Shown piece by piece: positions 1 through 64,000 of a stretch of DNA of 64,000 nucleotides. The DNA lies in the NCBI GenBank assembly GCA_030068145.1, contig JAPJBO010000080.1:124001-188000 (forward strand). Reading direction: 5' to 3'. This DNA comes from Diplonema papillatum (Eukaryota; Euglenozoa; Diplonemea; Diplonemida; Diplonemidae). Made by a program: the position numbers and the translations under genes. Position 1 is the first letter of the stretch. Every line of letters begins with the position of its first letter. Below the pieces are notes generated by a model. It was given only the letters and a program-made list of their open reading frames with translations. It did not search any database and had not been told where the DNA came from.

Positions 1-1
1 A

Positions 2-1789
2 GTCGGCGCATTCCAGTTCTTAGAAGCGGAAGGCTGGCGTGCATCCACAACTGTGTCTTGCCTACCGCTTCTTGGTGTACTGTATACTGACGGATATACA
101 GTCAGAAACTCGCTGAGGTCACGCAACGCACGCACGCGTCTTTCCATGTCTCTGGTCAACCCGGAGACCGGAAACTATGTCCCGTCCATTACGGTTGTCG
201 ACAGGAAGAAAGCTCGTTTTAGCGAGTTTGAGAACCGGTTTCTCAACGGCGACATATTGCGTCTTCACGCTGCAAAGGTTGTGCGCCCGGTGTATTCTGA
301 CAGCAGCGATGTTGTGACTCGAGTCCAGATTCGAAAGCTCACTGGGGATCACTTCGACAGGTGGCTGAGGCTCGTCGGCTGCGGTGGAACGGGCCACCGA
401 TGCGCAACATGCGCTGTCCCGATATCCAAATGGAGCTTACACATGCACCGGTTTCCGCACCTCACCCTGTCTGAAATGGCCCAATCTGGGTACATGTCGT
501 TGCTGAGCTCAGTGGTACCCTTTGCACGTTATGTTTCTCCAGCGCTGCATGACATCAAGGGCATGGGGTTGTCATTGTTCAAACACCTAGATGTTGAAAG
601 CATGTCAGTGTTGCAAGCTCTGTGCAGCAGCATGAACATCGACGTCAGTCAGAACGCCACTGGAGCACATGTGAGAACAATTGTGCGCATGATGGCGGAG
701 AAAGAGCTTCCGACAACATATCGTTGGCTATTTGTTTGCTTGTCCGAACTTGTCGCCTTCCGGTATTCGGACGTGCCGTGGCGTTACTGGGGTCGAAAAG
801 AATCTGCCGCCGGTGTCCCCTTCCTCCGTGCCCGTTTGTCGGCGCACATCTTCCTCCACCTTTTCGAGAGAGTACGCAAGGGAGCAACAAGAAATGCGTA
901 CTGCCACAGCCTCAACCACTGGTGGGATCCCATGGATGCACTTCCGCTTCAGTGTTCGGATGAAGCTGAAGAAGCTGAAAACGGAGAGCGGAAAGCTGAT
1001 GTACCCACGATAACCAGTCCAAGAAGCTGCGAGGTTGATCTGGCATTGGCGGAAGAAAAACGGAGAACCCGACGACCTGAGTGGAAGGTTTCTGAGCTGT
1101 CCCAGACCGGAATACTTGGAAGAAAGACAGTACTGGTTTGCGACTGCCTGCACCGCGATGTGCGTAGCAAACTATCCCTTGTTGTTCTTTGTGAGCAGCT
1201 CGTTGCAATGCAAAACAACTTCGTCTTTCATGGGGGGCAGTACACGGCATTTGTGTTTCCGAGTGGAACTGGAACTATCCGTGTGTGCTTTTGTGAGGCA
1301 CCAGAGGCACCCCCGCAACTCGTGCCGTTTGTTCCAGATGAGCGCATAAAAAGCGACCTCGTCCAGAGAGCGCAGAAGGAGCTGCAGGATGCAGAAAACG
1401 ATGTTGAAACAGTAAGTGACGAGGCTGACGAACCCGAGGAGTGTGAGGAAGAGGAGGAAGTGGAGGAGGATGAAGACGAAGAGTCGGAGGAGGAAAGGGA
1501 GGAAAGTGAGGCGTATCTGCATTGCGACTTTTGCAATAAAAGAACCGTTGAATCATCTATGGCAGCCCATATTGACGCAGCGCATCGCGATCCCGTTGAA
1601 TGCTTGTGCATGGCCAACTGTTCAGAATGCCACACAAAGGTGAAGGTGAATGGAATGAGTCAACATATCCAAAAAAAACATCCTTCTCTCTTCAGTGAGC
1701 CTCTCCGATGCAAGCTGTGCTGGAGAAAGCTTGGGTCAAAGAGTGCGTGGACACGGCACATTCGTCAACATGACTTGCGTGCCCTATAA
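2..1789 (+). CDS. C2H2 zinc-finger protein, probably transposon-encoded (5' end outside window)
   Basis: The frame is open from base 2 to the stop at 1789, about 595 residues, with no convincing ATG near the left edge, so the gene starts outside the window. The last 90 residues hold three C2H2-type fingers: CDFC with H-x4-H (from about residue 508), CSEC with a QHIQKKH end (about 540), and CKLC with RHIRQH (about 570). A strongly acidic Glu/Asp stretch lies just before them. The N-terminal part contains LLGVLYTDGYTV, which resembles the first catalytic-Asp region of some DDE transposases; this is inference. The fingers suggest DNA binding in the nucleus. No inverted repeat is visible downstream. 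A cellular zinc-finger gene is the alternative. Confidence 0.6.
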   Translation, partial: VGAFQFLEAEGWRASTTVSCLPLLGVLYTDGYTVRNSLRSRNARTRLSMSLVNPETGNYVPSITVVDRKKARFSEFENRFLNGDILRLHAAKVVRPVYSDSSDVVTRVQIRKLTGDHFDRWLRLVGCGGTGHRCATCAVPISKWSLHMHRFPHLTLSEMAQSGYMSLLSSVVPFARYVSPALHDIKGMGLSLFKHLDVESMSVLQALCSSMNIDVSQNATGAHVRTIVRMMAEKELPTTYRWLFVCLSELVAFRYSDVPWRYWGRKESAAGVPFLRARLSAHIFLHLFERVRKGATRNAYCHSLNHWWDPMDALPLQCSDEAEEAENGERKADVPTITSPRSCEVDLALAEEKRRTRRPEWKVSELSQTGILGRKTVLVCDCLHRDVRSKLSLVVLCEQLVAMQNNFVFHGGQYTAFVFPSGTGTIRVCFCEAPEAPPQLVPFVPDERIKSDLVQRAQKELQDAENDVETVSDEADEPEECEEEEEVEEDEDEESEEEREESEAYLHCDFCNKRTVESSMAAHIDAAHRDPVECLCMANCSECHTKVKVNGMSQHIQKKHPSLFSEPLRCKLCWRKLGSKSAWTRHIRQHDLRAL

Positions 1790-2205
1790 GTCATTTTTCA
1801 GTTCATTTTTTCATTTCACGAGTGCTTAGCTTGTGTAAGCTTAGTTGCACCCATCAAAATGCTCTAAACCAGTTGCACCCATTCAATCGTTCGTTTGCAG
1901 CATCAACACGCCCCAAAGTGGGTCGAACCAGAGCCAGATGCAGAAGCAGCATTGACAGACACAGGGTGGACTCCCAGCGTGGGCAAGAAAGCAGCCCACA
2001 GCAGAGGTGCAAGAGAACGTCAGCTCATTAGTTGCGGACGAAGGCGACCAGATCGCGAACTACAGGAGACAAAAGAAGCCTGTTGAAGAGTGAGCTGGGC
2101 CATCTGAAGATGTATTCTGTGGGGAAAACAATGAAAACCTCTGCTCAAAACGGAAGCTCGAGGTCTGGAGGAGTCAGATACCCTAATCTGGGGTCCGATT
2201 GGTAA
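1790..2205. other. Intergenic stretch without recognisable gene
   Basis: Only short overlapping ORFs without family features are seen downstream of the zinc-finger ORF. No TATA motif or RNA gene is recognisable. Confidence 0.5.
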
Positions 2206-2255
2206 AAAGAACGCAATAAAAACCCCAAAGCCCCAGCGCAAAGCCGGGTCCCACA

Positions 2256-2375
2256 CCCGAAAAGCGGGAGTCCACACCCGCTTTTCGGATGTGGCACACC
2301 CACTTTTCGGGTGTGGCACACCCGCTTTTCGGGTGTGGCACACCCGAAAAGCGGGTGTACCCCACACCCGCTCGC
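2256..2375. repeat. Short palindromic repeat cluster (ACCCGCTTTTCGGGTG)
   Basis: About seven copies of a 12-16 bp motif, CACCCGAAAAGCGGGTG or its complement, alternate in orientation, so neighbouring units can form hairpins. Confidence 0.75.
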
Positions 2376-2644
2376 AAGGCCGCTCTTCAGCTCCAGCCTC
2401 TGAGGCTGGACCTCACCGTGCACTCTGTACGCCCATTTGATCGTCGGAAACACAAAACAGGTCCCGTGCGCACGCTTCGCTGTCGCAGCGGCATAGCGCC
2501 TCGCAGCAGAAAGCCGCCGACCTCAACTCGAACGCCCGCCTCCTGCTGGCCCAGTTCACCGCAGGCGCGCAGTGAGGCCGCCGCCCCCCCCCCCCCCCCC
2601 CCCCCCCCCCTCTGGCCCTAAGCGGTGCTTCGGAGCGTCGGCGA

Positions 2645-3680
2645 AACTAGCTAGCAGTACTGCTTCGCAGCAGCACCGCGGAATCGGGCGCGTTGGCTAC
2701 ATGCGTACGAAGGGGTAGCAAACATGGGTGACGAATCAAGTGCATCGCCGCAGCACCTCGGAATCGGCGCGTTGGCAAGCATGCAGCATGGCTCGGTACG
2801 TACGAAGAGGGAGTCACCTAGGTGACTAATGAAGACCATCGCCGCAACACCACGGCATCAGCGCGTTGGCAGAGCACACAGCACAACTCGGTACCACGAA
2901 GGGGTCGGTGCGTACGAAGAGGTAGCCACATGGGTGGCTAATCAAGTCCATCGCCGCACCGCGGAATCGGCGCGTTGGCAAGCACGCAGCATGGCTCGGT
3001 ACGTACGAAGGGGGAGTCACCTAGGTTACTAATGAAGACCATCGCCGCAACACCACGGCATCAGCGCGTTGGTAGAGCACACAGGTACCACGAAGGGGTC
3101 GGTGCGTACGAAGAGGTAGCCACATGGGTGGCTAATCAAGTCCATCGCCGCAACACCACGGCATCAGCGCGTTGGCAGAGCACACAGCAAGACTCGGTAC
3201 GTACGAAGGGGTCGGTGTACGAAGAGGTAGCCGCATGGGTGACGAATCAATTCCATCGCCGCAGCACCGCGGAATCGGCGCGTTGGCAAGCACGCAGCAT
3301 GGCTCGGTACGTACGAAGGGGGAGTCACCTAGGTGACTAATGAAGACCATCGCCGCAACACCACGGCATCAGCGCGTTGGTAGAGCACACAGCACAACTC
3401 GGTACCACGAAGGGGTCGGTGCGTACGAAGAGGTAGGCTAATCAAGTCCATCACCGCAACACCACGGCATCAGCGCGTTGGCAGAGCACGAAGGGGTCGA
3501 TTCGTGCGAAGAGGTAGCCACATGGGTGGCTAATCAAGTCCATCGCCGCAACACCACGGCATCAGCGCGTTGGCAGAGCACACAGCAAGACTCGGTACGT
3601 ACGAAGGGGTCGGTGTACGAAGAGGTAGCCACATGGGTGACGAATCAATTCCATCGCCGCAGCACCGCGGAATCCATCCA
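2645..3680. repeat. Complex minisatellite, about 100-160 bp units
   Basis: Units contain GGTACGTACGAAGGGG, then GAAGAGGTAGCCACATGGGTG, then CATCGCCGCA and GCATCAGCGCGTTGGCA. They recur with internal deletions about ten times. Short ORFs on both strands here are translations of the repeat. A 28-base C tract lies just upstream (about 2583-2610). Confidence 0.8.
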
Positions 3681-3715
3681 ACTTTCACACTCGCGCCGCA
3701 GACCGACGCACCTCT

Positions 3716-3850
3716 TACAATGCCACCAACCGTGGCACTGCCTACAGTAGCACCACCTACAGTAGCACCACCAACCATGGCACCATCTACAGGCGCACCA
3801 CCAACCATGGCACCACCTACAGTAGCACCACCAACCATGGCACATCTACC
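3716..3850. repeat. Short tandem repeat CACCACCTACAGTAGC / CACCAACCATGG
   Basis: A 15-30 bp motif is repeated about eight times. One frame reads as Ala-Pro-Pro-Thr-(Val/Met) repeats, but nothing marks it as a gene. Confidence 0.7.
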
Positions 3851-3884
3851 TCGAATCCGGGGCGTGGAAGACTGCACGTCGCTT

Positions 3885-4199
3885 GCGCAGCGCGTTAGTT
3901 GCCAGCCTCCCTGTGGCCCTGGCCCACGCCGGATGCCGCAACCCCTCAACCCGAGCGGCGGCGCTTTGGCATGCACCTAGGAACCTCAAGGGGAGCAGCG
4001 CGAGAGGCATCGTCCACGCTTCAAAGGCCCACTCACACAGCGCGCTAGTTGCCAGCCTCCCTGTGGCCCTGGCCCACGCCGGATGCCGCAACCCCTCAAC
4101 GCGGGCGGCGGCGCTTTGGCATGCACCCAGGAACCTCAAGGGGAGCAGCGCGAGAGGCATCGTCCACGCTTCAAAGGCCCACTCACAGCACGCTAGTTG
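3885..4199. repeat. 150-bp tandem duplication, related to 38680-38812
   Basis: The segment starting GCGCGTTAGTTGCCAGCC at about 3890 is repeated at about 4040 almost unchanged. A third start is seen at about 4187. A diverged single copy lies at 38680-38812, so this is a dispersed family. Confidence 0.8.
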
Positions 4200-6354
4200 A
4201 AACGATTGTGCCCCCGGCATGTGCTCCTCTCTTGCTTGCACACACCTGGTGCCGCCGCACATGAAACCTGCACACACGTGGCACGGGCTGTTGGCGAAGA
4301 AGTTCAGCGCGGCCAGTCTTGTCTACTTTCCATCCCTGCGTACTGCTTCACCACTCCAGACTCCGCTGAGGTCGTCTCTCAAAGCGCACTAGTAGAGACA
4401 AATTGTGTTCTTCTCACACCTGGAGTCGCCTCGCAGGAAGCCCACACACATGTGCAAAGGTCTGTTGTGTTGGTCGGAGACTCGATGGAGACGTTCGGAG
4501 AGCGTGTTTCCCCTCAGCTCGCCACTCGACTGCTTTCCACCCCTGCGCGTTTCACCACTTCACACACTTCATGACTTCTACCGCAGAATGCGTAGTACGT
4601 TTCGGCTTAGTGTGAGTTTAATCAAAATATCATCAAGGCAGCCCTTACAAAGACCAGCCACAGTCAACGCCGCGTGGGTGCAGGCGTTTGATATTGATCA
4701 TCATGTTTCAAACCCCCAATTGCGCGTAACCTCGAAGCACTCAGAGGGTGTGTGGTACGAAGGTGCAGTTGCCCGCATCCACCCGGCCATCAGCTCGCAT
4801 TGGGGACACCTGGACAAGGTGGCCTGCTGCCCGCGTAGTACGATCGTGCAGTGGTCGAGAACGACTGCATCTTGATGGCGTTGTCAGCGCGTACTTTCTG
4901 ATGTCCGGGGGATGAGTCCACCCGAAGCGGAGATTTTTTTTTTTTGCACGGTGCCGCGAGAACCGTGTTGCCGAGCGTTTTTTCCAGCGATTTATCTGAT
5001 GGGCCAGTTTCATCTTCTGCGCTTGCTCAAGCGATCCACCAATAGTTGGCCGCGTACTGGTATCACAAAGCCAGGAGTGGTCCACGCCGCGAAGTCGTTG
5101 GCGTGAGCCTCGATGGAGCGTGGATGAGCACGCAGCACGGGGGCCTATCTGGCAAGGCGCCGAGGAAAGAAGTGTGAGTATGGACGGGTTTATCGTGGTA
5201 TTAGTAGGCACGCACGGCCGTCGCCAACCAGTGCTCCAGTGTGTATGCGAGGAATAACGTGGCAAGCACGGGTATGCGGGTTTGCAGTGTCACTTGATAC
5301 CGTCGTTCGTTGTTGCAAGGATCGACGTGCAAGGGTGAGGTCAAACGGGTCCAGGTGAGAACGCTCAGCACATAGCAGAGGTGAACGTGAAGTTCCGTGC
5401 AGCCACAGGACAGAGCAATCGATGTACCGCAGCCGCGCTTGTGCACGTCCGCTTTTTATTCGTGTGCACCGATTCACCACTTCACACGCTTCCGGGCACC
5501 GCTGATATTGTACGTTTCCTCACTACACCTCGCCAGACGTGCAAACCGCAGACTGTGTAGTGTGATACAACTCGCCAGAGGTGCAAACCGCAGACTGTGT
5601 AGTACGATCGAGTGCTCAGAAAAGGCGGTCATGCATCTCGACACCCAGCAAAGAGCGGATGTGGAGGCAACTTCCACGCATGCAACCGCGGCACGCCTGT
5701 CTACATTTCCAGCTCTGTGCACTGCACTACCACAGAATGCGTAGTGCATCTTGACTCATGTGGCGGAGGTGAACGTGTACTTACCATACCGATGCACCGA
5801 CCATCGCTTCCCTCGCTCAGGGCTTCGCTGAGTTTGTAGATCTCCTCACAACAACTTGCCAGAGGTGATGCCGCATCTTGACTCATGTGGCGAAGGTGAA
5901 CGCGTACTTACCATTAAAACAGGGGTGAAAGCCGGACTGCACCTTGACTCACGTGCGCAACGAACAGAGGAGTGCGGCCACATCGCGCCGCGGCTCGCAG
6001 TTAACGTGGCGCAGCACGGGTAGTACGGACCTGCCCCTCAGCGTCGCAGTTGCTGGCGTTCGCCCGCGAATGCTTCGGGACAACAAGTAGGTGCGTAGCC
6101 AGCCAGCTTGCCCCAGCTCGGCTGTTGACAGGTTGCGGCGGAGGTAAACGCGAAGCCCTGCGCATGTCTACTTTCCATCCATGTGTCCCGATGCGTCGCT
6201 TCACACGCTTAGGGTTTTGCTGAGGGTGTGTGACACGCCTGTCTGCATTTCCAGCCCTGTGCACTCCACGACAGAATGCGTATTACGATCGAGTCACTAG
6301 AGAAGAACGACTGCATCTTGACTCAGCATGTGGCGGAGGCGAACGCGTGCTTAC
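4200..6354. other. Degenerate repeat-rich stretch, no gene seen
   Basis: Short motifs recur imperfectly, for example CATGTGGCGGAGGTGAACG and GCAAACCGCAGACTGTGTAG. No ORF shows a protein family. Confidence 0.5.
5042..5129. repeat. 88-bp segment duplicated at 25877-25964
   Basis: From ATAGTTGGCCGCGTACTGG to GCGTGGATGAGC the two copies are the same length and nearly identical. In one frame the sequence reads AAYWYHKARSGP... then VSLDGAWMS, a possible transposase scrap. This reading is weak. Confidence 0.65.
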
Positions 6355-7215
6355 CACGTGCCCACATGCCGTGGGTAATACCACTGCGGATGCACGTATG
6401 TGTGCCTGTTTACTGACCTGCGATGCACCATGGGACGGGGTCACGTTCACTGCCTTGCATGTTCGACGTGCAGCATACCTCAGTGAGCCGTGTGTTAATG
6501 TTCCTGCATATCCACATGTGTGCGTGTATTCCTGCCACACCATGTGCCCACATGCATCACCACGTTCGTGGGCTTGTTTACTGACCTGCGATGCACCATG
6601 AGACGGGGTCACATTCACTGCCTTGCGTGTTCGACGTGCAGCATACCTCAGTGAGCCGTGTGTTAATGTTCCTGCATATCCACATGTGTGCGCGTATTCC
6701 TGCCACACCATGTGCCCACATGCATCACCACTGCCGATGCACGTTCGTGGGCTTGTTTACTGACCTGCGATGCACCATGAGACGGGGTCACATTCACTGC
6801 CTTGCGTGTTCGACGTGCAGCATACCTCAGTGAGCTGTGTTGATGTGCCTGCATAGCCGTATCCACATACGTGCGTGTATTGTGCCACACCATGTGCCCA
6901 CATGCCGTGGATATCACCACTACGGATGCACGTTCGTGTGCCTGTTTACTGACCTGCGATGCAGGGTCACGTTCACTGCCTTGCATGTTCGACGTGCAGC
7001 ATACCTCAGTGACCCGCATGTCAATGTGCCTGCATAGCCGTATCCACATGTGCGTGTATTCCATCACCATGTGCCCACATGCCGTGGATATCACCACTAC
7101 GGATGCACGTTGTTTACTGACCTGCGATGCACCATGGAACGGGGTCACATTCTTACCTTTGCACGCACCTGCAGCATACCCCGGTGAGCTGTGTGTTAAT
7201 GTGCCTGCGTATCCG
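6355..7215. repeat. Tandem repeat, five copies of 168-189 bp
   Basis: TACTGACCTGCGATG recurs at about 6411, 6579, 6758, 6947 and 7115. The units also share GTTCGACGTGCAGCATACC and CACACCATGTGCCCACATG. ORFs on both strands are repeat translations. Confidence 0.85.
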
Positions 7216-7680
7216 GTGCACTGGCCGCAATCACGCGCTCTTCAGGCGACGATCAGTCCTTCGGGTGCGCGAAGGGAGAAGTATAATCAAGCAGGCGGTC
7301 TCGAGTTTGCCATTGTTGTCGTGAGACTGGCAGTATATCGGATGATTGCGTTCACAACACTGGCCACCCTTAGTCTAGCTTACCCAGTCACTTGTTCGCT
7401 CCGGTGTTTCGTTCTGTCCTCCGTCTCAAAAAGGAAAGAGAAGCAGCACGGAGAAAACAAAGAGCAAAAGTAAAAATAAAAAGTAGAAAACCCTTTGAAA
7501 AAGCCAGGGGAAGAAGAAGAAAAACAGAAAACGAAAATCAAAAAAAAAATGCGACCGAACATTCCGAAAAAGTGGTATCTCAGAAGCTACAGTGGGTGAC
7601 CCCCCCCCCCGATAGAGGGTCCCCGGAACGCGTTGGACTTTGCGTGTTTAGCAGAAGAAGAAGAAAAATAAAAGGCCGCA
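7216..7680. other. A-rich intergenic stretch, no gene seen
   Basis: It contains a purine-rich, lysine/arginine-coding stretch (7430-7560) and a C10 tract. Nothing further can be recognised. Confidence 0.4.
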
Positions 7681-7684
7681 CCAG

Positions 7685-8010
7685 GTCCAGGAACGTGACG
7701 GTCAACCACAGCTTGCAAAGCATGAGTCAGAGGCAGCACTGCTACAACCCCGCCCGCTGGCTGACCGTCTTGACGAGTTTGTGTTCAGCGCGAGCGCCAA
7801 GGTGCGCCACGCCTTGATGCTTTAGTTTGGCAGCAAAAAAGAAAATGAAACGGCGCGGGAAAGGAAGAGAACTCGATCCGAGGGCCACCCGCAAGCGCTG
7901 CGAAGGCCCCCTCGTTACACCGCGCCTTGACGCCGTGGCTTGACAAATCGGCAGCCGTAGGTCCGTGGCTCTGCAATACCGCCGAACACATGAAGTTTCA
8001 GGTGTTCCTC
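7685..8010 (-). repeat. Dispersed repeat, inverted relative to copies at 22960-23215 and 24617-24865
   Basis: Read on the minus strand it matches two segments of transporter intron 1, including CGAACACGTGAAGCTTGG-like, GCATCAAGGCGTGGCGCACC and GCTTTGCAAGCTGTGGTTGACC blocks. No coding domain is recognised. Confidence 0.75.
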
Positions 8011-8244
8011 GGTACACTCGTGACCGCATGAAAGCGGCCGCCTGCGTTGAAGTCAGTTCGTTCTAAGCTTTGCTAGCACATCACAGAACGAAAATGTCCG
8101 TACAAAAGTGTGGGTGAAGACGTAGAAAACTAAGACCACCCAACAGACGAACCAGCAGGTGCCAGCCTTACCCACACTCAAGGAAACACCCGTTTACTGT
8201 ACAGACAAAAAAAACACGGATCCTCACAACTCGAAACAGGCAAA

Positions 8245-8400
8245 AAATAATAGGCGTGTGTTTGTTTGTACGTGCAGGGGGAGGATTAGCCTTGGTGATT
8301 GATAGTGAGAGAATATGATCGTATGGCTAATCTTCTCCTAAACACGCTGCCGGCGTGCTCCTCCTTCGTGGTTACAAAGTATTGTTACTACGAAAAACCG
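8245..8400 (+). repeat. Dispersed repeat, second copy at 39250-39395
   Basis: Both copies begin TAGGCGTGTGTTTGTTTGTACG and continue through GGGGGAGGATTAGCCT, AAACACGCTGCC and a TTTACAAAGCATTGTTAC-like end. There are no clear ends and no coding capacity. Confidence 0.75.
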
Positions 8401-8744
8401 GGGGAAATATCGTTGTTGACACCTTGCTGCCCTCAAAGAAAGTCAGAGGGCCTCAAGGGGGGGGGGTGGGGGCAAAACAAATAGGAAGCAGAGAAGGTCA
8501 AAAGAAAGAAGAAGAGATCTTCCTGACGAGCACGCAACCCGGTGAACATAATCAAGAGTCGAAGATTAGCGTCGAAACTTCCTGGCTTTTCACCACGTAG
8601 CAGAACGACCACACCCTACCCAATCCCAAACACCCCCTAAACGCGTCAGGGGACTCCACAAGGTTTCACAACGGAACGACACATCACCCGAAACGAGCGG
8701 CACCCTCTCACTTTTCTCAACCCCCTCCATACCCAAGCCTCTTC

Positions 8745-8770
8745 GGTCAAACCGGAGACTTTAAAATACC
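8745..8770 (+). promoter_or_regulatory. Core-promoter-like motif, copy 1 (CCGGAGAC + TTTAAAAT)
   Basis: GGTCAAACCGGAGACTTTAA followed by AATACC lies about 54 bases upstream of an ATG at 8824. The same motif recurs at 8908, 40981 and 43545. Confidence 0.5.
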
Positions 8771-8907
8771 GACCTTCTAATCCACAAATAGCGTAAGAAA
8801 TCAAAGAAAATTGCCGGAAAACTATGGACGACTTGCGGCGCGCAGCGCCGCCGTGGCGAAGGGTGCGTATTACGAGCCGATGGGTCACAACCAACGTAAG
8901 CCTCTAC

Positions 8908-8932
8908 GGTCAACCGGAGACTTTAAAATACC
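8908..8932 (+). promoter_or_regulatory. Core-promoter-like motif, copy 2
   Basis: GGTCAACCGGAGACTTTAAA with AATACC after it repeats the motif at 8745. It lies about 54 bases upstream of the duplicated ATG at 8986. Confidence 0.5.
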
Positions 8933-8985
8933 GACCTTCTAATCCACAAATAACGTAAGAAATCAAAGAAAATTGCCGGAAAACT

Positions 8986-9111
8986 ATGGACGACTTGCGG
9001 CGCGCAGCGCCGCCGTGGCGAAGGGTGCGTATTACGAGCCGATGGGTCACCACCAAGAGCCCAGTGGAAAATCAGCGGAGTGGGCGGCATCCTGGCCCAG
9101 GCATGAGGTAA
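8986..9111 (+). CDS. Short first exon or small ORF, duplicated with its promoter at 8824
   Basis: An ATG after the core-promoter motif opens a 41-residue frame starting MDDLRRAAPPWRRV. A near-identical ATG, promoter and first 20 codons lie 162 bases upstream at 8824, so promoter and start were duplicated together. The frame may end at TAA 9109, or be spliced at GAG|GTAAAG (donor at 9108) to an acceptor GCAACGCAG near 9180. No family is recognised. It may be the remnant of a gene whose body is gone. Confidence 0.3.
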   Translation: MDDLRRAAPPWRRVRITSRWVTTKSPVENQRSGRHPGPGMR

Positions 9112-9223
9112 AGGCTGGTCCCAGTGCGAAGCTTTCTATCCCGGTCTGGGCGGGAATCTTCCGCCGATACGCAACGCAGGAGAAGCCCTGTGTTGTTGGA
9201 ACCGTTTCATACGAGTGTTAAAT

Positions 9224-9362
9224 TAACGATCACATTCCAGTCCCATCTCTGGCAACAAAACGATCACATTCCAGTCCCATCTCTGGCAAAAAAACGATCA
9301 CATTCCAGTCCCAACTGTGGCAACAAAAAACGATCAACAAGACGATCACATTCCAGTCCCTA
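9224..9362. repeat. Tandem motif CGATCACATTCCAGTCCC, upstream of the GT61 partial copy
   Basis: Four units of about 35-45 bp lie just before the truncated GT61 copy. The same array lies before the full gene (10285-10486), so the upstream region was duplicated with the gene start. Confidence 0.8.
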
Positions 9363-9394
9363 GCTCTGGGGGGGGGCAGGAGGGGGAGCGAAGC

Positions 9395-9748
9395 ATGATC
9401 GGAGGGCGGGCGCGGCTCGCTGCGGGAACCCTCGGGCTTCTGCTCGCGTGCGGGTTCTTCGTGGCGTACCGTGGCGTGCCCCCGCGGCACGACGCGAGCG
9501 AGCTGGCGGCCGCTGCGAGGGGCGCGGACAGCGTGACTCTCTCTCTGGCGGGGGGAGGCTACGCCGCCGGCGACTCGATCCTACGGGCGAGGGACATCGG
9601 CGCGCCGCTGTTCGACGGGGTTTTCGGGGCGCCGCCGGGGAATGCGAGCGGGGAGCGGTGGGGAATGGTGGGTTCAACAACACGGGCCGGTGGGACAAGC
9701 TGGAGGCGTCTCGATGGGGCGTGCTGGCAAAGTCCAGTACACTTATAA
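9395..9748 (+). pseudogene. Truncated 5' copy of the GT61 gene
   Basis: From the ATG at 9395 this matches the first exon of the gene at 10521 almost base for base (MIGGRARLAAGTLGLLL, one visible difference AYRG versus ANRG). A net 10-base deletion after ERWGMV shifts the frame, and similarity stops near 9725 where the 180-bp repeat begins. It cannot make the glycosyltransferase domain. It could still make a short secreted or anchored peptide if transcribed. Confidence 0.85.
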
Positions 9749-10130
9749 AATGTAGCCCTCGCCGTTTCGCAAACCCCGCACGAATTAAATAGGACCTACG
9801 CAATACGGGGTAGGGCTACATTTTGATGCTCCACATGTAGCTGGCGGCTAACTGAGTGTCTAAACGGTCCTGACACAGGGCTTATATAACTTGCCACTGC
9901 GGCCAAAGAAAGTCCAGTACACTTATAAAATGTAGCCCTCGCCGTTTCGCAAACCCCGCACGAATTAAATAGGACCTACGCAATACGGGGTAGGGCTACA
10001 TTTTGATGCTCCACATGCAGCTGGCGGCTAACTGAGTGTCTAAACGGTCCTGACACAGGGCTTATATAACTTGCCACTGCGGCCAAAGAAAGTCCAGTAC
10101 ACTTATAAAATGTAGCCCTCGCACGACGGC
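9728..10130. repeat. 180-bp tandem repeat with TATA-like boxes
   Basis: Two full copies (9728-9907, 9908-10087) and a third start (10088) are almost identical. Each holds CACTTATAAAATGTAGCCCT, its complement GTAGGGCTACATTTT (a possible hairpin), and GGCTTATATAACTTGCC. It separates the partial from the full GT61 copy. Confidence 0.85.
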
Positions 10131-10284
10131 GCGCAGGAACTATGCGATGCGGGGATTTCGGGGGTACCACTAAAGCGAAAACGGTGCTGACCAACTCACC
10201 AAGTTCCAATCGGGTTTCTGAAAACCCATATAACCCCCGGCAAAGTCGAGTACACTCATAAAATGTAGCACTCGCCTATTCACG

Positions 10285-10486
10285 AACCCGCAACTGTGGC
10301 AACGAAAAAACGATCAACAAAACGATCCCATTTCCAGTCCCAACTGTGGCAACAAAAAAAACGATCAACAAAACGATCACATTCCAGTCCCAACTGTGGG
10401 AACAAAAAACGATCAACAAAACGATCACATTCCAGTCCCAACTGTGGGAACAAAAAACGATCAACAAAACGATCACATTCCAGTCC
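10285..10486. repeat. Tandem motif AACGATCACATTCCAGTCCC, upstream of the GT61 gene
   Basis: Four to five units of about 48 bp, with AACTGTGGCAACAAAAAACG in each, end 35 bases before the start codon at 10521. The place and the sharing with 9224-9362 suggest an upstream regulatory array; this is inference. Confidence 0.7.
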
Positions 10487-10520
10487 CTAACTCTGGGGGG
10501 GGCAGGAGGGGGAGCGAAGC

Positions 10521-13500
10521 ATGATCGGAGGGCGGGCGCGGCTCGCTGCGGGAACCCTCGGGCTTCTGCTCGCGTGCGGGTTCTTCGTGGCGAACCGTGG
10601 CGTGCCCCCGCGGCACGACGCGAGCGAGCTGGCGGCCGCTGCGAGGGGCGCGGACAGCGTGACTCTCTCTCTGGCGGGGGGAGGCTACGCCGCCGGCGAC
10701 TCGATCCTACGGGTGAGGGACATCGGCGCGCCGCTGTTCGACCGGGTTTTCGGGGCGCCGCCGGGGAATGCGAGCGGGGAGCGGTGGGGAATGGTGTACC
10801 CAGGGGAGTTCAACAACACGGGCTGGTGGGACAAGCTGGAGGCGTCGTACCAGGAGGGCCGCTGGCTCGGCGGGGCGTGTCCGTTGGCCGCGGCGATGGA
10901 CGCTATCGAGACGGATTCCAATGGGTCGTGGACGCAGTGGGTCGAGGTGTATACCGGCGATGTTGCCGGTATACGCCTCGACCTTGGTCCAGTGGCGGGG
11001 GAGAATTCGTCGGAAAACGCGTGCTTCGGGGAAGACCGGGCGGGGAACAGCGTGTGCACGTCGTGCTGCGACGGCCGCCAGGTGTCGTGTCCGGGCCAGT
11101 ACAACCCGAAGAAGTTCGGACGCCGCTTCCGCGGCTCGATGGCGTCGCCGTTCCCGGCGGCGCTCGCGGGGGGGGTCCTGCATGCGGTGTCTCCCGCGTA
11201 CATCCCGCGGAAAAACCTGCGGCTGACCGGCATCGCGGTCGACGACGTCGAGATGCCGCCTGAAAACTGCAGCCAGTGGATCGACGCTCCGGTCGTCGTG
11301 CTGAAAAACGGGGACTGGATGCGAGGTGCCTCCGGCAACGTCGCGCACTGGCTGGCCGAGATCTTCGGCGTCCTCCTGCACGCCGCGAAGCTCCTGAACG
11401 CCCGAAAAGTCATCCCTCTCATCCCGAACTGTCCCATCCGTTTTCCGGGGCCCACCAAAATCTGCCGCCCGTACGTCGTCGGCTACCAGCCGCTGCCGTT
11501 GCCGCACCTTAAGGCGACCTACTTTCCGGAGGGTACAAACTGGCTCTTCGACGCGCCAAGGTGTGCACCAACACGCTGTTGCAGTTTACACCTTATTTAA
11601 ATCAAAATGAATAGTTTTTCGTAATACCGTCTTCGGAAAAATATTGGATAGGAAAGTATTTGGATAGGAATAATATTTGGATAGGAAATATTTTGGATAA
11701 AACGGCCTTCCGCGGAACATTTGGATATTTTTCCGGATTTTTTTGAATTTATGTCTTCTCTGATTGCCCGCACAGCAGTAGCTGCTTTACCCGGACGGGA
11801 TTTTCTGCTCGGCTCTCTTGATGTACACCCCGGACTCCCACTCCGGATTGCGGGAGTGGGTTTGCGGTCATTTGTGCGGTCGGCCTCACTCCCTCAACGC
11901 GGGAGTGGCCTCCCGCACGTTTTCACTCCCGCATTGACTTAGTATATGGCTGCTGAAGTCCGGGGTGTAAGAAATGATCAAATAAGAAGAAAACGAACCA
12001 GGGATATCAATCAGATATACCGCACGAGGAACACCGCAGAACGCTCCGCAGAAAAGCGCGGGAGTACAGCTCGTGGGAGGAAAGAGACCTTGAAATAGGT
12101 GGAATAGGTGAGCTTGTTGCCGTCTAGGACTACAGGAGGGATGCAGAAGTGGAACAGCATGCCAGGCAAAAAGGTTTCGCATGCAACGGCCACTCGCGCT
12201 CGTACGCTGTACGGGAAAACAACTCCATTGCACACGCTCTAGGCGGAAGTCGGAGTGAACCGATCGACGTTGACGAACAAAAGGCCAAGAGAGGCCGTCC
12301 ATTGTCATTACGAAAAAAGGAGACCGTGATCCCTTTAGAACTGATCGAGCGAAAACGAACGAACGGGGCCGCTGTCACTTACTCGCTCGTGAGCGTGCTT
12401 GCGCCCGAACTACTGGGTTGCCAGTCATCTAATCAGAACTTAGCACAGAATGGGCTCGGAAGTGCACAACTACGTACAGACGACTAAGACAAGCAGAGTA
12501 CTGGATGAAACCCAGACGAAACAAAAGAAAGAAGAGATGCGGCCAGCTGTTCATGCTTTAATGGAGTAACGATATCCCACAAAGCTGCGTCTTGAACTGC
12601 GACCATGCTGCGGCGCTTTTCACGCCCAGCCCGACTGCGACACTCGCCCCGAAAGGTACTCGTGATGTGCGCATTGACTATGGGCGACAAGCGAAGTGTT
12701 ACTGTTGTGACGGGTGGGGCTGCGGATGGGATACCCATTCCCTACCAAGTGATCTTGGCGGGGAAAACGAGCCGGATCATTCCCCAGGTCGCAGACACGA
12801 AGGGGTTCCACTTGACCTAGACCCGGCCAACACCGCGACAACAAAGCATTACATCGACTGGTGGGCGAAAGATGGTGAGGGCGCAAGAAACGGTTCCATC
12901 AGTAAGCGCTTTTTCCTTCTGCGAATCGAACCATCAGCGTCCCGTTGCTTCCGGACCGGCCGCGAACCGACCCAGACCCGCTGGGTCGGAGCGTCCAAAG
13001 CGCTCTCAGCCTAGGATTTCGTGGCATGAGGCGCGGGGGGGAACCCGTTCCTCAACGACACGACCTTCGTCCCGCAGTTCGACCCGACGGCCGTCACGTG
13101 CTTTCGCCGAGTCGTGATGGGGTGCCCTCCGCCCCGCGCCTGCCCCACGTCCAAGTGTTTCAGCACGATCCAGCCGCTGTACCACGCCCTTCTGCGCCCG
13201 CGGATCCCGGCCGGGTGCTGTACCGAGGAGACTATTTATATTTTGCACTCAGGGTGGACAGCGTTATAGTTTGCACAAAAGCTAATCCACAAATAACACT
13301 AAAAGGGTGGACGCATATTGGCACTCTTTGTCAAACATATGAGTCGATGCCAAAAGGGGGGGGGGGGGTTTGGGCGGAAAAATCCCCGCATAGTTCACCA
13401 GGGTCTGACGGGTACTGAGGCCCCATAGCCTTCCTAAAACATGATTCTGCGTTCAAATACGCCCTCAGAAGCCTCCGGAGAGCCTTCTATGATGTCCAAA

Positions 13501-16500
13501 ATGCGTTTTTGTGGGTTTTGGGGGGGTCCCCTGTCTGCTGGCCGTACACCGCTATAGTAGACACATATGCGACCTGATGCTATGTTGCTCCTCAGAGCAA
13601 GATCCCAGCCTGAACACATGTTTTCGGCGTTCTCTAGCACTCTCCAGGTGCATTAGACCCTCGGGCTTCGTGTTTTCTTCCGCTTACAGGTGCTCCGGGG
13701 CGCCCCCTGCATTGGGGTCAGACCGTACTACGTGATGGTACTACGTCACCAACGAGCTACGTGCTATGCGCACCTATGACGATACAGCAGCAGCACGTGG
13801 TGGTAGCAGCATGATATGCATCTGGCTAACGAGAAGGACGAGTGTTGACACGAAGAGTGACTGAAGAAGTGAGTTACACGGTGACCGAAGGCTGTGTCAA
13901 CAGCCGATCTCAGTGGTCAGTAGAAGACGGTTAGCTCCGAGTTCGCTTCCTGCCCGTGCATTGTTTTGCAGCCGGTTTTGCTGGTTTTGGGGCAGGCTTT
14001 CGCACCTTTCCTTGTGATTTCCTCCCCCTTTTGGCATCTTTCTCGTCCTTGGCAGCAAGTGCCTCAAAGACGTGTTGCTTCTTGAGCCGTTTCTTCTCCA
14101 GCTTTGACGCGAAGTCTTCACTACTAGCACTGGAGTCGCCATCCCGATCACTGCTGGAAACGTCAGCACAGTCACTATCTGATTCGCAAAGTGGCAACTT
14201 GCTTGATACCTTGGGTACAAACGCGAATCTTGTGGCATGGCTCTTTCCCCGAAGTTTGCAACCGGGTTCACCACTGAAGTCATGAACTGTGATGACTCCG
14301 TCACCATCTCGTTGGTAGGACCCAATAGCCATGATATTGGCGATGTTTCGGACCGGAAAAGTGGCCCGTTGAGCACGGATTCTGACTTGTATGGCGATTG
14401 TGTTGGTCACCTTGTTTAGCACGGCTTTTACATCATTGAGATGCTTCAGCTCGGTCTTTTTCGAAGCCGTGTCGAGAGCACGTCCAATCGTGCCAAAGTG
14501 CTGGTCCCGGTCGTTCTTGCCGTGGCCCCCTTCAAAGAAGTTGATCGAAATCGTGGAATCTTCTTGTAGGAGGCGGCTGATAAAAAGCAGCGAACGAAAG
14601 TGTCTCCCCGAGTCGGACCAGTAAATCACTTTTAGGTCCGGGGGGAAATGCTCCTTGGCAGCTTCAAAGGCACGGACAGCAGCAAACGAGCACTGGTTGT
14701 GCGTTCGCAGGAGCACATCAATGTTACGACGGCAGACGTTTCCATCTACCAGCCAATGCATGCCAAAGCCAAGTAATGAGAAGGCACCTTGATTATAAAA
14801 GAGCTGGCCGGGCTCCTCTGGTTTCATTGGGAGCTTCCCTTTTTGTTTGAAGTCAAGGGTTACCACGACGCAGCCTGGTGGAGGAGCTTTCATGGCAATG
14901 TTATACGCATCTCTTTGTCGTGTGGCTGCCGCCTGATGCAGTTGTACCTCCATGAGCTGATGCAGCATGATGCTAACAGCACTCTTCACGTTTGCGGGAA
15001 TGCGAGGCTCGTCCAGGACGCTGAGGAGATAGAACGGGTTGCTGTTTGCATGCCAGTACTGCGAGGTCAGCGACTCCCTGTTCTTGGAGATATACTCCCT
15101 CAGGCGATTTTGGATGGTGGCCCCTTCCGCACACGTGTCGCATACATCTGTCCGTCGTGAGATGTGCTGAAACTGGGCACCACGCAGCCGGCGATATGTC
15201 GTGTACGACACATCGTCCTTCATCTCACTCTGTTCGTAAACAAGCTTGAACGGTACAAGCATGTTTTGTGCCACGACCGCAGTACTTTCAGTTGAAAGCC
15301 GCTTCACCACGCGAGATGTGGGCGATGCCAATTGTTCGTGGTCCTCATTAACCTGCTGCCTGGCTTCTGGTGTGGCAATCAACGGCCTCCCGCCACGGGA
15401 AATGTCGCCATCTTGGTGTCTGTTGGACCACAGTTTCTCCCCTACAGTCATTCCAACCTTTTCATATCGTGCCCGAGCCCAACCCAGACTACGTACGATA
15501 TTGCGACGTGTCGGCTCATGAGAGATGCTGTTGAACGCATCCGGGAATGTGCCAGATAGTTTCTGCCAGATACGGACGTGGTCGTCTTCTCCCCACATAG
15601 ACAGCAAGAAACCAATGTGGTCTTCGCCTGCAATCTTGTTCAAGAACGCTTTTGTTACGTTGAACCGGCGCTTCATGTTCTGAGACGTTCTACTCCAGTT
15701 GGTGTAGGTGTCCTGGGCTTTCATCTCTTCCACAGAGGTTTCGAGGGCGAGCATACCCGTGTCACGAGGCATATTTACTTGATGTTCTTTAGTTCCTGTA
15801 TGCCAACAATGAGGGTTTAGGTTTAATGGACCCCAAAGCAGCACAAACGAAGCCCGAAACGGTGGATGTGGCGCCAAAGCCGGTGCAATTTGACCCCAAA
15901 GCCTGTATAGACAGGCAGGGCGTAGTTCGGTCTGTCCCCAATGCAGGGGGCCATTCTCCTTATCTTTGCACGTCCCGGAACACCTGTGAGTGAAAGAAAC
16001 CACGAAGCCCGAGGGTCGAATGCACCTGGAGAGTGCTAGAGAACGCCGAAAACGTGTGTTTGGGCTGGGATCTTGCACAGAAAAGCGACCCAGCTTCAGG
16101 TTGCATATGTGTCTACTATGGCGGTTTACGGCCAACAGGCGGGGGGACCCCCTAAAAACCCACAAAATCGAATTTGGGACGTCATAGAAGGCTCTCCGGA
16201 GGCTTCTGAGGGCGTATTTGAACGCAGAATGATGTTTTAGGAAGGGTATGGGGCCTCAGTACCCGTCAGACCCTGGTGAACTATGCGGGGATTTTTCCGC
16301 CCAAACCCCCCCCCCCCCTTTTGGCATCGTACCATATATAGTTTGCACTAAAGGGTGGACAACGTTGTTACCGTTCTCTGTTAACAACTTGGCACTCTTA
16401 GCCACACGTAGTTTGCATAAGAGGGTGGACAGCGTTTTTTTTTTTTTTTTTTTTTTTGGTCGGTTTCTCAGGGCATTAGCTTGGTCTCCGGCCCATTTTC

Positions 16501-18309
16501 CAAATTTGGACCGATAACGGCTTTTTTGCGTTTTCACTGTTTTTCTGCAATTTTTGCACTGAGTTGGCTCGCCTGCCGGTGTCGCACGTGATGTGTCATG
16601 CAGAGCTGTTGTTCTTTCCCCCGTGCCCGTCCAACTTGCATCCAAACTGGCCACTTCTACTGGTGCTGGGAAGTGGGATTCCCCCTGCGTGCACTCCTTC
16701 TGTAGCCTTTGCTGGTGCAGTGGTTGCCCCTCCAATTGCACATTGGCCACCGCTGCCGGCGCCTGGGGGACGATGCAGTCACGGTGGTGCCATTTTTTTT
16801 TCCGGCGGCCTTTCCAAATTCAGACCGACGGTCCAAATGTGGATATAGAAGCTTATCCCCTGAGCATATTGGCACTCTTTGCCAAATATATCGTTTGCAC
16901 AAAAGGGTGGACAGCGTTGTCATCGGTTCTCTGCTAACAACTTGGCATCTTAGCCACACATAGTTTGCATAAAAGGGTGGACAGTGTTGATAGCATATTG
17001 GCACTCTTTGCCACACGTAGTTTGCACTAAAGGGTGGACAGCGTTGATAGCGTCCTCTGTATATCATATTTGCAGGGAGCATCCTTTCCCACGCCACAGG
17101 AGGTACGACATCCCGTTCCTCAACGACATGACCTTCGTCCCGCAGTTCGACCCGACGGCCGTCACGTGCTTTCGCCGCGTCGTGATGGGGTGCCCTCCGC
17201 CCCGCGCCTGCCCCGCGCCCAAGTATTTCAGCACGATCCAGCCGCTGTACCACGCCCATCTGCGCCCGCGGATCCCGGCCGGGTGCTGTACCGAGGAGAC
17301 TATTTATAGTTTGCACTCAGGAGCGTTGTTACCGTTCTCTGGCACTCTTAGCCACACATATAGTTTGCACAAAAGCTAATCCACAAATAACACTAAAAGG
17401 GTGGACAGCATTGATAGCATATTGGCACTCTTTGTCAAACATATATAGTTTGCACTGAAGGGTGGACAGCGTTGTTACCGTTCTCTGCTAACAACTTGGC
17501 ATTCTTTACTACACATTATTGTGCACAGTTTCCCAGTTCAAGCAGCAAGTTGCAGGGAGCATCCTTTCCCACGCCACAGGAGGTACGACATCCCGTTCCT
17601 CAACGACATGACCTTCGTCCCGCAGTTCGACCCGACGGCCGTCACGTGCTTTCGCCGCGTCGTGATGGGGTGCCCTCCGCCCCGCGCCTGCCCCGCGCCC
17701 AAGTATTTCAGCACGATCCAGCCGCTGTACCAAGCCTTTCTGCGCTCGCAGTACGGCCTCGACTACACACAGCCCGCGGATCCCGGCCGTGTGCTGTACT
17801 TGGTCAACCGCCGCCCCCTGGGCAGTCGGTACATCGCGAATGCCGCGGAAATGGTGGACGCGGCGCGGGAAAAAGGCTGGGACGCAGGCGGGCTAGAGCT
17901 CTGGGACACGAAGGGCCTGCCCTTCTGGAAGGCCGCCCAGCGGCTGCAGAGGGCGGCGGTGGTGGCGGGGATGCACGGGGCCGACCTGGGGTACGCGATC
18001 ATCTTCTTGCGGCGCGGCTCGGTGGTCGTCGAGACGCTGCTGCGGCACGCCAGCAGGGAGGACCCTTGGTACGTGTACCAGGCCCACGGCGCGCGGGTGC
18101 ACGCGGTGCGGTGGTTGGTCGACCACAGGCAGGTCCCCGAGTGGGCGAACCAGTCGGTCGAGACGCAGACCGAGCGGTACTCCAACAACATCTCGTGGCG
18201 GCGGAAGGCCACCAACTTCACCCTGCCCCTCGACGGGTGGGCCCGCGTGCTCCGGCGTGTGGGGGGCATCTACCGGCTGCCGCAGAACACCTTGAGTGGA
18301 ATGGCTTGA
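10521..18309 (+). CDS. GT61-family (DUF563) glycosyltransferase, two exons
   Basis: Exon 1 is 10521-11560 and exon 2 is 17556-18309. Donor CAAG|GTGTGC and acceptor TTGCAG|GGAGC join in phase (split Arg codon), giving about 597 residues. Residues 8-25 form one hydrophobic segment (AAGTLGLLLACGFFV) behind a short basic head, a type II signal anchor typical of Golgi glycosyltransferases. Several N-x-S/T sites follow. GNVAHWLAEIFGVLLHAAKLL matches the family's N-x-x-HW-x-x-(D/E) region, and VVAGMHGADLGYAIIFLRRG followed by SVVVET is the conserved C-terminal block. GT61 enzymes transfer sugars such as xylose, arabinose or GlcNAc onto glycans; donor and acceptor cannot be told here. The 5995-bp intron holds a transposon, a pogo-like relic and decoy copies of exon 2. 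Confidence 0.85.
11636..11740. repeat. Short tandem repeat ATTTGGATAGGAA
   Basis: Five imperfect copies of a 13-20 bp AT-rich motif lie just after the GT61 exon 1 donor. Further on (11820-11945) GGGAGTG and its complement form small hairpins. Confidence 0.6.
12149..12910 (+). pseudogene. Decayed pogo/CENP-B-like transposase in the GT61 intron
   Basis: One frame (12149-12487) contains KRGRPLSLRKKETVIPLELI followed by ERKRTNGAAVTYSLVSVLAP, which resembles the helix-turn-helix of pogo-type transposases (GRP...L...E...I...R..G..V). A second frame (from about 12660) reads MGDKRSVTVVTGGAADGIPI then PYQVILAGKTSRIIPQ, like the DDE_1 block in which a host-style 'K-R-x-V-T-V...ADG...P...I..GKT' pattern precedes the second Asp. 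It then shifts frame (TKHYIDWWAKDG). Intervening stops and shifts show it is dead. The family call rests on motif resemblance only. Confidence 0.45.
13023..13240 (+). pseudogene. Partial copy of GT61 exon 2 (relic 1)
   Basis: The sequence from GAACCCGTTCCTCAACGAC to GTACCGAGGAGAC repeats the first third of exon 2 with substitutions. It lacks the first 30 bases and the splice acceptor and has the same internal deletion as the copy at 17076. It ends in TATTTATA and TTTGCACTCAGG-type repeat, like the other relic. Confidence 0.85.
13341..13735 (+). repeat. Left terminal inverted repeat of the 3-kb transposon
   Basis: It matches the complement of 15935-16332 over about 390 bp with scattered differences and a G13 tract close to the tip. 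Confidence 0.85.
13931..15772 (-). CDS. Putative DDE-type transposase
   Basis: The frame is open further upstream to 16165, but that part translates the inverted repeat, so I place the start at the ATG at 15772 (MPRDTGMLALETSVEEMKAQ), giving about 613 residues. Three conserved-looking acidic sites follow: TLDFKQKG (about residue 307), IYWSDSGRHFRSL (about 386) and NFFEGGHGKNDRDQHFG (about 413). The 'FF-x-x-GHGK-x-x-D' block resembles that of uncharacterised DDE transposases from invertebrates and protists. CDTC and other Cys/His pairs lie upstream. The C-terminus is acidic (ESDSDCADVSSSDRDGDSS), then Lys/Arg-rich, suiting nuclear entry and DNA binding. It probably moves the element that carries it. 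The exact superfamily is unknown to me. Confidence 0.7.
   Translation of the reverse strand: MPRDTGMLALETSVEEMKAQDTYTNWSRTSQNMKRRFNVTKAFLNKIAGEDHIGFLLSMWGEDDHVRIWQKLSGTFPDAFNSISHEPTRRNIVRSLGWARARYEKVGMTVGEKLWSNRHQDGDISRGGRPLIATPEARQQVNEDHEQLASPTSRVVKRLSTESTAVVAQNMLVPFKLVYEQSEMKDDVSYTTYRRLRGAQFQHISRRTDVCDTCAEGATIQNRLREYISKNRESLTSQYWHANSNPFYLLSVLDEPRIPANVKSAVSIMLHQLMEVQLHQAAATRQRDAYNIAMKAPPPGCVVVTLDFKQKGKLPMKPEEPGQLFYNQGAFSLLGFGMHWLVDGNVCRRNIDVLLRTHNQCSFAAVRAFEAAKEHFPPDLKVIYWSDSGRHFRSLLFISRLLQEDSTISINFFEGGHGKNDRDQHFGTIGRALDTASKKTELKHLNDVKAVLNKVTNTIAIQVRIRAQRATFPVRNIANIMAIGSYQRDGDGVITVHDFSGEPGCKLRGKSHATRFAFVPKVSSKLPLCESDSDCADVSSSDRDGDSSASSEDFASKLEKKRLKKQHVFEALAAKDEKDAKRGRKSQGKVRKPAPKPAKPAAKQCTGRKRTRS
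15935..16332 (-). repeat. Right terminal inverted repeat of the 3-kb transposon
   Basis: It is the complement-strand partner of 13341-13735. The element's promoter must lie in or next to this repeat because the ORF starts 160 bases inside it. Confidence 0.85.
16338..17065. repeat. Minisatellite GTTTGCAC-AAAGGGTGGACAGCG, intron of GT61
   Basis: Units of about 50-95 bp contain TAGTTTGCAC, AAAGGGTGGACAGCGTTG, TTCTCTGCTAACAACTTGGC and ACTCTTAGCCACACA. Copies also lie at 13245-13340 and 17305-17520, between the exon 2 relics. The 3-kb transposon inserted into one unit. Confidence 0.8.
17076..17305 (+). pseudogene. Partial copy of GT61 exon 2 with intact splice acceptor (relic 2)
   Basis: The copy starts after TATTTGCAG, an intact acceptor, and matches the first 175 bases of exon 2. 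It has a 30-base internal deletion relative to exon 2 and then runs into minisatellite. If spliced to exon 1 it would keep the frame and stop at 17379, giving a protein without the conserved C-terminal GT61 block. The distance to exon 2 is 480 bp. Confidence 0.85.
17556..18309 (+). CDS. GT61 gene, exon 2 (catalytic domain)
   Basis: This is the only complete copy of exon 2 among four related segments. It encodes EHPFPRHRRYDIPFLNDM through the stop after NTLSGMA. The acceptor is AAGTTGCAG at 17547-17555. Confidence 0.85.
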
Positions 18310-18668
18310 TATAGTTGATCACGCTAGCTGGTGACAGCTCTCTTTGCAGAGTATCGCTACAAATTGGCTGCGTCCCAACCTCGAGTTTTCACGGTGTACG
18401 ACGACCTATCAGCAGCACTGGTCTCGTGGGGGAGGATAATATTAAGCCGCTGACGCTCGCTGATGACAGCTCTCGCTTTTTGCAGACTATCGCTACGGAT
18501 CGGCAAGCATTCACGGTGTATGGCAGCCTATCCGAAGCGCTGGTCTCGTGGGTAGAGGATGGACGCGCGCTGAACTTGCACACACCGCTTGGAAGTTGGT
18601 GGGTGCTTCCGCCTCATGGAACACGCCGAAGGCAATAGCCGGCTGCTGCTTGATCTGCTGACTGTCTG

Positions 18669-19042
18669 CCTTCTGGAGAGCCGCCCAGCGGCTGCAGAGG
18701 GCGGCGGCGCGGGGCCGACCTGGGGTACGCGACCATCTTCTTGCGGCGCGGCTCGGTGGTCGTCGAGACGCTGCTGCGGCACGCCAGCAGGGAGGACCCT
18801 TGGGACGTGTACCAGGCCCACGGCGCGCGGGTGCACGCGGTGCGGTGGTTGGTCGACCACAGGCAGGTCCCCGAGTGGGCGAACCAGTCGGTCGAGACGC
18901 AGACCGAGCGGTACTCCAACAACATCTCGTGGCGGCGGAAGGCCACCAACTTCACCCTGCCCCTCGACGGGTGGGCCCGCGTGCTCCGGCGTGTGGGGGG
19001 CATCTACCGGCTGCCGCAGACCAGCTTGCGTGGAATGGCTTG
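18669..19042 (+). pseudogene. 3'-end copy of GT61 exon 2
   Basis: It duplicates the last half of exon 2 (from the GCCGCCCAGCGGCTGCAG block to the stop). Internal bases coding VVAGMHG are missing, and the last codons differ (TSLRGMA versus NTLSGMA). It lies 360 bp after the real stop. Confidence 0.85.
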
Positions 19043-19516
19043 ATATGGTTGATCACCATGCTGACGCTCGCTGGTGACAGCACCGCATTTCTTAGGCAAA
19101 ATACAAGGAAAGTGAGATGAATGCGGGAGTGGACTCGCATTTCTCAGGCAAAATACAAGGAAAGGCCGTAGTTAAAGTGTATAAGCATACCTACTGCCCT
19201 CATACTACCACAGCCTCACAGCCTCAGTGGTCAACCGGAGACCCTGCCTCCTCTCATTCTCCCTTAGCTGTTAAGTTAGCACGACTCCTGGGCTCGCTTC
19301 GGCTTGAGAATACAGGACGATACCACGGGAAGAGGGGAGCAAGGGCTGGCGAGAGAGATCCACACCACACTCTTCCGACAACGCAAACTTAATCAAACAA
19401 CATTTACATCTTACACGGCAAAGTGAACCTCCATTTTGCCCTTCTATCCTCCTCCTGCGTAGGTGACGAAAGGTCCCCGAATGCTTTGTTTTACCTCCGT
19501 TCCCCGTTTTTTTGTA

Positions 19517-19880
19517 TAAGCACCTGCTTTGTAGGAAATGCTTGAGGAGACTGCCAGTTGCGATAGATCAAAAGAGGTAAATGTGCTGAAGCCCACACGA
19601 AACACAGGTAAATCTGGGTTTAGTGGCGGGCGTAAGCGTTCAACAAAAAAAGACCCACTTTGTAGTTGTATTGTTTTCTCCCCCTCTAGCCTCCTTCGAA
19701 ATGAGCACAAGGCAGCCCCTCGAGTATTTTATTTGCAAAGCGCCAGCTCGGAAGGAAATGCTCGACAAAAGCTGCCAGACAAAGAACCGAAGGGATCCGT
19801 AGTGCCTATAAAAGGACCCGAAATGGACTAAATCAGCACGGCATCACCGGAAAGGCCCCCGACTAGATAATCCTTCTCAG
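19517..19880 (+). repeat. Dispersed repeat R1, long copy containing a TATA-type promoter
   Basis: It runs from TAAGCACCTGCTTTGTAGG through GGGTTTAGTGGCGGGCG, CACTTTGTAGTTGTATTG, CTCGAGTATTTTATTTGC and GGAAATGCTCGACAA to CTATAAAAGGACCC and CCCGACTAGATAATCC. The last 90 bases match the transporter's own promoter region. Partial or inverted copies lie at 22690-22890, 23585-23785, 24345-24540, 26120-26190, 27868-27972, 40066-40240, 40722-40890, 45243-45290, 62197-62262 and 63478-63805. Confidence 0.8.
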
Positions 19881-19974
19881 GAAAGATACAGAGGAAGGAG
19901 GAAAACACAAGCAAACAAGACGGTAAAAAGTGTGAAAGAAAAAAACTCGAAACAGTCTAAAAAAAAGCAACCCT

Positions 19975-20420
19975 TCTCGAACGAAAGGCCCTCACGACGC
20001 ACTCGGCCACCGTGTCATGCAAAAGCATGAGCTTGTACGGGACCGAGCGTGTCGATGAGGGCAGGCGAGGACTTCGAAAGCATCGACGTGGCGCTCCCGC
20101 GGCAGAGCCTCGCGGGGGAGGATGGCGACCAACGCGACATCTGCGACGAGCCGGAGGCGGCGCGCAGCGAGTACGACGACTACGGGCTGGTCCCCTTCAT
20201 GGAGGACCCCGACGACGAGGACGACGACCTGAGCGATCCCGAAGGAAAGGACGGCAGCGACGCCCCCGAAGGAGGGTCCCCGCCGGCAGCAGGTGCTGCC
20301 CAAGACTCGGGCCCAGCCTCAGGAAGTGCCCAAGAACAGACCCCAAAAGGACCCAGGCCCTATAAAAAGACCCCAAATGGACTAGATAAGCACGGCATCA
20401 CCGGAAAGACCCCCGACTAA
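19975..20420 (+). pseudogene. 5'-end copy 1 of the amino acid transporter gene
   Basis: It repeats the 5' UTR and first 80 codons of the transporter (MRAGEDFESIDVALPRQ from ATG 20055). A deletion after ATGAGCTTGTA removes the upstream codons found in copies 2 and 3. The frame runs into promoter sequence (TATAAAAAG at 20360) and stops at 20420. It has no membrane segments. Confidence 0.8.
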
Positions 20421-20536
20421 ATAATCCCTCACAGGAAAGATACAGAGGAAGAAGGAAAACACAAGCAAACAAGACAGTAAAAAAGTGGGAAATAAAGTCT
20501 CGAAACAGTCTAATAAATAAAAAAAGCAACCCTTCT

Positions 20537-20886
20537 CGAACGAAGGCCCTCACGACGCACTCGGCCACCGTGTCATGCAAAAGCATGAGCTTGTAGAACT
20601 CAGTCAGTATTCGCCGACGGGACAGAGCGTGTCGATGAGGGCAGGCGAGGACTTCGAAAGCATTGACGTGGCGCTCCCGCGGCAGAGCCTCGCGGGGGAG
20701 GATGGCGACCAACGCGACATCTGCGACGAGCCGGAGGCGGCGCGCAGCGAGTACGACGACTACGGGCTGGTCCCCTTCATGGAGGACCCCGACGACGAGG
20801 ACGACGACCTGAGCGATCCCGAAGGAAAGGACGGCAGCGAAGCCCCCGAAGGAGGGTCCCAGGTGCTGCCCAAGACTCGGGCCTAG
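20537..20886 (+). pseudogene. 5'-end copy 2 of the amino acid transporter gene
   Basis: From ATG 20575 it reads MQKHELVELSQYSPTGQ and the same acidic N-terminus as the full gene, then stops at 20886 after a short deletion. It lies about 575 bp before the matching point of the full gene. It may be an old first exon or only debris. Confidence 0.8.
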
Positions 20887-20930
20887 CCTCAGGAAGTGCC
20901 CAAGAAACAGACCCCAAAAGGACCCAGACC

Positions 20931-20940
20931 CTATAAAAAG
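20931..20940 (+). promoter_or_regulatory. TATA box of the amino acid transporter gene
   Basis: CTATAAAAAG lies 218 bases before the ATG at 21149, followed by CCCAAATGGACTAGATAAGC. The same box and context recur at 20360 before copy 2 and at 19807 in repeat R1. Confidence 0.6.
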
Positions 20941-21148
20941 TTCCCAAATGGACTAGATAAGCACGGCATCACCGGAAAGGCCCCGACTAAATAATCCCTC
21001 ACAGGAAGATACAGAGGAAGGAGGAAAACACAAGCAAACAAGACAGCAAAAAGTGTGAAATAAAGTCTCGAAACAGTCTAAAAAAATAAAATAAAAAAAG
21101 CAACCCTTCTCGAACGAAGGCCCTCACGACGCACTCGGCCACCGTGTC

Positions 21149-24100
21149 ATGCAAAAGCATGAGCTTGTAGAACTCAGTCAGTATTCGCCGACGGGACAGA
21201 GCGTGTCGATGAGGGCAGGCGAGGACTTCGAAAGCATTGACGTGGCGCTCCCGCGGCAGAGCCTCGCGGGGGAGGATGGCGACCAACGCGACATCTGCGA
21301 CGAGCCGGAGGCGGCGCGCAGCGAGTACGACGACTACGGGCTGGTCCCCTTCATGGAGGACCCCGACGACGAGGACGACGACCTGAGCGATCCCGAAGGA
21401 AAGGACGGCAGCGAAGCCCCCGAAGAAGTGTCCCCGCCGGCAGCAGGTGCTGCCCAAGACTCGACCGGCGACTCTGCGGGACCGACACCGCCCCCAGGCC
21501 GCGACAGGGGAAGAGTGCAGAGCGCAAGCACCGACAGGAGTTCGATGGGGGAGAGGAAGCTCGCGAGCGCCCACGCGCACGAGTACAGCACGACGAAGGC
21601 CGCGTTCCACATTTTTAAGGGCAACGTCGGCGCCGCCATCTTCTCGCTTTCGGACGCATACGACAAGGCGGGGTTCGTGGCAGGGACGGGGATTATCCTC
21701 TTTTTCGCGATCGTCTGCGTGCACTGTATGCTTCTCCTCGTCGAGTGCAAGCAGACGCTGAACAACCCGCACGTGCAGACGTACGGCCAGGTTGCGAACG
21801 CCGCCTTCGGCAGACGGGGCAAGCACGTGGTAGACATCTTCATCGTGGTCACCCAGCTCGGGTTCTGCTGCACGTACTACCAGTTCGCCAGCGGGATGCT
21901 GCACAACGTCGTCGGCCCGGTGTCTGTCACTGCGTGGATCCTCATCATGGTGCCGGTGGCGACAGGGCTCACGTTCCTGCCGAACATGAAAAAGCTAGTC
22001 CCGGCCGCCATCTTCGCTACGATGGCGACTCTGTTCTCGCTGGTGGTGGTGTACGGATACGCGGTGCAGGAGGTCGTCCAAACCCCGGCGCTCGACCGGC
22101 AAGTCGTCGCGTTCACTTCGCCGTGGAAGTGGCCGATCGCCATGGGCAACGCGATCTCGGCGTTCGAAGGTCCTGCTTTTTTTAGTAATAACAATCTTGT
22201 GGGTTGCCCTTCAATGTATTGTGCAGGCTAAAAAGACGTAGGCAGCGTGTTTTGGTGGTTGATCAGAATTCCTTACCTGAATACACACAGGGTAAATACA
22301 AGTGGGAAAACGATCAACCGGCACGCACAAACAAAACGAAGCGCCTGTCTTTTTCAGTGTTCATCGTCTCAAATCCAAGAGTCACAAATGATCGACTCGA
22401 ACGCGTTTGTGGTGTTTTCGGAGAAATTTGAATTTATACCCCCGTTAATTTTGTGCCTTCCCTCCCCCGCGCTTTCACGTGTTTATCGTTGCCCCCCAAA
22501 CTCCCGATCTTCAACACGGGGGGGGGGTGCGATGCACGTTCCTGCCGAACACGAAGAAGCCGGTTCCGGCCGCCATCTTCGCGACGACGGCGACTCTGTT
22601 CTCGCTGGTGGTGGTGTGGGACGGATACGCGGTGCAGGAGGTCGTCCAAACCCCGGCGCTCGACCGGCAGGTCGTCGCGCTCACTTCGCCGTGGAAGTGA
22701 AGGATTATCTAGTCGGGGGCCTTTCCGGTGACGCCGTGCTGATTTAGACCACTTCGGGTCCTTTTATAGGCACTACGGATCCCTTCGGTTCTTTGTCTGG
22801 CAGCGTTTGTCGAGCATTTCCTTCCAAGCTGGCGCTTATGCAAAATAAAATACTCGAGGGGCTGCCTTGTGCTCATTTCGAAGGAGGCTGGCCGATCGCC
22901 ATGGGCAACGCGATCTCGGCGTTCGAAGGTCTTGCTTCTTTTCAGTGTTCATCGATACCAGGGAAAGCCTGCTGCACGGGAGCCAAGCTTCACGTGTTCG
23001 GCGGTACTGCAGAGCCACGGGCCTACGGGTCAAGTGGCTACCGATTTCCCAAACTAAAGCATCAAGGCGTGGCGCACCTTGGGGCTTGGCGCTTGCGCTG
23101 AACACAAGCTCGTCGAGACGGTCAGCCACAGGGCAGAGCGGACGGGGTTGTGGCACTGTGCTGTCTCCGACTCAAGCTTTGCAAGCTGTGGTTGACCGTC
23201 ACGTTCCTGGACCAGGAGCGGCCGTTTTCTTCTCTTTCTTCTCTTCAGTGTTCATCATCGACTCAAATCCAAGAGTCACAAATGATCGACTCGAACGCGT
23301 TTGTGGTGTTTTCGGAGAAATTTGAGTTTATACCCCCGTTAATTTTGTGCCTTCCCTCCCCCGCGCTTTCACGTGTTTATCGTTGCCCCCCAAACCCCCG
23401 ATCTTCAACACGGGGGGGGGTGCGATGCACGTTCCTGCCGAACACGAAGAAGCCGGTTCCGGCCGCCATCTTCGCGACGACGGCGACTCTGTTCTCGCTG
23501 GTGGTGGTGTGGGACGGATACGCGGTGCAGGAGGTCGTCCAAACCCCGGCGCTCGACCGGCAGGTCGTCGCGCTCACTTCGCCGTGGAAGTGAAGGATTA
23601 TCTAGTCGGGGGCCTTTCCGGTGACGCCGTGCTGATTTAGACCACTTCGGGCCCTTTTATAGGCACTACGGATCCCTTCGGTTCTTTGTCTGGCAGCGTT
23701 TGTCGAGCATTTCCTTCCAAGCTGGCGCTTATGCAAATAAAATACTCGAGGGGCTGCCTTGTGCTCATTTCGAAGGAGGCTGGCCGATCGCCATGGGCAA
23801 CGCGATCTCGGCGTTCGAAGGTCTTGCTTCTTTTAGTAATAACAATCTTGTGGGTTGCCCTTCAATGTATTGTGCAGGCTAAAAAGACGTAGGCAGCGTG
23901 TTTTGGTGGTTGATCAGAATTCCTTACCTGAATACACACAGGGTAAATACAAGTGGGAAACCGATCAACCGGCACGCACAAACAAAACGAAGCGCCTGTC
24001 TTTTTCAGTGTTCATCGACTCAAATCCAAGAGTCACAAATGATCGACTCGAACGCGTTTGTGGTGTTTTCGGAGAAATTTGAATTTATACCCCCGTTAAT

Positions 24101-27100
24101 TTTGTGCCTTCCCTCCCCCGCGCTTTCACGTGTTTATCGTTGCCCCCCAAACTCCCGATCTTCAACACGGGGGGGGGTGCGATGCACGTTCCTGCCGAAC
24201 ACGAAGAAGCCGGTTCCGGCCGCCATCTTCGCGACGACGGCGACTCTGTTCTCGCTGGTGGTGGTGTGGGACGGATACGCGGTGCAGGAGGTCGTCCAAA
24301 CCCCGGCGCTCGACCGGCAGGTCGTCGCGCTCACTTCGCCGTGGAAGTGAAGGATTATCTAGTCGGGGGCCTTTCCGGTGACGCCGTGCTGATTTAGACC
24401 ATTTCGGGTCCTTTTATAGGCACTACGGATCCCTTCGGTTCTTTGTCTGGCAGCGTTTGTCGAGCATTTCCTTCCAAGCTGGCGCTTATGCAAATAAAAT
24501 ACTCGAGGGGCTGCCTTGTGCTCATTTCGAAGGAGGCTGGCCGATCGCCATGGGCAACGCGATCTCGGCGTTCGAAGGTCTTGCTTCTTTTCAGTGTTCA
24601 TCGATACCAGGGAAAGCCTGCTACACGGGAGCCAAGCTTCACGTGTTCGGCGGTACTGCAGAGCCACGGGCCTACGGGTCAAGTGGCTACCGATTTCCCA
24701 AACTAAAGCATCAAGGCGTGGCGCACCTTGGGGCTCGGCGCTTGCGCTGAACACAAGCCCGTCGAGACGGTCAGCCACAGGGCAGAGCGGACGGGGTTGT
24801 GGCACTGTGCTGTCTCCGACTCAAGCTTTGCAAGCTGTGGTTGACCGTCACGTTCCTGGACCAGGAGCGGCCGTTTTCTTCTCTTTCTTCTCTTCAGTGT
24901 TCATCATCGACTCAAATCCAAGAGTCACAAATGATCGACTCGAACGCGTTTGTGGTGTTTTCGGAGAAATTTGAGTTTATACCCCCGTTAATTTTGTGCC
25001 TTCCCTCCCCCGCGCTTTCACGTGTTTATCGTTGCCCCCCAAACCCCCGATCTTCAACACGGGGGGGGGGCGATCCACGTTCCTGCTGAACATGTAGAAG
25101 CTGGTTCCGGCCGCCATCTTCGCGACGATGGCGACTCTGTTCTCGCTGGTGGTGGGAATAAGGGATTGGGAGAGGGAAGCACTCGTTCTTGAACCTGATT
25201 ACACCGAATATCTATTACTGACGACAAACGACCACGCCCCGCAGGAATCGGACTGGTCCTTCCGATCGAAAACGGCATCCGAGACAAGACGAAGTTCCCG
25301 CGCCTGATTACGCTGACTTTCGTCATCATTTCCGCCCTCTACATCTCGTTCGGGGTCGCAGGATACGTCGCGTACGCCACCCCGCTCGAGGCTTCCGGCG
25401 GCTCTGTGACTGACGTCATCCCGAGCAATTGGCTGACGGGGCTCGTTCGGCTTGGAATGGCGGTCGCCATCCTCTTGACGTTCCCGATCCAGTTCTTTCC
25501 AGCAATCCAGGTATAGTGTTCGTTTCACACGACCTTTTTCTTGAAGAAGCAAAAACCGAGCCAGAGCTTTTTGTGCGTGGGTTTTATTGCAAAGGGAAGA
25601 GCGGTGGTCCCGTGCACATCACAGGACCGACACAAGCGTGTCTCCCCAGCACCCTACTCGACAAAATCGTTATGTCTTCCTTCTTGGTTTAGCAATGCTT
25701 CTGGTGTTTCCTTCTTTGACTGGGTTACATGGTTTGAACATCTAGTGCGGAAATAAAATGGGTTCATCTTGACAGCAGGACGGTGGCCATGGAAGTCGGC
25801 ATCCGATAATGAGAGTAAGAAATCAACTGCCGAATGCACGGTTCCCGAAAATGTATGATGCTCAACCTATCCACCCATAGTTGGCCGCGTACTGGTATCA
25901 CAAAGCCAGGAGTGGTCCACGCCGCGAAGTCGTTGGCGTGAGCCTCGATGGAGCGTGGATGAGCGCAGATCTTGGTTGTAGTAGCGAATATTCAATGGAG
26001 AACATTGAAGGCCGAAGTGGAGAAGGTTTCCGTGTCAACAGCAATTGGACGTGGGTCAGTCGGTCCCAAGGCAAGGTGTAATTGCTCGCCTCAAAGCTGC
26101 CACTACGACGAGCTTGCTCGTTGTACATAAGCGCCAGCTTGGAAGGAAATGCTCGACAATAGCCGCCTGGCAAAGAACCGAAGGGATCCCGTGGGAACCG
26201 TGGGTAGCACCCTCTGCATCTCTCGAATCTCTGAGTTAGGACACGGTGGGAACCGCGGGTAGCACCCTCTGCATCTCTCGAATATCTGAGTTAGGACACG
26301 GTGGGAACCGTGGGTAGCACCCTCTGCATCTCTCGAATATCTGAGTTAGGACACGGTGGGAACCGTGGGTAGCACCCTCTGCATCTCTCGAATATCTGAG
26401 TTAGGACACGGTGGGAACCGTGGGTAGCACCCACTGCATCTCTCGAATATCTGAGTTAGGACACGGTGGGAACCGTGGGTAGCACCCTCTGCATCTCTCG
26501 AATATCTGAGTTAGGACACGGTGGGAACCGTGGGTAGCACCCTCTGCATCTCTCGAATATCTGAGTTAGGACACGGTGGGAACCGTGGGTAGCACCCTCT
26601 GCATCTCTCGAATATCTGAGTTAGGACACGGTGGGAACCGTGGGTAGCACCCTCTGCATCTCTCGAATATCTGAGTTAGGACACGGTGGGGACAGCTCAG
26701 GTCAAGCTCATTGCACAGAGAGGCATCCAGGCCCCCGCTTGGGCAAAGCCATTCAGCCGTAGCGAAATGGGGGGCCGACAACACACCACGCAGCTGGCAG
26801 CGCAAGACGAAAACAGAAGTCTTGAGCCGAATGCCGGCGCTCCCGCACTCTATCCGTCACCCGAAGAACTCTACCCACCTTTCGGTGAGGAGTCACGGAC
26901 CCGAAAACAGCCTGTCGGGCACTCCGCCCCACCCACCCGAGTCACAGGACTCAAATCGGAAACTCAAAGCCGACTGGTGAAAGTGACAAGTGGGCTATAC
27001 TTCGATTCAGGCGTTACCCACTCAAAGCCCTGAACTTAAACACACACACACACGCATCCCCACACAGGTCATTGAAGGTTGGCTGCTGCCGCGACCCTAC

Positions 27101-30100
27101 CGATACCAAGTGCGCTTGGCTACGAGCAGTTTGGCTACCGGGTTCACTCGGAAGATAGCACCGGTATGTCGACCGTTGAACTTGTGTTAGATTGTCTCTG
27201 TGAGGAAACCAACATTATACTGAAGATTCACCTGTTCAGTTTACATGTGTGCTCCACATGGTGACCCGTAACTCTCTGAGTGGGTGTATGGAAACCCACT
27301 CAGAGTGAATTGTCTCAGTGAGGAAACCAACATTGTACTGAAGATTCACATGTTCAGTTTACATGTGTGCTCCACATGGCGACTGGAAACTGAATTGTCT
27401 CAGTGAGGACACCAACATTATACCTGTTCAGTTTACATCCACATGGAGACCCCTAACTCTCTGCGTGGGTTTATGGAAACTGAATTGTCTCAGTGAGGAC
27501 ACCAACATTATACTGAAGATTCACATGTTCAGTTTACATGTGTGCTCCACATGGCGACTGGAAACTGAATTGTCTCAGTGAGGACACCAACATTATACTG
27601 AAGATTCACCTGTTCAGTTTACATGTGTGCTCCACATGGTGACCCGTAACTCTCTGAGTGGGTGTATGGAAACTGAATTGTCTCAACGTCTCAGGTGTGG
27701 CGCAATCTCCTCGCTCGTATCGTCATCTCGTTCTCGCTGGCGCTCATGGCTATCGCGGTATGCATGTTTCTAATCAACAACATCAAAAATACGTGAGAGG
27801 CAAGTTTCTGCGTGAACACCAAACGAAGGCTTTCGTTACCTGGTTTGCAGGCTTGCACCTGGTTTGCAGGAAATGCTTGAAGAGACTGCCAGTTGCGAAA
27901 TTCTCACAGGAGGTAACAACACGAAGCACGGGAGGTAAATCTGGGTTCAGTGGCGGACGTAAGCGTTAACAAAATTTCGGCATCCTTCCATGTGTCCCCG
28001 TGCGCAAAGGGTTAAACTAAACAAGTCCCCCCCAGGCATCTTGTTAAGAACCATCCATCCATCCATCAGCCGGCTGACCCCCCCCCTCTCATAGGCTATT
28101 TTCACTGTGGAGGGGGGAGACGCTACCTGTCACACTCTAAGGTGGTCACCACGGTGGGCGGTCAGAAAAAAAAAGTTTTTTTTTGCCCCAAACAGGTGTG
28201 GCCCTAAAGCGTGAATGTAAATAGAGATTTTGCCCAAACACATTTTTTTGCACTTTTTTTGCACCAGGCTACAGCCAGGCCTCACGTTCAGCATGCTAAA
28301 CGTACTGATTTCAGCACGTTAATTCTTTTAGTTTCTCTCTGTACACATGCCGAATCAGTACGTTATCAGCACATATCTTGTGTCCAAGATGCCACCCGAA
28401 GGCCACCCAAGCAGGCCCATGCAGGTCTTTCGAAGAACTGGTGGAGGAGGGAGCAAGCTGGCTTGGATGTCTGCACATACCCGTTTCTTCGGGCTTACGC
28501 GAGTGGGGGAATTGGCGTTTTTTTCGGCTCGCTACGCGAGCCGAAGAAGGGGATGATAAATACTCCATTACTTCGATGACCGCCATAGAGGGCCGCATAT
28601 GATATGATCATTCATCTGAGTGCAAGAGACAAGTTACCACAGTCCGGAACGCAAAACAGACATAGCATGCTGTGTGGCTCGGCTCGATTTCTTCGTTCGA
28701 TGAAGAACTATTCAGAAATGTTTTGTGACCAAGCTAGGAGCCTCTGAAAGTATTAGCTGTATGTTGGCAAGCGTTGACACAACACCATTCGAGTTCCTGT
28801 TGGAACTTGCGCCTGACAAACTTCCAATTGTGATGATGGTGATGATCTTAGCGGCAGTGCTGGTACAACCTCCTTAGCACAGACGACAGAAAGAAAGCGA
28901 AAGCGCGAAGAGTCCGACATTCCTCAGTCCGGCTACGATCCAAAACGGGTGCAAAAAGCAGGCGGAAAAAGTGCAAAAAAACGTAAATAGGGTCTTGGAT
29001 TTTGCCCAAAAAGAGCGTAAATAGGGCCACACGTGGCCCCCAAATACCCCAAATACCACACCTTGGAAAATTTTTGTGGGCCCACTTTTGGCAGGGAATT
29101 TTGACCATTTCACCTTGGAGAATTTGACCACCCAGCCTCCAAGGCAACTGCACTGTAGAGGGGGGTTTTTTTTAATCTGACGAAGGAAGGATGCGATAAA
29201 CATTGGAACCAGAAAGTTGTGAAAGCACCGGAACAGGACCGAAAGTCCCCGTCCAAAGGACCCACTGAAGAGCTCTAACTTTGGATTGGTATGCGTTCAA
29301 GAGCGAAACCAGAGACAAAGAACGAGGTGCTCACAACACCGCGGTGAAAAAAAGAAAAAAAGAAAAAAAGAATACAGAGGAATAGTCCCTCAAGGTTCCA
29401 GACCCTACCTGCGGAGTCTTACACTCCCTGCGACCCTTTTCCCTTTCCCCTATTTTATTTTACACTTTCTTCGACGAAGACTTGATGCTAGCATCAAACA
29501 TGCATGCGAGGCAGTACTCTGCCTAAACATTAAACTAAGTTTTCCCCCCGACAGAGTCTGCCGGCCCTCTGAGGGCACAGGTCTCACTCTGCTCTCCAAG
29601 ACGGAGAAGACATCGATTCTCAGAAAATATGGGAATACCCAAAAACCTACGAAGATAGGAAAAACCCCCAACCGACTGTGACAAAGCAGCACCGGCAACG
29701 GGAACCAGACCCAAATAGCACCGAGCTGACAGAGACCCCACCTCCGACCTCACAAAAAATGTGAAGTTTGGAAAGGACCGCGTTGTCTACGCGGGAAAAG
29801 GTTGACTGTCAGTCATTCTCTTCCCTCCTTCAAACCCAACAAGACCAGTCTTCCGGATGGTAAACGGAAAGCGAACCATACAGCCTTTCCCCTCCCCACC
29901 TATCGGATGCAAATGTGACGTCCCAACGCTTCTCTGCAGCAACGGCGACTGAAGTCCGGAAGCAAAACCCCGCATCCCTTTGTTGGCCGCGTTGCCGGAT
30001 CTATAAACAGCGCTTCCGAGTGCCGTAACGAACCGGCCCCCAGCAAAGTAAAAGTTTTATTTAAACCCGCCCCACACCCCGCGTCAGAGAGGAAGGATGT

Positions 30101-33100
30101 CTACCTTCCAGCAACCCACTTCTCCCCACCCGTTTGGAACAGAGACGATACTAGCTGACCGCAAGCCGATTTCTCGACAGTGGCTCTTGTTGGGGCAGCC
30201 ATTAACAACTGACGGGAGGAAGCAAACAGTCAAACTTTACCGTCTCCCCCGAACAAACCCCACTTTCACCCCATCACAACCCCCAACAGGGTTCACAGAA
30301 GAGCACAGGTGTCATCCACACCCGTGTGAGGCAAAGCCAGGGAAACCATAACCCCGGGCGACAACCAAAAACCCGAAACACAACCGAACAAAAGGATGTT
30401 GCAACCACACGATGGCCCCTTGCCGTGTGACCGTAAAAGAAAACCGCAGGACCGCCTTTGGACCCGTCAGCCTGACACGCTGGCAGACTCAAAGTAAAAA
30501 CCCCCTTTACCGTTCCGAAACCGACACAGAAAGTGCCTAAGAAGCACATACTACGACGGCTTAGTGGATCGTCCGCAACCACCGAGTCCGATAACATGAA
30601 AGTGAACTACTTTGATGACGAACTCGAGGGAACAACCGGTAAGACAATCGTTGGAATTCCGATTCGGACAGATGACGAATGTCTTATTTTCCGACAAAGC
30701 CATTCCCAGGAAGGACCTGAACTTGTTGGTCGATTCCCAATGAAACGAACGGAAGGAAAGGAAGAGAAAAGCTGCGACGAAGGTCTTTCCAGACCCCAAA
30801 CAGCCCCAAAACAAAGGACCCGGGTCGCCGCACAGCACCCGGGTCACACCAACCGACAAAAAGAGCGCGAACAAAAGAGGCCAAAAAAAGAAACCCTCAG
30901 AGCACAAAAAAGCCGCACAAAATCGGATCAACGACCACAGGACTCTGAGGCAAAAAAACCAAAAAAACAAAAAACCAAAAACGAACAACGCGCCCATAAA
31001 AAAGAGAAAAAAGATCGGCAAAAAACAAAACGGCCCAAGTCAGACACCCGCTTCCTCGCCGCCTTCGTCAACACCCGCAACAATCCATACAACGACGACG
31101 GACATGCAGAACGAAGACGAAATGCGATCCAGCTTTTTTGGAAGCGCAACGGTAAGAAGGTAACAGACGGGCGAACGAAGTGCGGGATCGACACAAAGAA
31201 CGTCGCTGACGACGGAACAGGTGTCATCTACGTGCTCGTGAACGAAGGGGGCACAGCCCTCTACGTTGGGCAGACGTCGAAGACGGCCGAGACGCGTAAC
31301 AACAAGCACTGGGAGAACCGTAACTCCAAGCGCAACCGCGTTGCACAACAACTTCGCAAACGAGGCCGTAAACTGTACGCATGCCCGATCCAGAACGTCC
31401 CGGAGCGACTCTACACGCAACCAGCAGACTTCCCGCGGGTAGCGCTACCGATTGAGGACTTCTGGATAAAGTGGCTCAACCCTCCCCTGAACATGACGAA
31501 TCGACGCCAAGGGGAAAAGGTTGGCCACAAGCCGCATAAAAAGAAGAAACGACAGCGCCCACCACAGCGTCTCCGAAAACGGCGCAGCGATGGCAACACC
31601 TGGCACCGCATGCGGGACGGCAAGCTCGAAATCGACACCTCGCCAGGCTTTTGTTCTGGGTTGCGGAAACAACTGGACCACCTCATCAGGCTTCCCCCTG
31701 ACCAGTTGGGGATGTATGACTTGTCCACTTGGCACCCGAACCGCGCCCTACGCCTCCGCACCTGGCTGAGAACCTTCATACAGGGCGAGAGCGTAACAGA
31801 CAACGTGAGAACTCTCGAACGACTTCTCAGTCAACGCATCAGGAACCGGACCGAGAAGAAAGCAGCACCTCCCCGCCGATACTTCAAGCTGACCCACCAA
31901 CACCCGGCACAAGACCGCACGGCAATCGCTGGTGTCCTTTCTCGAACAAGGATTCGCGAGGCATGCCCCAACCCGGCGGTTCTCGATAATCTCATGGTGA
32001 GCAACCGCCTGAAACCACCGTTGGCGACACTCCTGTGCAACTTCACCGAGGTCAGCTACGAGACGCACCACCCGACAAACACCGAGGCGACCTGTCCGTG
32101 CAAACAACACATACAGACTAGTCACCTCGACGGACACGCTCTGGGGCTAGCAACGGACCTGAAGACAGACGAGGCCCTTTTGTCACTTTTCCGCAAGGGA
32201 CGAAAGTACCGAGTAGCCAGCAGCCCTATGTCACTCTACGATTCGATGCGGTTCGACGTCGAAGAGTTCGTTACCAATAACTTTAGGAAGTCAAGCGAGA
32301 GCGAGAAATCGCATTTTGCAGCAACACTGACAGAAGAGTTCGACACCGTTCTTGGAACGCTCAACGCACACACGGACGAGCCGCACCTCCGAGATGCCCT
32401 GCGGACGCTGAAGAAACTGCAAGAACACCTTGTCATTCTTCCTGTAGACAAAACTGCACACGATTTCGGTTTCATCTGCAAGGAAAAGTACAAGGAACTC
32501 ATTCGAAAAGAGCTACACCAAAGCTCAGCCTACAAACATGTTGACACCTCGATGGCAGACATTCTCCAGCAACACCAAACCTTCAACAAGTCCCACAACT
32601 TCACCCACTCCAACATCCTGCCATATCTATATGGTACTCCGAAGCTACACAAACCCGAGCCTCGGATGCGGTACATTGCCGGCGTTTCAGAGAAGGGAAA
32701 CACGGAGAAAACGGACGAACAGCAGGCAAAAGCTGAAAAAACTCCCAACAAGAAGCAACCGAAGACGCGCGCCTCAACAACACCAGCCCACCAAGAGACA
32801 TCGGGCATCCTAAAACTGGTTCTAGCCACACTGCAAGGCAAGGACGAAGCGTCTCGGGCAAAGACGGGGATACGTCGCTTCTTCGTCGTCGAATCAATTG
32901 ACGGCGTAGCCGTTCACATTAAGACAAACTACGCACGGCTACGCCAGAAGGTCCCACGTACATTCGATTTCAAAGAAATGTACACAAAGATTCCGCAACA
33001 GCGAATTGTAGAGTACGTCATGCTCGCTGTGTCGGAAGCATTCGAGTACGCGAAGGCGGAACGTGGTTGTGACCTGAAGGCACGACGGTCGAAGCAGCAG

Positions 33101-35667
33101 TTCGAGTTCAGCAATGCTGACGCGATGGACGCGACAGCATACAACGTCGAGGAGATCCGGGAATTGGTCGAATTCATTGTCGGCAACACGTTTGTGACGA
33201 ACGGTGGTCAATGTTACCAGCAGGTAACTGGAATTCCAATGGGCGGTAACGCAAGCCCAGATCTGGCGAATCTGTATTGCTACTGGTGTGAAAAGCTTTA
33301 CATCGATAGCCTGATCACGGAAGGACGCCATGAAGAAGCCAGAGCCCACGCCGACAGCGTCAGGTTCATCGATGACTTCCTGACTTGGAGTGCACGACCA
33401 CCACCGGAAGCAATCTACGGCATGGAATATTCGGAAACGTCGAAAGACGTTGACGACGTAGTCTTCTTGGGAATGCGCGTTAGAGTTGAGAGGGGTAACA
33501 AGGCCAACTTCATCCGACTCTCCGTTCTGGACAAGGGTGAAGAGTTTCCATGGTACCCCATCAAATACACGCATGCCGAGTCGACGGTCCCGCGAAACAC
33601 CGGAACCTCGATATTCAAAGGTGCCCTGATACGAGCAGCCCGCATCTGCAACAACATGCCTGATCTCAAAGTCGAGATCATGAAGGTGTATTACCGGTTG
33701 CGAGATCGTGGGTTCTCCGGACGTGAACTGCGACACACGTTCGATACTTTTGTCGTGCAGACATACGGCAAGTACGAACTGGACGCACGGGTGCTGACAC
33801 AGTTTTACCACTATGTTGGGAAAGCCTATGACGAAGGACGCCCAACGAACGAAGAGAAGCCGTTCATCAACACCCGACAGCCGAACCGACCCACCTCCCC
33901 ACCACATCAGACGCCCAACCCGCCCGAGCCCGAAAACACCACAACGACGGTCTCGCCCTCAAACGAACCAACAGGTTCTCCCAAACGCAACCGCAACGGC
34001 ATCACCAACGTTCGCAACACGTGCTTCTTTGCCGCCAGCGTCCAATTTCTGGCACGCAAACGAAACTTCCGGAACCAACTCGAAACTATTGAGCGTCCGG
34101 ATGAAGAACAGTTGAAAATCCGTCGACTTTTCACGGATTTTGATGCTGGCCGTGACATCCATGGTTCGATGGCAGAAATTCGAAGTCTCGTTTTCGGCAC
34201 AACTGAGAACGACTCCGAACACCGTGATGCCCACGAACTGCTGACATGGATGAGAAGCTGCGTGAGGGGGGATAACAATGACCCAACGATGGTTACATAC
34301 TCACGGCGAACCACCTGTAAAGTGTGTCAGGAGACCTCGACAGCGGTGCCGGTGTTAGAACCATTTCTCCTTGTAGAGCTCAAAAACAGGGAGAACTCCT
34401 ACACCGAGACGGTTGAAGCTCTTGTAAACAAAGTAAAGAACAAGAGAGCAGCCGATGTCGACCTCGACTGTACAACATGCCGAAAAAAGACGGTAGGCTC
34501 CTCGAAAGAGGTCTATGCCTTTCCAAATATGATGGACGTGGCACTGAAACGGGCCCAACGGTCGAAGAGGACAGGCGAGGAGATAAAAGTGAAAGCCCGC
34601 ACACCAATCCAATCAACCATTGGGATTGGCGAAGACACGTACATGGTGACGGGTTTCATAATCCACACTGGAAAAGTACATGCTGGGCACTATTACACCA
34701 TTATGAAAGAAGCAGACGAATGGGTGTGTTATGACGACCAGCAAGTATCAGTGCTCTCATGGGAAGCATGTGCCGGAAAGTTCGTTTCGAACGGTTACAT
34801 CGTCTCCCTTGAGAAGATATAAACACTTTCACTCAGTGGAAGCAGTGCCCCGTGGCGGTTGGTTACGAGCCACAACCCAAACCAGAACCCCCTTTTTTTA
34901 ATCTGACGAAGGAAGGATGCGATAAACATTGGAACCAGAAAGTTGTGAAAGCACCGGAACAGGACCGAAAGTCCCCGTCCAAAGGACCCACTGAAGAGCT
35001 CTAACTTTGGATTGGTATGCGTTCAAGAGCGAAACCAGAGACAAAGAACGAGGTGCTCACAACACCGCGGTGAAAAAAAGAAAAAAAGAAAAAAAGAATA
35101 CAGAGGAATAGTCCCTCAAGGTTCCAGACCCTACCTGCGGAGTCTTACACTCCCTGCGACCCTTTTCCCTTTCCCCTATTTTATTTTACACTTTCTTCGA
35201 CGAAGACTTGATGCTAGCATCAAACATGCATGCGAGGCAGTACTCTGCCTAAACATTAAACTAAGTTTTCCCCCCACGTATCCATGCTGCGTATCCGTGC
35301 TGCTTTTAGTAGTAAGAAGCTCGTCGTTGAATCACAGCCAAACCCGCAGGTAGGCAACCAAATGAGCTTGTTCCTCGCGTTGGTCGGCGGAATGGGCGGG
35401 AGCGTGCTGGCGGTGATCTTCCCGCCCCTTCTGCACACGCGCCTGATCCTCTTCGACCCCCTGCGGGCCAGCAAGGAGGTCGGGTACGGCGGCTGGTCCC
35501 GCGTCGTCAAAAACTGCCTCTTGATCTGCTTCGGCATCATCTGCTTCTGCCTGAGCACGTACTTCTCGATGGTCGACCTCGTCGAAAAGCTGAGCGAGGA
35601 GTCGCTCCCCGCGGGCACCGGCGCACTGGACTTGCCCTTCACCCCGCCTCCCGTAGCTGCACCCTGA
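21149..35667 (+). CDS. SLC36/AAAP-type amino acid transporter, four exons
   Basis: Exons are 21149-22169, 25245-25510, 27695-27757 and 35350-35667. All junctions are GT...AG and in phase, giving about 555 residues. The first 120 residues are acidic, Asp/Glu-rich and cytosolic-looking. Then come AFHIFKGNVGAAIFSLSDAY (the family's first transmembrane signature), several hydrophobic segments, FEG|IGLVLPIEN (joined across intron 1, a family hallmark), FPIQFFPAIQ, and VGNQMSLFLALVGGMGG with FPPLLH. Such carriers move neutral amino acids, often with protons, across the plasma or vacuolar membrane; substrate is not readable here. About 15 residues usually found between exons 2 and 3 are missing, so a small exon may be unseen. 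Intron 3 hosts a Penelope-like retroelement. Confidence 0.85.
22184..25160. repeat. Exon-relic array in transporter intron 1
   Basis: Copies of the exon 1 stretch coding TFLPNMKKLVPAAIFATMAT onward start at 22535, 23428, 24185 and 25076 (spacings 893, 757, 891). A larger 1651-bp duplication is superimposed (AGTAATAACAATC at 22184 and 23835). In three copies the exon is split after SPWK by about 190 bp of inverted repeat R1, which carries the TATA promoter facing upstream, before WPIAMGNAISAFEG resumes. The relic frames stop at the R1 border. TFLPNT replaces TFLPNM in the relics. Confidence 0.85.
25245..25510 (+). CDS. Amino acid transporter, exon 2
   Basis: The acceptor is GCCCCGCAG and the donor CAG|GTATAG. 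It completes the Gly codon begun in exon 1 and encodes GIGLVLPIENGIRDKTKF through FPIQFFPAIQ. Confidence 0.85.
26190..26690. repeat. 55-bp tandem repeat, about nine copies
   Basis: The unit begins GTGGGAACCGTGGGTAGCAC and ends GAGTTAGGACACG. Copies are nearly identical. It lies in transporter intron 2. Confidence 0.9.
27185..27690. repeat. Tandem repeat, about 90-115 bp units
   Basis: Units share TCTCAGTGAGGACACCAACA, TGAAGATTCACATGTTCAG and GTGTGCTCCACATGG. The array ends directly before exon 3 of the transporter, so its last unit supplies the sequence upstream of the acceptor. Confidence 0.85.
27695..27757 (+). CDS. Amino acid transporter, exon 3
   Basis: This is a 63-base exon between ACGTCTCAG and GTATGC, coding VWRNLLARIVISFSLALMAI plus A, one membrane segment. 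The hydrophobicity, phase and following VGNQMS exon support it. Confidence 0.65.
27868..27972 (+). repeat. Repeat R1, partial copy
   Basis: GGAAATGCTTGAAGAGACTG through GGCGGACGTAAGCGTT matches the first half of the long R1 copy at 19517. Confidence 0.7.
27973..29166. other. Transporter intron 3, unannotated part
   Basis: The stretch holds C and G tracts and short ORFs on both strands (for example 28211-28579) without recognisable domains. A hairpin GGCTCGCTACGCGAGCC lies at about 28526. Confidence 0.4.
29167..29549 (+). repeat. 5' pseudo-LTR of the Penelope-like element
   Basis: It begins TTTTTTTAATCTGACGAAGG and ends AAGTTTTCCCCCC, with an inner run of AAAAAAAG units. GGACCGAAAGTCC and GTCCAAAGGAC form adjacent small hairpins. 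Confidence 0.85.
30596..34822 (+). CDS. GIY-YIG endonuclease / reverse transcriptase / ubiquitin-specific protease fusion
   Basis: The frame is open from 30476; the first ATG is 30596, giving 1408 residues. Residues 1-200 are Lys/Arg-rich. A GIY-YIG domain spans about 209-300 (GVIYVLVN, ALYVGQTS, TRNNKHW, PIEDFWIKWLNPPLN). CPCKQHIQTSHLDGH follows near 500. The reverse transcriptase covers about 600-1010: VILPVDKTAHDFGF, YLYGTPKLHKP, FDFKEMYTKIP (motif A Asp 791), TGIPMGGNASP, and RFIDDFL (catalytic Asp 926-927). A Pro/Thr linker leads to a USP domain, about 1134-1408: Cys box GITNVRNTCFFAA (Cys 1143), two zinc-type pairs CKVC and CTTC, and His box HTGKVHAGHYYTIMK (His 1365) with WVCYDDQQVS (Asp 1380-1381). 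The first two enzymes copy the element by target-primed reverse transcription. The third should remove ubiquitin from proteins; its role here is inference. Confidence 0.88.
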   Translation: MKVNYFDDELEGTTGKTIVGIPIRTDDECLIFRQSHSQEGPELVGRFPMKRTEGKEEKSCDEGLSRPQTAPKQRTRVAAQHPGHTNRQKEREQKRPKKETLRAQKSRTKSDQRPQDSEAKKPKKQKTKNEQRAHKKEKKDRQKTKRPKSDTRFLAAFVNTRNNPYNDDGHAERRRNAIQLFWKRNGKKVTDGRTKCGIDTKNVADDGTGVIYVLVNEGGTALYVGQTSKTAETRNNKHWENRNSKRNRVAQQLRKRGRKLYACPIQNVPERLYTQPADFPRVALPIEDFWIKWLNPPLNMTNRRQGEKVGHKPHKKKKRQRPPQRLRKRRSDGNTWHRMRDGKLEIDTSPGFCSGLRKQLDHLIRLPPDQLGMYDLSTWHPNRALRLRTWLRTFIQGESVTDNVRTLERLLSQRIRNRTEKKAAPPRRYFKLTHQHPAQDRTAIAGVLSRTRIREACPNPAVLDNLMVSNRLKPPLATLLCNFTEVSYETHHPTNTEATCPCKQHIQTSHLDGHALGLATDLKTDEALLSLFRKGRKYRVASSPMSLYDSMRFDVEEFVTNNFRKSSESEKSHFAATLTEEFDTVLGTLNAHTDEPHLRDALRTLKKLQEHLVILPVDKTAHDFGFICKEKYKELIRKELHQSSAYKHVDTSMADILQQHQTFNKSHNFTHSNILPYLYGTPKLHKPEPRMRYIAGVSEKGNTEKTDEQQAKAEKTPNKKQPKTRASTTPAHQETSGILKLVLATLQGKDEASRAKTGIRRFFVVESIDGVAVHIKTNYARLRQKVPRTFDFKEMYTKIPQQRIVEYVMLAVSEAFEYAKAERGCDLKARRSKQQFEFSNADAMDATAYNVEEIRELVEFIVGNTFVTNGGQCYQQVTGIPMGGNASPDLANLYCYWCEKLYIDSLITEGRHEEARAHADSVRFIDDFLTWSARPPPEAIYGMEYSETSKDVDDVVFLGMRVRVERGNKANFIRLSVLDKGEEFPWYPIKYTHAESTVPRNTGTSIFKGALIRAARICNNMPDLKVEIMKVYYRLRDRGFSGRELRHTFDTFVVQTYGKYELDARVLTQFYHYVGKAYDEGRPTNEEKPFINTRQPNRPTSPPHQTPNPPEPENTTTTVSPSNEPTGSPKRNRNGITNVRNTCFFAASVQFLARKRNFRNQLETIERPDEEQLKIRRLFTDFDAGRDIHGSMAEIRSLVFGTTENDSEHRDAHELLTWMRSCVRGDNNDPTMVTYSRRTTCKVCQETSTAVPVLEPFLLVELKNRENSYTETVEALVNKVKNKRAADVDLDCTTCRKKTVGSSKEVYAFPNMMDVALKRAQRSKRTGEEIKVKARTPIQSTIGIGEDTYMVTGFIIHTGKVHAGHYYTIMKEADEWVCYDDQQVSVLSWEACAGKFVSNGYIVSLEKI
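34893..35275 (+). repeat. 3' pseudo-LTR of the Penelope-like element
   Basis: It has the same length and apparently the same sequence as 29167-29549. Its end lies 75 bases before exon 4 of the transporter. Confidence 0.85.
35350..35667 (+). CDS. Amino acid transporter, exon 4
   Basis: The acceptor is AACCCGCAG. It encodes the last membrane segments (VGNQMSLFLALVGG, CLLICFGIICFCLS) and stops at 35665-35667. The last 50 codons and the 3' flank are duplicated at 36320-36457. Confidence 0.85.
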   Translation, partial: VGNQMSLFLALVGGMGGSVLAVIFPPLLHTRLILFDPLRASKEVGYGGWSRVVKNCLLICFGIICFCLSTYFSMVDLVEKLSEESLPAGTGALDLPFTPPPVAAP

Positions 35668-35744
35668 TGACGGCAGCTGCCGAGTTCGTGGGCCGGAACT
35701 CCTCAGCCTGTTCACTTGCTACGCCGTAGCTCGCTCGACTTGTG

Positions 35745-36850
35745 TCCATCATGCAGGCAATCACCTATAGTGGACTACACTGAAGCAGCTGTATTGTGCT
35801 GAAGCGAGTGCCTAGTCCACTTGCTACGCCGTAACTTGCTCGACTTGCCCATCATGCAGGCAATCACCTATAGTGGGACAACAGTACGATGGAAGCAGCT
35901 GCAGTGTGCTGAAACGAGCAGCTCGCTCTTGTTCGTCATGCAGGCAATCGCCTATAGTGGGACAACAGTACGATGGAAGCAGCTGCAGTGTGCTGAAACG
36001 AGCAGCTCGCTCTTGTTCGTCATGCAGGCAATCACCTATAGTGGGACAACAGTACGATGGAAGCAGCTGCAGTGTGCTGAAACGAGCAGCTCGCTCTTGT
36101 TCGTCATGCAGGCAATCACCTATAGTGGGACAACAGTACGATGGAAGCAGCTGCAGTGTGCTGAAACGAGCAGCTCGCTCTTGTTCGTCATGCAGGCAAT
36201 CACCTATAGTGGGACAACAGTACGATGGAAGCAGCTGCAGTGTGCTGAAACGAGCAGCTCGCTCTTGTTCGTCATGCAGGCAATCGCCTGTAGTGAGACG
36301 CCTAAGCAGCACGCCGTCGCACCCCGCGGGCACCGGCGCGCTGGACTTGCCCTTCACCCCGCCTCCCGTAGCTGCACCCTGATGGCGGCAGCTGCTGAGT
36401 TCGTGGACCGGAACTCCTCAGCCTGTTCACTTGCTACGCCGTAGCTCGCTCGACTTGTGTATGCAGGCAATCACCTATAGTGGGTCACCGATGCGGCTGT
36501 GCAGGGACACTGATGAAAGCAGCTGTAGTGTGCTGAAACGAGTGCCCCCAGTCACTTCCTACACCGTAGCTCGCTAGACTTGCCCATCATGCAGGCAAAT
36601 ACCTGTAGTGGGACAGCGAAGCAGACGCAGTAGCTCTCGACTTGCTGATCATGCAGACAATCACCTATATCGTGGATCACGTATGCAGCTGTGCAGAGAC
36701 ACTGATGAACGTAGCTGTAGTGTGCTGAAACGAGTGCTGACAGAATCAGCTATAGTGTGCTGAAACACCTCACATCACTGAAAGCCTCGTCACTTGCCAC
36801 GCCATAGCTCGCTAGACTTGCCCATCATGCAGGCAATCACCTTTTGTGGG
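35745..36850. repeat. 84-bp tandem array in the 3' flank of the transporter gene
   Basis: ATGCAGGCAATCACCTATAG recurs at 35854, 35938, 36022, 36106, 36190 and about 36275, with diverged units on both sides to about 36850. Because 84 is divisible by three, long ORFs cross the array on both strands; they are repeat translations. Confidence 0.9.
36320..36457 (+). pseudogene. 3'-end copy of the amino acid transporter gene
   Basis: GCGGGCACCGGCGCGCTGG through CCCGTAGCTGCACCCTGATG and the following GTAGCTCGCTCGACTTGTG repeat 35610-35745, including the stop codon context. The 84-bp array lies between the two. Confidence 0.85.
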
Positions 36851-37224
36851 TCAGGTCAATTGCTACGCCGTAACATATCATACTGACAACCACCTCCATT
36901 GGGGCGCCTTGGTGGAAGCAGCTGTGCTGGGACGATGGAGGTTATGTATAAGAAGGGCCGGCCTTCCGGGTTCCTTAGTTATCGTCTCGTTTCTTCTTTC
37001 TCTCTCTTTTTCATTTTATTACCCGAAGACGACCCGCCCGGTAGAATTGCGCCGTGAGAACATGCGCGCTGTTTCATGCCGCTTGTGGTTGTCAGTAGCA
37101 AGCAATGTACACCATTTGTTTTTGAACCTCTAGCCTGGACGCCACGGCTCACTTGCCTTGATCAACAGATTCCGGCATTGCTGAGACGATTGATCAATCA
37201 CTACAACTCACGCTCACCCCCCGA

Positions 37225-37565
37225 CTTCACACCGAGACTCTCTCTCATACTCATACTCATACTCATACTCACACTCAGGCGAGTCTCGCTCTCGCACACT
37301 CACCCTTGGGCTCTTCTTCATGGTTCTCGCTCTCACTCTCACTCTCATCCTCAGCACACTCTTCTTCCTCTGCCGTAGTAGGACATGAGCCTGCAAAAGA
37401 GCCCGAACAAAACAGTTATTCGGTAGGCGAGTTGCCGCGTCTCACCCTCACTTTCAAACTTTCTCTCTCTCTTTCTCACTCACACTCGCCCTCAGCGCAC
37501 TCATACTCTCTCTGAGAGGCTCACTCACTTCCGTCACACCCACACTCTCACTCTCACTCACACCG
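37225..37565. repeat. Pyrimidine-rich microsatellite, CTCACT/CTCATA
   Basis: CTCATACTCATA and CTCTCACTCTCA runs fill most of this stretch. ORFs here are artefacts. Confidence 0.8.
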
Positions 37566-38679
37566 ACTAACCTATAAATCGTTTGGCGGGAGCGCCAGCT
37601 GCGATACTCGCGAAGCTGGCGGTACCAGCCGACGGCCCTCCGAAGCCGACTACGCAATACGACAGAGTTTATTCCAGGGGAACTAGCGGGGTCCAGTGGA
37701 CCCCGTTGGATAAGAAATAACAAGAAAACGTTGAGAGTCAACTAAGGGGCCCAAGGGGTCCAGCAACTTTCCAGTTTGTGGCTTTCAGAAGCCGCTGCCG
37801 CAATGATCACGCGACTGCGCTGGCGGAGACCCTAAAACACCGAAGGTCAAACCACATTAAACGCTAAACGTAGTTGTATGCGATCTGATGAGCGATCACT
37901 CGGACACCTTAAGTCAGCTCTCGGTTCCTTCCGCGTCGCCAGTCCTGCTTACCAGAAGTGGCCCACTTAGAACCAAGATTCTACGCCAGGGTTCAATGAA
38001 GTAAGGATGCAGAAAAGTCAGGTGATAGGCAGTAAAACGCGTATCCCGGAGAGGGATGCTGACAACGACGGGGGGCTAATGACCCGAAGAACAACTGAGT
38101 GAGAAGAAGAAACGAGCGAAGGGTCATCCAGCGATGGCTCCGGCCGGGAGGCCACACACGACACCCGCCTCCGCGGCGGCGCAACAGACGCGTTCCATCT
38201 GCTGTGACGTAGACGCGGAGTGTGCATAGTGCGTTGCTCAGGGTAGTCGAAGGCCTGACAATCGCACTTAATGCAACAAATTCCACTACCCACGGGGGTG
38301 GCAACACAGCGGTGAGAAGTGGAAGGCACGGGCAAGACACGACCGGGCGACGCACCGCCGCGCACGCGGCGGCGGCAGCCGCCACCTTTGGGACGTTCTA
38401 GCGAACGCCGAGAAGAAGAAAGCCGACGCGCAACGGGCGGGGTGCAGACCGGGATCGTCAACCAACCGCCCGACAGCGGCTGCAGCGGCAGCAACAGCGG
38501 GAGCGACATCGACAGCGGCGACGTCGCGAGAACGCACGGAGGGACCCGCGGCACAGCACCAGTCCATTCCCCACGCGGGGGGATGACCGTGGAACCCTCC
38601 CCCGGGATGACGAAGGCCGGGGAGAGCCGGGGGCAGTGAAGTAACGAAGCCCGCGAACGGTGGGTGGTGACCTCCGAAC
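37566..38679. other. GC-rich stretch with no certain gene
   Basis: A promoter-like GCGGAGACCCTAAAACACC lies at 37822. From 38040 to 38640 both strands have ORFs of 100-235 codons in GC-rich, low-complexity sequence; none shows a family and I cannot choose a strand. Confidence 0.35.
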
Positions 38680-38812
38680 AGCCTCCCTGGCCCTGGCCCA
38701 CGCCTGATGCCGCAACCCCTTAACCCGGGCGGCGGCGCTTTGGCATGAGCCAGGAACCTCAAAGGGAGCAGCGCGAGAGACATCATCCACGCTTCAAAGG
38801 CCCACACACTAA
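38680..38812 (+). repeat. Single copy of the 150-bp repeat at 3885-4199
   Basis: It shares GCGGCGGCGCTTTGGCATG, GAACCTCAA and GGGAGCAGCGCGAGAG with those copies, diverged by several percent. Confidence 0.75.
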
Positions 38813-39075
38813 TGCAACAAATTAGTAGTAGTAGTAGTATGTCGTCTCCCGAAGGCGCAGGGGGCAGGTTTTGCTTTACTTTTCTCTTCTTCATGGAGAC
38901 CCGCCCCCGGCATCCCGACTGTCCAATCACTGTCGAGAAAGGTTTGCGCCTATTGTGATGAGGTGGTTGACCAGGCCCCCACGAAGCCTTAGACACAACA
39001 CGGCTACAACACGAGGATGCAGCCCTGCTTAGGTGTGCACTCAGCCATCAGGCCATTGGCTGCTAAGCACCCCCC
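38813..39075 (+). repeat. Dispersed repeat, inverted copy at 45585-45835
   Basis: TAGTAGTAGTATGTCGTCTC, GCCCCCGGCATCCCGACTG, GGATGCAGCCCTGCTTAGG and GGCCATTGGCTGCTAAGCA-type blocks appear in reverse order and complement at 45585-45835. Confidence 0.8.
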
Positions 39076-39249
39076 GACCGGTCGATTTTACACTTTTGTG
39101 GCCCTCTATTCACCGGGCGGTGCTGTCAGCACTTGTTTCGCGTCGCATCAAGTACATGATGCTGGCGGTTGAGGGATCGGCGACCGCGACTCAATTAAGG
39201 TGCGGTCAGCAGTGTCGCCACGTGAAGGCCCCAGACGAAAAAAAAGAAT

Positions 39250-39395
39250 AGGCGTGTGTTTGTTTGTACGTCCCCACGTGCCGGGGGAGGATTAGCCTGC
39301 TAGTGGATGTTGGTGAGTGAATATGCTCGGTAGGCTTTTCTTCTCCCAAACACGCTGCCAGCGTTCTCTTTCGTGTTTACAAAGCATTGTTACTG
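39250..39395 (+). repeat. Dispersed repeat, second copy of 8245-8400
   Basis: It carries the same blocks as the first copy with a few indels. Confidence 0.75.
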
Positions 39396-39549
39396 CGAAA
39401 AGAAACGGCGGAAACACAAAAAAGCAAGAAAGACCAAGCCGACGGCGAACACAGAAACCTTGCTAAACCCTCTTTTGTTCCCAGACTCGGGCTCTTGCTT
39501 TTTGGAGGACCCCGCACTTAGAACAATGCAATCGACCGGATGTCTGCAG

Positions 39550-39995
39550 AGCAAAGTGTTGACCGTGCACAGGTTTTCGATACCGAAGAAACCCGAATCC
39601 GCAAGATTCCACAAGAAACTGCACCCAAAATCGACTGCGCAACCTCAGAACAATGCAAGAGTCCTCATGTCGGCAGAGCAAAGCGTTCGGATGCGTAGCG
39701 ATACGGTGACCGTGCACAGGTTTTCGATACCGAAGAAACCCGAATCCGCAAGATTCCACAAGAAACTGCACCCAAAATCGACTGCGCAACCTCAGAACAA
39801 TGCAAGAGTCCTCATGTCGGCAGAGCAAAGCGTTCGGATGCGTAGCGATACGGTGACCGTGCACAGGTTTTCGATACCAGGAGTAACCCGAATCCGCAAG
39901 ATTCCACGAGAACTGCACCCAAACTTGACTCAGAATAATGCAACAAAGCGTTCGAATGCTTAACGATGCAGTGACTGTACACAGGTTTTCGCCAC
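39550..39995. repeat. 142-bp tandem repeat, three to four copies
   Basis: GACCGTGCACAGGTTTTCG recurs at about 39563, 39708 and 39853, with a diverged unit at about 39975. The first two full units are almost identical. The 196-codon ORF crossing it is a repeat translation. Confidence 0.85.
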
Positions 39996-40065
39996 CACCA
40001 GGAGTAACCCGAATCTGCAAGATTCCTCAAAAACTGCACCCAAAATCGACTGCGCACTCTCATAA

Positions 40066-40240
40066 GCACCTGCTTCGTAGGAAATACTTGAGGAGGCGCT
40101 GCAAAAGATCAAAGGAGATAAATGTGCTGTAGCCCACACGAAACACAGGTGAATCCGGGTTTCGTGGCGGACGTAAGCGTTCAACAAAAAAGACCCACTT
40201 TGTAGCATTGTTTCTCCCCCTCTAGCCTCCTTCGAAGCAA
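40066..40240 (+). repeat. Repeat R1, first-half copy
   Basis: TAAGCACCTGCTTCGTAGG to CTAGCCTCCTTCGAAG matches R1 with small indels. Confidence 0.75.
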
Positions 40241-40319
40241 GCCCCACGCAAGGAAATCACCCCAATCCGTCTTGACTGTCGTCCGTAGACATAAAACCAC
40301 GGATCTCCTTGGACTGTCG

Positions 40320-40336
40320 TCCGTAGATATAAAACC
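40320..40336 (+). promoter_or_regulatory. TATA box of the small membrane-protein gene
   Basis: GATATAAAACCACGG lies about 60 bases before the ATG at 40386. A tandem repeat of the same 47-bp block lies just before it (TAGACATAAAACCACGG). In the second gene copy the box reads GACAGAAAACC, so it is broken. Confidence 0.5.
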
Positions 40337-40385
40337 ACGGATCTCCTTAAAGCTCGAAATAGTCTGGAAAAGGAAGGCGGTTGCA

Positions 40386-40766
40386 ATGACGGCTCTTTAC
40401 AACCGGGGTTTTCGGTGGTTCGACGAACAGTCGGGGGATTCCGGGTGCGAAAGAAGGCGAACGAAGATCTGGCTGCTGCAGCACGCGTGGACGTTGGTGC
40501 TGTGTTCGTGCAGCCTCCCGTTGATGGCGACGGAGTCGCCGGCTACCGTGGCCATGGCGCTGGCTATCGTCGAGTCGGCTGTCGGCATGGGCGTGATTTT
40601 GTGGCGGCGCAGCGTTCCGAACGCGTGGGTGGTCGTTGCGATTGCGTGCCAGTGCGTGATCATCGCGATCGCAGATTTGGGGGCAGCGACGCTCAGCAAC
40701 GACAGGTGCTGGCCACTTCCATCAAGGGAGGTGAATGCACTGGTAGCCCACACGAAACACAGGTGA
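40386..40766 (+). CDS. Small membrane protein, unknown function (copy 1)
   Basis: MTALYNRGFRWFDEQSGDSG opens a 126-residue frame with a basic segment (CERRRTKIW) and about three hydrophobic stretches: LLQHAWTLVLCSCSLPL, VAMALAIVESAVGMGVIL and WVVVAIACQCVIIAIADLG. The last 18 codons lie in repeat R1, so the true gene may be longer and spliced at AACGACAG|GTGCTG (40701) or truncated by the repeat. A partial copy follows at 41194, and the two share their upstream sequence. I do not recognise the family; the layout suggests a small multi-pass membrane protein. Confidence 0.5.
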   Translation: MTALYNRGFRWFDEQSGDSGCERRRTKIWLLQHAWTLVLCSCSLPLMATESPATVAMALAIVESAVGMGVILWRRSVPNAWVVVAIACQCVIIAIADLGAATLSNDRCWPLPSREVNALVAHTKHR

Positions 40767-40890
40767 ATCTGGGTTTAGTGGCGGGCGCAAGCGTTCAACA
40801 AAAAAGACCCACTTTGTAGTTGTATTGTTTCTGCCCCTCTAGCCTCCTTCGAAGGAAGCACAAGGCAGCCCCTCGAGTATTTTTTGGTGT
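40722..40890 (+). repeat. Repeat R1, copy at the 3' end of the membrane-protein ORF
   Basis: Sequence from AGGGAGGTGAATGCACTGG to CCCCTCGAGTATTTTTTGG matches R1. It replaces whatever followed the coding sequence. Confidence 0.75.
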
Positions 40891-41193
40891 CGGGTCGCAA
40901 CACATACAAAGTTGGCTAGCCGTAGTTAAAGTGTGTAATCATACCCACATCCCTCATACTACCCGCCTCCCAGCCTCAATGGCCAACCGGAGACCCTAAA
41001 ACACCCTCTAAACCACAATAAACGCTCGAAAATGTCCGTACAAAAGTGTGCGTCAAAGACAGAGAAAATCACAAAACGAACTATCATACCCACGCAAGGA
41101 AATCACCCCCATCCGCCTTGACTGTCGTCCGTAGACAGAAAACCACGGTTCTCCTTAAAACTCGAAACGGTCTGGAAAAGGAAGGCGGTTGCA

Positions 41194-41472
41194 ATGACGG
41201 CTCTTTACAACCGGTTTTTCCGGTGGTTCGACGAACAGTCGGGGGATTCCGGGTGCGAAAGAAGGCGAACGAAGATCTGGCTGCTGCAGCACGCGTGGAC
41301 GTTGGTGCTGTGTTCGTGCAGCCTCCCGTTGATGGCGACGGAGTCGCCGGCTAACGTGGCCATGGCGCTGGCTATCGTCGAGTCGGCTGTCGGCATGGGC
41401 GTGGCTCGTGATGGCGACGAGGATTCCCGCTCTTCCGCGCCTTTCGGTCCCCTCTTCTTCTGCTGCTTCTAG
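41194..41472 (+). pseudogene. Truncated copy 2 of the small membrane-protein gene
   Basis: The first 70 codons match 40386 almost perfectly (RFFRW versus RGFRW, SPANV versus SPATV). After SAVGMGV the sequence switches to unrelated DNA and stops at 41472, losing the last membrane segment. The core-promoter motif GGCCAACCGGAGACCCTAAA lies at 40981-41000, but the near TATA box is mutated. Confidence 0.65.
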
Positions 41473-42950
41473 ATGCAGAAACATCACGTTTTCCCTCTTC
41501 GGTGGTGACACGGGGCTCTCAGCCTTCCTCTTCTTTGTTGTCGCTTCTTCTCCTCTCGCCACGGCCGCCCGATGATGCCCCTTCCTGCAGCAGTGCTCGG
41601 GCCTTCGACTCCTTGTGGTGTCGTAGAGCGTAATCGACGCGTAATTGTTTGGGTTAGAATGCAAATAATCTGTGGCGATAATCTGCATCTGCTCTTTTTC
41701 GTGATTACCTCTTAGAGCGCACCGTGTCATGTTTCCGGCGTTGGTTACCTTCTGGCTTGTCGGTCTCGGGCGGTCGTTTCGTGCCACTTCTCTTCGTCAC
41801 TGGTACCTCATCTTGCACCTCTGCCCGCCTTGGTATGCACGTCTCTATCTTCGATGATGGCGAGTCTTTCCGCCGCCGCTTCGTTGCCAGCGGCCGGGGT
41901 TTCACCTCTCGCAGGTCTCATGCCTCTGTTTATGCCTTTAAGATAGCTTCGCACCTCTGGGTGATCTGTGCTGGAAGAAGGTGGTTCCACCCCGAACCAA
42001 ATTCTTGCTTTCATTTCACCAACCCTGCATCCTCACCGTTTCCGCCGACTTTTTCCAGTCGCCGCCGGGAAGGAGATCGAAGACGGGCTGCAGCGGGCGA
42101 CGCAGCACCTCAAAGTCGACACGCGCGTCGGTCCTGGTGTTGTCGCCTTCTGCGGCGTTCTCGATGGCGGTGTCGGTGCCGGCATCCGCCGCTTCCTTTG
42201 TGGCGCCTCGGGTGTCGATGGTGGCGTCGGCTGCTTCTTCACCGGCGCTCGCTGCTTGCGTCTTGACTTCTGTGTCGCTTCGGGCGTCCCCGGGGGTGAA
42301 GGCCCGTGCTTCCGTCTCTTCTGCTGGTCGTGCTCGGGTTGTTGCTGTAGCACCCGGTGGTGGTGCCCCCGCTTGCAGCACTGTCCTGGTCGCCGACTCT
42401 GCAGGTCCGGTAGCACCCTGCAGTCTTCGCACGTCGGCATGTCGTGCTGCAGACACCCGTGGTGTATTCCTGCAGCATTCCGCGATCGTCGTACAGGTCC
42501 CGCTGGTACCATATCTTGCACCTCTGCCGCCTCGAAATGCACGTCTCTATCTTCGATGATGGCGAGTCCTTCCGCCCCGCTTCGTTGCCAGCGGCCGTCC
42601 TGGTGCTGTCGCCTTCTGCGGCGTTCTCGACGGCGGTGTTGCATCCGCCACTTCCTTTGTGGCGCCTCGGGGGTCGATGGCGGTGTCGATGCCGGCATCC
42701 GCCGCTTCCTTTGTGGCGCCTCGGGGGTCGATGTGTGTGCGTCGGCTGCTTCTTCACCGGCCCTTGCTGCTTGCGTCTTGACTTCGGTGTCGCTTCGGGC
42801 GGCCATGCACCACCACACAATTCGAGAAAGAGCGTCTTGACTTGGTTTCGCTTCGGGCGGCCTTACACCACCACACAATTCATCGAGAAAGAGCGTCTTG
42901 ACTTCGGTTTCGCTTCTGGCGGCCATGCACCACCACACAATCCATCAAGA
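41473..42950 (-). CDS. Low-complexity, internally repeated minus-strand coding candidate
   Basis: Several minus-strand frames give hydrophilic, repeat-containing peptides, for example SDTEVKTQAASAGEEAADA, TRGATKEAADAGTDTAIENA and FEVLRRPLQPVFDLLPGG (about 42016-42456), and RSRRPEHCCRKGHHRAAVA with TTKKRKAESPVSPPKREN (about 41500-41600). The latter resembles SRRPGQCCKRGHHHR upstream (about 42360), so modules are duplicated. Frames change and no start or intron can be fixed. Plus-strand ORFs of similar length exist, so the strand is uncertain. A fragmented gene or a GC-rich repeat are both possible. Confidence 0.25.
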
Positions 42951-43080
42951 AAGAGCGTCTTGGCTTCGGTTTCGCTTCTGGCGGCCATGCACCACCACAC
43001 AATTCGAGGAAGAGCGTCTTGACTTGGTTTCGCTTCTGGCGGCCATGCACTACCACACAATTCGTCGAAAATTCTTCAGT
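42780..43080. repeat. About 58-bp tandem repeat, five copies
   Basis: GGCGGCCATGCACCACCACA followed by AAGAGCGTCTTGACTTCGG recurs about every 58-62 bases. Confidence 0.85.
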
Positions 43081-43544
43081 CGAATAAACCACAGGTACCC
43101 AGTGTACCCAGAGTGCCTAGGCTGTGGCGAGCAACGAACAGCCCAACATTTACCGCCCTTTCAAAAAAAACTATCAGCTCAATAAGTCCCTTTAGCACAC
43201 AACTACGTAGTAGAAGACACAGATAACAATCAGATTGCCGCCAAGGCAACAACTACCAGGACACTAGACCGATACGGGCTACATGGCAACCCCTGCTAAA
43301 CATAGTGCTCGCCTGCCTTGATGGCACTTGCACCTTAAAGAACTCATGCTAAACATGTATGCACGTGGGGGGCCCGAGATCGCTTTCCTCGCGAACGTGA
43401 ACTCGGTGTCGGTCACAAGAACCATGAATTTGGCAAAGCACTTAGGAAAAAAGAGCGCGCGCTAAAGTAAGTCGAATAGTCGGCAATAGGAAGCAAATAT
43501 ATACACACAAACATACAATACCTTAAAAGAACCGTTATGACTAC
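43081..43544. other. Upstream region of the SRPBCC gene, nothing recognised
   Basis: AT-rich intergenic sequence without clear repeats or ORFs of note. Confidence 0.4.
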
Positions 43545-43568
43545 GGTCACCCGGAGACTATAAAACCC
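43545..43568 (+). promoter_or_regulatory. Core promoter of the SRPBCC gene (CCGGAGAC + TATAAAA)
   Basis: GGTCACCCGGAGACTATAAA, then ACCCC, lies 141 bases before the ATG. It is the best-conserved copy of the motif and the one in front of the clearest intact single-exon gene. Confidence 0.65.
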
Positions 43569-43698
43569 CGGATCCCTAAGCGAACTTGCACTCTGAAAAA
43601 GAGCTCTCAATCTGTCAATCAAGACACCGGCACTCTCACACCCCAACCATAGGAAAGCCACCCCCCGTGCAAGGTCGAAACCCCCGCTCCACCTAACA

Positions 43699-44250
43699 AT
43701 GGGTTGCTGTCTCGGTGCCATGATCCAGGAGGTGGATTACACAGCGAAGGCTCAGCCGATCACCGTCGAGCAGTCGCAGGAAGACGCGTTTTCGCTCATG
43801 CAGGACCTGCGGACTTGGTGGGACGCGAACCCGTCCGACAATACAGTCGCGCTGCAGGAGGGTCCCGTGGGGGTGGGCGCTGTCTACGCGTGCCGCATGA
43901 AAATGCCCAGCGGGGAATTCGCGGACACGATTCTGTACATCAAACTCGAACAGGCGACGCCGCACACCCGCCTGCTGTTCTCCGTGCAGCGCAACATATC
44001 GAAGGCCAAAGTGGGCAACATGACCGCCACCTACACCGACTCAGGCCGCATCGAACTGCTTTTCGAACCCGGGCACGATAAGCACACCTGCAAGGTGACA
44101 TACCTCGAGCATGCCAAAATGCAATGCTACGGAAGCCCCGACAATTCGGTCAAGCAGCTGGAGGTTGGACTTTCAGCGAAGATGGTCTCCGCCGCGAGCC
44201 GCTTGAAGGACGCCCAAGTCGCCGTCCAAGGGCAAGTTGTTCCTCAATGA
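43699..44250 (+). CDS. SRPBCC/START-like lipid-binding-type protein with N-terminal acylation signal
   Basis: A single exon codes 183 residues. The N-terminus is MGCCLG: Gly 2 suits N-myristoylation and Cys 3/4 suit palmitoylation, so membrane anchoring is likely (inference from the motif). The rest has the alternating pattern of the SRPBCC fold: an N-terminal strand (VDYTAKAQPITVEQSQEDAF), helix SLMQDLRTWWDANPSD, strands such as VGVGAVYACRMKMPSG and TRLLFSVQRN, and a long C-terminal helix (NSVKQLEVGLSAKMVSAASR). Members bind hydrophobic ligands; polyketide-cyclase, START and activator-of-Hsp90 types share the fold, and the ligand cannot be guessed. The ATG follows a well-placed TATA promoter, and codon use resembles the other host exons. 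Confidence 0.8.
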   Translation: MGCCLGAMIQEVDYTAKAQPITVEQSQEDAFSLMQDLRTWWDANPSDNTVALQEGPVGVGAVYACRMKMPSGEFADTILYIKLEQATPHTRLLFSVQRNISKAKVGNMTATYTDSGRIELLFEPGHDKHTCKVTYLEHAKMQCYGSPDNSVKQLEVGLSAKMVSAASRLKDAQVAVQGQVVPQ

Positions 44251-45584
44251 GTTCGATCGGCACGCTGATTGCTATGCGAACCTCCAATCAACACGAAAAC
44301 GTGCCAATGGGCGGTGTTAGGACCACTACCAAACATGCAATGTTGGAGGAAATAAGAAAATGAAGAACGCGTCACAGGCCATCCACGGTGTTTCCTTGCG
44401 CCCTGTACCAAGAAACAAACGTCTAGGACAAAGCGTTCAACGAAAACATTCCCTCCCCTCATCATTTTCCGTTTTCAACCGTGGTTAGCCAGTGACGCGT
44501 CTTACTTAAATAGTACATCTGTTCTGACGGAAACATTTCCGAAACAACGGTTGCACATGAAAGAGAAAACGAAGCCAACGAAAAAAGTGCTAATACAGGA
44601 AACCCCCCTAGAGAGGTTTCTGCCCTGAACACGCGAAGAACAAGAGACTTTTTGTCTTGTCACCCTTCCTCTTTCATCGAGAGCGAAACCTTTTGCTGCA
44701 GGCTTTTGCGTCACGGCAAGCAGCTTAGCCCGTGAGAACGTGGCGAAACATTCCAGTGCCCAGTCCGGCCTTTGTGCGAGCCCCCTTCGTATAAGTCCAC
44801 CGTTTGTATGAGATCCCTCCGCAGCTTTCCCTCTCTCTTTTTTTTTTTTAACCAAAGAATTGTGGTTGGCACATGCAATGTTGCAGGGTTTTCTGCGAGA
44901 AAATCGAGTTTCTGAGCGCTTGCCGGCACCACCCACCGGCACGGTAGCTTTCTGATGGAACTTGATGCACTTTCAAACACAGGGTTCGGAGCGTTAGCTC
45001 GCTTGAAACTCTGGGCGTGTAAAGTGTCCGGCTACCCTTGTCGTCGGTCGGTTGAAGTTTCGGCCCGTATCCACGTCTTGGGCGGATGTACAGCACGATG
45101 ATGGCCTTCCTAGAAGCAGGCTTCGGCTCCCTGAACCTCGAAATTCCGTAGCCCTACGGCCGTCGTGTAAAGCATTTTTCCGGGCGTTTAAAAAACCCCA
45201 AAAAGCTCGTTGTTCTTTTTTTCTCCTTTTTTTTTTAAACATAATGCTCGACAATGGCGGCCAGACAAAGAACCGAAGGGATCCGTGCCGTAACTACCGA
45301 ACCGCGTGTTGAACGGACGTGAGGTCACCCCAACACGACAAATCACACAAACACAACAGGTCAAAAGTCCTGTGTGAGAAAGCAACACACGGTGGTGAAA
45401 GGTAAGAACAAATCCGATTGTGTTTGTATTGTATTTTCCCCCCTACCTCTATATTTCCTCCCTTCCATTTGGAGTCGAAGCAGCTACGTCGAGTATTTTG
45501 TTGCCAAACATGAACAGGGATTTATATATCTTTTCCTCTGTACCGCCAGGATCATGTACTATGTGTTGCGCGGAACGAAGTGCT
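44251..45584. other. Intergenic stretch with no gene seen
   Basis: Poly-T and poly-C tracts and short ORFs occur. A scrap of repeat R1 (AAATGCTCGACAATGGCGG, AGAACCGAAGGGATCCG) lies at 45243-45290. Confidence 0.5.
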
Positions 45585-45835
45585 GCTTAGCAGCCAATGG
45601 CCTGTGATGGCTGAGTGCACACCCAAGCACAAGGGCTGCATCCTCGTGTTGTGGCCGTGTTGTGTATAAGGCTTCGTGGGGGCGTAATCAGCCACCTCAT
45701 CACCATAGGCACAAACCTTTCGCGACCTTGATTGGACAGTCGGGATGCCGGGGGCGGGTAGAAAAGTAAAGCAAGACCTGCCCCCTGCGCGTGGCTGCTT
45801 CGGCAGACGACACATACTACTACTGTGCAGTCTAT
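45585..45835 (-). repeat. Dispersed repeat, inverted copy of 38813-39075
   Basis: The complement matches that copy in block order, with several substitutions and small indels. Confidence 0.8.
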
Positions 45836-46044
45836 CGTCACAGATTGTTGCTACACATCAAGTTCAAAGTACTACTACTCTTCCTCCTCTGTAGAAATAG
45901 CTATTTTGGTCACCGAGAGAAAAGTCGTTTTTAATTAGGGGACAGCGGATTATTACCCGGGCGGGCCAACTGCCCACTACTTTCGCCAAAATTTTGGTGG
46001 GTGGGTCCCCCCCCCCCTCTGGTGGGAATATTTTTTCCCCAAAA

Positions 46045-47560
46045 CTGCATGAAGATTTTCCGACGGAAACCCACTGTTGCATCAATGTAATGGCCCAAAT
46101 CTGACCGAAAACCGCTGTTACATCAATGTAATGGGCCAAATCTGGCGGGAAACCACTGTTACATCACTGTAATGGGCCGAATTTCACAGAAACCCACTGT
46201 TACATCAATGTAATGGCCCAAATCTGACCGAAAACCACTGTTACATCGATGTAATGGGCAGAATTTGACGGAAAACCACTGTTACATCAATGTAATGGGC
46301 CAAATTTGACGGAAAACCACTGTTACATCGATGTAATGGGCAGAATTCTGACGGAAAACCACTGTTACATCAATGTAATGGCCCAAATTTGACCGAAAAC
46401 CACTGTTACATCGATGTAATGGGCAGAATCTGACCGAAAACCACTGTTACATCAATGTAATGGCCAAATTTGACGGAAAACCACTGTTACATCGATGTAA
46501 TGGGCAGAATCTGACGGAAAACCACTGTTACATCAATGTAATGGCCCAAATTTGACCGAAAACCACTGTTACATCGATGTAATGGGCAGAATTTGACGGA
46601 AGACCACTGTTACATTGATGTAATGGGCAGAATCTGACGGAAAACCACTGTTACATCGATGTAATGGGCAGAATCTGACGGAAAACCACTGTTACATCAA
46701 TGTAATGGGCAAATTTGACGGAAAACCACTGTTACATCAATGTAATGGGCCAAATTTGACCGAAAACCACTGTTACATGAATGTAATGGGCAGAATCTGA
46801 CCGAAAACCACTGTTACATCAATGTAATGGGCAGAATCTGACGGAAAACCACTGTTACATCAATGTAATGGGCAGAATTTGACCGAAAACCACTGTTACA
46901 TCAATGTCATGGCCCAAATTTGACGGAAAACCACTGTTACATCAATGTAATGGGCAGAATCTGACCGAAAACCACTGTTACATCAATGTAATGGGCAGAA
47001 TCTGACCGAAAACCACTGTTACATCAATGTAATGGGCAGAATTTGACGGAAGACCACTGTTACATCGATGTAATGGGCAGAATCTGACGGAAAACCACTG
47101 TTACATCGATGTAATGGGCAGAATCTGACGGAAAACCACTGTTACATCAATGTAATGGGCAGAATCTTGACGGAAAACCACTGTTACATCAATGTAATGG
47201 CCAAATTTGACCGAAAACCACTGTTACATGAATGTAATGGGCAGAATCTGACCGAAAACCACTGTTACATCAATGTAATGGGCAGAATCTGACCGAAAAC
47301 CACTGTTACATCGATGTAATGGGCAGAATTTGACGGAAAACCACTGTTACATCAATGTAATGGGCAGAATCTGACGGAAAACCGCTGTTACATCAATGTA
47401 ATGGGCCAAATTTGACCGAAAACCACTGTTACATGAATGTAATGGGCAGAATCTGACCGAAAACCACTGTTACATCAATGTAATGGGCAGAATTTGACGG
47501 AAAACCACTATTACACCAATGTAACGGGCCGAATTTCACAGAAAACCACTGTTACATCAA
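46045..47560 (+). repeat. 41-bp satellite, left arm (about 36 units)
   Basis: The unit is CACTGTTACATCAATGTAAT followed by GGGCAGAATCTGACGGAAAAC, with variants CGATG/CAATG and GGCAGAATC/GGCCAAATT. It includes TTACATCGATGTAA, a perfect 14-bp palindrome in many units. Confidence 0.95.
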
Positions 47561-47636
47561 AGGCGCAAAAACTGAAAAAGACAGTTTTTTGAACAGTCGG
47601 CCAAGAATGAAAGGTTTTTTTTTTTTTTTTTGCCAG

Positions 47637-47715
47637 AGCTCCTGTGGTTGATGCAGTAGTACCTTGGGTACCAAGCTCTGACGACCCGGGTTCGAACCCC
47701 GCAAGTAGACTTTTT
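47637..47715 (+). other. tRNA-like segment in the loop of the Foldback-like element
   Basis: GCCAGAGCTCCTGTGG begins it, and GGGTTCGAACCCC is a perfect match to a pol III B box with a TTCGAAC T-loop; a T6 run follows. A 5-bp stem CTTGG/CCAAG sits where an anticodon arm would be. The acceptor ends do not pair and U33 is missing, so it is not a working tRNA. A T17 tract lies just upstream; read on the other strand it would be a poly-A tail, as in a retroposed sequence. Confidence 0.4.
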
Positions 47716-47774
47716 TCGGTTTTCGTGCCACTTTTCGAAAAATCCGGATTTTGGTCATTTTAGCCGATTTGGCC

Positions 47775-49745
47775 CACTACATTGATGCAAGTTGCAACAG
47801 TGGTTTTCGGTCAAATTTGGGCCATTACATTGATGTAACAGTGGGTTTCCGTCAAATTTGGGCCATTACATTGATGTAACAGCGGTTTTCCGTCAGATTC
47901 TGCCCATTACATTGATGTAACAGTGGTTTTCGGTCAAATTTGCCCATTACACTGATGTAACAGTGGTTTTCCGTCAAATTCTGCCCATTACATTGATGTA
48001 ACAGTGGTTTTCCGTCAAATTTGGGCCATTACATTGATGTAACAGTGGTTTTCCGTCAAATTTCCCTCTCAAAAGGCTAAGGCCCAGCTCCGTTTGTTGT
48101 CCTAGTGAGCTCTATACTTCAAAAAAAAAAAAAAAAGTGGTTTTCCGTCAAATTTGGGCCATTACATTGATGTAACAGTGGTTTTCCGTCAAATTCTGCC
48201 CATTACATCAATGTAACAGTGGTTTTCCGTCAGATTTGGGCCATTACATCGATGTAACAGTGGTTTTCGGTCAAATTCGGCCCATTACATTGATGTAACA
48301 GTGGTTTTCCGTCAGATTCTGCCCATTACATCAATGTAACAGTGGTTTTCCGTCAGATTTGGGCCATTACATTGATGTAACAGTGGTTTTCGGTCAAATT
48401 CTGCCCATTACATCGATGTAACAGTGGTTTTCCGTCAGATTCTGCCCATTACATCGATGTAACAGTGGTTTTCCGTCAAATTTGGCCATTACATTGATGT
48501 AACAGTGGTTTTCGGTCAAATTTGGCCCATTACATTGATGTAACAGTGGTTTTCCGTCAGATTCTGCCCATTACATCGATGTAACAGTGGTTTTCGGTCA
48601 AATTTGGGCCATTACATTGATGTAACAGTGGTTTTCCGTCAGATTCTGCCCATTACATCGATGTAACAGTGGTTTTCTGTGAAATTCGGCCCATTACATT
48701 GATGTAACAGTGGTTTTCCGTCAAATTCTGCCCATTACATTGATGTAACAGTGGTTTTCGGTCAAATTCTGCCCATTACATCGATGTAACAGCGGTTTTC
48801 CGTCAAATTCTGGCCCATTACATCGACATTTGATGTAACAGTGGTTTTCGGTCAAATTTGGCCCATTACATCGATGTAACAGTGGTTTTCCGTCAAATTT
48901 GGGCCATTACATTGATGTAACAGTGGTTTTCCGTCAGATTCTGCCCATTACATCGATGTAACAGTGGTTTTCCGTCAAATTCTGGCCATTACATTGATGT
49001 AACAGTGGTTTTCCGTCAAATTCTGGCCATTACATTGATGTAACAGTGGTTTTCCGTCAAATTCTGCCCATTACATCGATGTAACAGTGGTTTTCCGTCA
49101 AATTTGGGCCATTACATTGATGTAACAGTGGTTTTCCGTCAAATTCTGGCCATTACATTGATGTAACAGTGGTTTTCGGTCAAACTTGGGCCATTTCATT
49201 GATGTAACAGTGGTTTTCCGTCAAATTCTGCCCATTACATCGATGTAACAGTGGTTTTCCGTCAAATTTGGGCCATTACATTGATGTAACAGTCGTTTCC
49301 CGTCAAATTCTGGCCATTACATTGATGTACCAGTGGTTTTCGGTCAAATTTGGGCCATTACATTGATGTAACAGTGGTTTTCCGTCAAATTTGGGCCATT
49401 ACATTGATGTAACCGTGGTTTTCCGTCAAATTCTGGCCATTGCATCGATGTAACAGTGGTTTTCCGTCAAATTTGGGCCATTACATTGATGTAACAGTGG
49501 TTTTCCGTCAAATTCTGGCCATTACATCGATGTAACAGTGGTTTTCCGTCAAATTTGGGCCATTACATTGATGTAACAGTGGTTTTCCGTCAGATTCTGC
49601 CCATTACATCGATGTAACAGTGGTTTTCCGTCAGATTCTGGCCATTACATCGATGTAACAGTGGTTTTCGGTCAAATTTGGGCCATTACATTGATGTAAC
49701 AGTGGTTTTCCGTCAAATTCTGCCCGTTACATTGATGTAATGGCC
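47775..49745 (-). repeat. 41-bp satellite, right arm in complement (about 47 units)
   Basis: The unit reads GTTTTCCGTCAAATTTGGGC then CATTACATTGATGTAACAGTG. A 75-bp foreign piece ending in A17 interrupts it at 48062-48136. Confidence 0.95.
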
Positions 49746-50051
49746 CAAGTTTGGGCCATTGCGTTGATGTTTTTGGGGAGGGCCAGTGCAACTTGGACCT
49801 GATAGAGCCGTACCGTTCGGCCGGGGGGCAAAGCCCCCCGAACCCCCCCTTATTTCGACTTTCCAGAACAAACCAAACCCGTACATTTCAGCAGCGGTGT
49901 CGGAAGCCAAGAAGGCAGGTGGTGAAAATGGAAACTGAAAAAAAAAAAAAAAAAAAATCCCGCGGGCTCGGGAGATTTGGGGGTGGGTGGGTCCCCCCCC
50001 CCCCCCTTTGGGCGGGCAGTTGGCCCGCCCGGGTAATAATCCGGCGTCCCT

Positions 50052-51197
50052 AGGGTGCTCTGACTTTTTTTTTTTGTTTCTGGTCCCCGGCCCTCCAAAA
50101 AATCTGTACTCATGCACGCAAAAAATAAATAAATAGCCTAAAAAAACTAGGGCATATAAAGGCGTTTTTCTCTGAGCCTCTGCTTCATTAAGGCGTCGCA
50201 TCTGTTGTGGTTGACTCTGAGACTGCGATGTGGCGGGCACAGACTCGTTGATCAACATTTTCGCAGGGTGCAGTCCACGTTGTGGACACAGATCACAGAT
50301 CTTTGAAAGAATTCCGTTGTAGAATATCATCAGGTTCAAGGTCCACTCGACATGGGCAGCACAGGACATCCCTTGGTGGCAAGCACGGATGATAGCTTGA
50401 TCTCACTAGCATTGTCTCCCTCGCCCACTGTACTCGTAGCAGCCTCCTCAGGAAATGTCAATGTGCAATGTGTTTCCTCGATGAGTTGAGACAAGGCACC
50501 CTGGCTTGGGATACACTTGCCCGGAAGATTCCGCAAAATTTGTTACACATTGGCACTTAATAGGCTGGTGCAGATTCTGTATCTTGATGAAGGCCGACTG
50601 GTGCGCCTTGGGGCAGCGGGCGACGGTCTGAAGGTGTCCTCGTGACCGATGTCAGCTTTGTCAAACACCCCCTCAAATCTTCCTCATCCTATTTGGGCTG
50701 CAAGTGTTGGGCACTCGAGGAGGTCGGGTTTTGTCGACAATGAGAGGACATCTTGTATCCTCGCAGCTCCGCAGGTTGACAAGGTGCGGGGATCAATTTG
50801 CTCGACCATGGGCCTTCCAGAGTTCCATACTTCTCCCGGACGTACGCAAGAAGAGATGCCTGCTCGGCTGCGGTATCCTCATTTATTACAACCACGGGTT
50901 GCTGCTGTATTGAGCGGTCCCAAGACGGGCTTTGATAGCCTCCAGAGCGTTCATACAGCGTTCACAGCGTTCACAGCGTTCTCTGTAGCTGTGGCCTGGT
51001 GCTGCTCTGGACACACTGAGAGCGCGTGCTTTAGAACCCTTCCACAGCACGACGAGACAGAGGCGAACCGACAGTTTGTAACGTAGTGGTCACTTCTTGT
51101 GCAAATTATCTTTTTCTTGGATTATCTTTTTTTCCGACTGTTCTCAGAAATCCGTACGCACGCGGGACCAGAAACAAAAAAAGAAGTCAGAGCACCC
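50052..51197. mobile_element. Second inverted-repeat element abutting the Foldback-like element
   Basis: The left end AGGGTGCTCTGACTTTTTTT, then TTTGTTTCTGGTCCC, matches the complement of the right end GGGACCAGAAACAAAAAAAG, then AAGTCAGAGCACCC. Minus-strand frames inside give peptides such as RNLPGKCIPSQGALSQLIEE and HVEWTLNLMIFYNGILSK (50140-50536), and VVINEDTAAEQASLLAYVRE (to 50895), with shifts between. I do not recognise them; they may be a dead gene of the element. Confidence 0.55.
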
Positions 51198-51399
51198 TTA
51201 ATTATAATTGGTAGTCAACAGGCAAGCACCACCAGCCCAACAACCCAGCCCAACCTCAGTGTTGGCAAGAATAATCAGACGAAATGGCTAAGCTAATTTG
51301 TAAGAGAGAGGGTCTGGGCAGCGCACGGTACGGTACAGCAAAGAATTCCCGCGCCGCAGTTCAAACTGTGGTCGAGTTACCGAGTGTTATTTGGTAGAT

Positions 51400-52372
51400 T
51401 GATTAGAATTGGTAGTCAATGTCTAATGTGGGATCCAAATGTAATTAGAACTGGTGGTCAACATCTGATACCAAATCCAAAATTTAATTGGAATTGGTGG
51501 TCAACGTCCAGTTTCGGATTCCAAATTTACTTAGAATTGGTAGTCAATGTCTAATGTGGGATCCAAATGTAATTAGAACTGGTGGTCAACATCTGATACC
51601 AAATCCAAAATTTAATTGGAATTGGTGGTCAACGTCCAGTTTCGGATTCCAAATTTACTTAGAATTGGTAGTCAATGTCTAATGTGGGATCCAAATGTAA
51701 TTAGAACTGGTGGTCAACATCTGATACCAAATCCAAAATTTAATTGGAATTGGTGGTCAACGTCCAGTTTCGGATTCCAAATTTACTTAGAATTGGTAGT
51801 CAATGTCTAATGTGGGATCCAAATGTAATTAGAACTGGTGGTCAACATCTGATACCAAATCCAAAATTTAATTGGAATTGGTGGTCAACGTCCAGTTTCG
51901 GATTCCAAATTTACTTAGAATTGGTAGTCAATGTCTAATGTGGGATCCAAATGTAATTAGAACTGGTGGTCAACATCTGATACCAAATCCAAAATTTAAT
52001 TGGAATTGGTGGTCAACGTCCAGTTTCGGATTCCAAATTTACTTAGAATTGGTAGTCAATGTCTAATGTGGGATCCAAATGTAATTAGAACTGGTGGTCA
52101 ACATCTGATACCAAATCCAAAATTTAATTGGAATTGGTGGTCAACGTCCAGTTTCGGATTCCAAATTTACTTAGAATTGGTAGTCAATGTCTAATGTGGG
52201 ATCCAAATGTAATTAGAACTGGTGGTCAACATCTGATACCAAATCCAAAATTTAATTGGAATTGGTGGTCAACGTCCAGTTTCGGATTCCAAATTTACTT
52301 AGAATTGGTAGTCAATGTCTAATGTGGGATCCAAATGTAATTAGAACTGGTAGTCAACATCTGATACCAAAT
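51400..52372 (+). repeat. 128-bp higher-order satellite, about 7.6 copies
   Basis: Copies repeat exactly every 128 bp by eye. Each is made of three related 42-43 bp monomers starting GAATTGGTAGTCAATGTC, GAACTGGTGGTCAACATC and GAATTGGTGGTCAACGTC. A partial monomer (AATTGGTAGTCAACA) lies at 51206. The 64-codon ORFs every 128 bases are artefacts. Confidence 0.95.
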
Positions 52373-52468
52373 GGACCAACAAGAAGCAAGACCAGGCGGA
52401 CAAGAGAAGGAGGGGGACGCGACCCAGAGACCCGGGCTAAGTAGCTTGGAACTAGTGTGATGGACCTT

Positions 52469-52566
52469 TCCGGTATTCCCAGCAATAGAGAGCAAAAGAC
52501 GCATAAAAGGAGAGAATAGCCGTAAAAGGAACAAAAAGAAAGTTTACCACGATTACCATTTCTTCG
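52469..52566 (+). repeat. 98-bp duplicate, second copy at 53195-53291
   Basis: CCGGTATTCCCAGCAATAGA to GATTACCATTTCTTCG is the same in both places by eye. The DNA between (52567-53194) holds no recognised gene. Confidence 0.8.
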
Positions 52567-53194
52567 TCCAGTCTACCACATGGGTCTCGCCAGAGCTACC
52601 AGTGGAGGATTCGGCAAAGGCGCAGTGCTTTTTTCGGAACGCAACTGACGTCACAATAAAGTCACGCAGAAGTGGTGAAAACACTGACTACGCGCCATAT
52701 CCTTCAGCCTTGGGGTATGAAAAGCGTCTGGTAGCAATACTACCATCATACGGCAACTAAAAGAAAACACTGGTTGGAACCACAGAAAAAGGAAAAAGAA
52801 GCAAACAACACAACAACAGAGGAAAAGAAAGCGAGGAGCCCAACCCTCATCCCCTCAGCCGCCAGCTCTCACACGATAGAAATGAGCCTGACTGCAGCAT
52901 CGTCTTGTATGACGATGACTGCAGGAAAGCTCTTACCAAAATACGAGCCCAACCTATAGCACTGCTAAATCAGTGATTGTAGGCACGCTCCAAAAGGCAA
53001 TACACAATTCCATCTCGATGGAATGCTGACCCGGCGAGCTACGAGGGTAATGAAGACAACAGTATTTATTACTATGTTTACTTCACAGAAGGACGGTGCC
53101 ACGGTGCGACTCGGCAGCCCCTGCTAAACGAGCGCCACGTGGGGGGTGAAGTGAACGGATTCATCCCTTCCTTCAGCACCAAAAGTCCAGGAAT

Positions 53195-53291
53195 ACCGGT
53201 ATTCCCAGCAATAGAGAGCAAAAGACGCATAAAAGGAGAGAATAGCCGTAAAAGGAACAAAAAGAAAGTTTACCACGATTACCATTTCTTC
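53195..53291 (+). repeat. 98-bp duplicate, second copy
   Basis: Partner of 52469-52566. Confidence 0.8.
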
Positions 53292-54466
53292 GGAGGGGCT
53301 CACGCACTCAAAGATCGACTTATACGCACAAACTACGCAAGATGTGGTTTTAGGGGGAGACTGTGCCCTCTGTCCCTTGCCCTTGATTCCCTCTCACTTT
53401 TGCTTTCTTTGTTTGCGCAGTTGTTTTTGCCCCCACCACATGTCCACCATACATGTATACGCACGTACATGCATGCAGCTCTGTGCCCACTGTCCCCTAC
53501 CCCTGATTTCCGCTCGCCTTTCCTTTTTGTTTTGCACAAATACCTTGCCTCTTAAGTTAACGTTACGAGTCTAACGTTAAAGTACCATTTCCTCGACCGC
53601 CAGAGTCAGTGCGCAGAATGGGCAACACGGGCCCCACACGCAGTGGGCAAGAAGTGAAGACAGCGGCAGCAACCCCTCAACCAGCAACAACATGATGAAG
53701 CAGTAGACTCACCGCGTTCGTTCCCATCACCCCGGCCAATCAACACCCTTGCGCGTCAAGAATCCTCCGAGTCCTCAAAATTCCCCGCCAACAGCGGACA
53801 TTCATCACCAACCCTCCCGTGCACCAGCCTGCAAACATCCCCTCAGCTCCGCCATCGCTACGCTCTGCCACTCGCAGTCCACCGCAGCAGATCAGCAGCA
53901 GATAATCCCCCGTGTTCAAACCCCTCTCCTGGCCAAGCAACCGTTTCTCAGCCCCATACCATCCGACCCAATCACCATTCCCTCAACACACCCTCATGAA
54001 TCAGCACACCTCCCAACCTGCAACATCCTTTTGCAACAGAAGTTCGCGCAAACCATGGATCATAATCAGCCTCCCCCGCACTCGCCCGCAGCTCCGCCAT
54101 CGCTCCGCTTTGGAAACCGCAGACCATCGCAGCAGATCAGCAGCTACTGTAAGTGAACTAATACAAACAACTCAATGAACGCCGTCACAGGCAACTGACT
54201 GAGCGAATATCGCCGGAAACACACAAAAAAAAAAAAAAGAAGGGCAAACGGGACAAAAAGAAGAGGGGGGGGGGGGGGGGGGAACTCCCCCACCGGTTTG
54301 TCTCGCTGGGGGCGAGCGCCCCCCCCGCACCCATCCCCCCCCTCCCATCGTGAGGCCGCGGCGTCGTGCTTGTGATCGTCACGGTCGGGAGAGGCGCGGG
54401 GGGTTGGTGTTTCTTTGCTGAGACGAAGGTGGGTGGGAAAGGGGGGGGGTCAGGGGGGTAGGGTTT
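53292..54466. other. Upstream region of the receptor-kinase gene
   Basis: A Pro/Ser-rich frame (53749-54156) includes a 55-bp internal repeat (CTCCGCCATCGCT...CGCAGCAGATCAGCAGC). It has no ATG at a sensible place and no domain. A G22 tract lies at about 54267 and another G-rich run ends just before the kinase start. Confidence 0.4.
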
Positions 54467-57400
54467 ATGAGGCTCTCTGGGCACCTGGTGCTGGTGGGCC
54501 TCGCGGTTGCGGTCACGAGGGGGCAGGCCGCGGGGCACTGCTGCTACCTCTGCGACGTGGCACCAGGGCCGGGCGCGTGCTACGGCTGCTTCCCGGCACA
54601 GTCGTACTGCAGCCAGTACCAGGAGAACTGCCAGAACGACTGTTCTAGCACGTGGCTCGCAGCGATGCCGCCCATCGTCGCGCCGCCGCAGCAGACGCAG
54701 CCCTCCTCCAGTCCGCCGCCCGTGATATGGACGGCGAAGCAGAACTCCGGCGAAATCGTCCCCGGAAAACCGACCGTCAGCGGGGGCCACGTGTACACAA
54801 CCCCAGGAGGACTCTTACCCATCCTCCCGCGGCGCAACGTCTCTTGGGTGCAGAAGGTCGCGCTGTCCGACGGCACCCGCGTGTGGAAGCAACCCATCCC
54901 GCCCCGGTCGATGGACGGCAACGAGACGCTGTTCCACACGTCGTTCGCGCCGGTGATTGCAGACGACACCATCTACGTGCAGATCATCAGCTACGGGACC
55001 CTCCCACGCATCGTCGCGCTGACCACCGACAACGGCAGCCGCCTGTGGGACTCCGAAAGCTCTCACAACGCGTTTCCCCTGCCGCTTGCCGCTGGCGACC
55101 AGCGGGTGTACAGCGTGAACGTGACGGGATATGTCGAGTCGCGCGCTGCCTGCGACGGCGCTGGGAACTGGACGTTCGACGCGGGATTTGTCTCCGCGAT
55201 GAATCCTCCGGTGCTCGTGAACGGCGTCGTGTACAAATCCGGGACCAACAGCGGGCAGCACGCCTACGTGTTCGCCATCGACGCGGTCACCGGCACCGAA
55301 ATCTGGTCGGCGCCGTTCACCGCGCTGCCGTGGCAGACCGGGGTAGCCGTGATTAACGACCTGACGCTCGTGACCACCACCGTGTTCCGGAGTGCCGGGA
55401 CGATGTATTTGCCGATCCCGTCGCTGCCGTACGGCCCGCCGGAGGGGCCGATTGTCGCGTTCGAAGGCGGCAACCGAAAGTGGAGCTTCGAGCTCGCGGC
55501 TTCGACGTCGTTTCCCGCGTCGCACGTCACGAAGACCGGTGAGGAGCTGTTCATTGTGACCGCATGCGAGACTCCGCCACTGCCGGGGGCGCCGCCGCTG
55601 TGGTGGATCGGGTGCAGCCTGTGGGCCTTCGGGCTCAACGACGTGCCGGAGGACCTGTTCCGCAGCGTGCGGTGGCGCTTCGTCGCGAACAGCAGCTACG
55701 CCTTGTCGCCGCCGCAGGTGTCGGGCGGTGTGGTGTTCGTCGGCGGGGCCGCGTTCTCAAATGGGACGTGGCCGTACTGCGTGTGGCCCCCGTGGGAGCC
55801 GTACCCGAACTGCACGTTCAGCACCGACACGCCGCAGCTGCCGAAGTTCACGGACCCATTCATCATCGCGCTCGACGCGAACGACGGCAGCTTTTTGTGG
55901 ACGATCAACGTCACAGACACCGCTGGCGACTTCTCCTGGGACGACATCCTCGACACTCTCGAGGAGTACAGCAACATCCTCTCCGGCGAGACCTCCGTCG
56001 CGGACTGGACGGACGCGGAGCTCGCGGGATTCGTCGCGAAGGCGAAAAAATGTGCGTTCGCGAAGGCGTTCATCGTGACGTCGGTCAGCGGGGGCGCGCC
56101 GGCGGGGGTGCTGTTTTCGGAGCACCAGTCAGACTACTCGATGCTGCCGTGGAACCAGTTCACGACCGACGCGGAGGGGCGGCGGTTGATCTACACCGAC
56201 GACGCGGGGCTCGTTGGCCTTGACATCTCCGGGCGGGTGCCGGCCGCGGGGTCCAGCTCGTGGGTGGTGCCGATCGTGATCGCGACCGGCGGCCTGCTGC
56301 TGGTCATTGCCTGCTGCCGCCTCCTCAGCCGCGGGTGCCTCTCCCGCAGCTCCCCTGAGTCTGGCGTAGAATCCTCGCAGTCCCGAGTAGGCAAATTCCT
56401 CCTCCCGCAGAACGGCGGGCCATCCATCACGTGCTCCGCCGAAGAGCAGCACGGGTACGTCGTCTTGAAAGCGCTGGGCAGGGGAGGATTCGGCTCCGTG
56501 TTCCTCGTCCGCCGGCAGTTCGACAGCCACCTGTACAGCCTCAAGCGCATCGACTGCCGCACCGCGAAGGAGCTGAAGATCGCGAAGCGCGAAGTCAGCA
56601 TCCTGTCCAACCTCCCGGAGCACTCGGGGCTGATGTGCATCATCGAGTCCTTCACGGAAAGCAGCAGCGTGTTCATGGTCCTGCCGTACTACGAACAGGT
56701 GCGCGTTTTTTTAGCACTACAACCTCGGGGGTTGCCCTTCAATGTATTACAGATCGATGGCAGCGTACTCTATGAGTGTCCAAAATTCGGGTCCAAGTCT
56801 TGGTTCCAAAAAACTCGGGTCCGAAATTCGGGTCCACATTTTGGGTCCAAAATTCGGGTCGTTTGAGTCCAAGTCTGGTCAGAAGTCTGGGTCAAAAATT
56901 CGGGTTTTGGCCCCAGTGGGTCCCAAGTTACTGGGGGGTCGAATACAAGAGGTACCTCTTGTATTCGGCGTGCCGATCCTGCAATTTTCCCGAAAAAGAA
57001 ATAGAAAAGCGTGTGCCTGGGGCAGTGGACCTGTTCCAGGCAATCGTTCGCCGGGCCGTGATGCCGAACAGGACCCGGGTTTCATGCAGGCTTTGCCAGC
57101 ACGCGGCGACTGCTGCACGACCTTCTCGAAGATGACCCGGTCCACAACGCAGCCTCGAGCGCTCCGGAGGCCTACCCGCAAGGACTGCCCAGCGTAAAAG
57201 ACGTGATGGAGGATTTCGCTCTACGAAGGCCGCCGGCGCTGAAGTTCGTTGCTGAGCGTGTTAAATCGACATACGACGATCCGCTAACACCCACGCGGGG
57301 ACGATGGCTTTCCGGCGACACACGTGGACGCCTCTCGCACACGTAAAAACAGGTCTACAACACACACACACACACACAAGCGTGGCCGTAGGAAGGCACC

Positions 57401-58734
57401 ACGCTAAAACGGGTCCGCAACACACACACACACACACATCAACGTCGTACTTTCGTGTAGGGAGGCACCAGATCCATAACACGCACACACATCAACTGGG
57501 CTATATTCCGCGCGCAGATTGCCCACAATTATATTAAGCTCTACCACACACACACCAACAGGGTGATCTGGCCACGTACATTCTGAAGTACCCTGACGCG
57601 ATGATCCCAGAAAATATCGTAATCTCATTCGGACGCCAGCTCGCCGAAGTGCTCGTGCACCTGCACGGGCAAGACCCACCCGTGGTCCACCGCGACTTGA
57701 AGCCCGAGAACATCCTGCTCACCGCCGACAGGAAGCACCTGGTGGTAGCGGACTTCGGCCTCTCCCGGCTGGTCGACAAGACGTACATGCACACCCACGC
57801 GGGGACGATGGCGTTCATGGCGCCGGAGGCGTTCGACGGCCCGTATGACACGAAGATAGACATTTGGTCGCTCGGGTGCATCATATACTCGATGTGCCTG
57901 AAGCGTGCGCGGAACTGCAGAGTCATGTGCGTGCACGTGGGACGGAAAGGATTCCACCAGGAGGTGTCCGACAGCATCGAAGCGCAAGGGTACTCCCCCG
58001 TGGTGCTCGACTTGGTGCGGCAGACCTTGCAGGCGAACCGCCACGCGCGGCCGACGGCGGAAGAGGTCGTGTTTCGGCTGGGCGAAGGGGCCCCCGCGCC
58101 CTTGTTGGTTGCCCGCAGCCTTTCGGCTGCGAAGATGAAGGACTACACGAGCATCGTCCCGAGCGCCGACGACCCAGCCAGCGCTACCCCCCCTGAGCCT
58201 CACCAGGCGGGTGTTGTTCCCCGGTACAACAGCCAGGAGCCCGGAGCCATCCTCGACTGCACGAAGCCGCCGCAGCTGACGGGTATCCTCCCGAGGACTG
58301 TGAACGGGAGCAAGCTGTCGAAAGACAGCTCTCTCGTAGTCGGCAGCCCTGCCGACACCTCGAAAAAAACCGTGCAGCACCCCAGCGACTCTCACTACGA
58401 CTCGGACTGCTCGTCGTCGGAGTCTTCGCAGGCCAACGAGTACAAGCCGTTCCTCCCAGCTTCGCAGCAGCAGCAGCAGCAGCAGCCGTCGCGCGCCCCT
58501 TCTCTCCCTCCAGCCCCTTTGGGGAAGCCGAACGGCGGCAACGCTTCGATCCCTCGCCCTGGGCTGCTAGCCGGCATCAGCCGAGCCCCCGCCGCCGCCG
58601 CCGCTGGTAATGGCGGTGCGCATCCGTCCCTGAATCCCGATACTCCCGGGCTCAACGACGACTACCCGAACTCGCCAGGCTCCGACGGCAGCGAGGTGTG
58701 GATGCCGCCGACACCCCCTGGCATGCCCAAGTGA
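54467..58734 (+). CDS. Receptor-type Ser/Thr kinase with PQQ-like propeller ectodomain, two exons
   Basis: Exons 54467-56698 and 57562-58734 join CAG|GT...AG|GGT in phase, giving about 1134 residues. A signal peptide (to about 22) is followed by a Cys-rich knot (CCYLCD...CYGC...CSQYQENCQNDC, to about 60). The ectodomain (about 80-590) has repeats like VALTTDNGSRLWDSES, FAIDAVTGTEIWSAPF and IALDANDGSFLWTINV, the PQQ-type propeller pattern, with many N-x-S/T sites. A membrane helix (WVVPIVIATGGLLLVIACC, about 599-617) leads to the kinase: GRGGFGSVF (about 670), SLKRI (Lys about 693), HRDLKPEN (Asp 789), DFG (808), APE (831-833). All catalytic residues are present. The tail is Ser/Pro-rich with a Gln run. 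It should sense something outside the cell or in the lumen; the ligand is unknown. IRE1 and PERK have a similar lumenal fold, but no KEN RNase domain follows here. Confidence 0.87.
56770..56925. repeat. Short repeat TCCAAAATTCGGGTC in the kinase intron
   Basis: About nine imperfect copies of AATTCGGGTCCAAAATTC-like sequence occur. Confidence 0.7.
57355..57560. repeat. CA microsatellites in a duplicated intron segment
   Basis: Three CACACA runs are each followed or preceded by AACGTC/GGAAGGCACCA-type sequence, in about 70-bp units that end at the exon 2 acceptor. Confidence 0.75.
57562..58734 (+). CDS. Receptor kinase, exon 2 (kinase C-lobe and tail)
   Basis: The acceptor CACACCAACAG follows a CA-rich intron end. 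It encodes GDLATYILKYPDAM onward. The intron (56699-57561) holds GGGTCC-AAATTCG repeats (56770-56920) and CA microsatellites. Confidence 0.85.
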   Translation, partial: GDLATYILKYPDAMIPENIVISFGRQLAEVLVHLHGQDPPVVHRDLKPENILLTADRKHLVVADFGLSRLVDKTYMHTHAGTMAFMAPEAFDGPYDTKIDIWSLGCIIYSMCLKRARNCRVMCVHVGRKGFHQEVSDSIEAQGYSPVVLDLVRQTLQANRHARPTAEEVVFRLGEGAPAPLLVARSLSAAKMKDYTSIVPSADDPASATPPEPHQAGVVPRYNSQEPGAILDCTKPPQLTGILPRTVNGSKLSKDSSLVVGSPADTSKKTVQHPSDSHYDSDCSSSESSQANEYKPFLPASQQQQQQQPSRAPSLPPAPLGKPNGGNASIPRPGLLAGISRAPAAAAAGNGGAHPSLNPDTPGLNDDYPNSPGSDGSEVWMPPTPPGMPK

Positions 58735-59355
58735 CGACGTGTTCGTGGCATGTCGCGTCAACAGGCAGAACACGCGATCGCACGCGTTCATCGAAGCAAC
58801 ATGCGATAATCGCTTGCGACTTTCGTGGCAAGCGGGTGTCGTGCGGTCATCCCAAGCCTTGATCCCTGGGATGCTTGCCGACGACAAACGAGCTGTCTTT
58901 GGACAGCTGCCTGCTGCCGACGCCACCTGGCATGCCCAAGTGACGACGTGTTCGTGGCATGTCATGTCAACAGGCAGAACACGCGATCGCACGCGTTCAT
59001 CGAAGCAACATGCGATAATCGCTTGCGACCTTCGTGGCAAGCGGGTGTCGTGCGGTCATCCCAAGCCTTGATCCCTGGGATGCTTGCCGACGACAAACGA
59101 GCTGTCTTTGGACAGCTGCCTGCTGCCGACGCCACCTGGCATGCCCAAGTGACGACGTGTTCGTGGCATGTCATGTCAACAGGCAGAACACGCGATCGCA
59201 CGCGTTCATCGAAGCAACATGCGAAAATGCTTGCGACTTTCGTGGCAAGCGGGTGTCGTGCGGTCATCCCAAGCCTTGATCCCTGGGATGTTTGCCGACG
59301 ACAAACGAGCTGTCTTTGGACAGCTGCCTGCTTCCGACGCCACCTGGCATGCCCA
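58717..59355 (+). repeat. 208-bp tandem repeat of the kinase gene's 3' end
   Basis: CCTGGCATGCCCAAGTGACG, the last codons plus stop, recurs at 58717, 58926, 59135 and 59343. Each is followed by the same 3' flank (CGTTCATCGAAGCAACATGC, GCCTTGATCCCTGGGATG). Confidence 0.9.
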
Positions 59356-59469
59356 AGTGACGGCTTGCCGACGGGTTCGTGGCATGTCATATCAACAAAC
59401 AGAACATGTGATCACGTGCCGCGTCGCATGCGTTTGTGAAAACTTCTTCCTAAGCCTTGATCCCTCGGC

Positions 59470-59638
59470 CCGGGCTGCTTGCAGCAGAAGTCCGAGCCTG
59501 CTGCTGCTGTTGGTGGCGGTGGGCATCCGTCCCTGAACCCCGATGCTCCCGGGCTCAACGACGACTACTCGAACTCGCCAGGCTCCGACAGCAGCGAGGT
59601 GTGGATGCCGCCGACGCCCCCTGGCATGCCCAAGTGAC
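59470..59638 (+). pseudogene. Second 3'-end copy of the kinase coding sequence
   Basis: It matches 58560-58738 (GGTGGGCATCCGTCCCTGAA to the stop in CCTGGCATGCCCAAGTGACG) with about ten differences. It has no link to a kinase domain. Confidence 0.85.
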
Positions 59639-60756
59639 GAAGCTAGTGCTGCAAGCGAGGGCACCACGGAGCACGGCCAGCGGTGAAGCGGGGGCCTGTT
59701 AACGGGGTGCGTGCCTCGAAGGTGCCGGAACCGAAGCCGCGGCCACAGGGCCCACAGGGACGGCACGGCTGCGCGGACGCGTCTGTGCGGGGGGGGGTGG
59801 AGAAACCGAGGCGGATGCCCGGCGGCAGAACACGTGATCACATGTCGCGTGACATGCGTTTGTGAAAATCACTTGCTCGAATGGCGGCTCGGTGAGGCTT
59901 TTCTCACCAGCGGTAAAAAGCACAGCGACGCTGCTCTTTGATCCGCCGGTGTCGGCTGTTCCTGACCTAGCCAAACAGAGTTGTCTGAGGGTTGAATGTG
60001 TCCGTGGCTGGTATTGAGCACATATCCCACTCCGAGCAGGCTCTTCTGCAATTTCCCCTTTTGATGCAAACATCAAGCATACATGTTTCTGCTCAAGCAC
60101 TAAACGAAGGGGTCCCTGCACCAAATTAAGTTTTCCCTCCCACCTCTCTTGGACCCATGGCTGCGGTGGAATCCAGCCACTGAAGCGGAAGTTGTTGTGG
60201 GTGTGCCGAAGACAAAAGTATTGCGGGTGTGGTACATCCAAAGCGCGTGTAAACGAACACCCGAAAAACGTCCTCTTTCAACTCCAGCTTTAACTCCAGC
60301 GCCAGAGGCTGGACTCCGCCGTGTGCGTACACCTGCTTCACTCTCATGGAAAGCATTCTTAGCGCGCTCCGAAAAAGACGAATAGACTGCAAACAGACTA
60401 CAAATCCCCCTGCCTTGCTGTTGTTCCGGATACGTTCCTCCCGTACAGGGAAACTACTTCAGCGGAAAACGTGCGAACACTACAAGAATCCCCAAAAGAA
60501 CACGAAAATAGACGGTGATACAGAACCAAGAAAGTTCGACCGTCACCTATTCTGACACGAAGCTGAGCAGGGCTATCGTGTGCAAGGTGTGTGGATAATG
60601 GCTGGAACCACCGACGGTTAACAACAAAACCACCCAACACTCCGGAGATGTTCAGACAGAATGCCTGAGCATTGCATCCCAAGGGTTCCCCCCTGCCCCC
60701 TCCCGGTATGAACAGCCGCCTGGCAAACCAGGCTCACACCGCTGTCCTGTCCGCAG
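59639..60756. other. Intergenic stretch with no clear gene
   Basis: Short ORFs only. A segment near 60260-60330 (CTCCAGCGCCAGAGGCTGG) recalls 2385-2415. Confidence 0.4.
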
Positions 60757-61866
60757 ACACTCAGGTTCCGCGCCGATGATGGTCCGCCTTACTGTCCGTG
60801 GCTTAAAGGACCGACATACGAGGTACACAACGATACTCTGGCGCTGCGTGTGGAGGATATCCCCTTTGCCGAAATTCTTCCCGGTAACCACATACGGACG
60901 GAGGATGTGCCGGGGGATTCGCGAGCCGAAGCCCGTTTGTCGCTGGAAACGGATAAGCTACGGATCCGAAGACCCTACCCCACAAGGGAGCAGCTGCCGT
61001 CTTCCCATCATTGGACAAGTAAAGCGACAACAAGAGTAGTGGCATTTCATTGTTGCGGCCTCCCACCTATTCTACACCTCTCGTGTCACTGCACAAAGTC
61101 TGACTAGAGTCAAACTCAACAGGGTCTTCTTTCCCCGCTGACAGTTTCAAGTCCGTTCCCTTGACTGCTGTTTCGCCAGGGGGGAACGTGTTTTCCCAAT
61201 TACCTGAAAGCCCCCCCCCCCCGACTGTAGCAGTTGAGGAAGGTGCAAACTTGGAGACTGCTACAGTAGTCCTGCACGAGACTTGGGCACGTGGCAGGTG
61301 AGCTTTGAGAACCCTGGAGCCCGGCATGTGTGCCGTTTACGGGATACATGTCGGCTTCCTACTCATGGGGGACCAAGGTAGGCACTCACACCTCGAAGCC
61401 GGACCAACCACTACCACCAAAAGCGAAGCAACAACACCAACACGGAGACGCAAACCGAAGGCAGCTAAGCAGACCTCCCAGGGCAGGGGGGAACCTGCGG
61501 CGGTGAAGTAACGAAGCTCATCCGAGTGTCCGATGAAACCCCTTGTCAATACCACCCAACGAGTGCGAAGCGCGTGCGAAATGTCGGACGCTAGCGTCTG
61601 TCAAGAGCATGCGTGACTCAGCCGTGTTTTAAAGGTGAGATGAGAGGCATCGGCTCACTCTGTTAAAGGACCATACCACGAACGCAACAAGAGGTAGCAG
61701 TTGAGGAAGGTGCAAACATGGAGACTGCTACAGTTGTCCTGCACGAGACTTGGGCACGTGCCTCGCGTAGGGCAGGTGGGCCTGTGACCCGCTTTGAGAA
61801 CCCTGGAGCCCGGCACGTGTGCCGTTTACGGGATACATGTCGGCTTCCTACTCATGGGGGACCAAG
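60757..61866 (+). CDS. Orphan spliced coding candidate, two exons
   Basis: Exon A, 60757-61018, follows an acceptor GTCCTGTCCGCAG and encodes TLRFRADDGPPYCPWLKGP, then TYEVHNDTLALRVEDIPFAE and a charged stretch, ending at donor CAA|GTAAAG. The remaining base joins in phase to an exon at 61698-61866 (VEEGANMETATVVLHETWAR then FENPGARHVCRLRDTCRLP), which ends at AAG|GTAGGC. A shorter copy of that second exon at 61231 starts in the same phase but has a deletion and stops early. I do not recognise the protein, and the first exon is missing. The LRVEDIP segment reappears in the repeats at 62650-63000. Confidence 0.35.
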
Positions 61867-62137
61867 GTAGGCACTCTCACACCTCACAACCGGACCACCA
61901 CACACGGACGGAGGGTGTGGTGTTAATTTTTGGGAAAATGGACTTTTCAAGGCAACCCTTGGATCATACGCAAAAGGGGGGGTTTCGTAGGTCAAAAAAA
62001 TGGGAACCGAGGGGTGCATGTGAAAGATTTCGTGGCAGGTCTTTCAAATGCGCACCTCGACACTGAATGAATACACACGGAAGTGACCCAGGACGGGCAC
62101 CCGTGGCCTCTTAGATACCCGCGAATTAACTTGAATT

Positions 62138-62159
62138 AACTACGCCATATGGCGTAGTT
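62138..62159. promoter_or_regulatory. 22-bp perfect palindrome (half-site AACTACGCCAT), copy 1
   Basis: The half-site AACTACGCCAT is followed at once by its complement. CTTATATAG lies 19 bases after it. The same palindrome occurs at 62495-62516, also before a CTTATAG box. This arrangement suits a dimeric DNA-binding protein; that is inference. Confidence 0.45.
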
Positions 62160-62196
62160 CGTCCGTGTGTGGTGCAGCTTATATAGTTTTTTACAT

Positions 62197-62262
62197 AAGC
62201 GCCAGCTTGAAAGGAAATGCTCGACGATGCTGCCCGACAAAGAACAGAAGGGATCCCAAGTG
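62197..62262 (+). repeat. Repeat R1, partial copy
   Basis: CATAAGCGCCAGCTTGAAAG to AGAACAGAAGGGATCCC matches the second half of R1. Confidence 0.75.
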
Positions 62263-62494
62263 CTGTTACTACCGAACCACGTGTTGAACGGACGTGAGGT
62301 CATGCGGGTCTACCCCTACACGACAAATCACACAATCACAACAGGTCGAAGTCCTGAGTGAGAAAGCAACACACGGTGGTGTAAGCGAAGAACAATCAGA
62401 TTGTGTTCGTATTGTATTTGCCCCTTACCTCCACATTTCCTCCCTTCCTTCCATTCGGAGTCGAAGCAGCTACGTCAAGTATTTCAAGCGAATT

Positions 62495-62516
62495 AACTAC
62501 GCCATATGGCGTAGTT
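62495..62516. promoter_or_regulatory. 22-bp perfect palindrome, copy 2
   Basis: Identical to 62138-62159 and followed 22 bases later by CTTATAGC. Confidence 0.45.
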
Positions 62517-62534
62517 TGTCCGTATGTGGTTGAG

Positions 62535-63245
62535 CCCCTTATAGCTTTCAAGCGAACCTTCACTCAAAAGTCCCAATTCGAAAGATTTCTGGAAGGAACA
62601 AGAGGCAGAAGTAAACGTCCCTGGAGTAATCGCCACCTTTGAAGAAGACGCTGCGTGTGGAGGATATCCCAATTGCCGAAAGTCGGCCGGAGGCTCTCAA
62701 GCCCCCTTATAGTTTTCAAGCGAACCTTCAAAGTCCCATTTTGAAAAATATTTCAGGAAGGAACAAGAAGCAGAACTAGAACGTCCCTGGAGTAATCGCT
62801 ACCTTTAAGAAGACGCTGCGTGTGGAGGATATCCCAATTGCCGAAAGTCAGCCGGAGGCTCTCAAGCCCCCTTATAGTTTTCAAGCGAACCTTCAAAGTC
62901 CCATTTTGAAAAATATTTCAGGAAGGAACAAGAAGCAGAACTAGAACGTCCCTGGAGTAATCGCTACCTTTAAGAAGACGCTGCGTGTGGAGGATATCCC
63001 AATTGCCGAAAGTCAGCCGGAGACTCTATAACTTTCAAGCGAACTTTAACTCTAAAATAGACGCCAAAAAGTCCCGAATCGAAGATTTCCGGAAGGAACA
63101 GGAAGCAGAACAAGAACATCCCTGGAGTAATCGCCACCTTGAAGATGACGCAACAGAAACCTACTGCCGAAGGTCACCCGGGGACTCCATAGCTTTCAAG
63201 CGAACTTTAACTCTAAAAATAGACGCCAAAAAGTCCCGAATCGAA
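62535..63245 (+). repeat. Tandem repeat of a promoter-like unit, 150-180 bp
   Basis: Five units carry (G)TCAGCCGGAGGCTCTCAAG or GTCAGCCGGAGACTCTATA, then TTATAG and TTTCAAGCGAAC, then GGAAGGAACAAGAAGCAGAA and a TGGAGTAATCGC block. Each also holds GCGTGTGGAGGATATCCCAA, found as well in exon A at 60757. The CCGGAGAC plus TATA pairing is the core-promoter motif seen elsewhere. Confidence 0.8.
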
Positions 63246-63344
63246 GATTTCCGGAAGGAAGAAGCAGAACAAAACTACTACCAGGATAGCGACAGGGAGA
63301 GAGGGGTATCCTGTTGCCCCTACACATGAATCGTCCGTCTGTTC

Positions 63345-63805
63345 TTTTTGTATAAGCACCAACAATTTCTGCTGCCACCGCACTTGAATCGTTTGAATGC
63401 AAACACTGCTCCGTTTTACTCCCGTATCTGCGGGATCTGCGGGGGTGAGACGATAACTACTATCACTACTACCACTACTAAGCACCTGCTTTTTAGGAAA
63501 TGCTTGAGGAGACTGCCAGCTGCGAAAGATCAAAGATATAGTGTGGTACTCATCGGCATGCCGGTGACTCCCCACTATCGCAACACTATTCCAAGATCAA
63601 AGGAGGTAAATGTGCTGTAACCCACACGAGACCTTCTAATCCACAAATAGCGCTAGAAACACATGTAAATTTGGGTTTAGTGGGCGGGCGTAAGCGTTCA
63701 ACAAAAAAGAACCACTTTGTAGTTGTATTGTTTTCTCCCCCCTCTAGCCTCCTTCGAAATGAGCACGAGGCAGTCCCTCGAGTATTTCTTTTGGCTGCAG
63801 CAGCT
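63345..63805 (+). repeat. Repeat R1, interrupted copy
   Basis: R1 blocks TAAGCACCTGCTTTTTAGG, AGATCAAAGGAGGTAAATG, GGGTTTAGTGGGCGGGCG and CTCGAGTATTTC appear in order, with an extra ACCTTCTAATCCACAAATAG also found after the promoter motif at 8771. Confidence 0.75.
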
Positions 63806-63878
63806 TTCGTCGATTTCTTTTTTGTGCATCCTCCGAGTGGTATTTGTGTCTTTTCTCTCTCTCTCTCTCTCACAACAG

Positions 63879-63974
63879 GCCAGCGCGTTAGCGATGCTGA
63901 AGAGAGCACTTGCAGGTGATTGGGAAGATGCTCTCGAACTGCTGGGCCGCGGAACACCTGTTGGCTTGATATGA
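63879..63974 (+). CDS. Possible terminal exon of an unrecognised gene
   Basis: A long pyrimidine tract ends in CACAACAG, a strong acceptor shape, followed by ASALAMLKRALAGDWEDALE and LLGRGTPVGLI with a stop at 63972-63974. No upstream partner exon is identified. Confidence 0.25.
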   Translation, partial: ASALAMLKRALAGDWEDALELLGRGTPVGLI

Positions 63975-64000
63975 TTTTCTCTCTCTAAACAGCAAACAAC

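Follow-up and report, generated by a model that had tools for sequence, protein, structure and literature searches.

Why should the single protein of a retroelement end in what looks like an enzyme that removes ubiquitin? This question is raised by a 64-kb stretch of Diplonema papillatum DNA (64,000 nucleotides, here called the window), in one open frame of which a first-pass annotation, made from the letters of the sequence, had placed a GIY-YIG endonuclease, a reverse transcriptase (RT) with an FIDD motif and a USP-type cysteine protease. Penelope-like elements (PLEs), as described in the available parts of PMC11167929 and PMC3846280, occur as tandem units that give pseudo-LTRs (pLTRs), and encode GIY-YIG and RT in one ORF.

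Anatomy of the window element

Pfam and the RT motifs bear out the three-part frame: the ORF is intact and reads GIY-YIG nuclease, CxC motif, RT and USP (Table 1). The direct repeats of 383 bp on either side of it correspond to the pLTR layout of PLEs, and other copies of the subfamily show the same layout. The distance from pLTR to pLTR is 5726 bp, the 3' end of the element is TTTTCCCCCC, and this copy abuts a G-run. The flanking repeats were absent from the first-pass annotation, and the tandem copies and sister families described below lie beyond the window. An Rfam search of positions 29100-30600 returned nothing at the gathering score, and no hammerhead ribozyme even at E 5.

Table 1. Features of the window element. 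Domain limits carry P0001 residue numbers, whereas the USP catalytic residues C1143, H1365 and D1380 are counted from the ATG at 30596.
Feature	Position in window	Strand	Basis
5' pseudo-LTR, 383 bp direct repeat	29167..29549	+	100% identity to 34893-35275
5' leader, pLTR to first ATG	29550..30595	+	from sequence
Single ORF: 1408 aa with ATG start, 1429 aa if begun at GTG 30533	30596..34822	+	stop at 34822
GIY-YIG endonuclease domain, P0001 residues 230-317	31220..31483	+	Pfam PF01541 E 5.4e-6
CPC (CxC) motif, endonuclease-RT interval	32093..32101	+	CPC or CAC in 8/8 representative proteins
RT, aligned stretch, limits approximate	32210..33780	+	alignments A1/A2, motifs A/B/C
RT catalytic Asp codons	32966-32968, 33371-33376	+	motif positions
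Pro/basic linker, RT to USP	33773..33997	+	representative proteins; dN/dS
USP (UCH, peptidase C19) domain, P0001 residues 1156-1412	33998..34768	+	PF00443 E 3.6e-18; six-sequence profile vs PDB
Catalytic Cys codon (C1143 from ATG)	34022..34024	+	invariant column
Two CxxC pairs, C1241/C1244 and C1292/C1295, zinc ribbon	34316..34480	+	3/4 Cys columns invariant, alignment A3
Catalytic His codon (H1365)	34688..34690	+	window codons and alignment A3
Catalytic Asp codon (D1380)	34733..34735	+	Asp in A-C but Asn in D
3' pseudo-LTR	34893..35275	+	383 bp, terminates in AAGTTTTCCCCCC

The nuclease of the window protein exceeds its Pfam cut-off (27.1 bits against 22.6), and two full-length relatives fall marginally below it (L017, 21.4 bits; L030, 22.4 bits). 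RVT_1 matched the window protein at only E 0.094, under the Pfam cut-off, so that the RT was assigned by its motifs A (FDFKEM), B (GIPMGGNAS) and C (FIDD); their key residues are invariant in a seven-sequence alignment of families A-F. An RT profile searched against PDB recovered no RT at E <= 1, its sole match being a non-RT at E 0.43, and an NCBIfam search of three proteins gave sub-cut-off matches only, in two of the three. The nuclease lies N-terminal to the RT catalytic Asp residues (812-948), an order kept in all eight representative proteins. We note an arenavirus glycoprotein match that overlaps the CxC region (P0001 479-582, window 31967-32278; Pfam E 0.023, below cut-off; PDB chain E 0.0049), and reject it as probably chance or a common metal-binding pattern. 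Judged by anatomy and motifs, the element is assigned to the Penelope-like class, with its nuclease N-terminal.

Elsewhere in the window, two isolated fragments of eukaryotic LSU rRNA on opposite strands score over the gathering threshold, at 25756-25865 (+, 81 bits) and 60789-61206 (-, 71.9 bits), with no further rRNA matches in the window. A 41-bp satellite forms two large arrays (46062-47560 and 47796-49740) whose consensus units look mutually reverse-complementary, i.e., a big inverted pair. An amino-acid transporter lies at 21149-22228 (+; Aa_trans E 1.5e-35), and at 54467-58734 (+) a PQQ/BamB-like beta-propeller runs into the first part of a protein kinase, while the next frame encodes the remainder of a kinase; the layout is like that of an IRE1-type gene.

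The USP domain and the selection acting on it

The profile homology on which the first-pass reading turned is clear: PF00443 matches at E 3.6e-18 and 66.5 bits, against a cut-off of 23.9. When six sequences (A1, A2, A3, B, C and D) were combined into a profile, it retrieved 106 different PDB sequences (E <= 0.001), and the match is therefore above chance; the best of these is USP36 (E 4.5e-23, 260 of 274 profile positions). Each motif that had been pointed out, namely the Cys box, both CxxC pairs, the His box and the DD, is present, with Cys 1143 at the codon listed in Table 1. The window USP is 20-21% identical to those of families B, C and D, and the columns invariant across A-D (alignment A3) include N13, C15, D83, E86, C116, C164, C167, H229, G236, H237 and W248, many of which belong to the catalytic, zinc-binding or signature residues. 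Asn in place of the catalytic Asp, as in family D, is accepted in many USPs. A single-sequence AlphaFold model of the domain is poor (mean pLDDT 37.8), so the assignment of the fold rests on sequence.

Three pairs of copies have unsaturated dS (A3 L020/L022, B-type L026/L035 and C-type L030/L036). In that order, dN/dS is 0.237, 0.227 and 0.237 for the USP, 0.115, 0.149 and 0.098 for the RT, and 0.278, 0.431 and 0.387, with wide intervals, for the linker. Codon bootstrapping of the USP (200 draws each) gave intervals between 0.11 and 0.44, which overlap those of the linker, and in no draw did the value reach 1. The USP value exceeds the RT value in all three pairs, and the constraint on it therefore looks looser; selective constraint on the USP is thus real, and weaker than that on the RT. 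In other pairs, whose dS is saturated or near-saturated, the USP value again exceeds that of the RT and stays far under 1; the E-F pair was left out as saturated. The Cys, His and Asp/Asn motifs are retained in 28 of 29 PLE-USP loci, many of them near-identical, the exception (L025) being a broken copy. A chance match or a relic is ruled out by the dN/dS values together with the intact motifs, and the earlier view that the domain is no relic stands.

Copies of the subfamily and recurrence of the fusion

In the 271-Mb genome, a search with the protein yielded 50 match rows from the best 33 of 4244 candidates. All 33 main rows extend to query residue 1428 and so include the USP, and 32 of them lack an inner stop; the remaining 17 rows cover N-terminal portions of these copies. 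As the best candidates alone were scored, copies without a USP fall outside this 33/33 count. The subfamilies among these best 33 of 4244 are A1 (12 copies, 100%) and A2/A3 (71-82%).

Eight A1 loci were compared, one of them the window copy (L002), and the other seven are 99.7-100% identical to it over 4.8-6.1 kb. The 3' flanks differ among seven compared copies. Contig C510 carries three tandem units at a spacing of 5726 bp, the pLTR spacing of the window; L005 is 5'-truncated and begins shortly before the coding region, after a C run; and L007 starts within the 5' repeat and ends 16 bp before the usual 3' end. A C-run is found at the 5' junction in five of the eight loci (L001, L003, L005, L006 and L008), a count not set against the genome-wide background of C-runs; L004 lies inside a tandem array, and L007 has neither a C-run nor a G-run. 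Element-spaced repeats were seen in 3/3 A2 loci and 5/6 A3 loci, in L026 only among the B type, and as one weak repeat (84%, L033) in the C type.

Within this same genome, then, the linkage of RT and USP recurs at independent insertions and in diverged families. A search for relatives in viral and other genome contigs gave 100 + 41 pattern stretches, none of which was confirmed by tblastn. Searches for rbcL and for chlorophyll-a/b-binding proteins were negative, and the organism is therefore probably not photosynthetic, although its plastid contigs may be missing. Separately, we observed a 609-aa open frame common to eight GIY-YIG matches with an A2-like score (C150, C667, C1582, C1646, C2153, C2233, C2318 and C2436), which may be a truncated or otherwise damaged derivative that has been amplified.

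Sister families and the exchange of USP for OTU

A PF00443 search of the genome, in which the best 149 of 935 candidates were scored, returned a lower-scoring block of 112 rows (hand count), many in frames of 1562 or 1585 aa. Eleven of 11 loci sampled from this block (L026-L036) are B/C-type elements; the RT motif is in the same frame in ten, and L034 has the USP part only. L035 is a B-like element and does not belong to family D. Full-length B and C elements share ~28-30% identity with A across 1300-1400 aa and have the same GIY-RT-USP order, and their linker contains basic, NLS-like runs.

A GIY-YIG search gave 127 matches from the best 150 of 225 candidates, and three long frames of other lengths were examined. 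Family D (L037) has GIY-YIG, CAC, RT and USP (E 5.3e-14) in a genome frame of 2210 aa whose N-terminus lies outside the region read. In families E (L038) and F (L039), GIY-YIG, CPC and RT are followed by an OTU domain that replaces the USP, with PF02338 over its cut-off in each (E 2e-5 in E, 1e-8 in F) and with the OTU motifs G[DN]GNC and Q[WV]H. An RT query from family E gave 74 matches, from the best 72 of 720 candidates, and an OTU search scored the best 150 of 656; comparing the two sets, we found at least 13 loci with an OTU match directly downstream of an RT on the same strand. All six sampled PLE families (A-F) therefore carry a deubiquitinase-type domain, although families with low GIY-YIG scores may escape such sampling, as C did. 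The representatives of B-F carry a C2HC-type finger motif at the C-terminus, and A is without one. On a backbone tree with long branches, D grouped with E/F at 89/90. These sequences are best read as a clade of permuted PLEs, with the nuclease at the N-terminus and a slot for a deubiquitinase at the C-terminus.

One further locus (L040, C823:1000-5500) is a LINE with an N-terminal OTU, an APE endonuclease and an RT in one 1972-aa frame. That frame length was seen in many OTU matches, and OTU-LINEs may be abundant in the genome, one locus having been read.

Origin of the USP domains

The nearest non-element relative found for the USPs of B and C is a 702-aa frame on C9 (L041/L042; C9:544801-546906), which joins an N-terminal metallo-beta-lactamase (E 1e-8) to a USP (E 7.5e-33) without an RT, and whose N-terminal part occurs once in the genome. 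The USP of this frame shares 57% identity with the one in B, 51% with C and 23-26% with A and D; in the tree it joins B/C at 100/99. The identity to B makes this metallo-beta-lactamase-USP gene a possible donor or recipient: it may have donated the B/C domain or have taken it from an element. PLEs, according to the available part of PMC3846280, are able to capture host DNA between their pLTRs.

In a tree with eight host USPs, the eight PLE USPs fell together at 84/93 (not starred). When L041 was added and D excluded, a single clade of the seven A+B+C rows against nine others was rejected (p-AU 0.0156), as was a grouping of A with L041 (p-AU 0.0105); with D kept in, the L041 tree likewise lacked a single PLE USP clade. 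These USP trees have long branches and draw on 9 of the 37 PF00443 rows that do not belong to the block of elements, and L041 is labelled 'host' in them solely for its absence of an RT. The USP of family A is possibly a separate capture. We consider it on balance probable that the deubiquitinase slot has been filled repeatedly by enzymes that are unrelated or were captured separately (in E/F an OTU, in B/C the L041-shared USP and in A possibly one from a third source), and that LINEs took OTU independently. If true, this repeated filling of the slot would be the trace of an arms race in which the retroelements of this organism face a ubiquitin-based restriction of their proteins.

A proposed function and its rivals

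We lean, at somewhat better than even odds, towards a young and apparently mobile PLE whose C-terminal domain would be an active deubiquitinase that acts in cis on its own protein or RNP. The GIY-YIG would nick DNA, the RT would copy the element RNA at the nick in a target-primed manner, and the C-terminal enzyme would strip ubiquitin from the element's own protein or RNP, so sparing the RNP from proteasomal or other ubiquitin-based restriction by the host. As the deubiquitinase is fused to the RT, it would accompany every RNP. The polyubiquitylation and degradation of L1 ORF1p via TEX19.1/UBR2, reported in the available part of PMC5570191, is a precedent for ubiquitin restricting a retroelement. 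The exchange of USP and OTU folds suggests that the activity, and not a particular binding surface, was kept, and the presence of one or the other in sister families hints that these elements must cope with the cell's ubiquitin tagging system.

Alternatively, the enzyme might act in trans at the insertion site, where a chromatin-bound RT complex would deubiquitinate histones or repair factors (e.g., H2A/H2B or PCNA) and thereby ease cleavage, second-strand synthesis or repair. This is a serious rival, possible although clearly less probable than action in cis. The domain belongs to a protein expected to bind target DNA, B/C have the NLS-like basic linker runs and the B-F representatives the C-terminal finger motifs, and, as weak evidence, the nucleolar enzyme USP36 is the profile's top match in PDB. 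On the other hand, family A has no such finger, the sequence names no substrate, and the chain-type selectivity that is frequent among OTU enzymes fits degradation chains at least equally well. We think it improbable that the protease instead processes the element's own polyprotein, cutting nuclease and RT from the C-terminal part in the manner of the deubiquitinating viral cysteine proteases. It does sit within the same long polyprotein, behind a Pro-rich and fast-evolving linker; however, a ubiquitin-tail-like site ([hydrophobic]RGG or L[RK]GG) is absent from all eight representative proteins, on which ground we reject self-cleavage at such a site, and another PLE has a polyprotein that, once purified, can cut and extend DNA in vitro, according to the available part of PMC11167929.

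A ubiquitin-binding tether that has no need of catalysis would accord with the weaker constraint on the USP than on the RT, but is equally doubtful given that the catalytic motifs are kept in nearly all loci (28/29) and that the replacement in E/F is likewise a protease, with its Cys and His motifs. Finally, an artefact, whether an assembly join or an RT fused by chance to a host USP gene, has no supporting point that we found and is so remote as to be negligible: many copies, flanks that differ where compared, and diverged families with the same order rule it out. None of the outcomes named beforehand as refuting the fusion was seen, for the profile matches, the insertions are many and there is no assembly join.

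Ubiquitin-like-protease domains occur in a few non-LTR retrotransposons, and we know of no agreed function for them. Here one genome holds PLE-USP, PLE-OTU and LINE-OTU combinations, and the common factor therefore looks like deubiquitination and not a particular fold. This predicts that a host restriction system ubiquitylates the proteins of retroelements and that the element-borne enzyme undoes the modification; USP and OTU on the same backbone would then be a natural experiment on which ubiquitin chains matter.

Comparison with known elements

A CxC motif between endonuclease and RT is part of the definition of N-terminal-endonuclease PLEs, which show 5' truncation and an insertion bias for simple repeats and, to our knowledge, have no hammerhead ribozyme. 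The N-terminal-endonuclease (permuted) PLEs Chlamys and Naiad were reportedly described by Craig et al. in 2021 (MBE). Like these, the elements studied here have GIY-YIG before RT, a CxC motif, a single ORF, pLTRs, tandem copies and simple-repeat insertion, with no hammerhead found; they differ in a C-terminal USP or OTU and, in B-F, a C2HC-type finger, neither of which is known to us from Chlamys or Naiad. With canonical PLEs, for instance Poseidon of Anolis, they share GIY-YIG and RT in one ORF, pLTRs and tandem repeats, whereas in canonical PLEs the RT precedes GIY-YIG, a hammerhead ribozyme is present and no protease domain is named, as far as the available part of PMC11167929 goes.

The available part of a paper on Ectocarpus transposable elements reports Chlamys PLEs and does not contain the word ubiquitin (PMC12477816), and those of PMC12910113 and PMC3482391 describe no retroelement-USP fusion. 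No PLE with a USP or OTU appeared among the matches listed from open-licence full texts, a scope outside which Craig et al. 2021 falls; among those matches, the statement of the first-pass annotation that no USP was known in this class agrees with the literature. A PLE with a C-terminal USP or OTU is thus apparently without an earlier report, which is not proof of novelty.

Among non-LTR elements, Dualen carries a cysteine protease. NeSL and Utopia-1_TSP have an N-terminal Ulp1-like protease domain, according to the available part of PMC4640811. The window element resembles all three in combining an RT and a Ub/Ubl-type cysteine protease in one protein, and the OTU-APE-RT LINE described above is of this general kind; the window element differs from these non-LTR elements in RT class and in protease family, theirs not being USP, and in NeSL and Utopia the protease is N-terminal. 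With cellular USPs such as USP36, USP12 and USP46, all matched by the profile in PDB, the window domain shares the Cys box, the His box, the zinc Cys residues and the length of the catalytic core; unlike them, it is fused to an RT and has spread as a mobile element.
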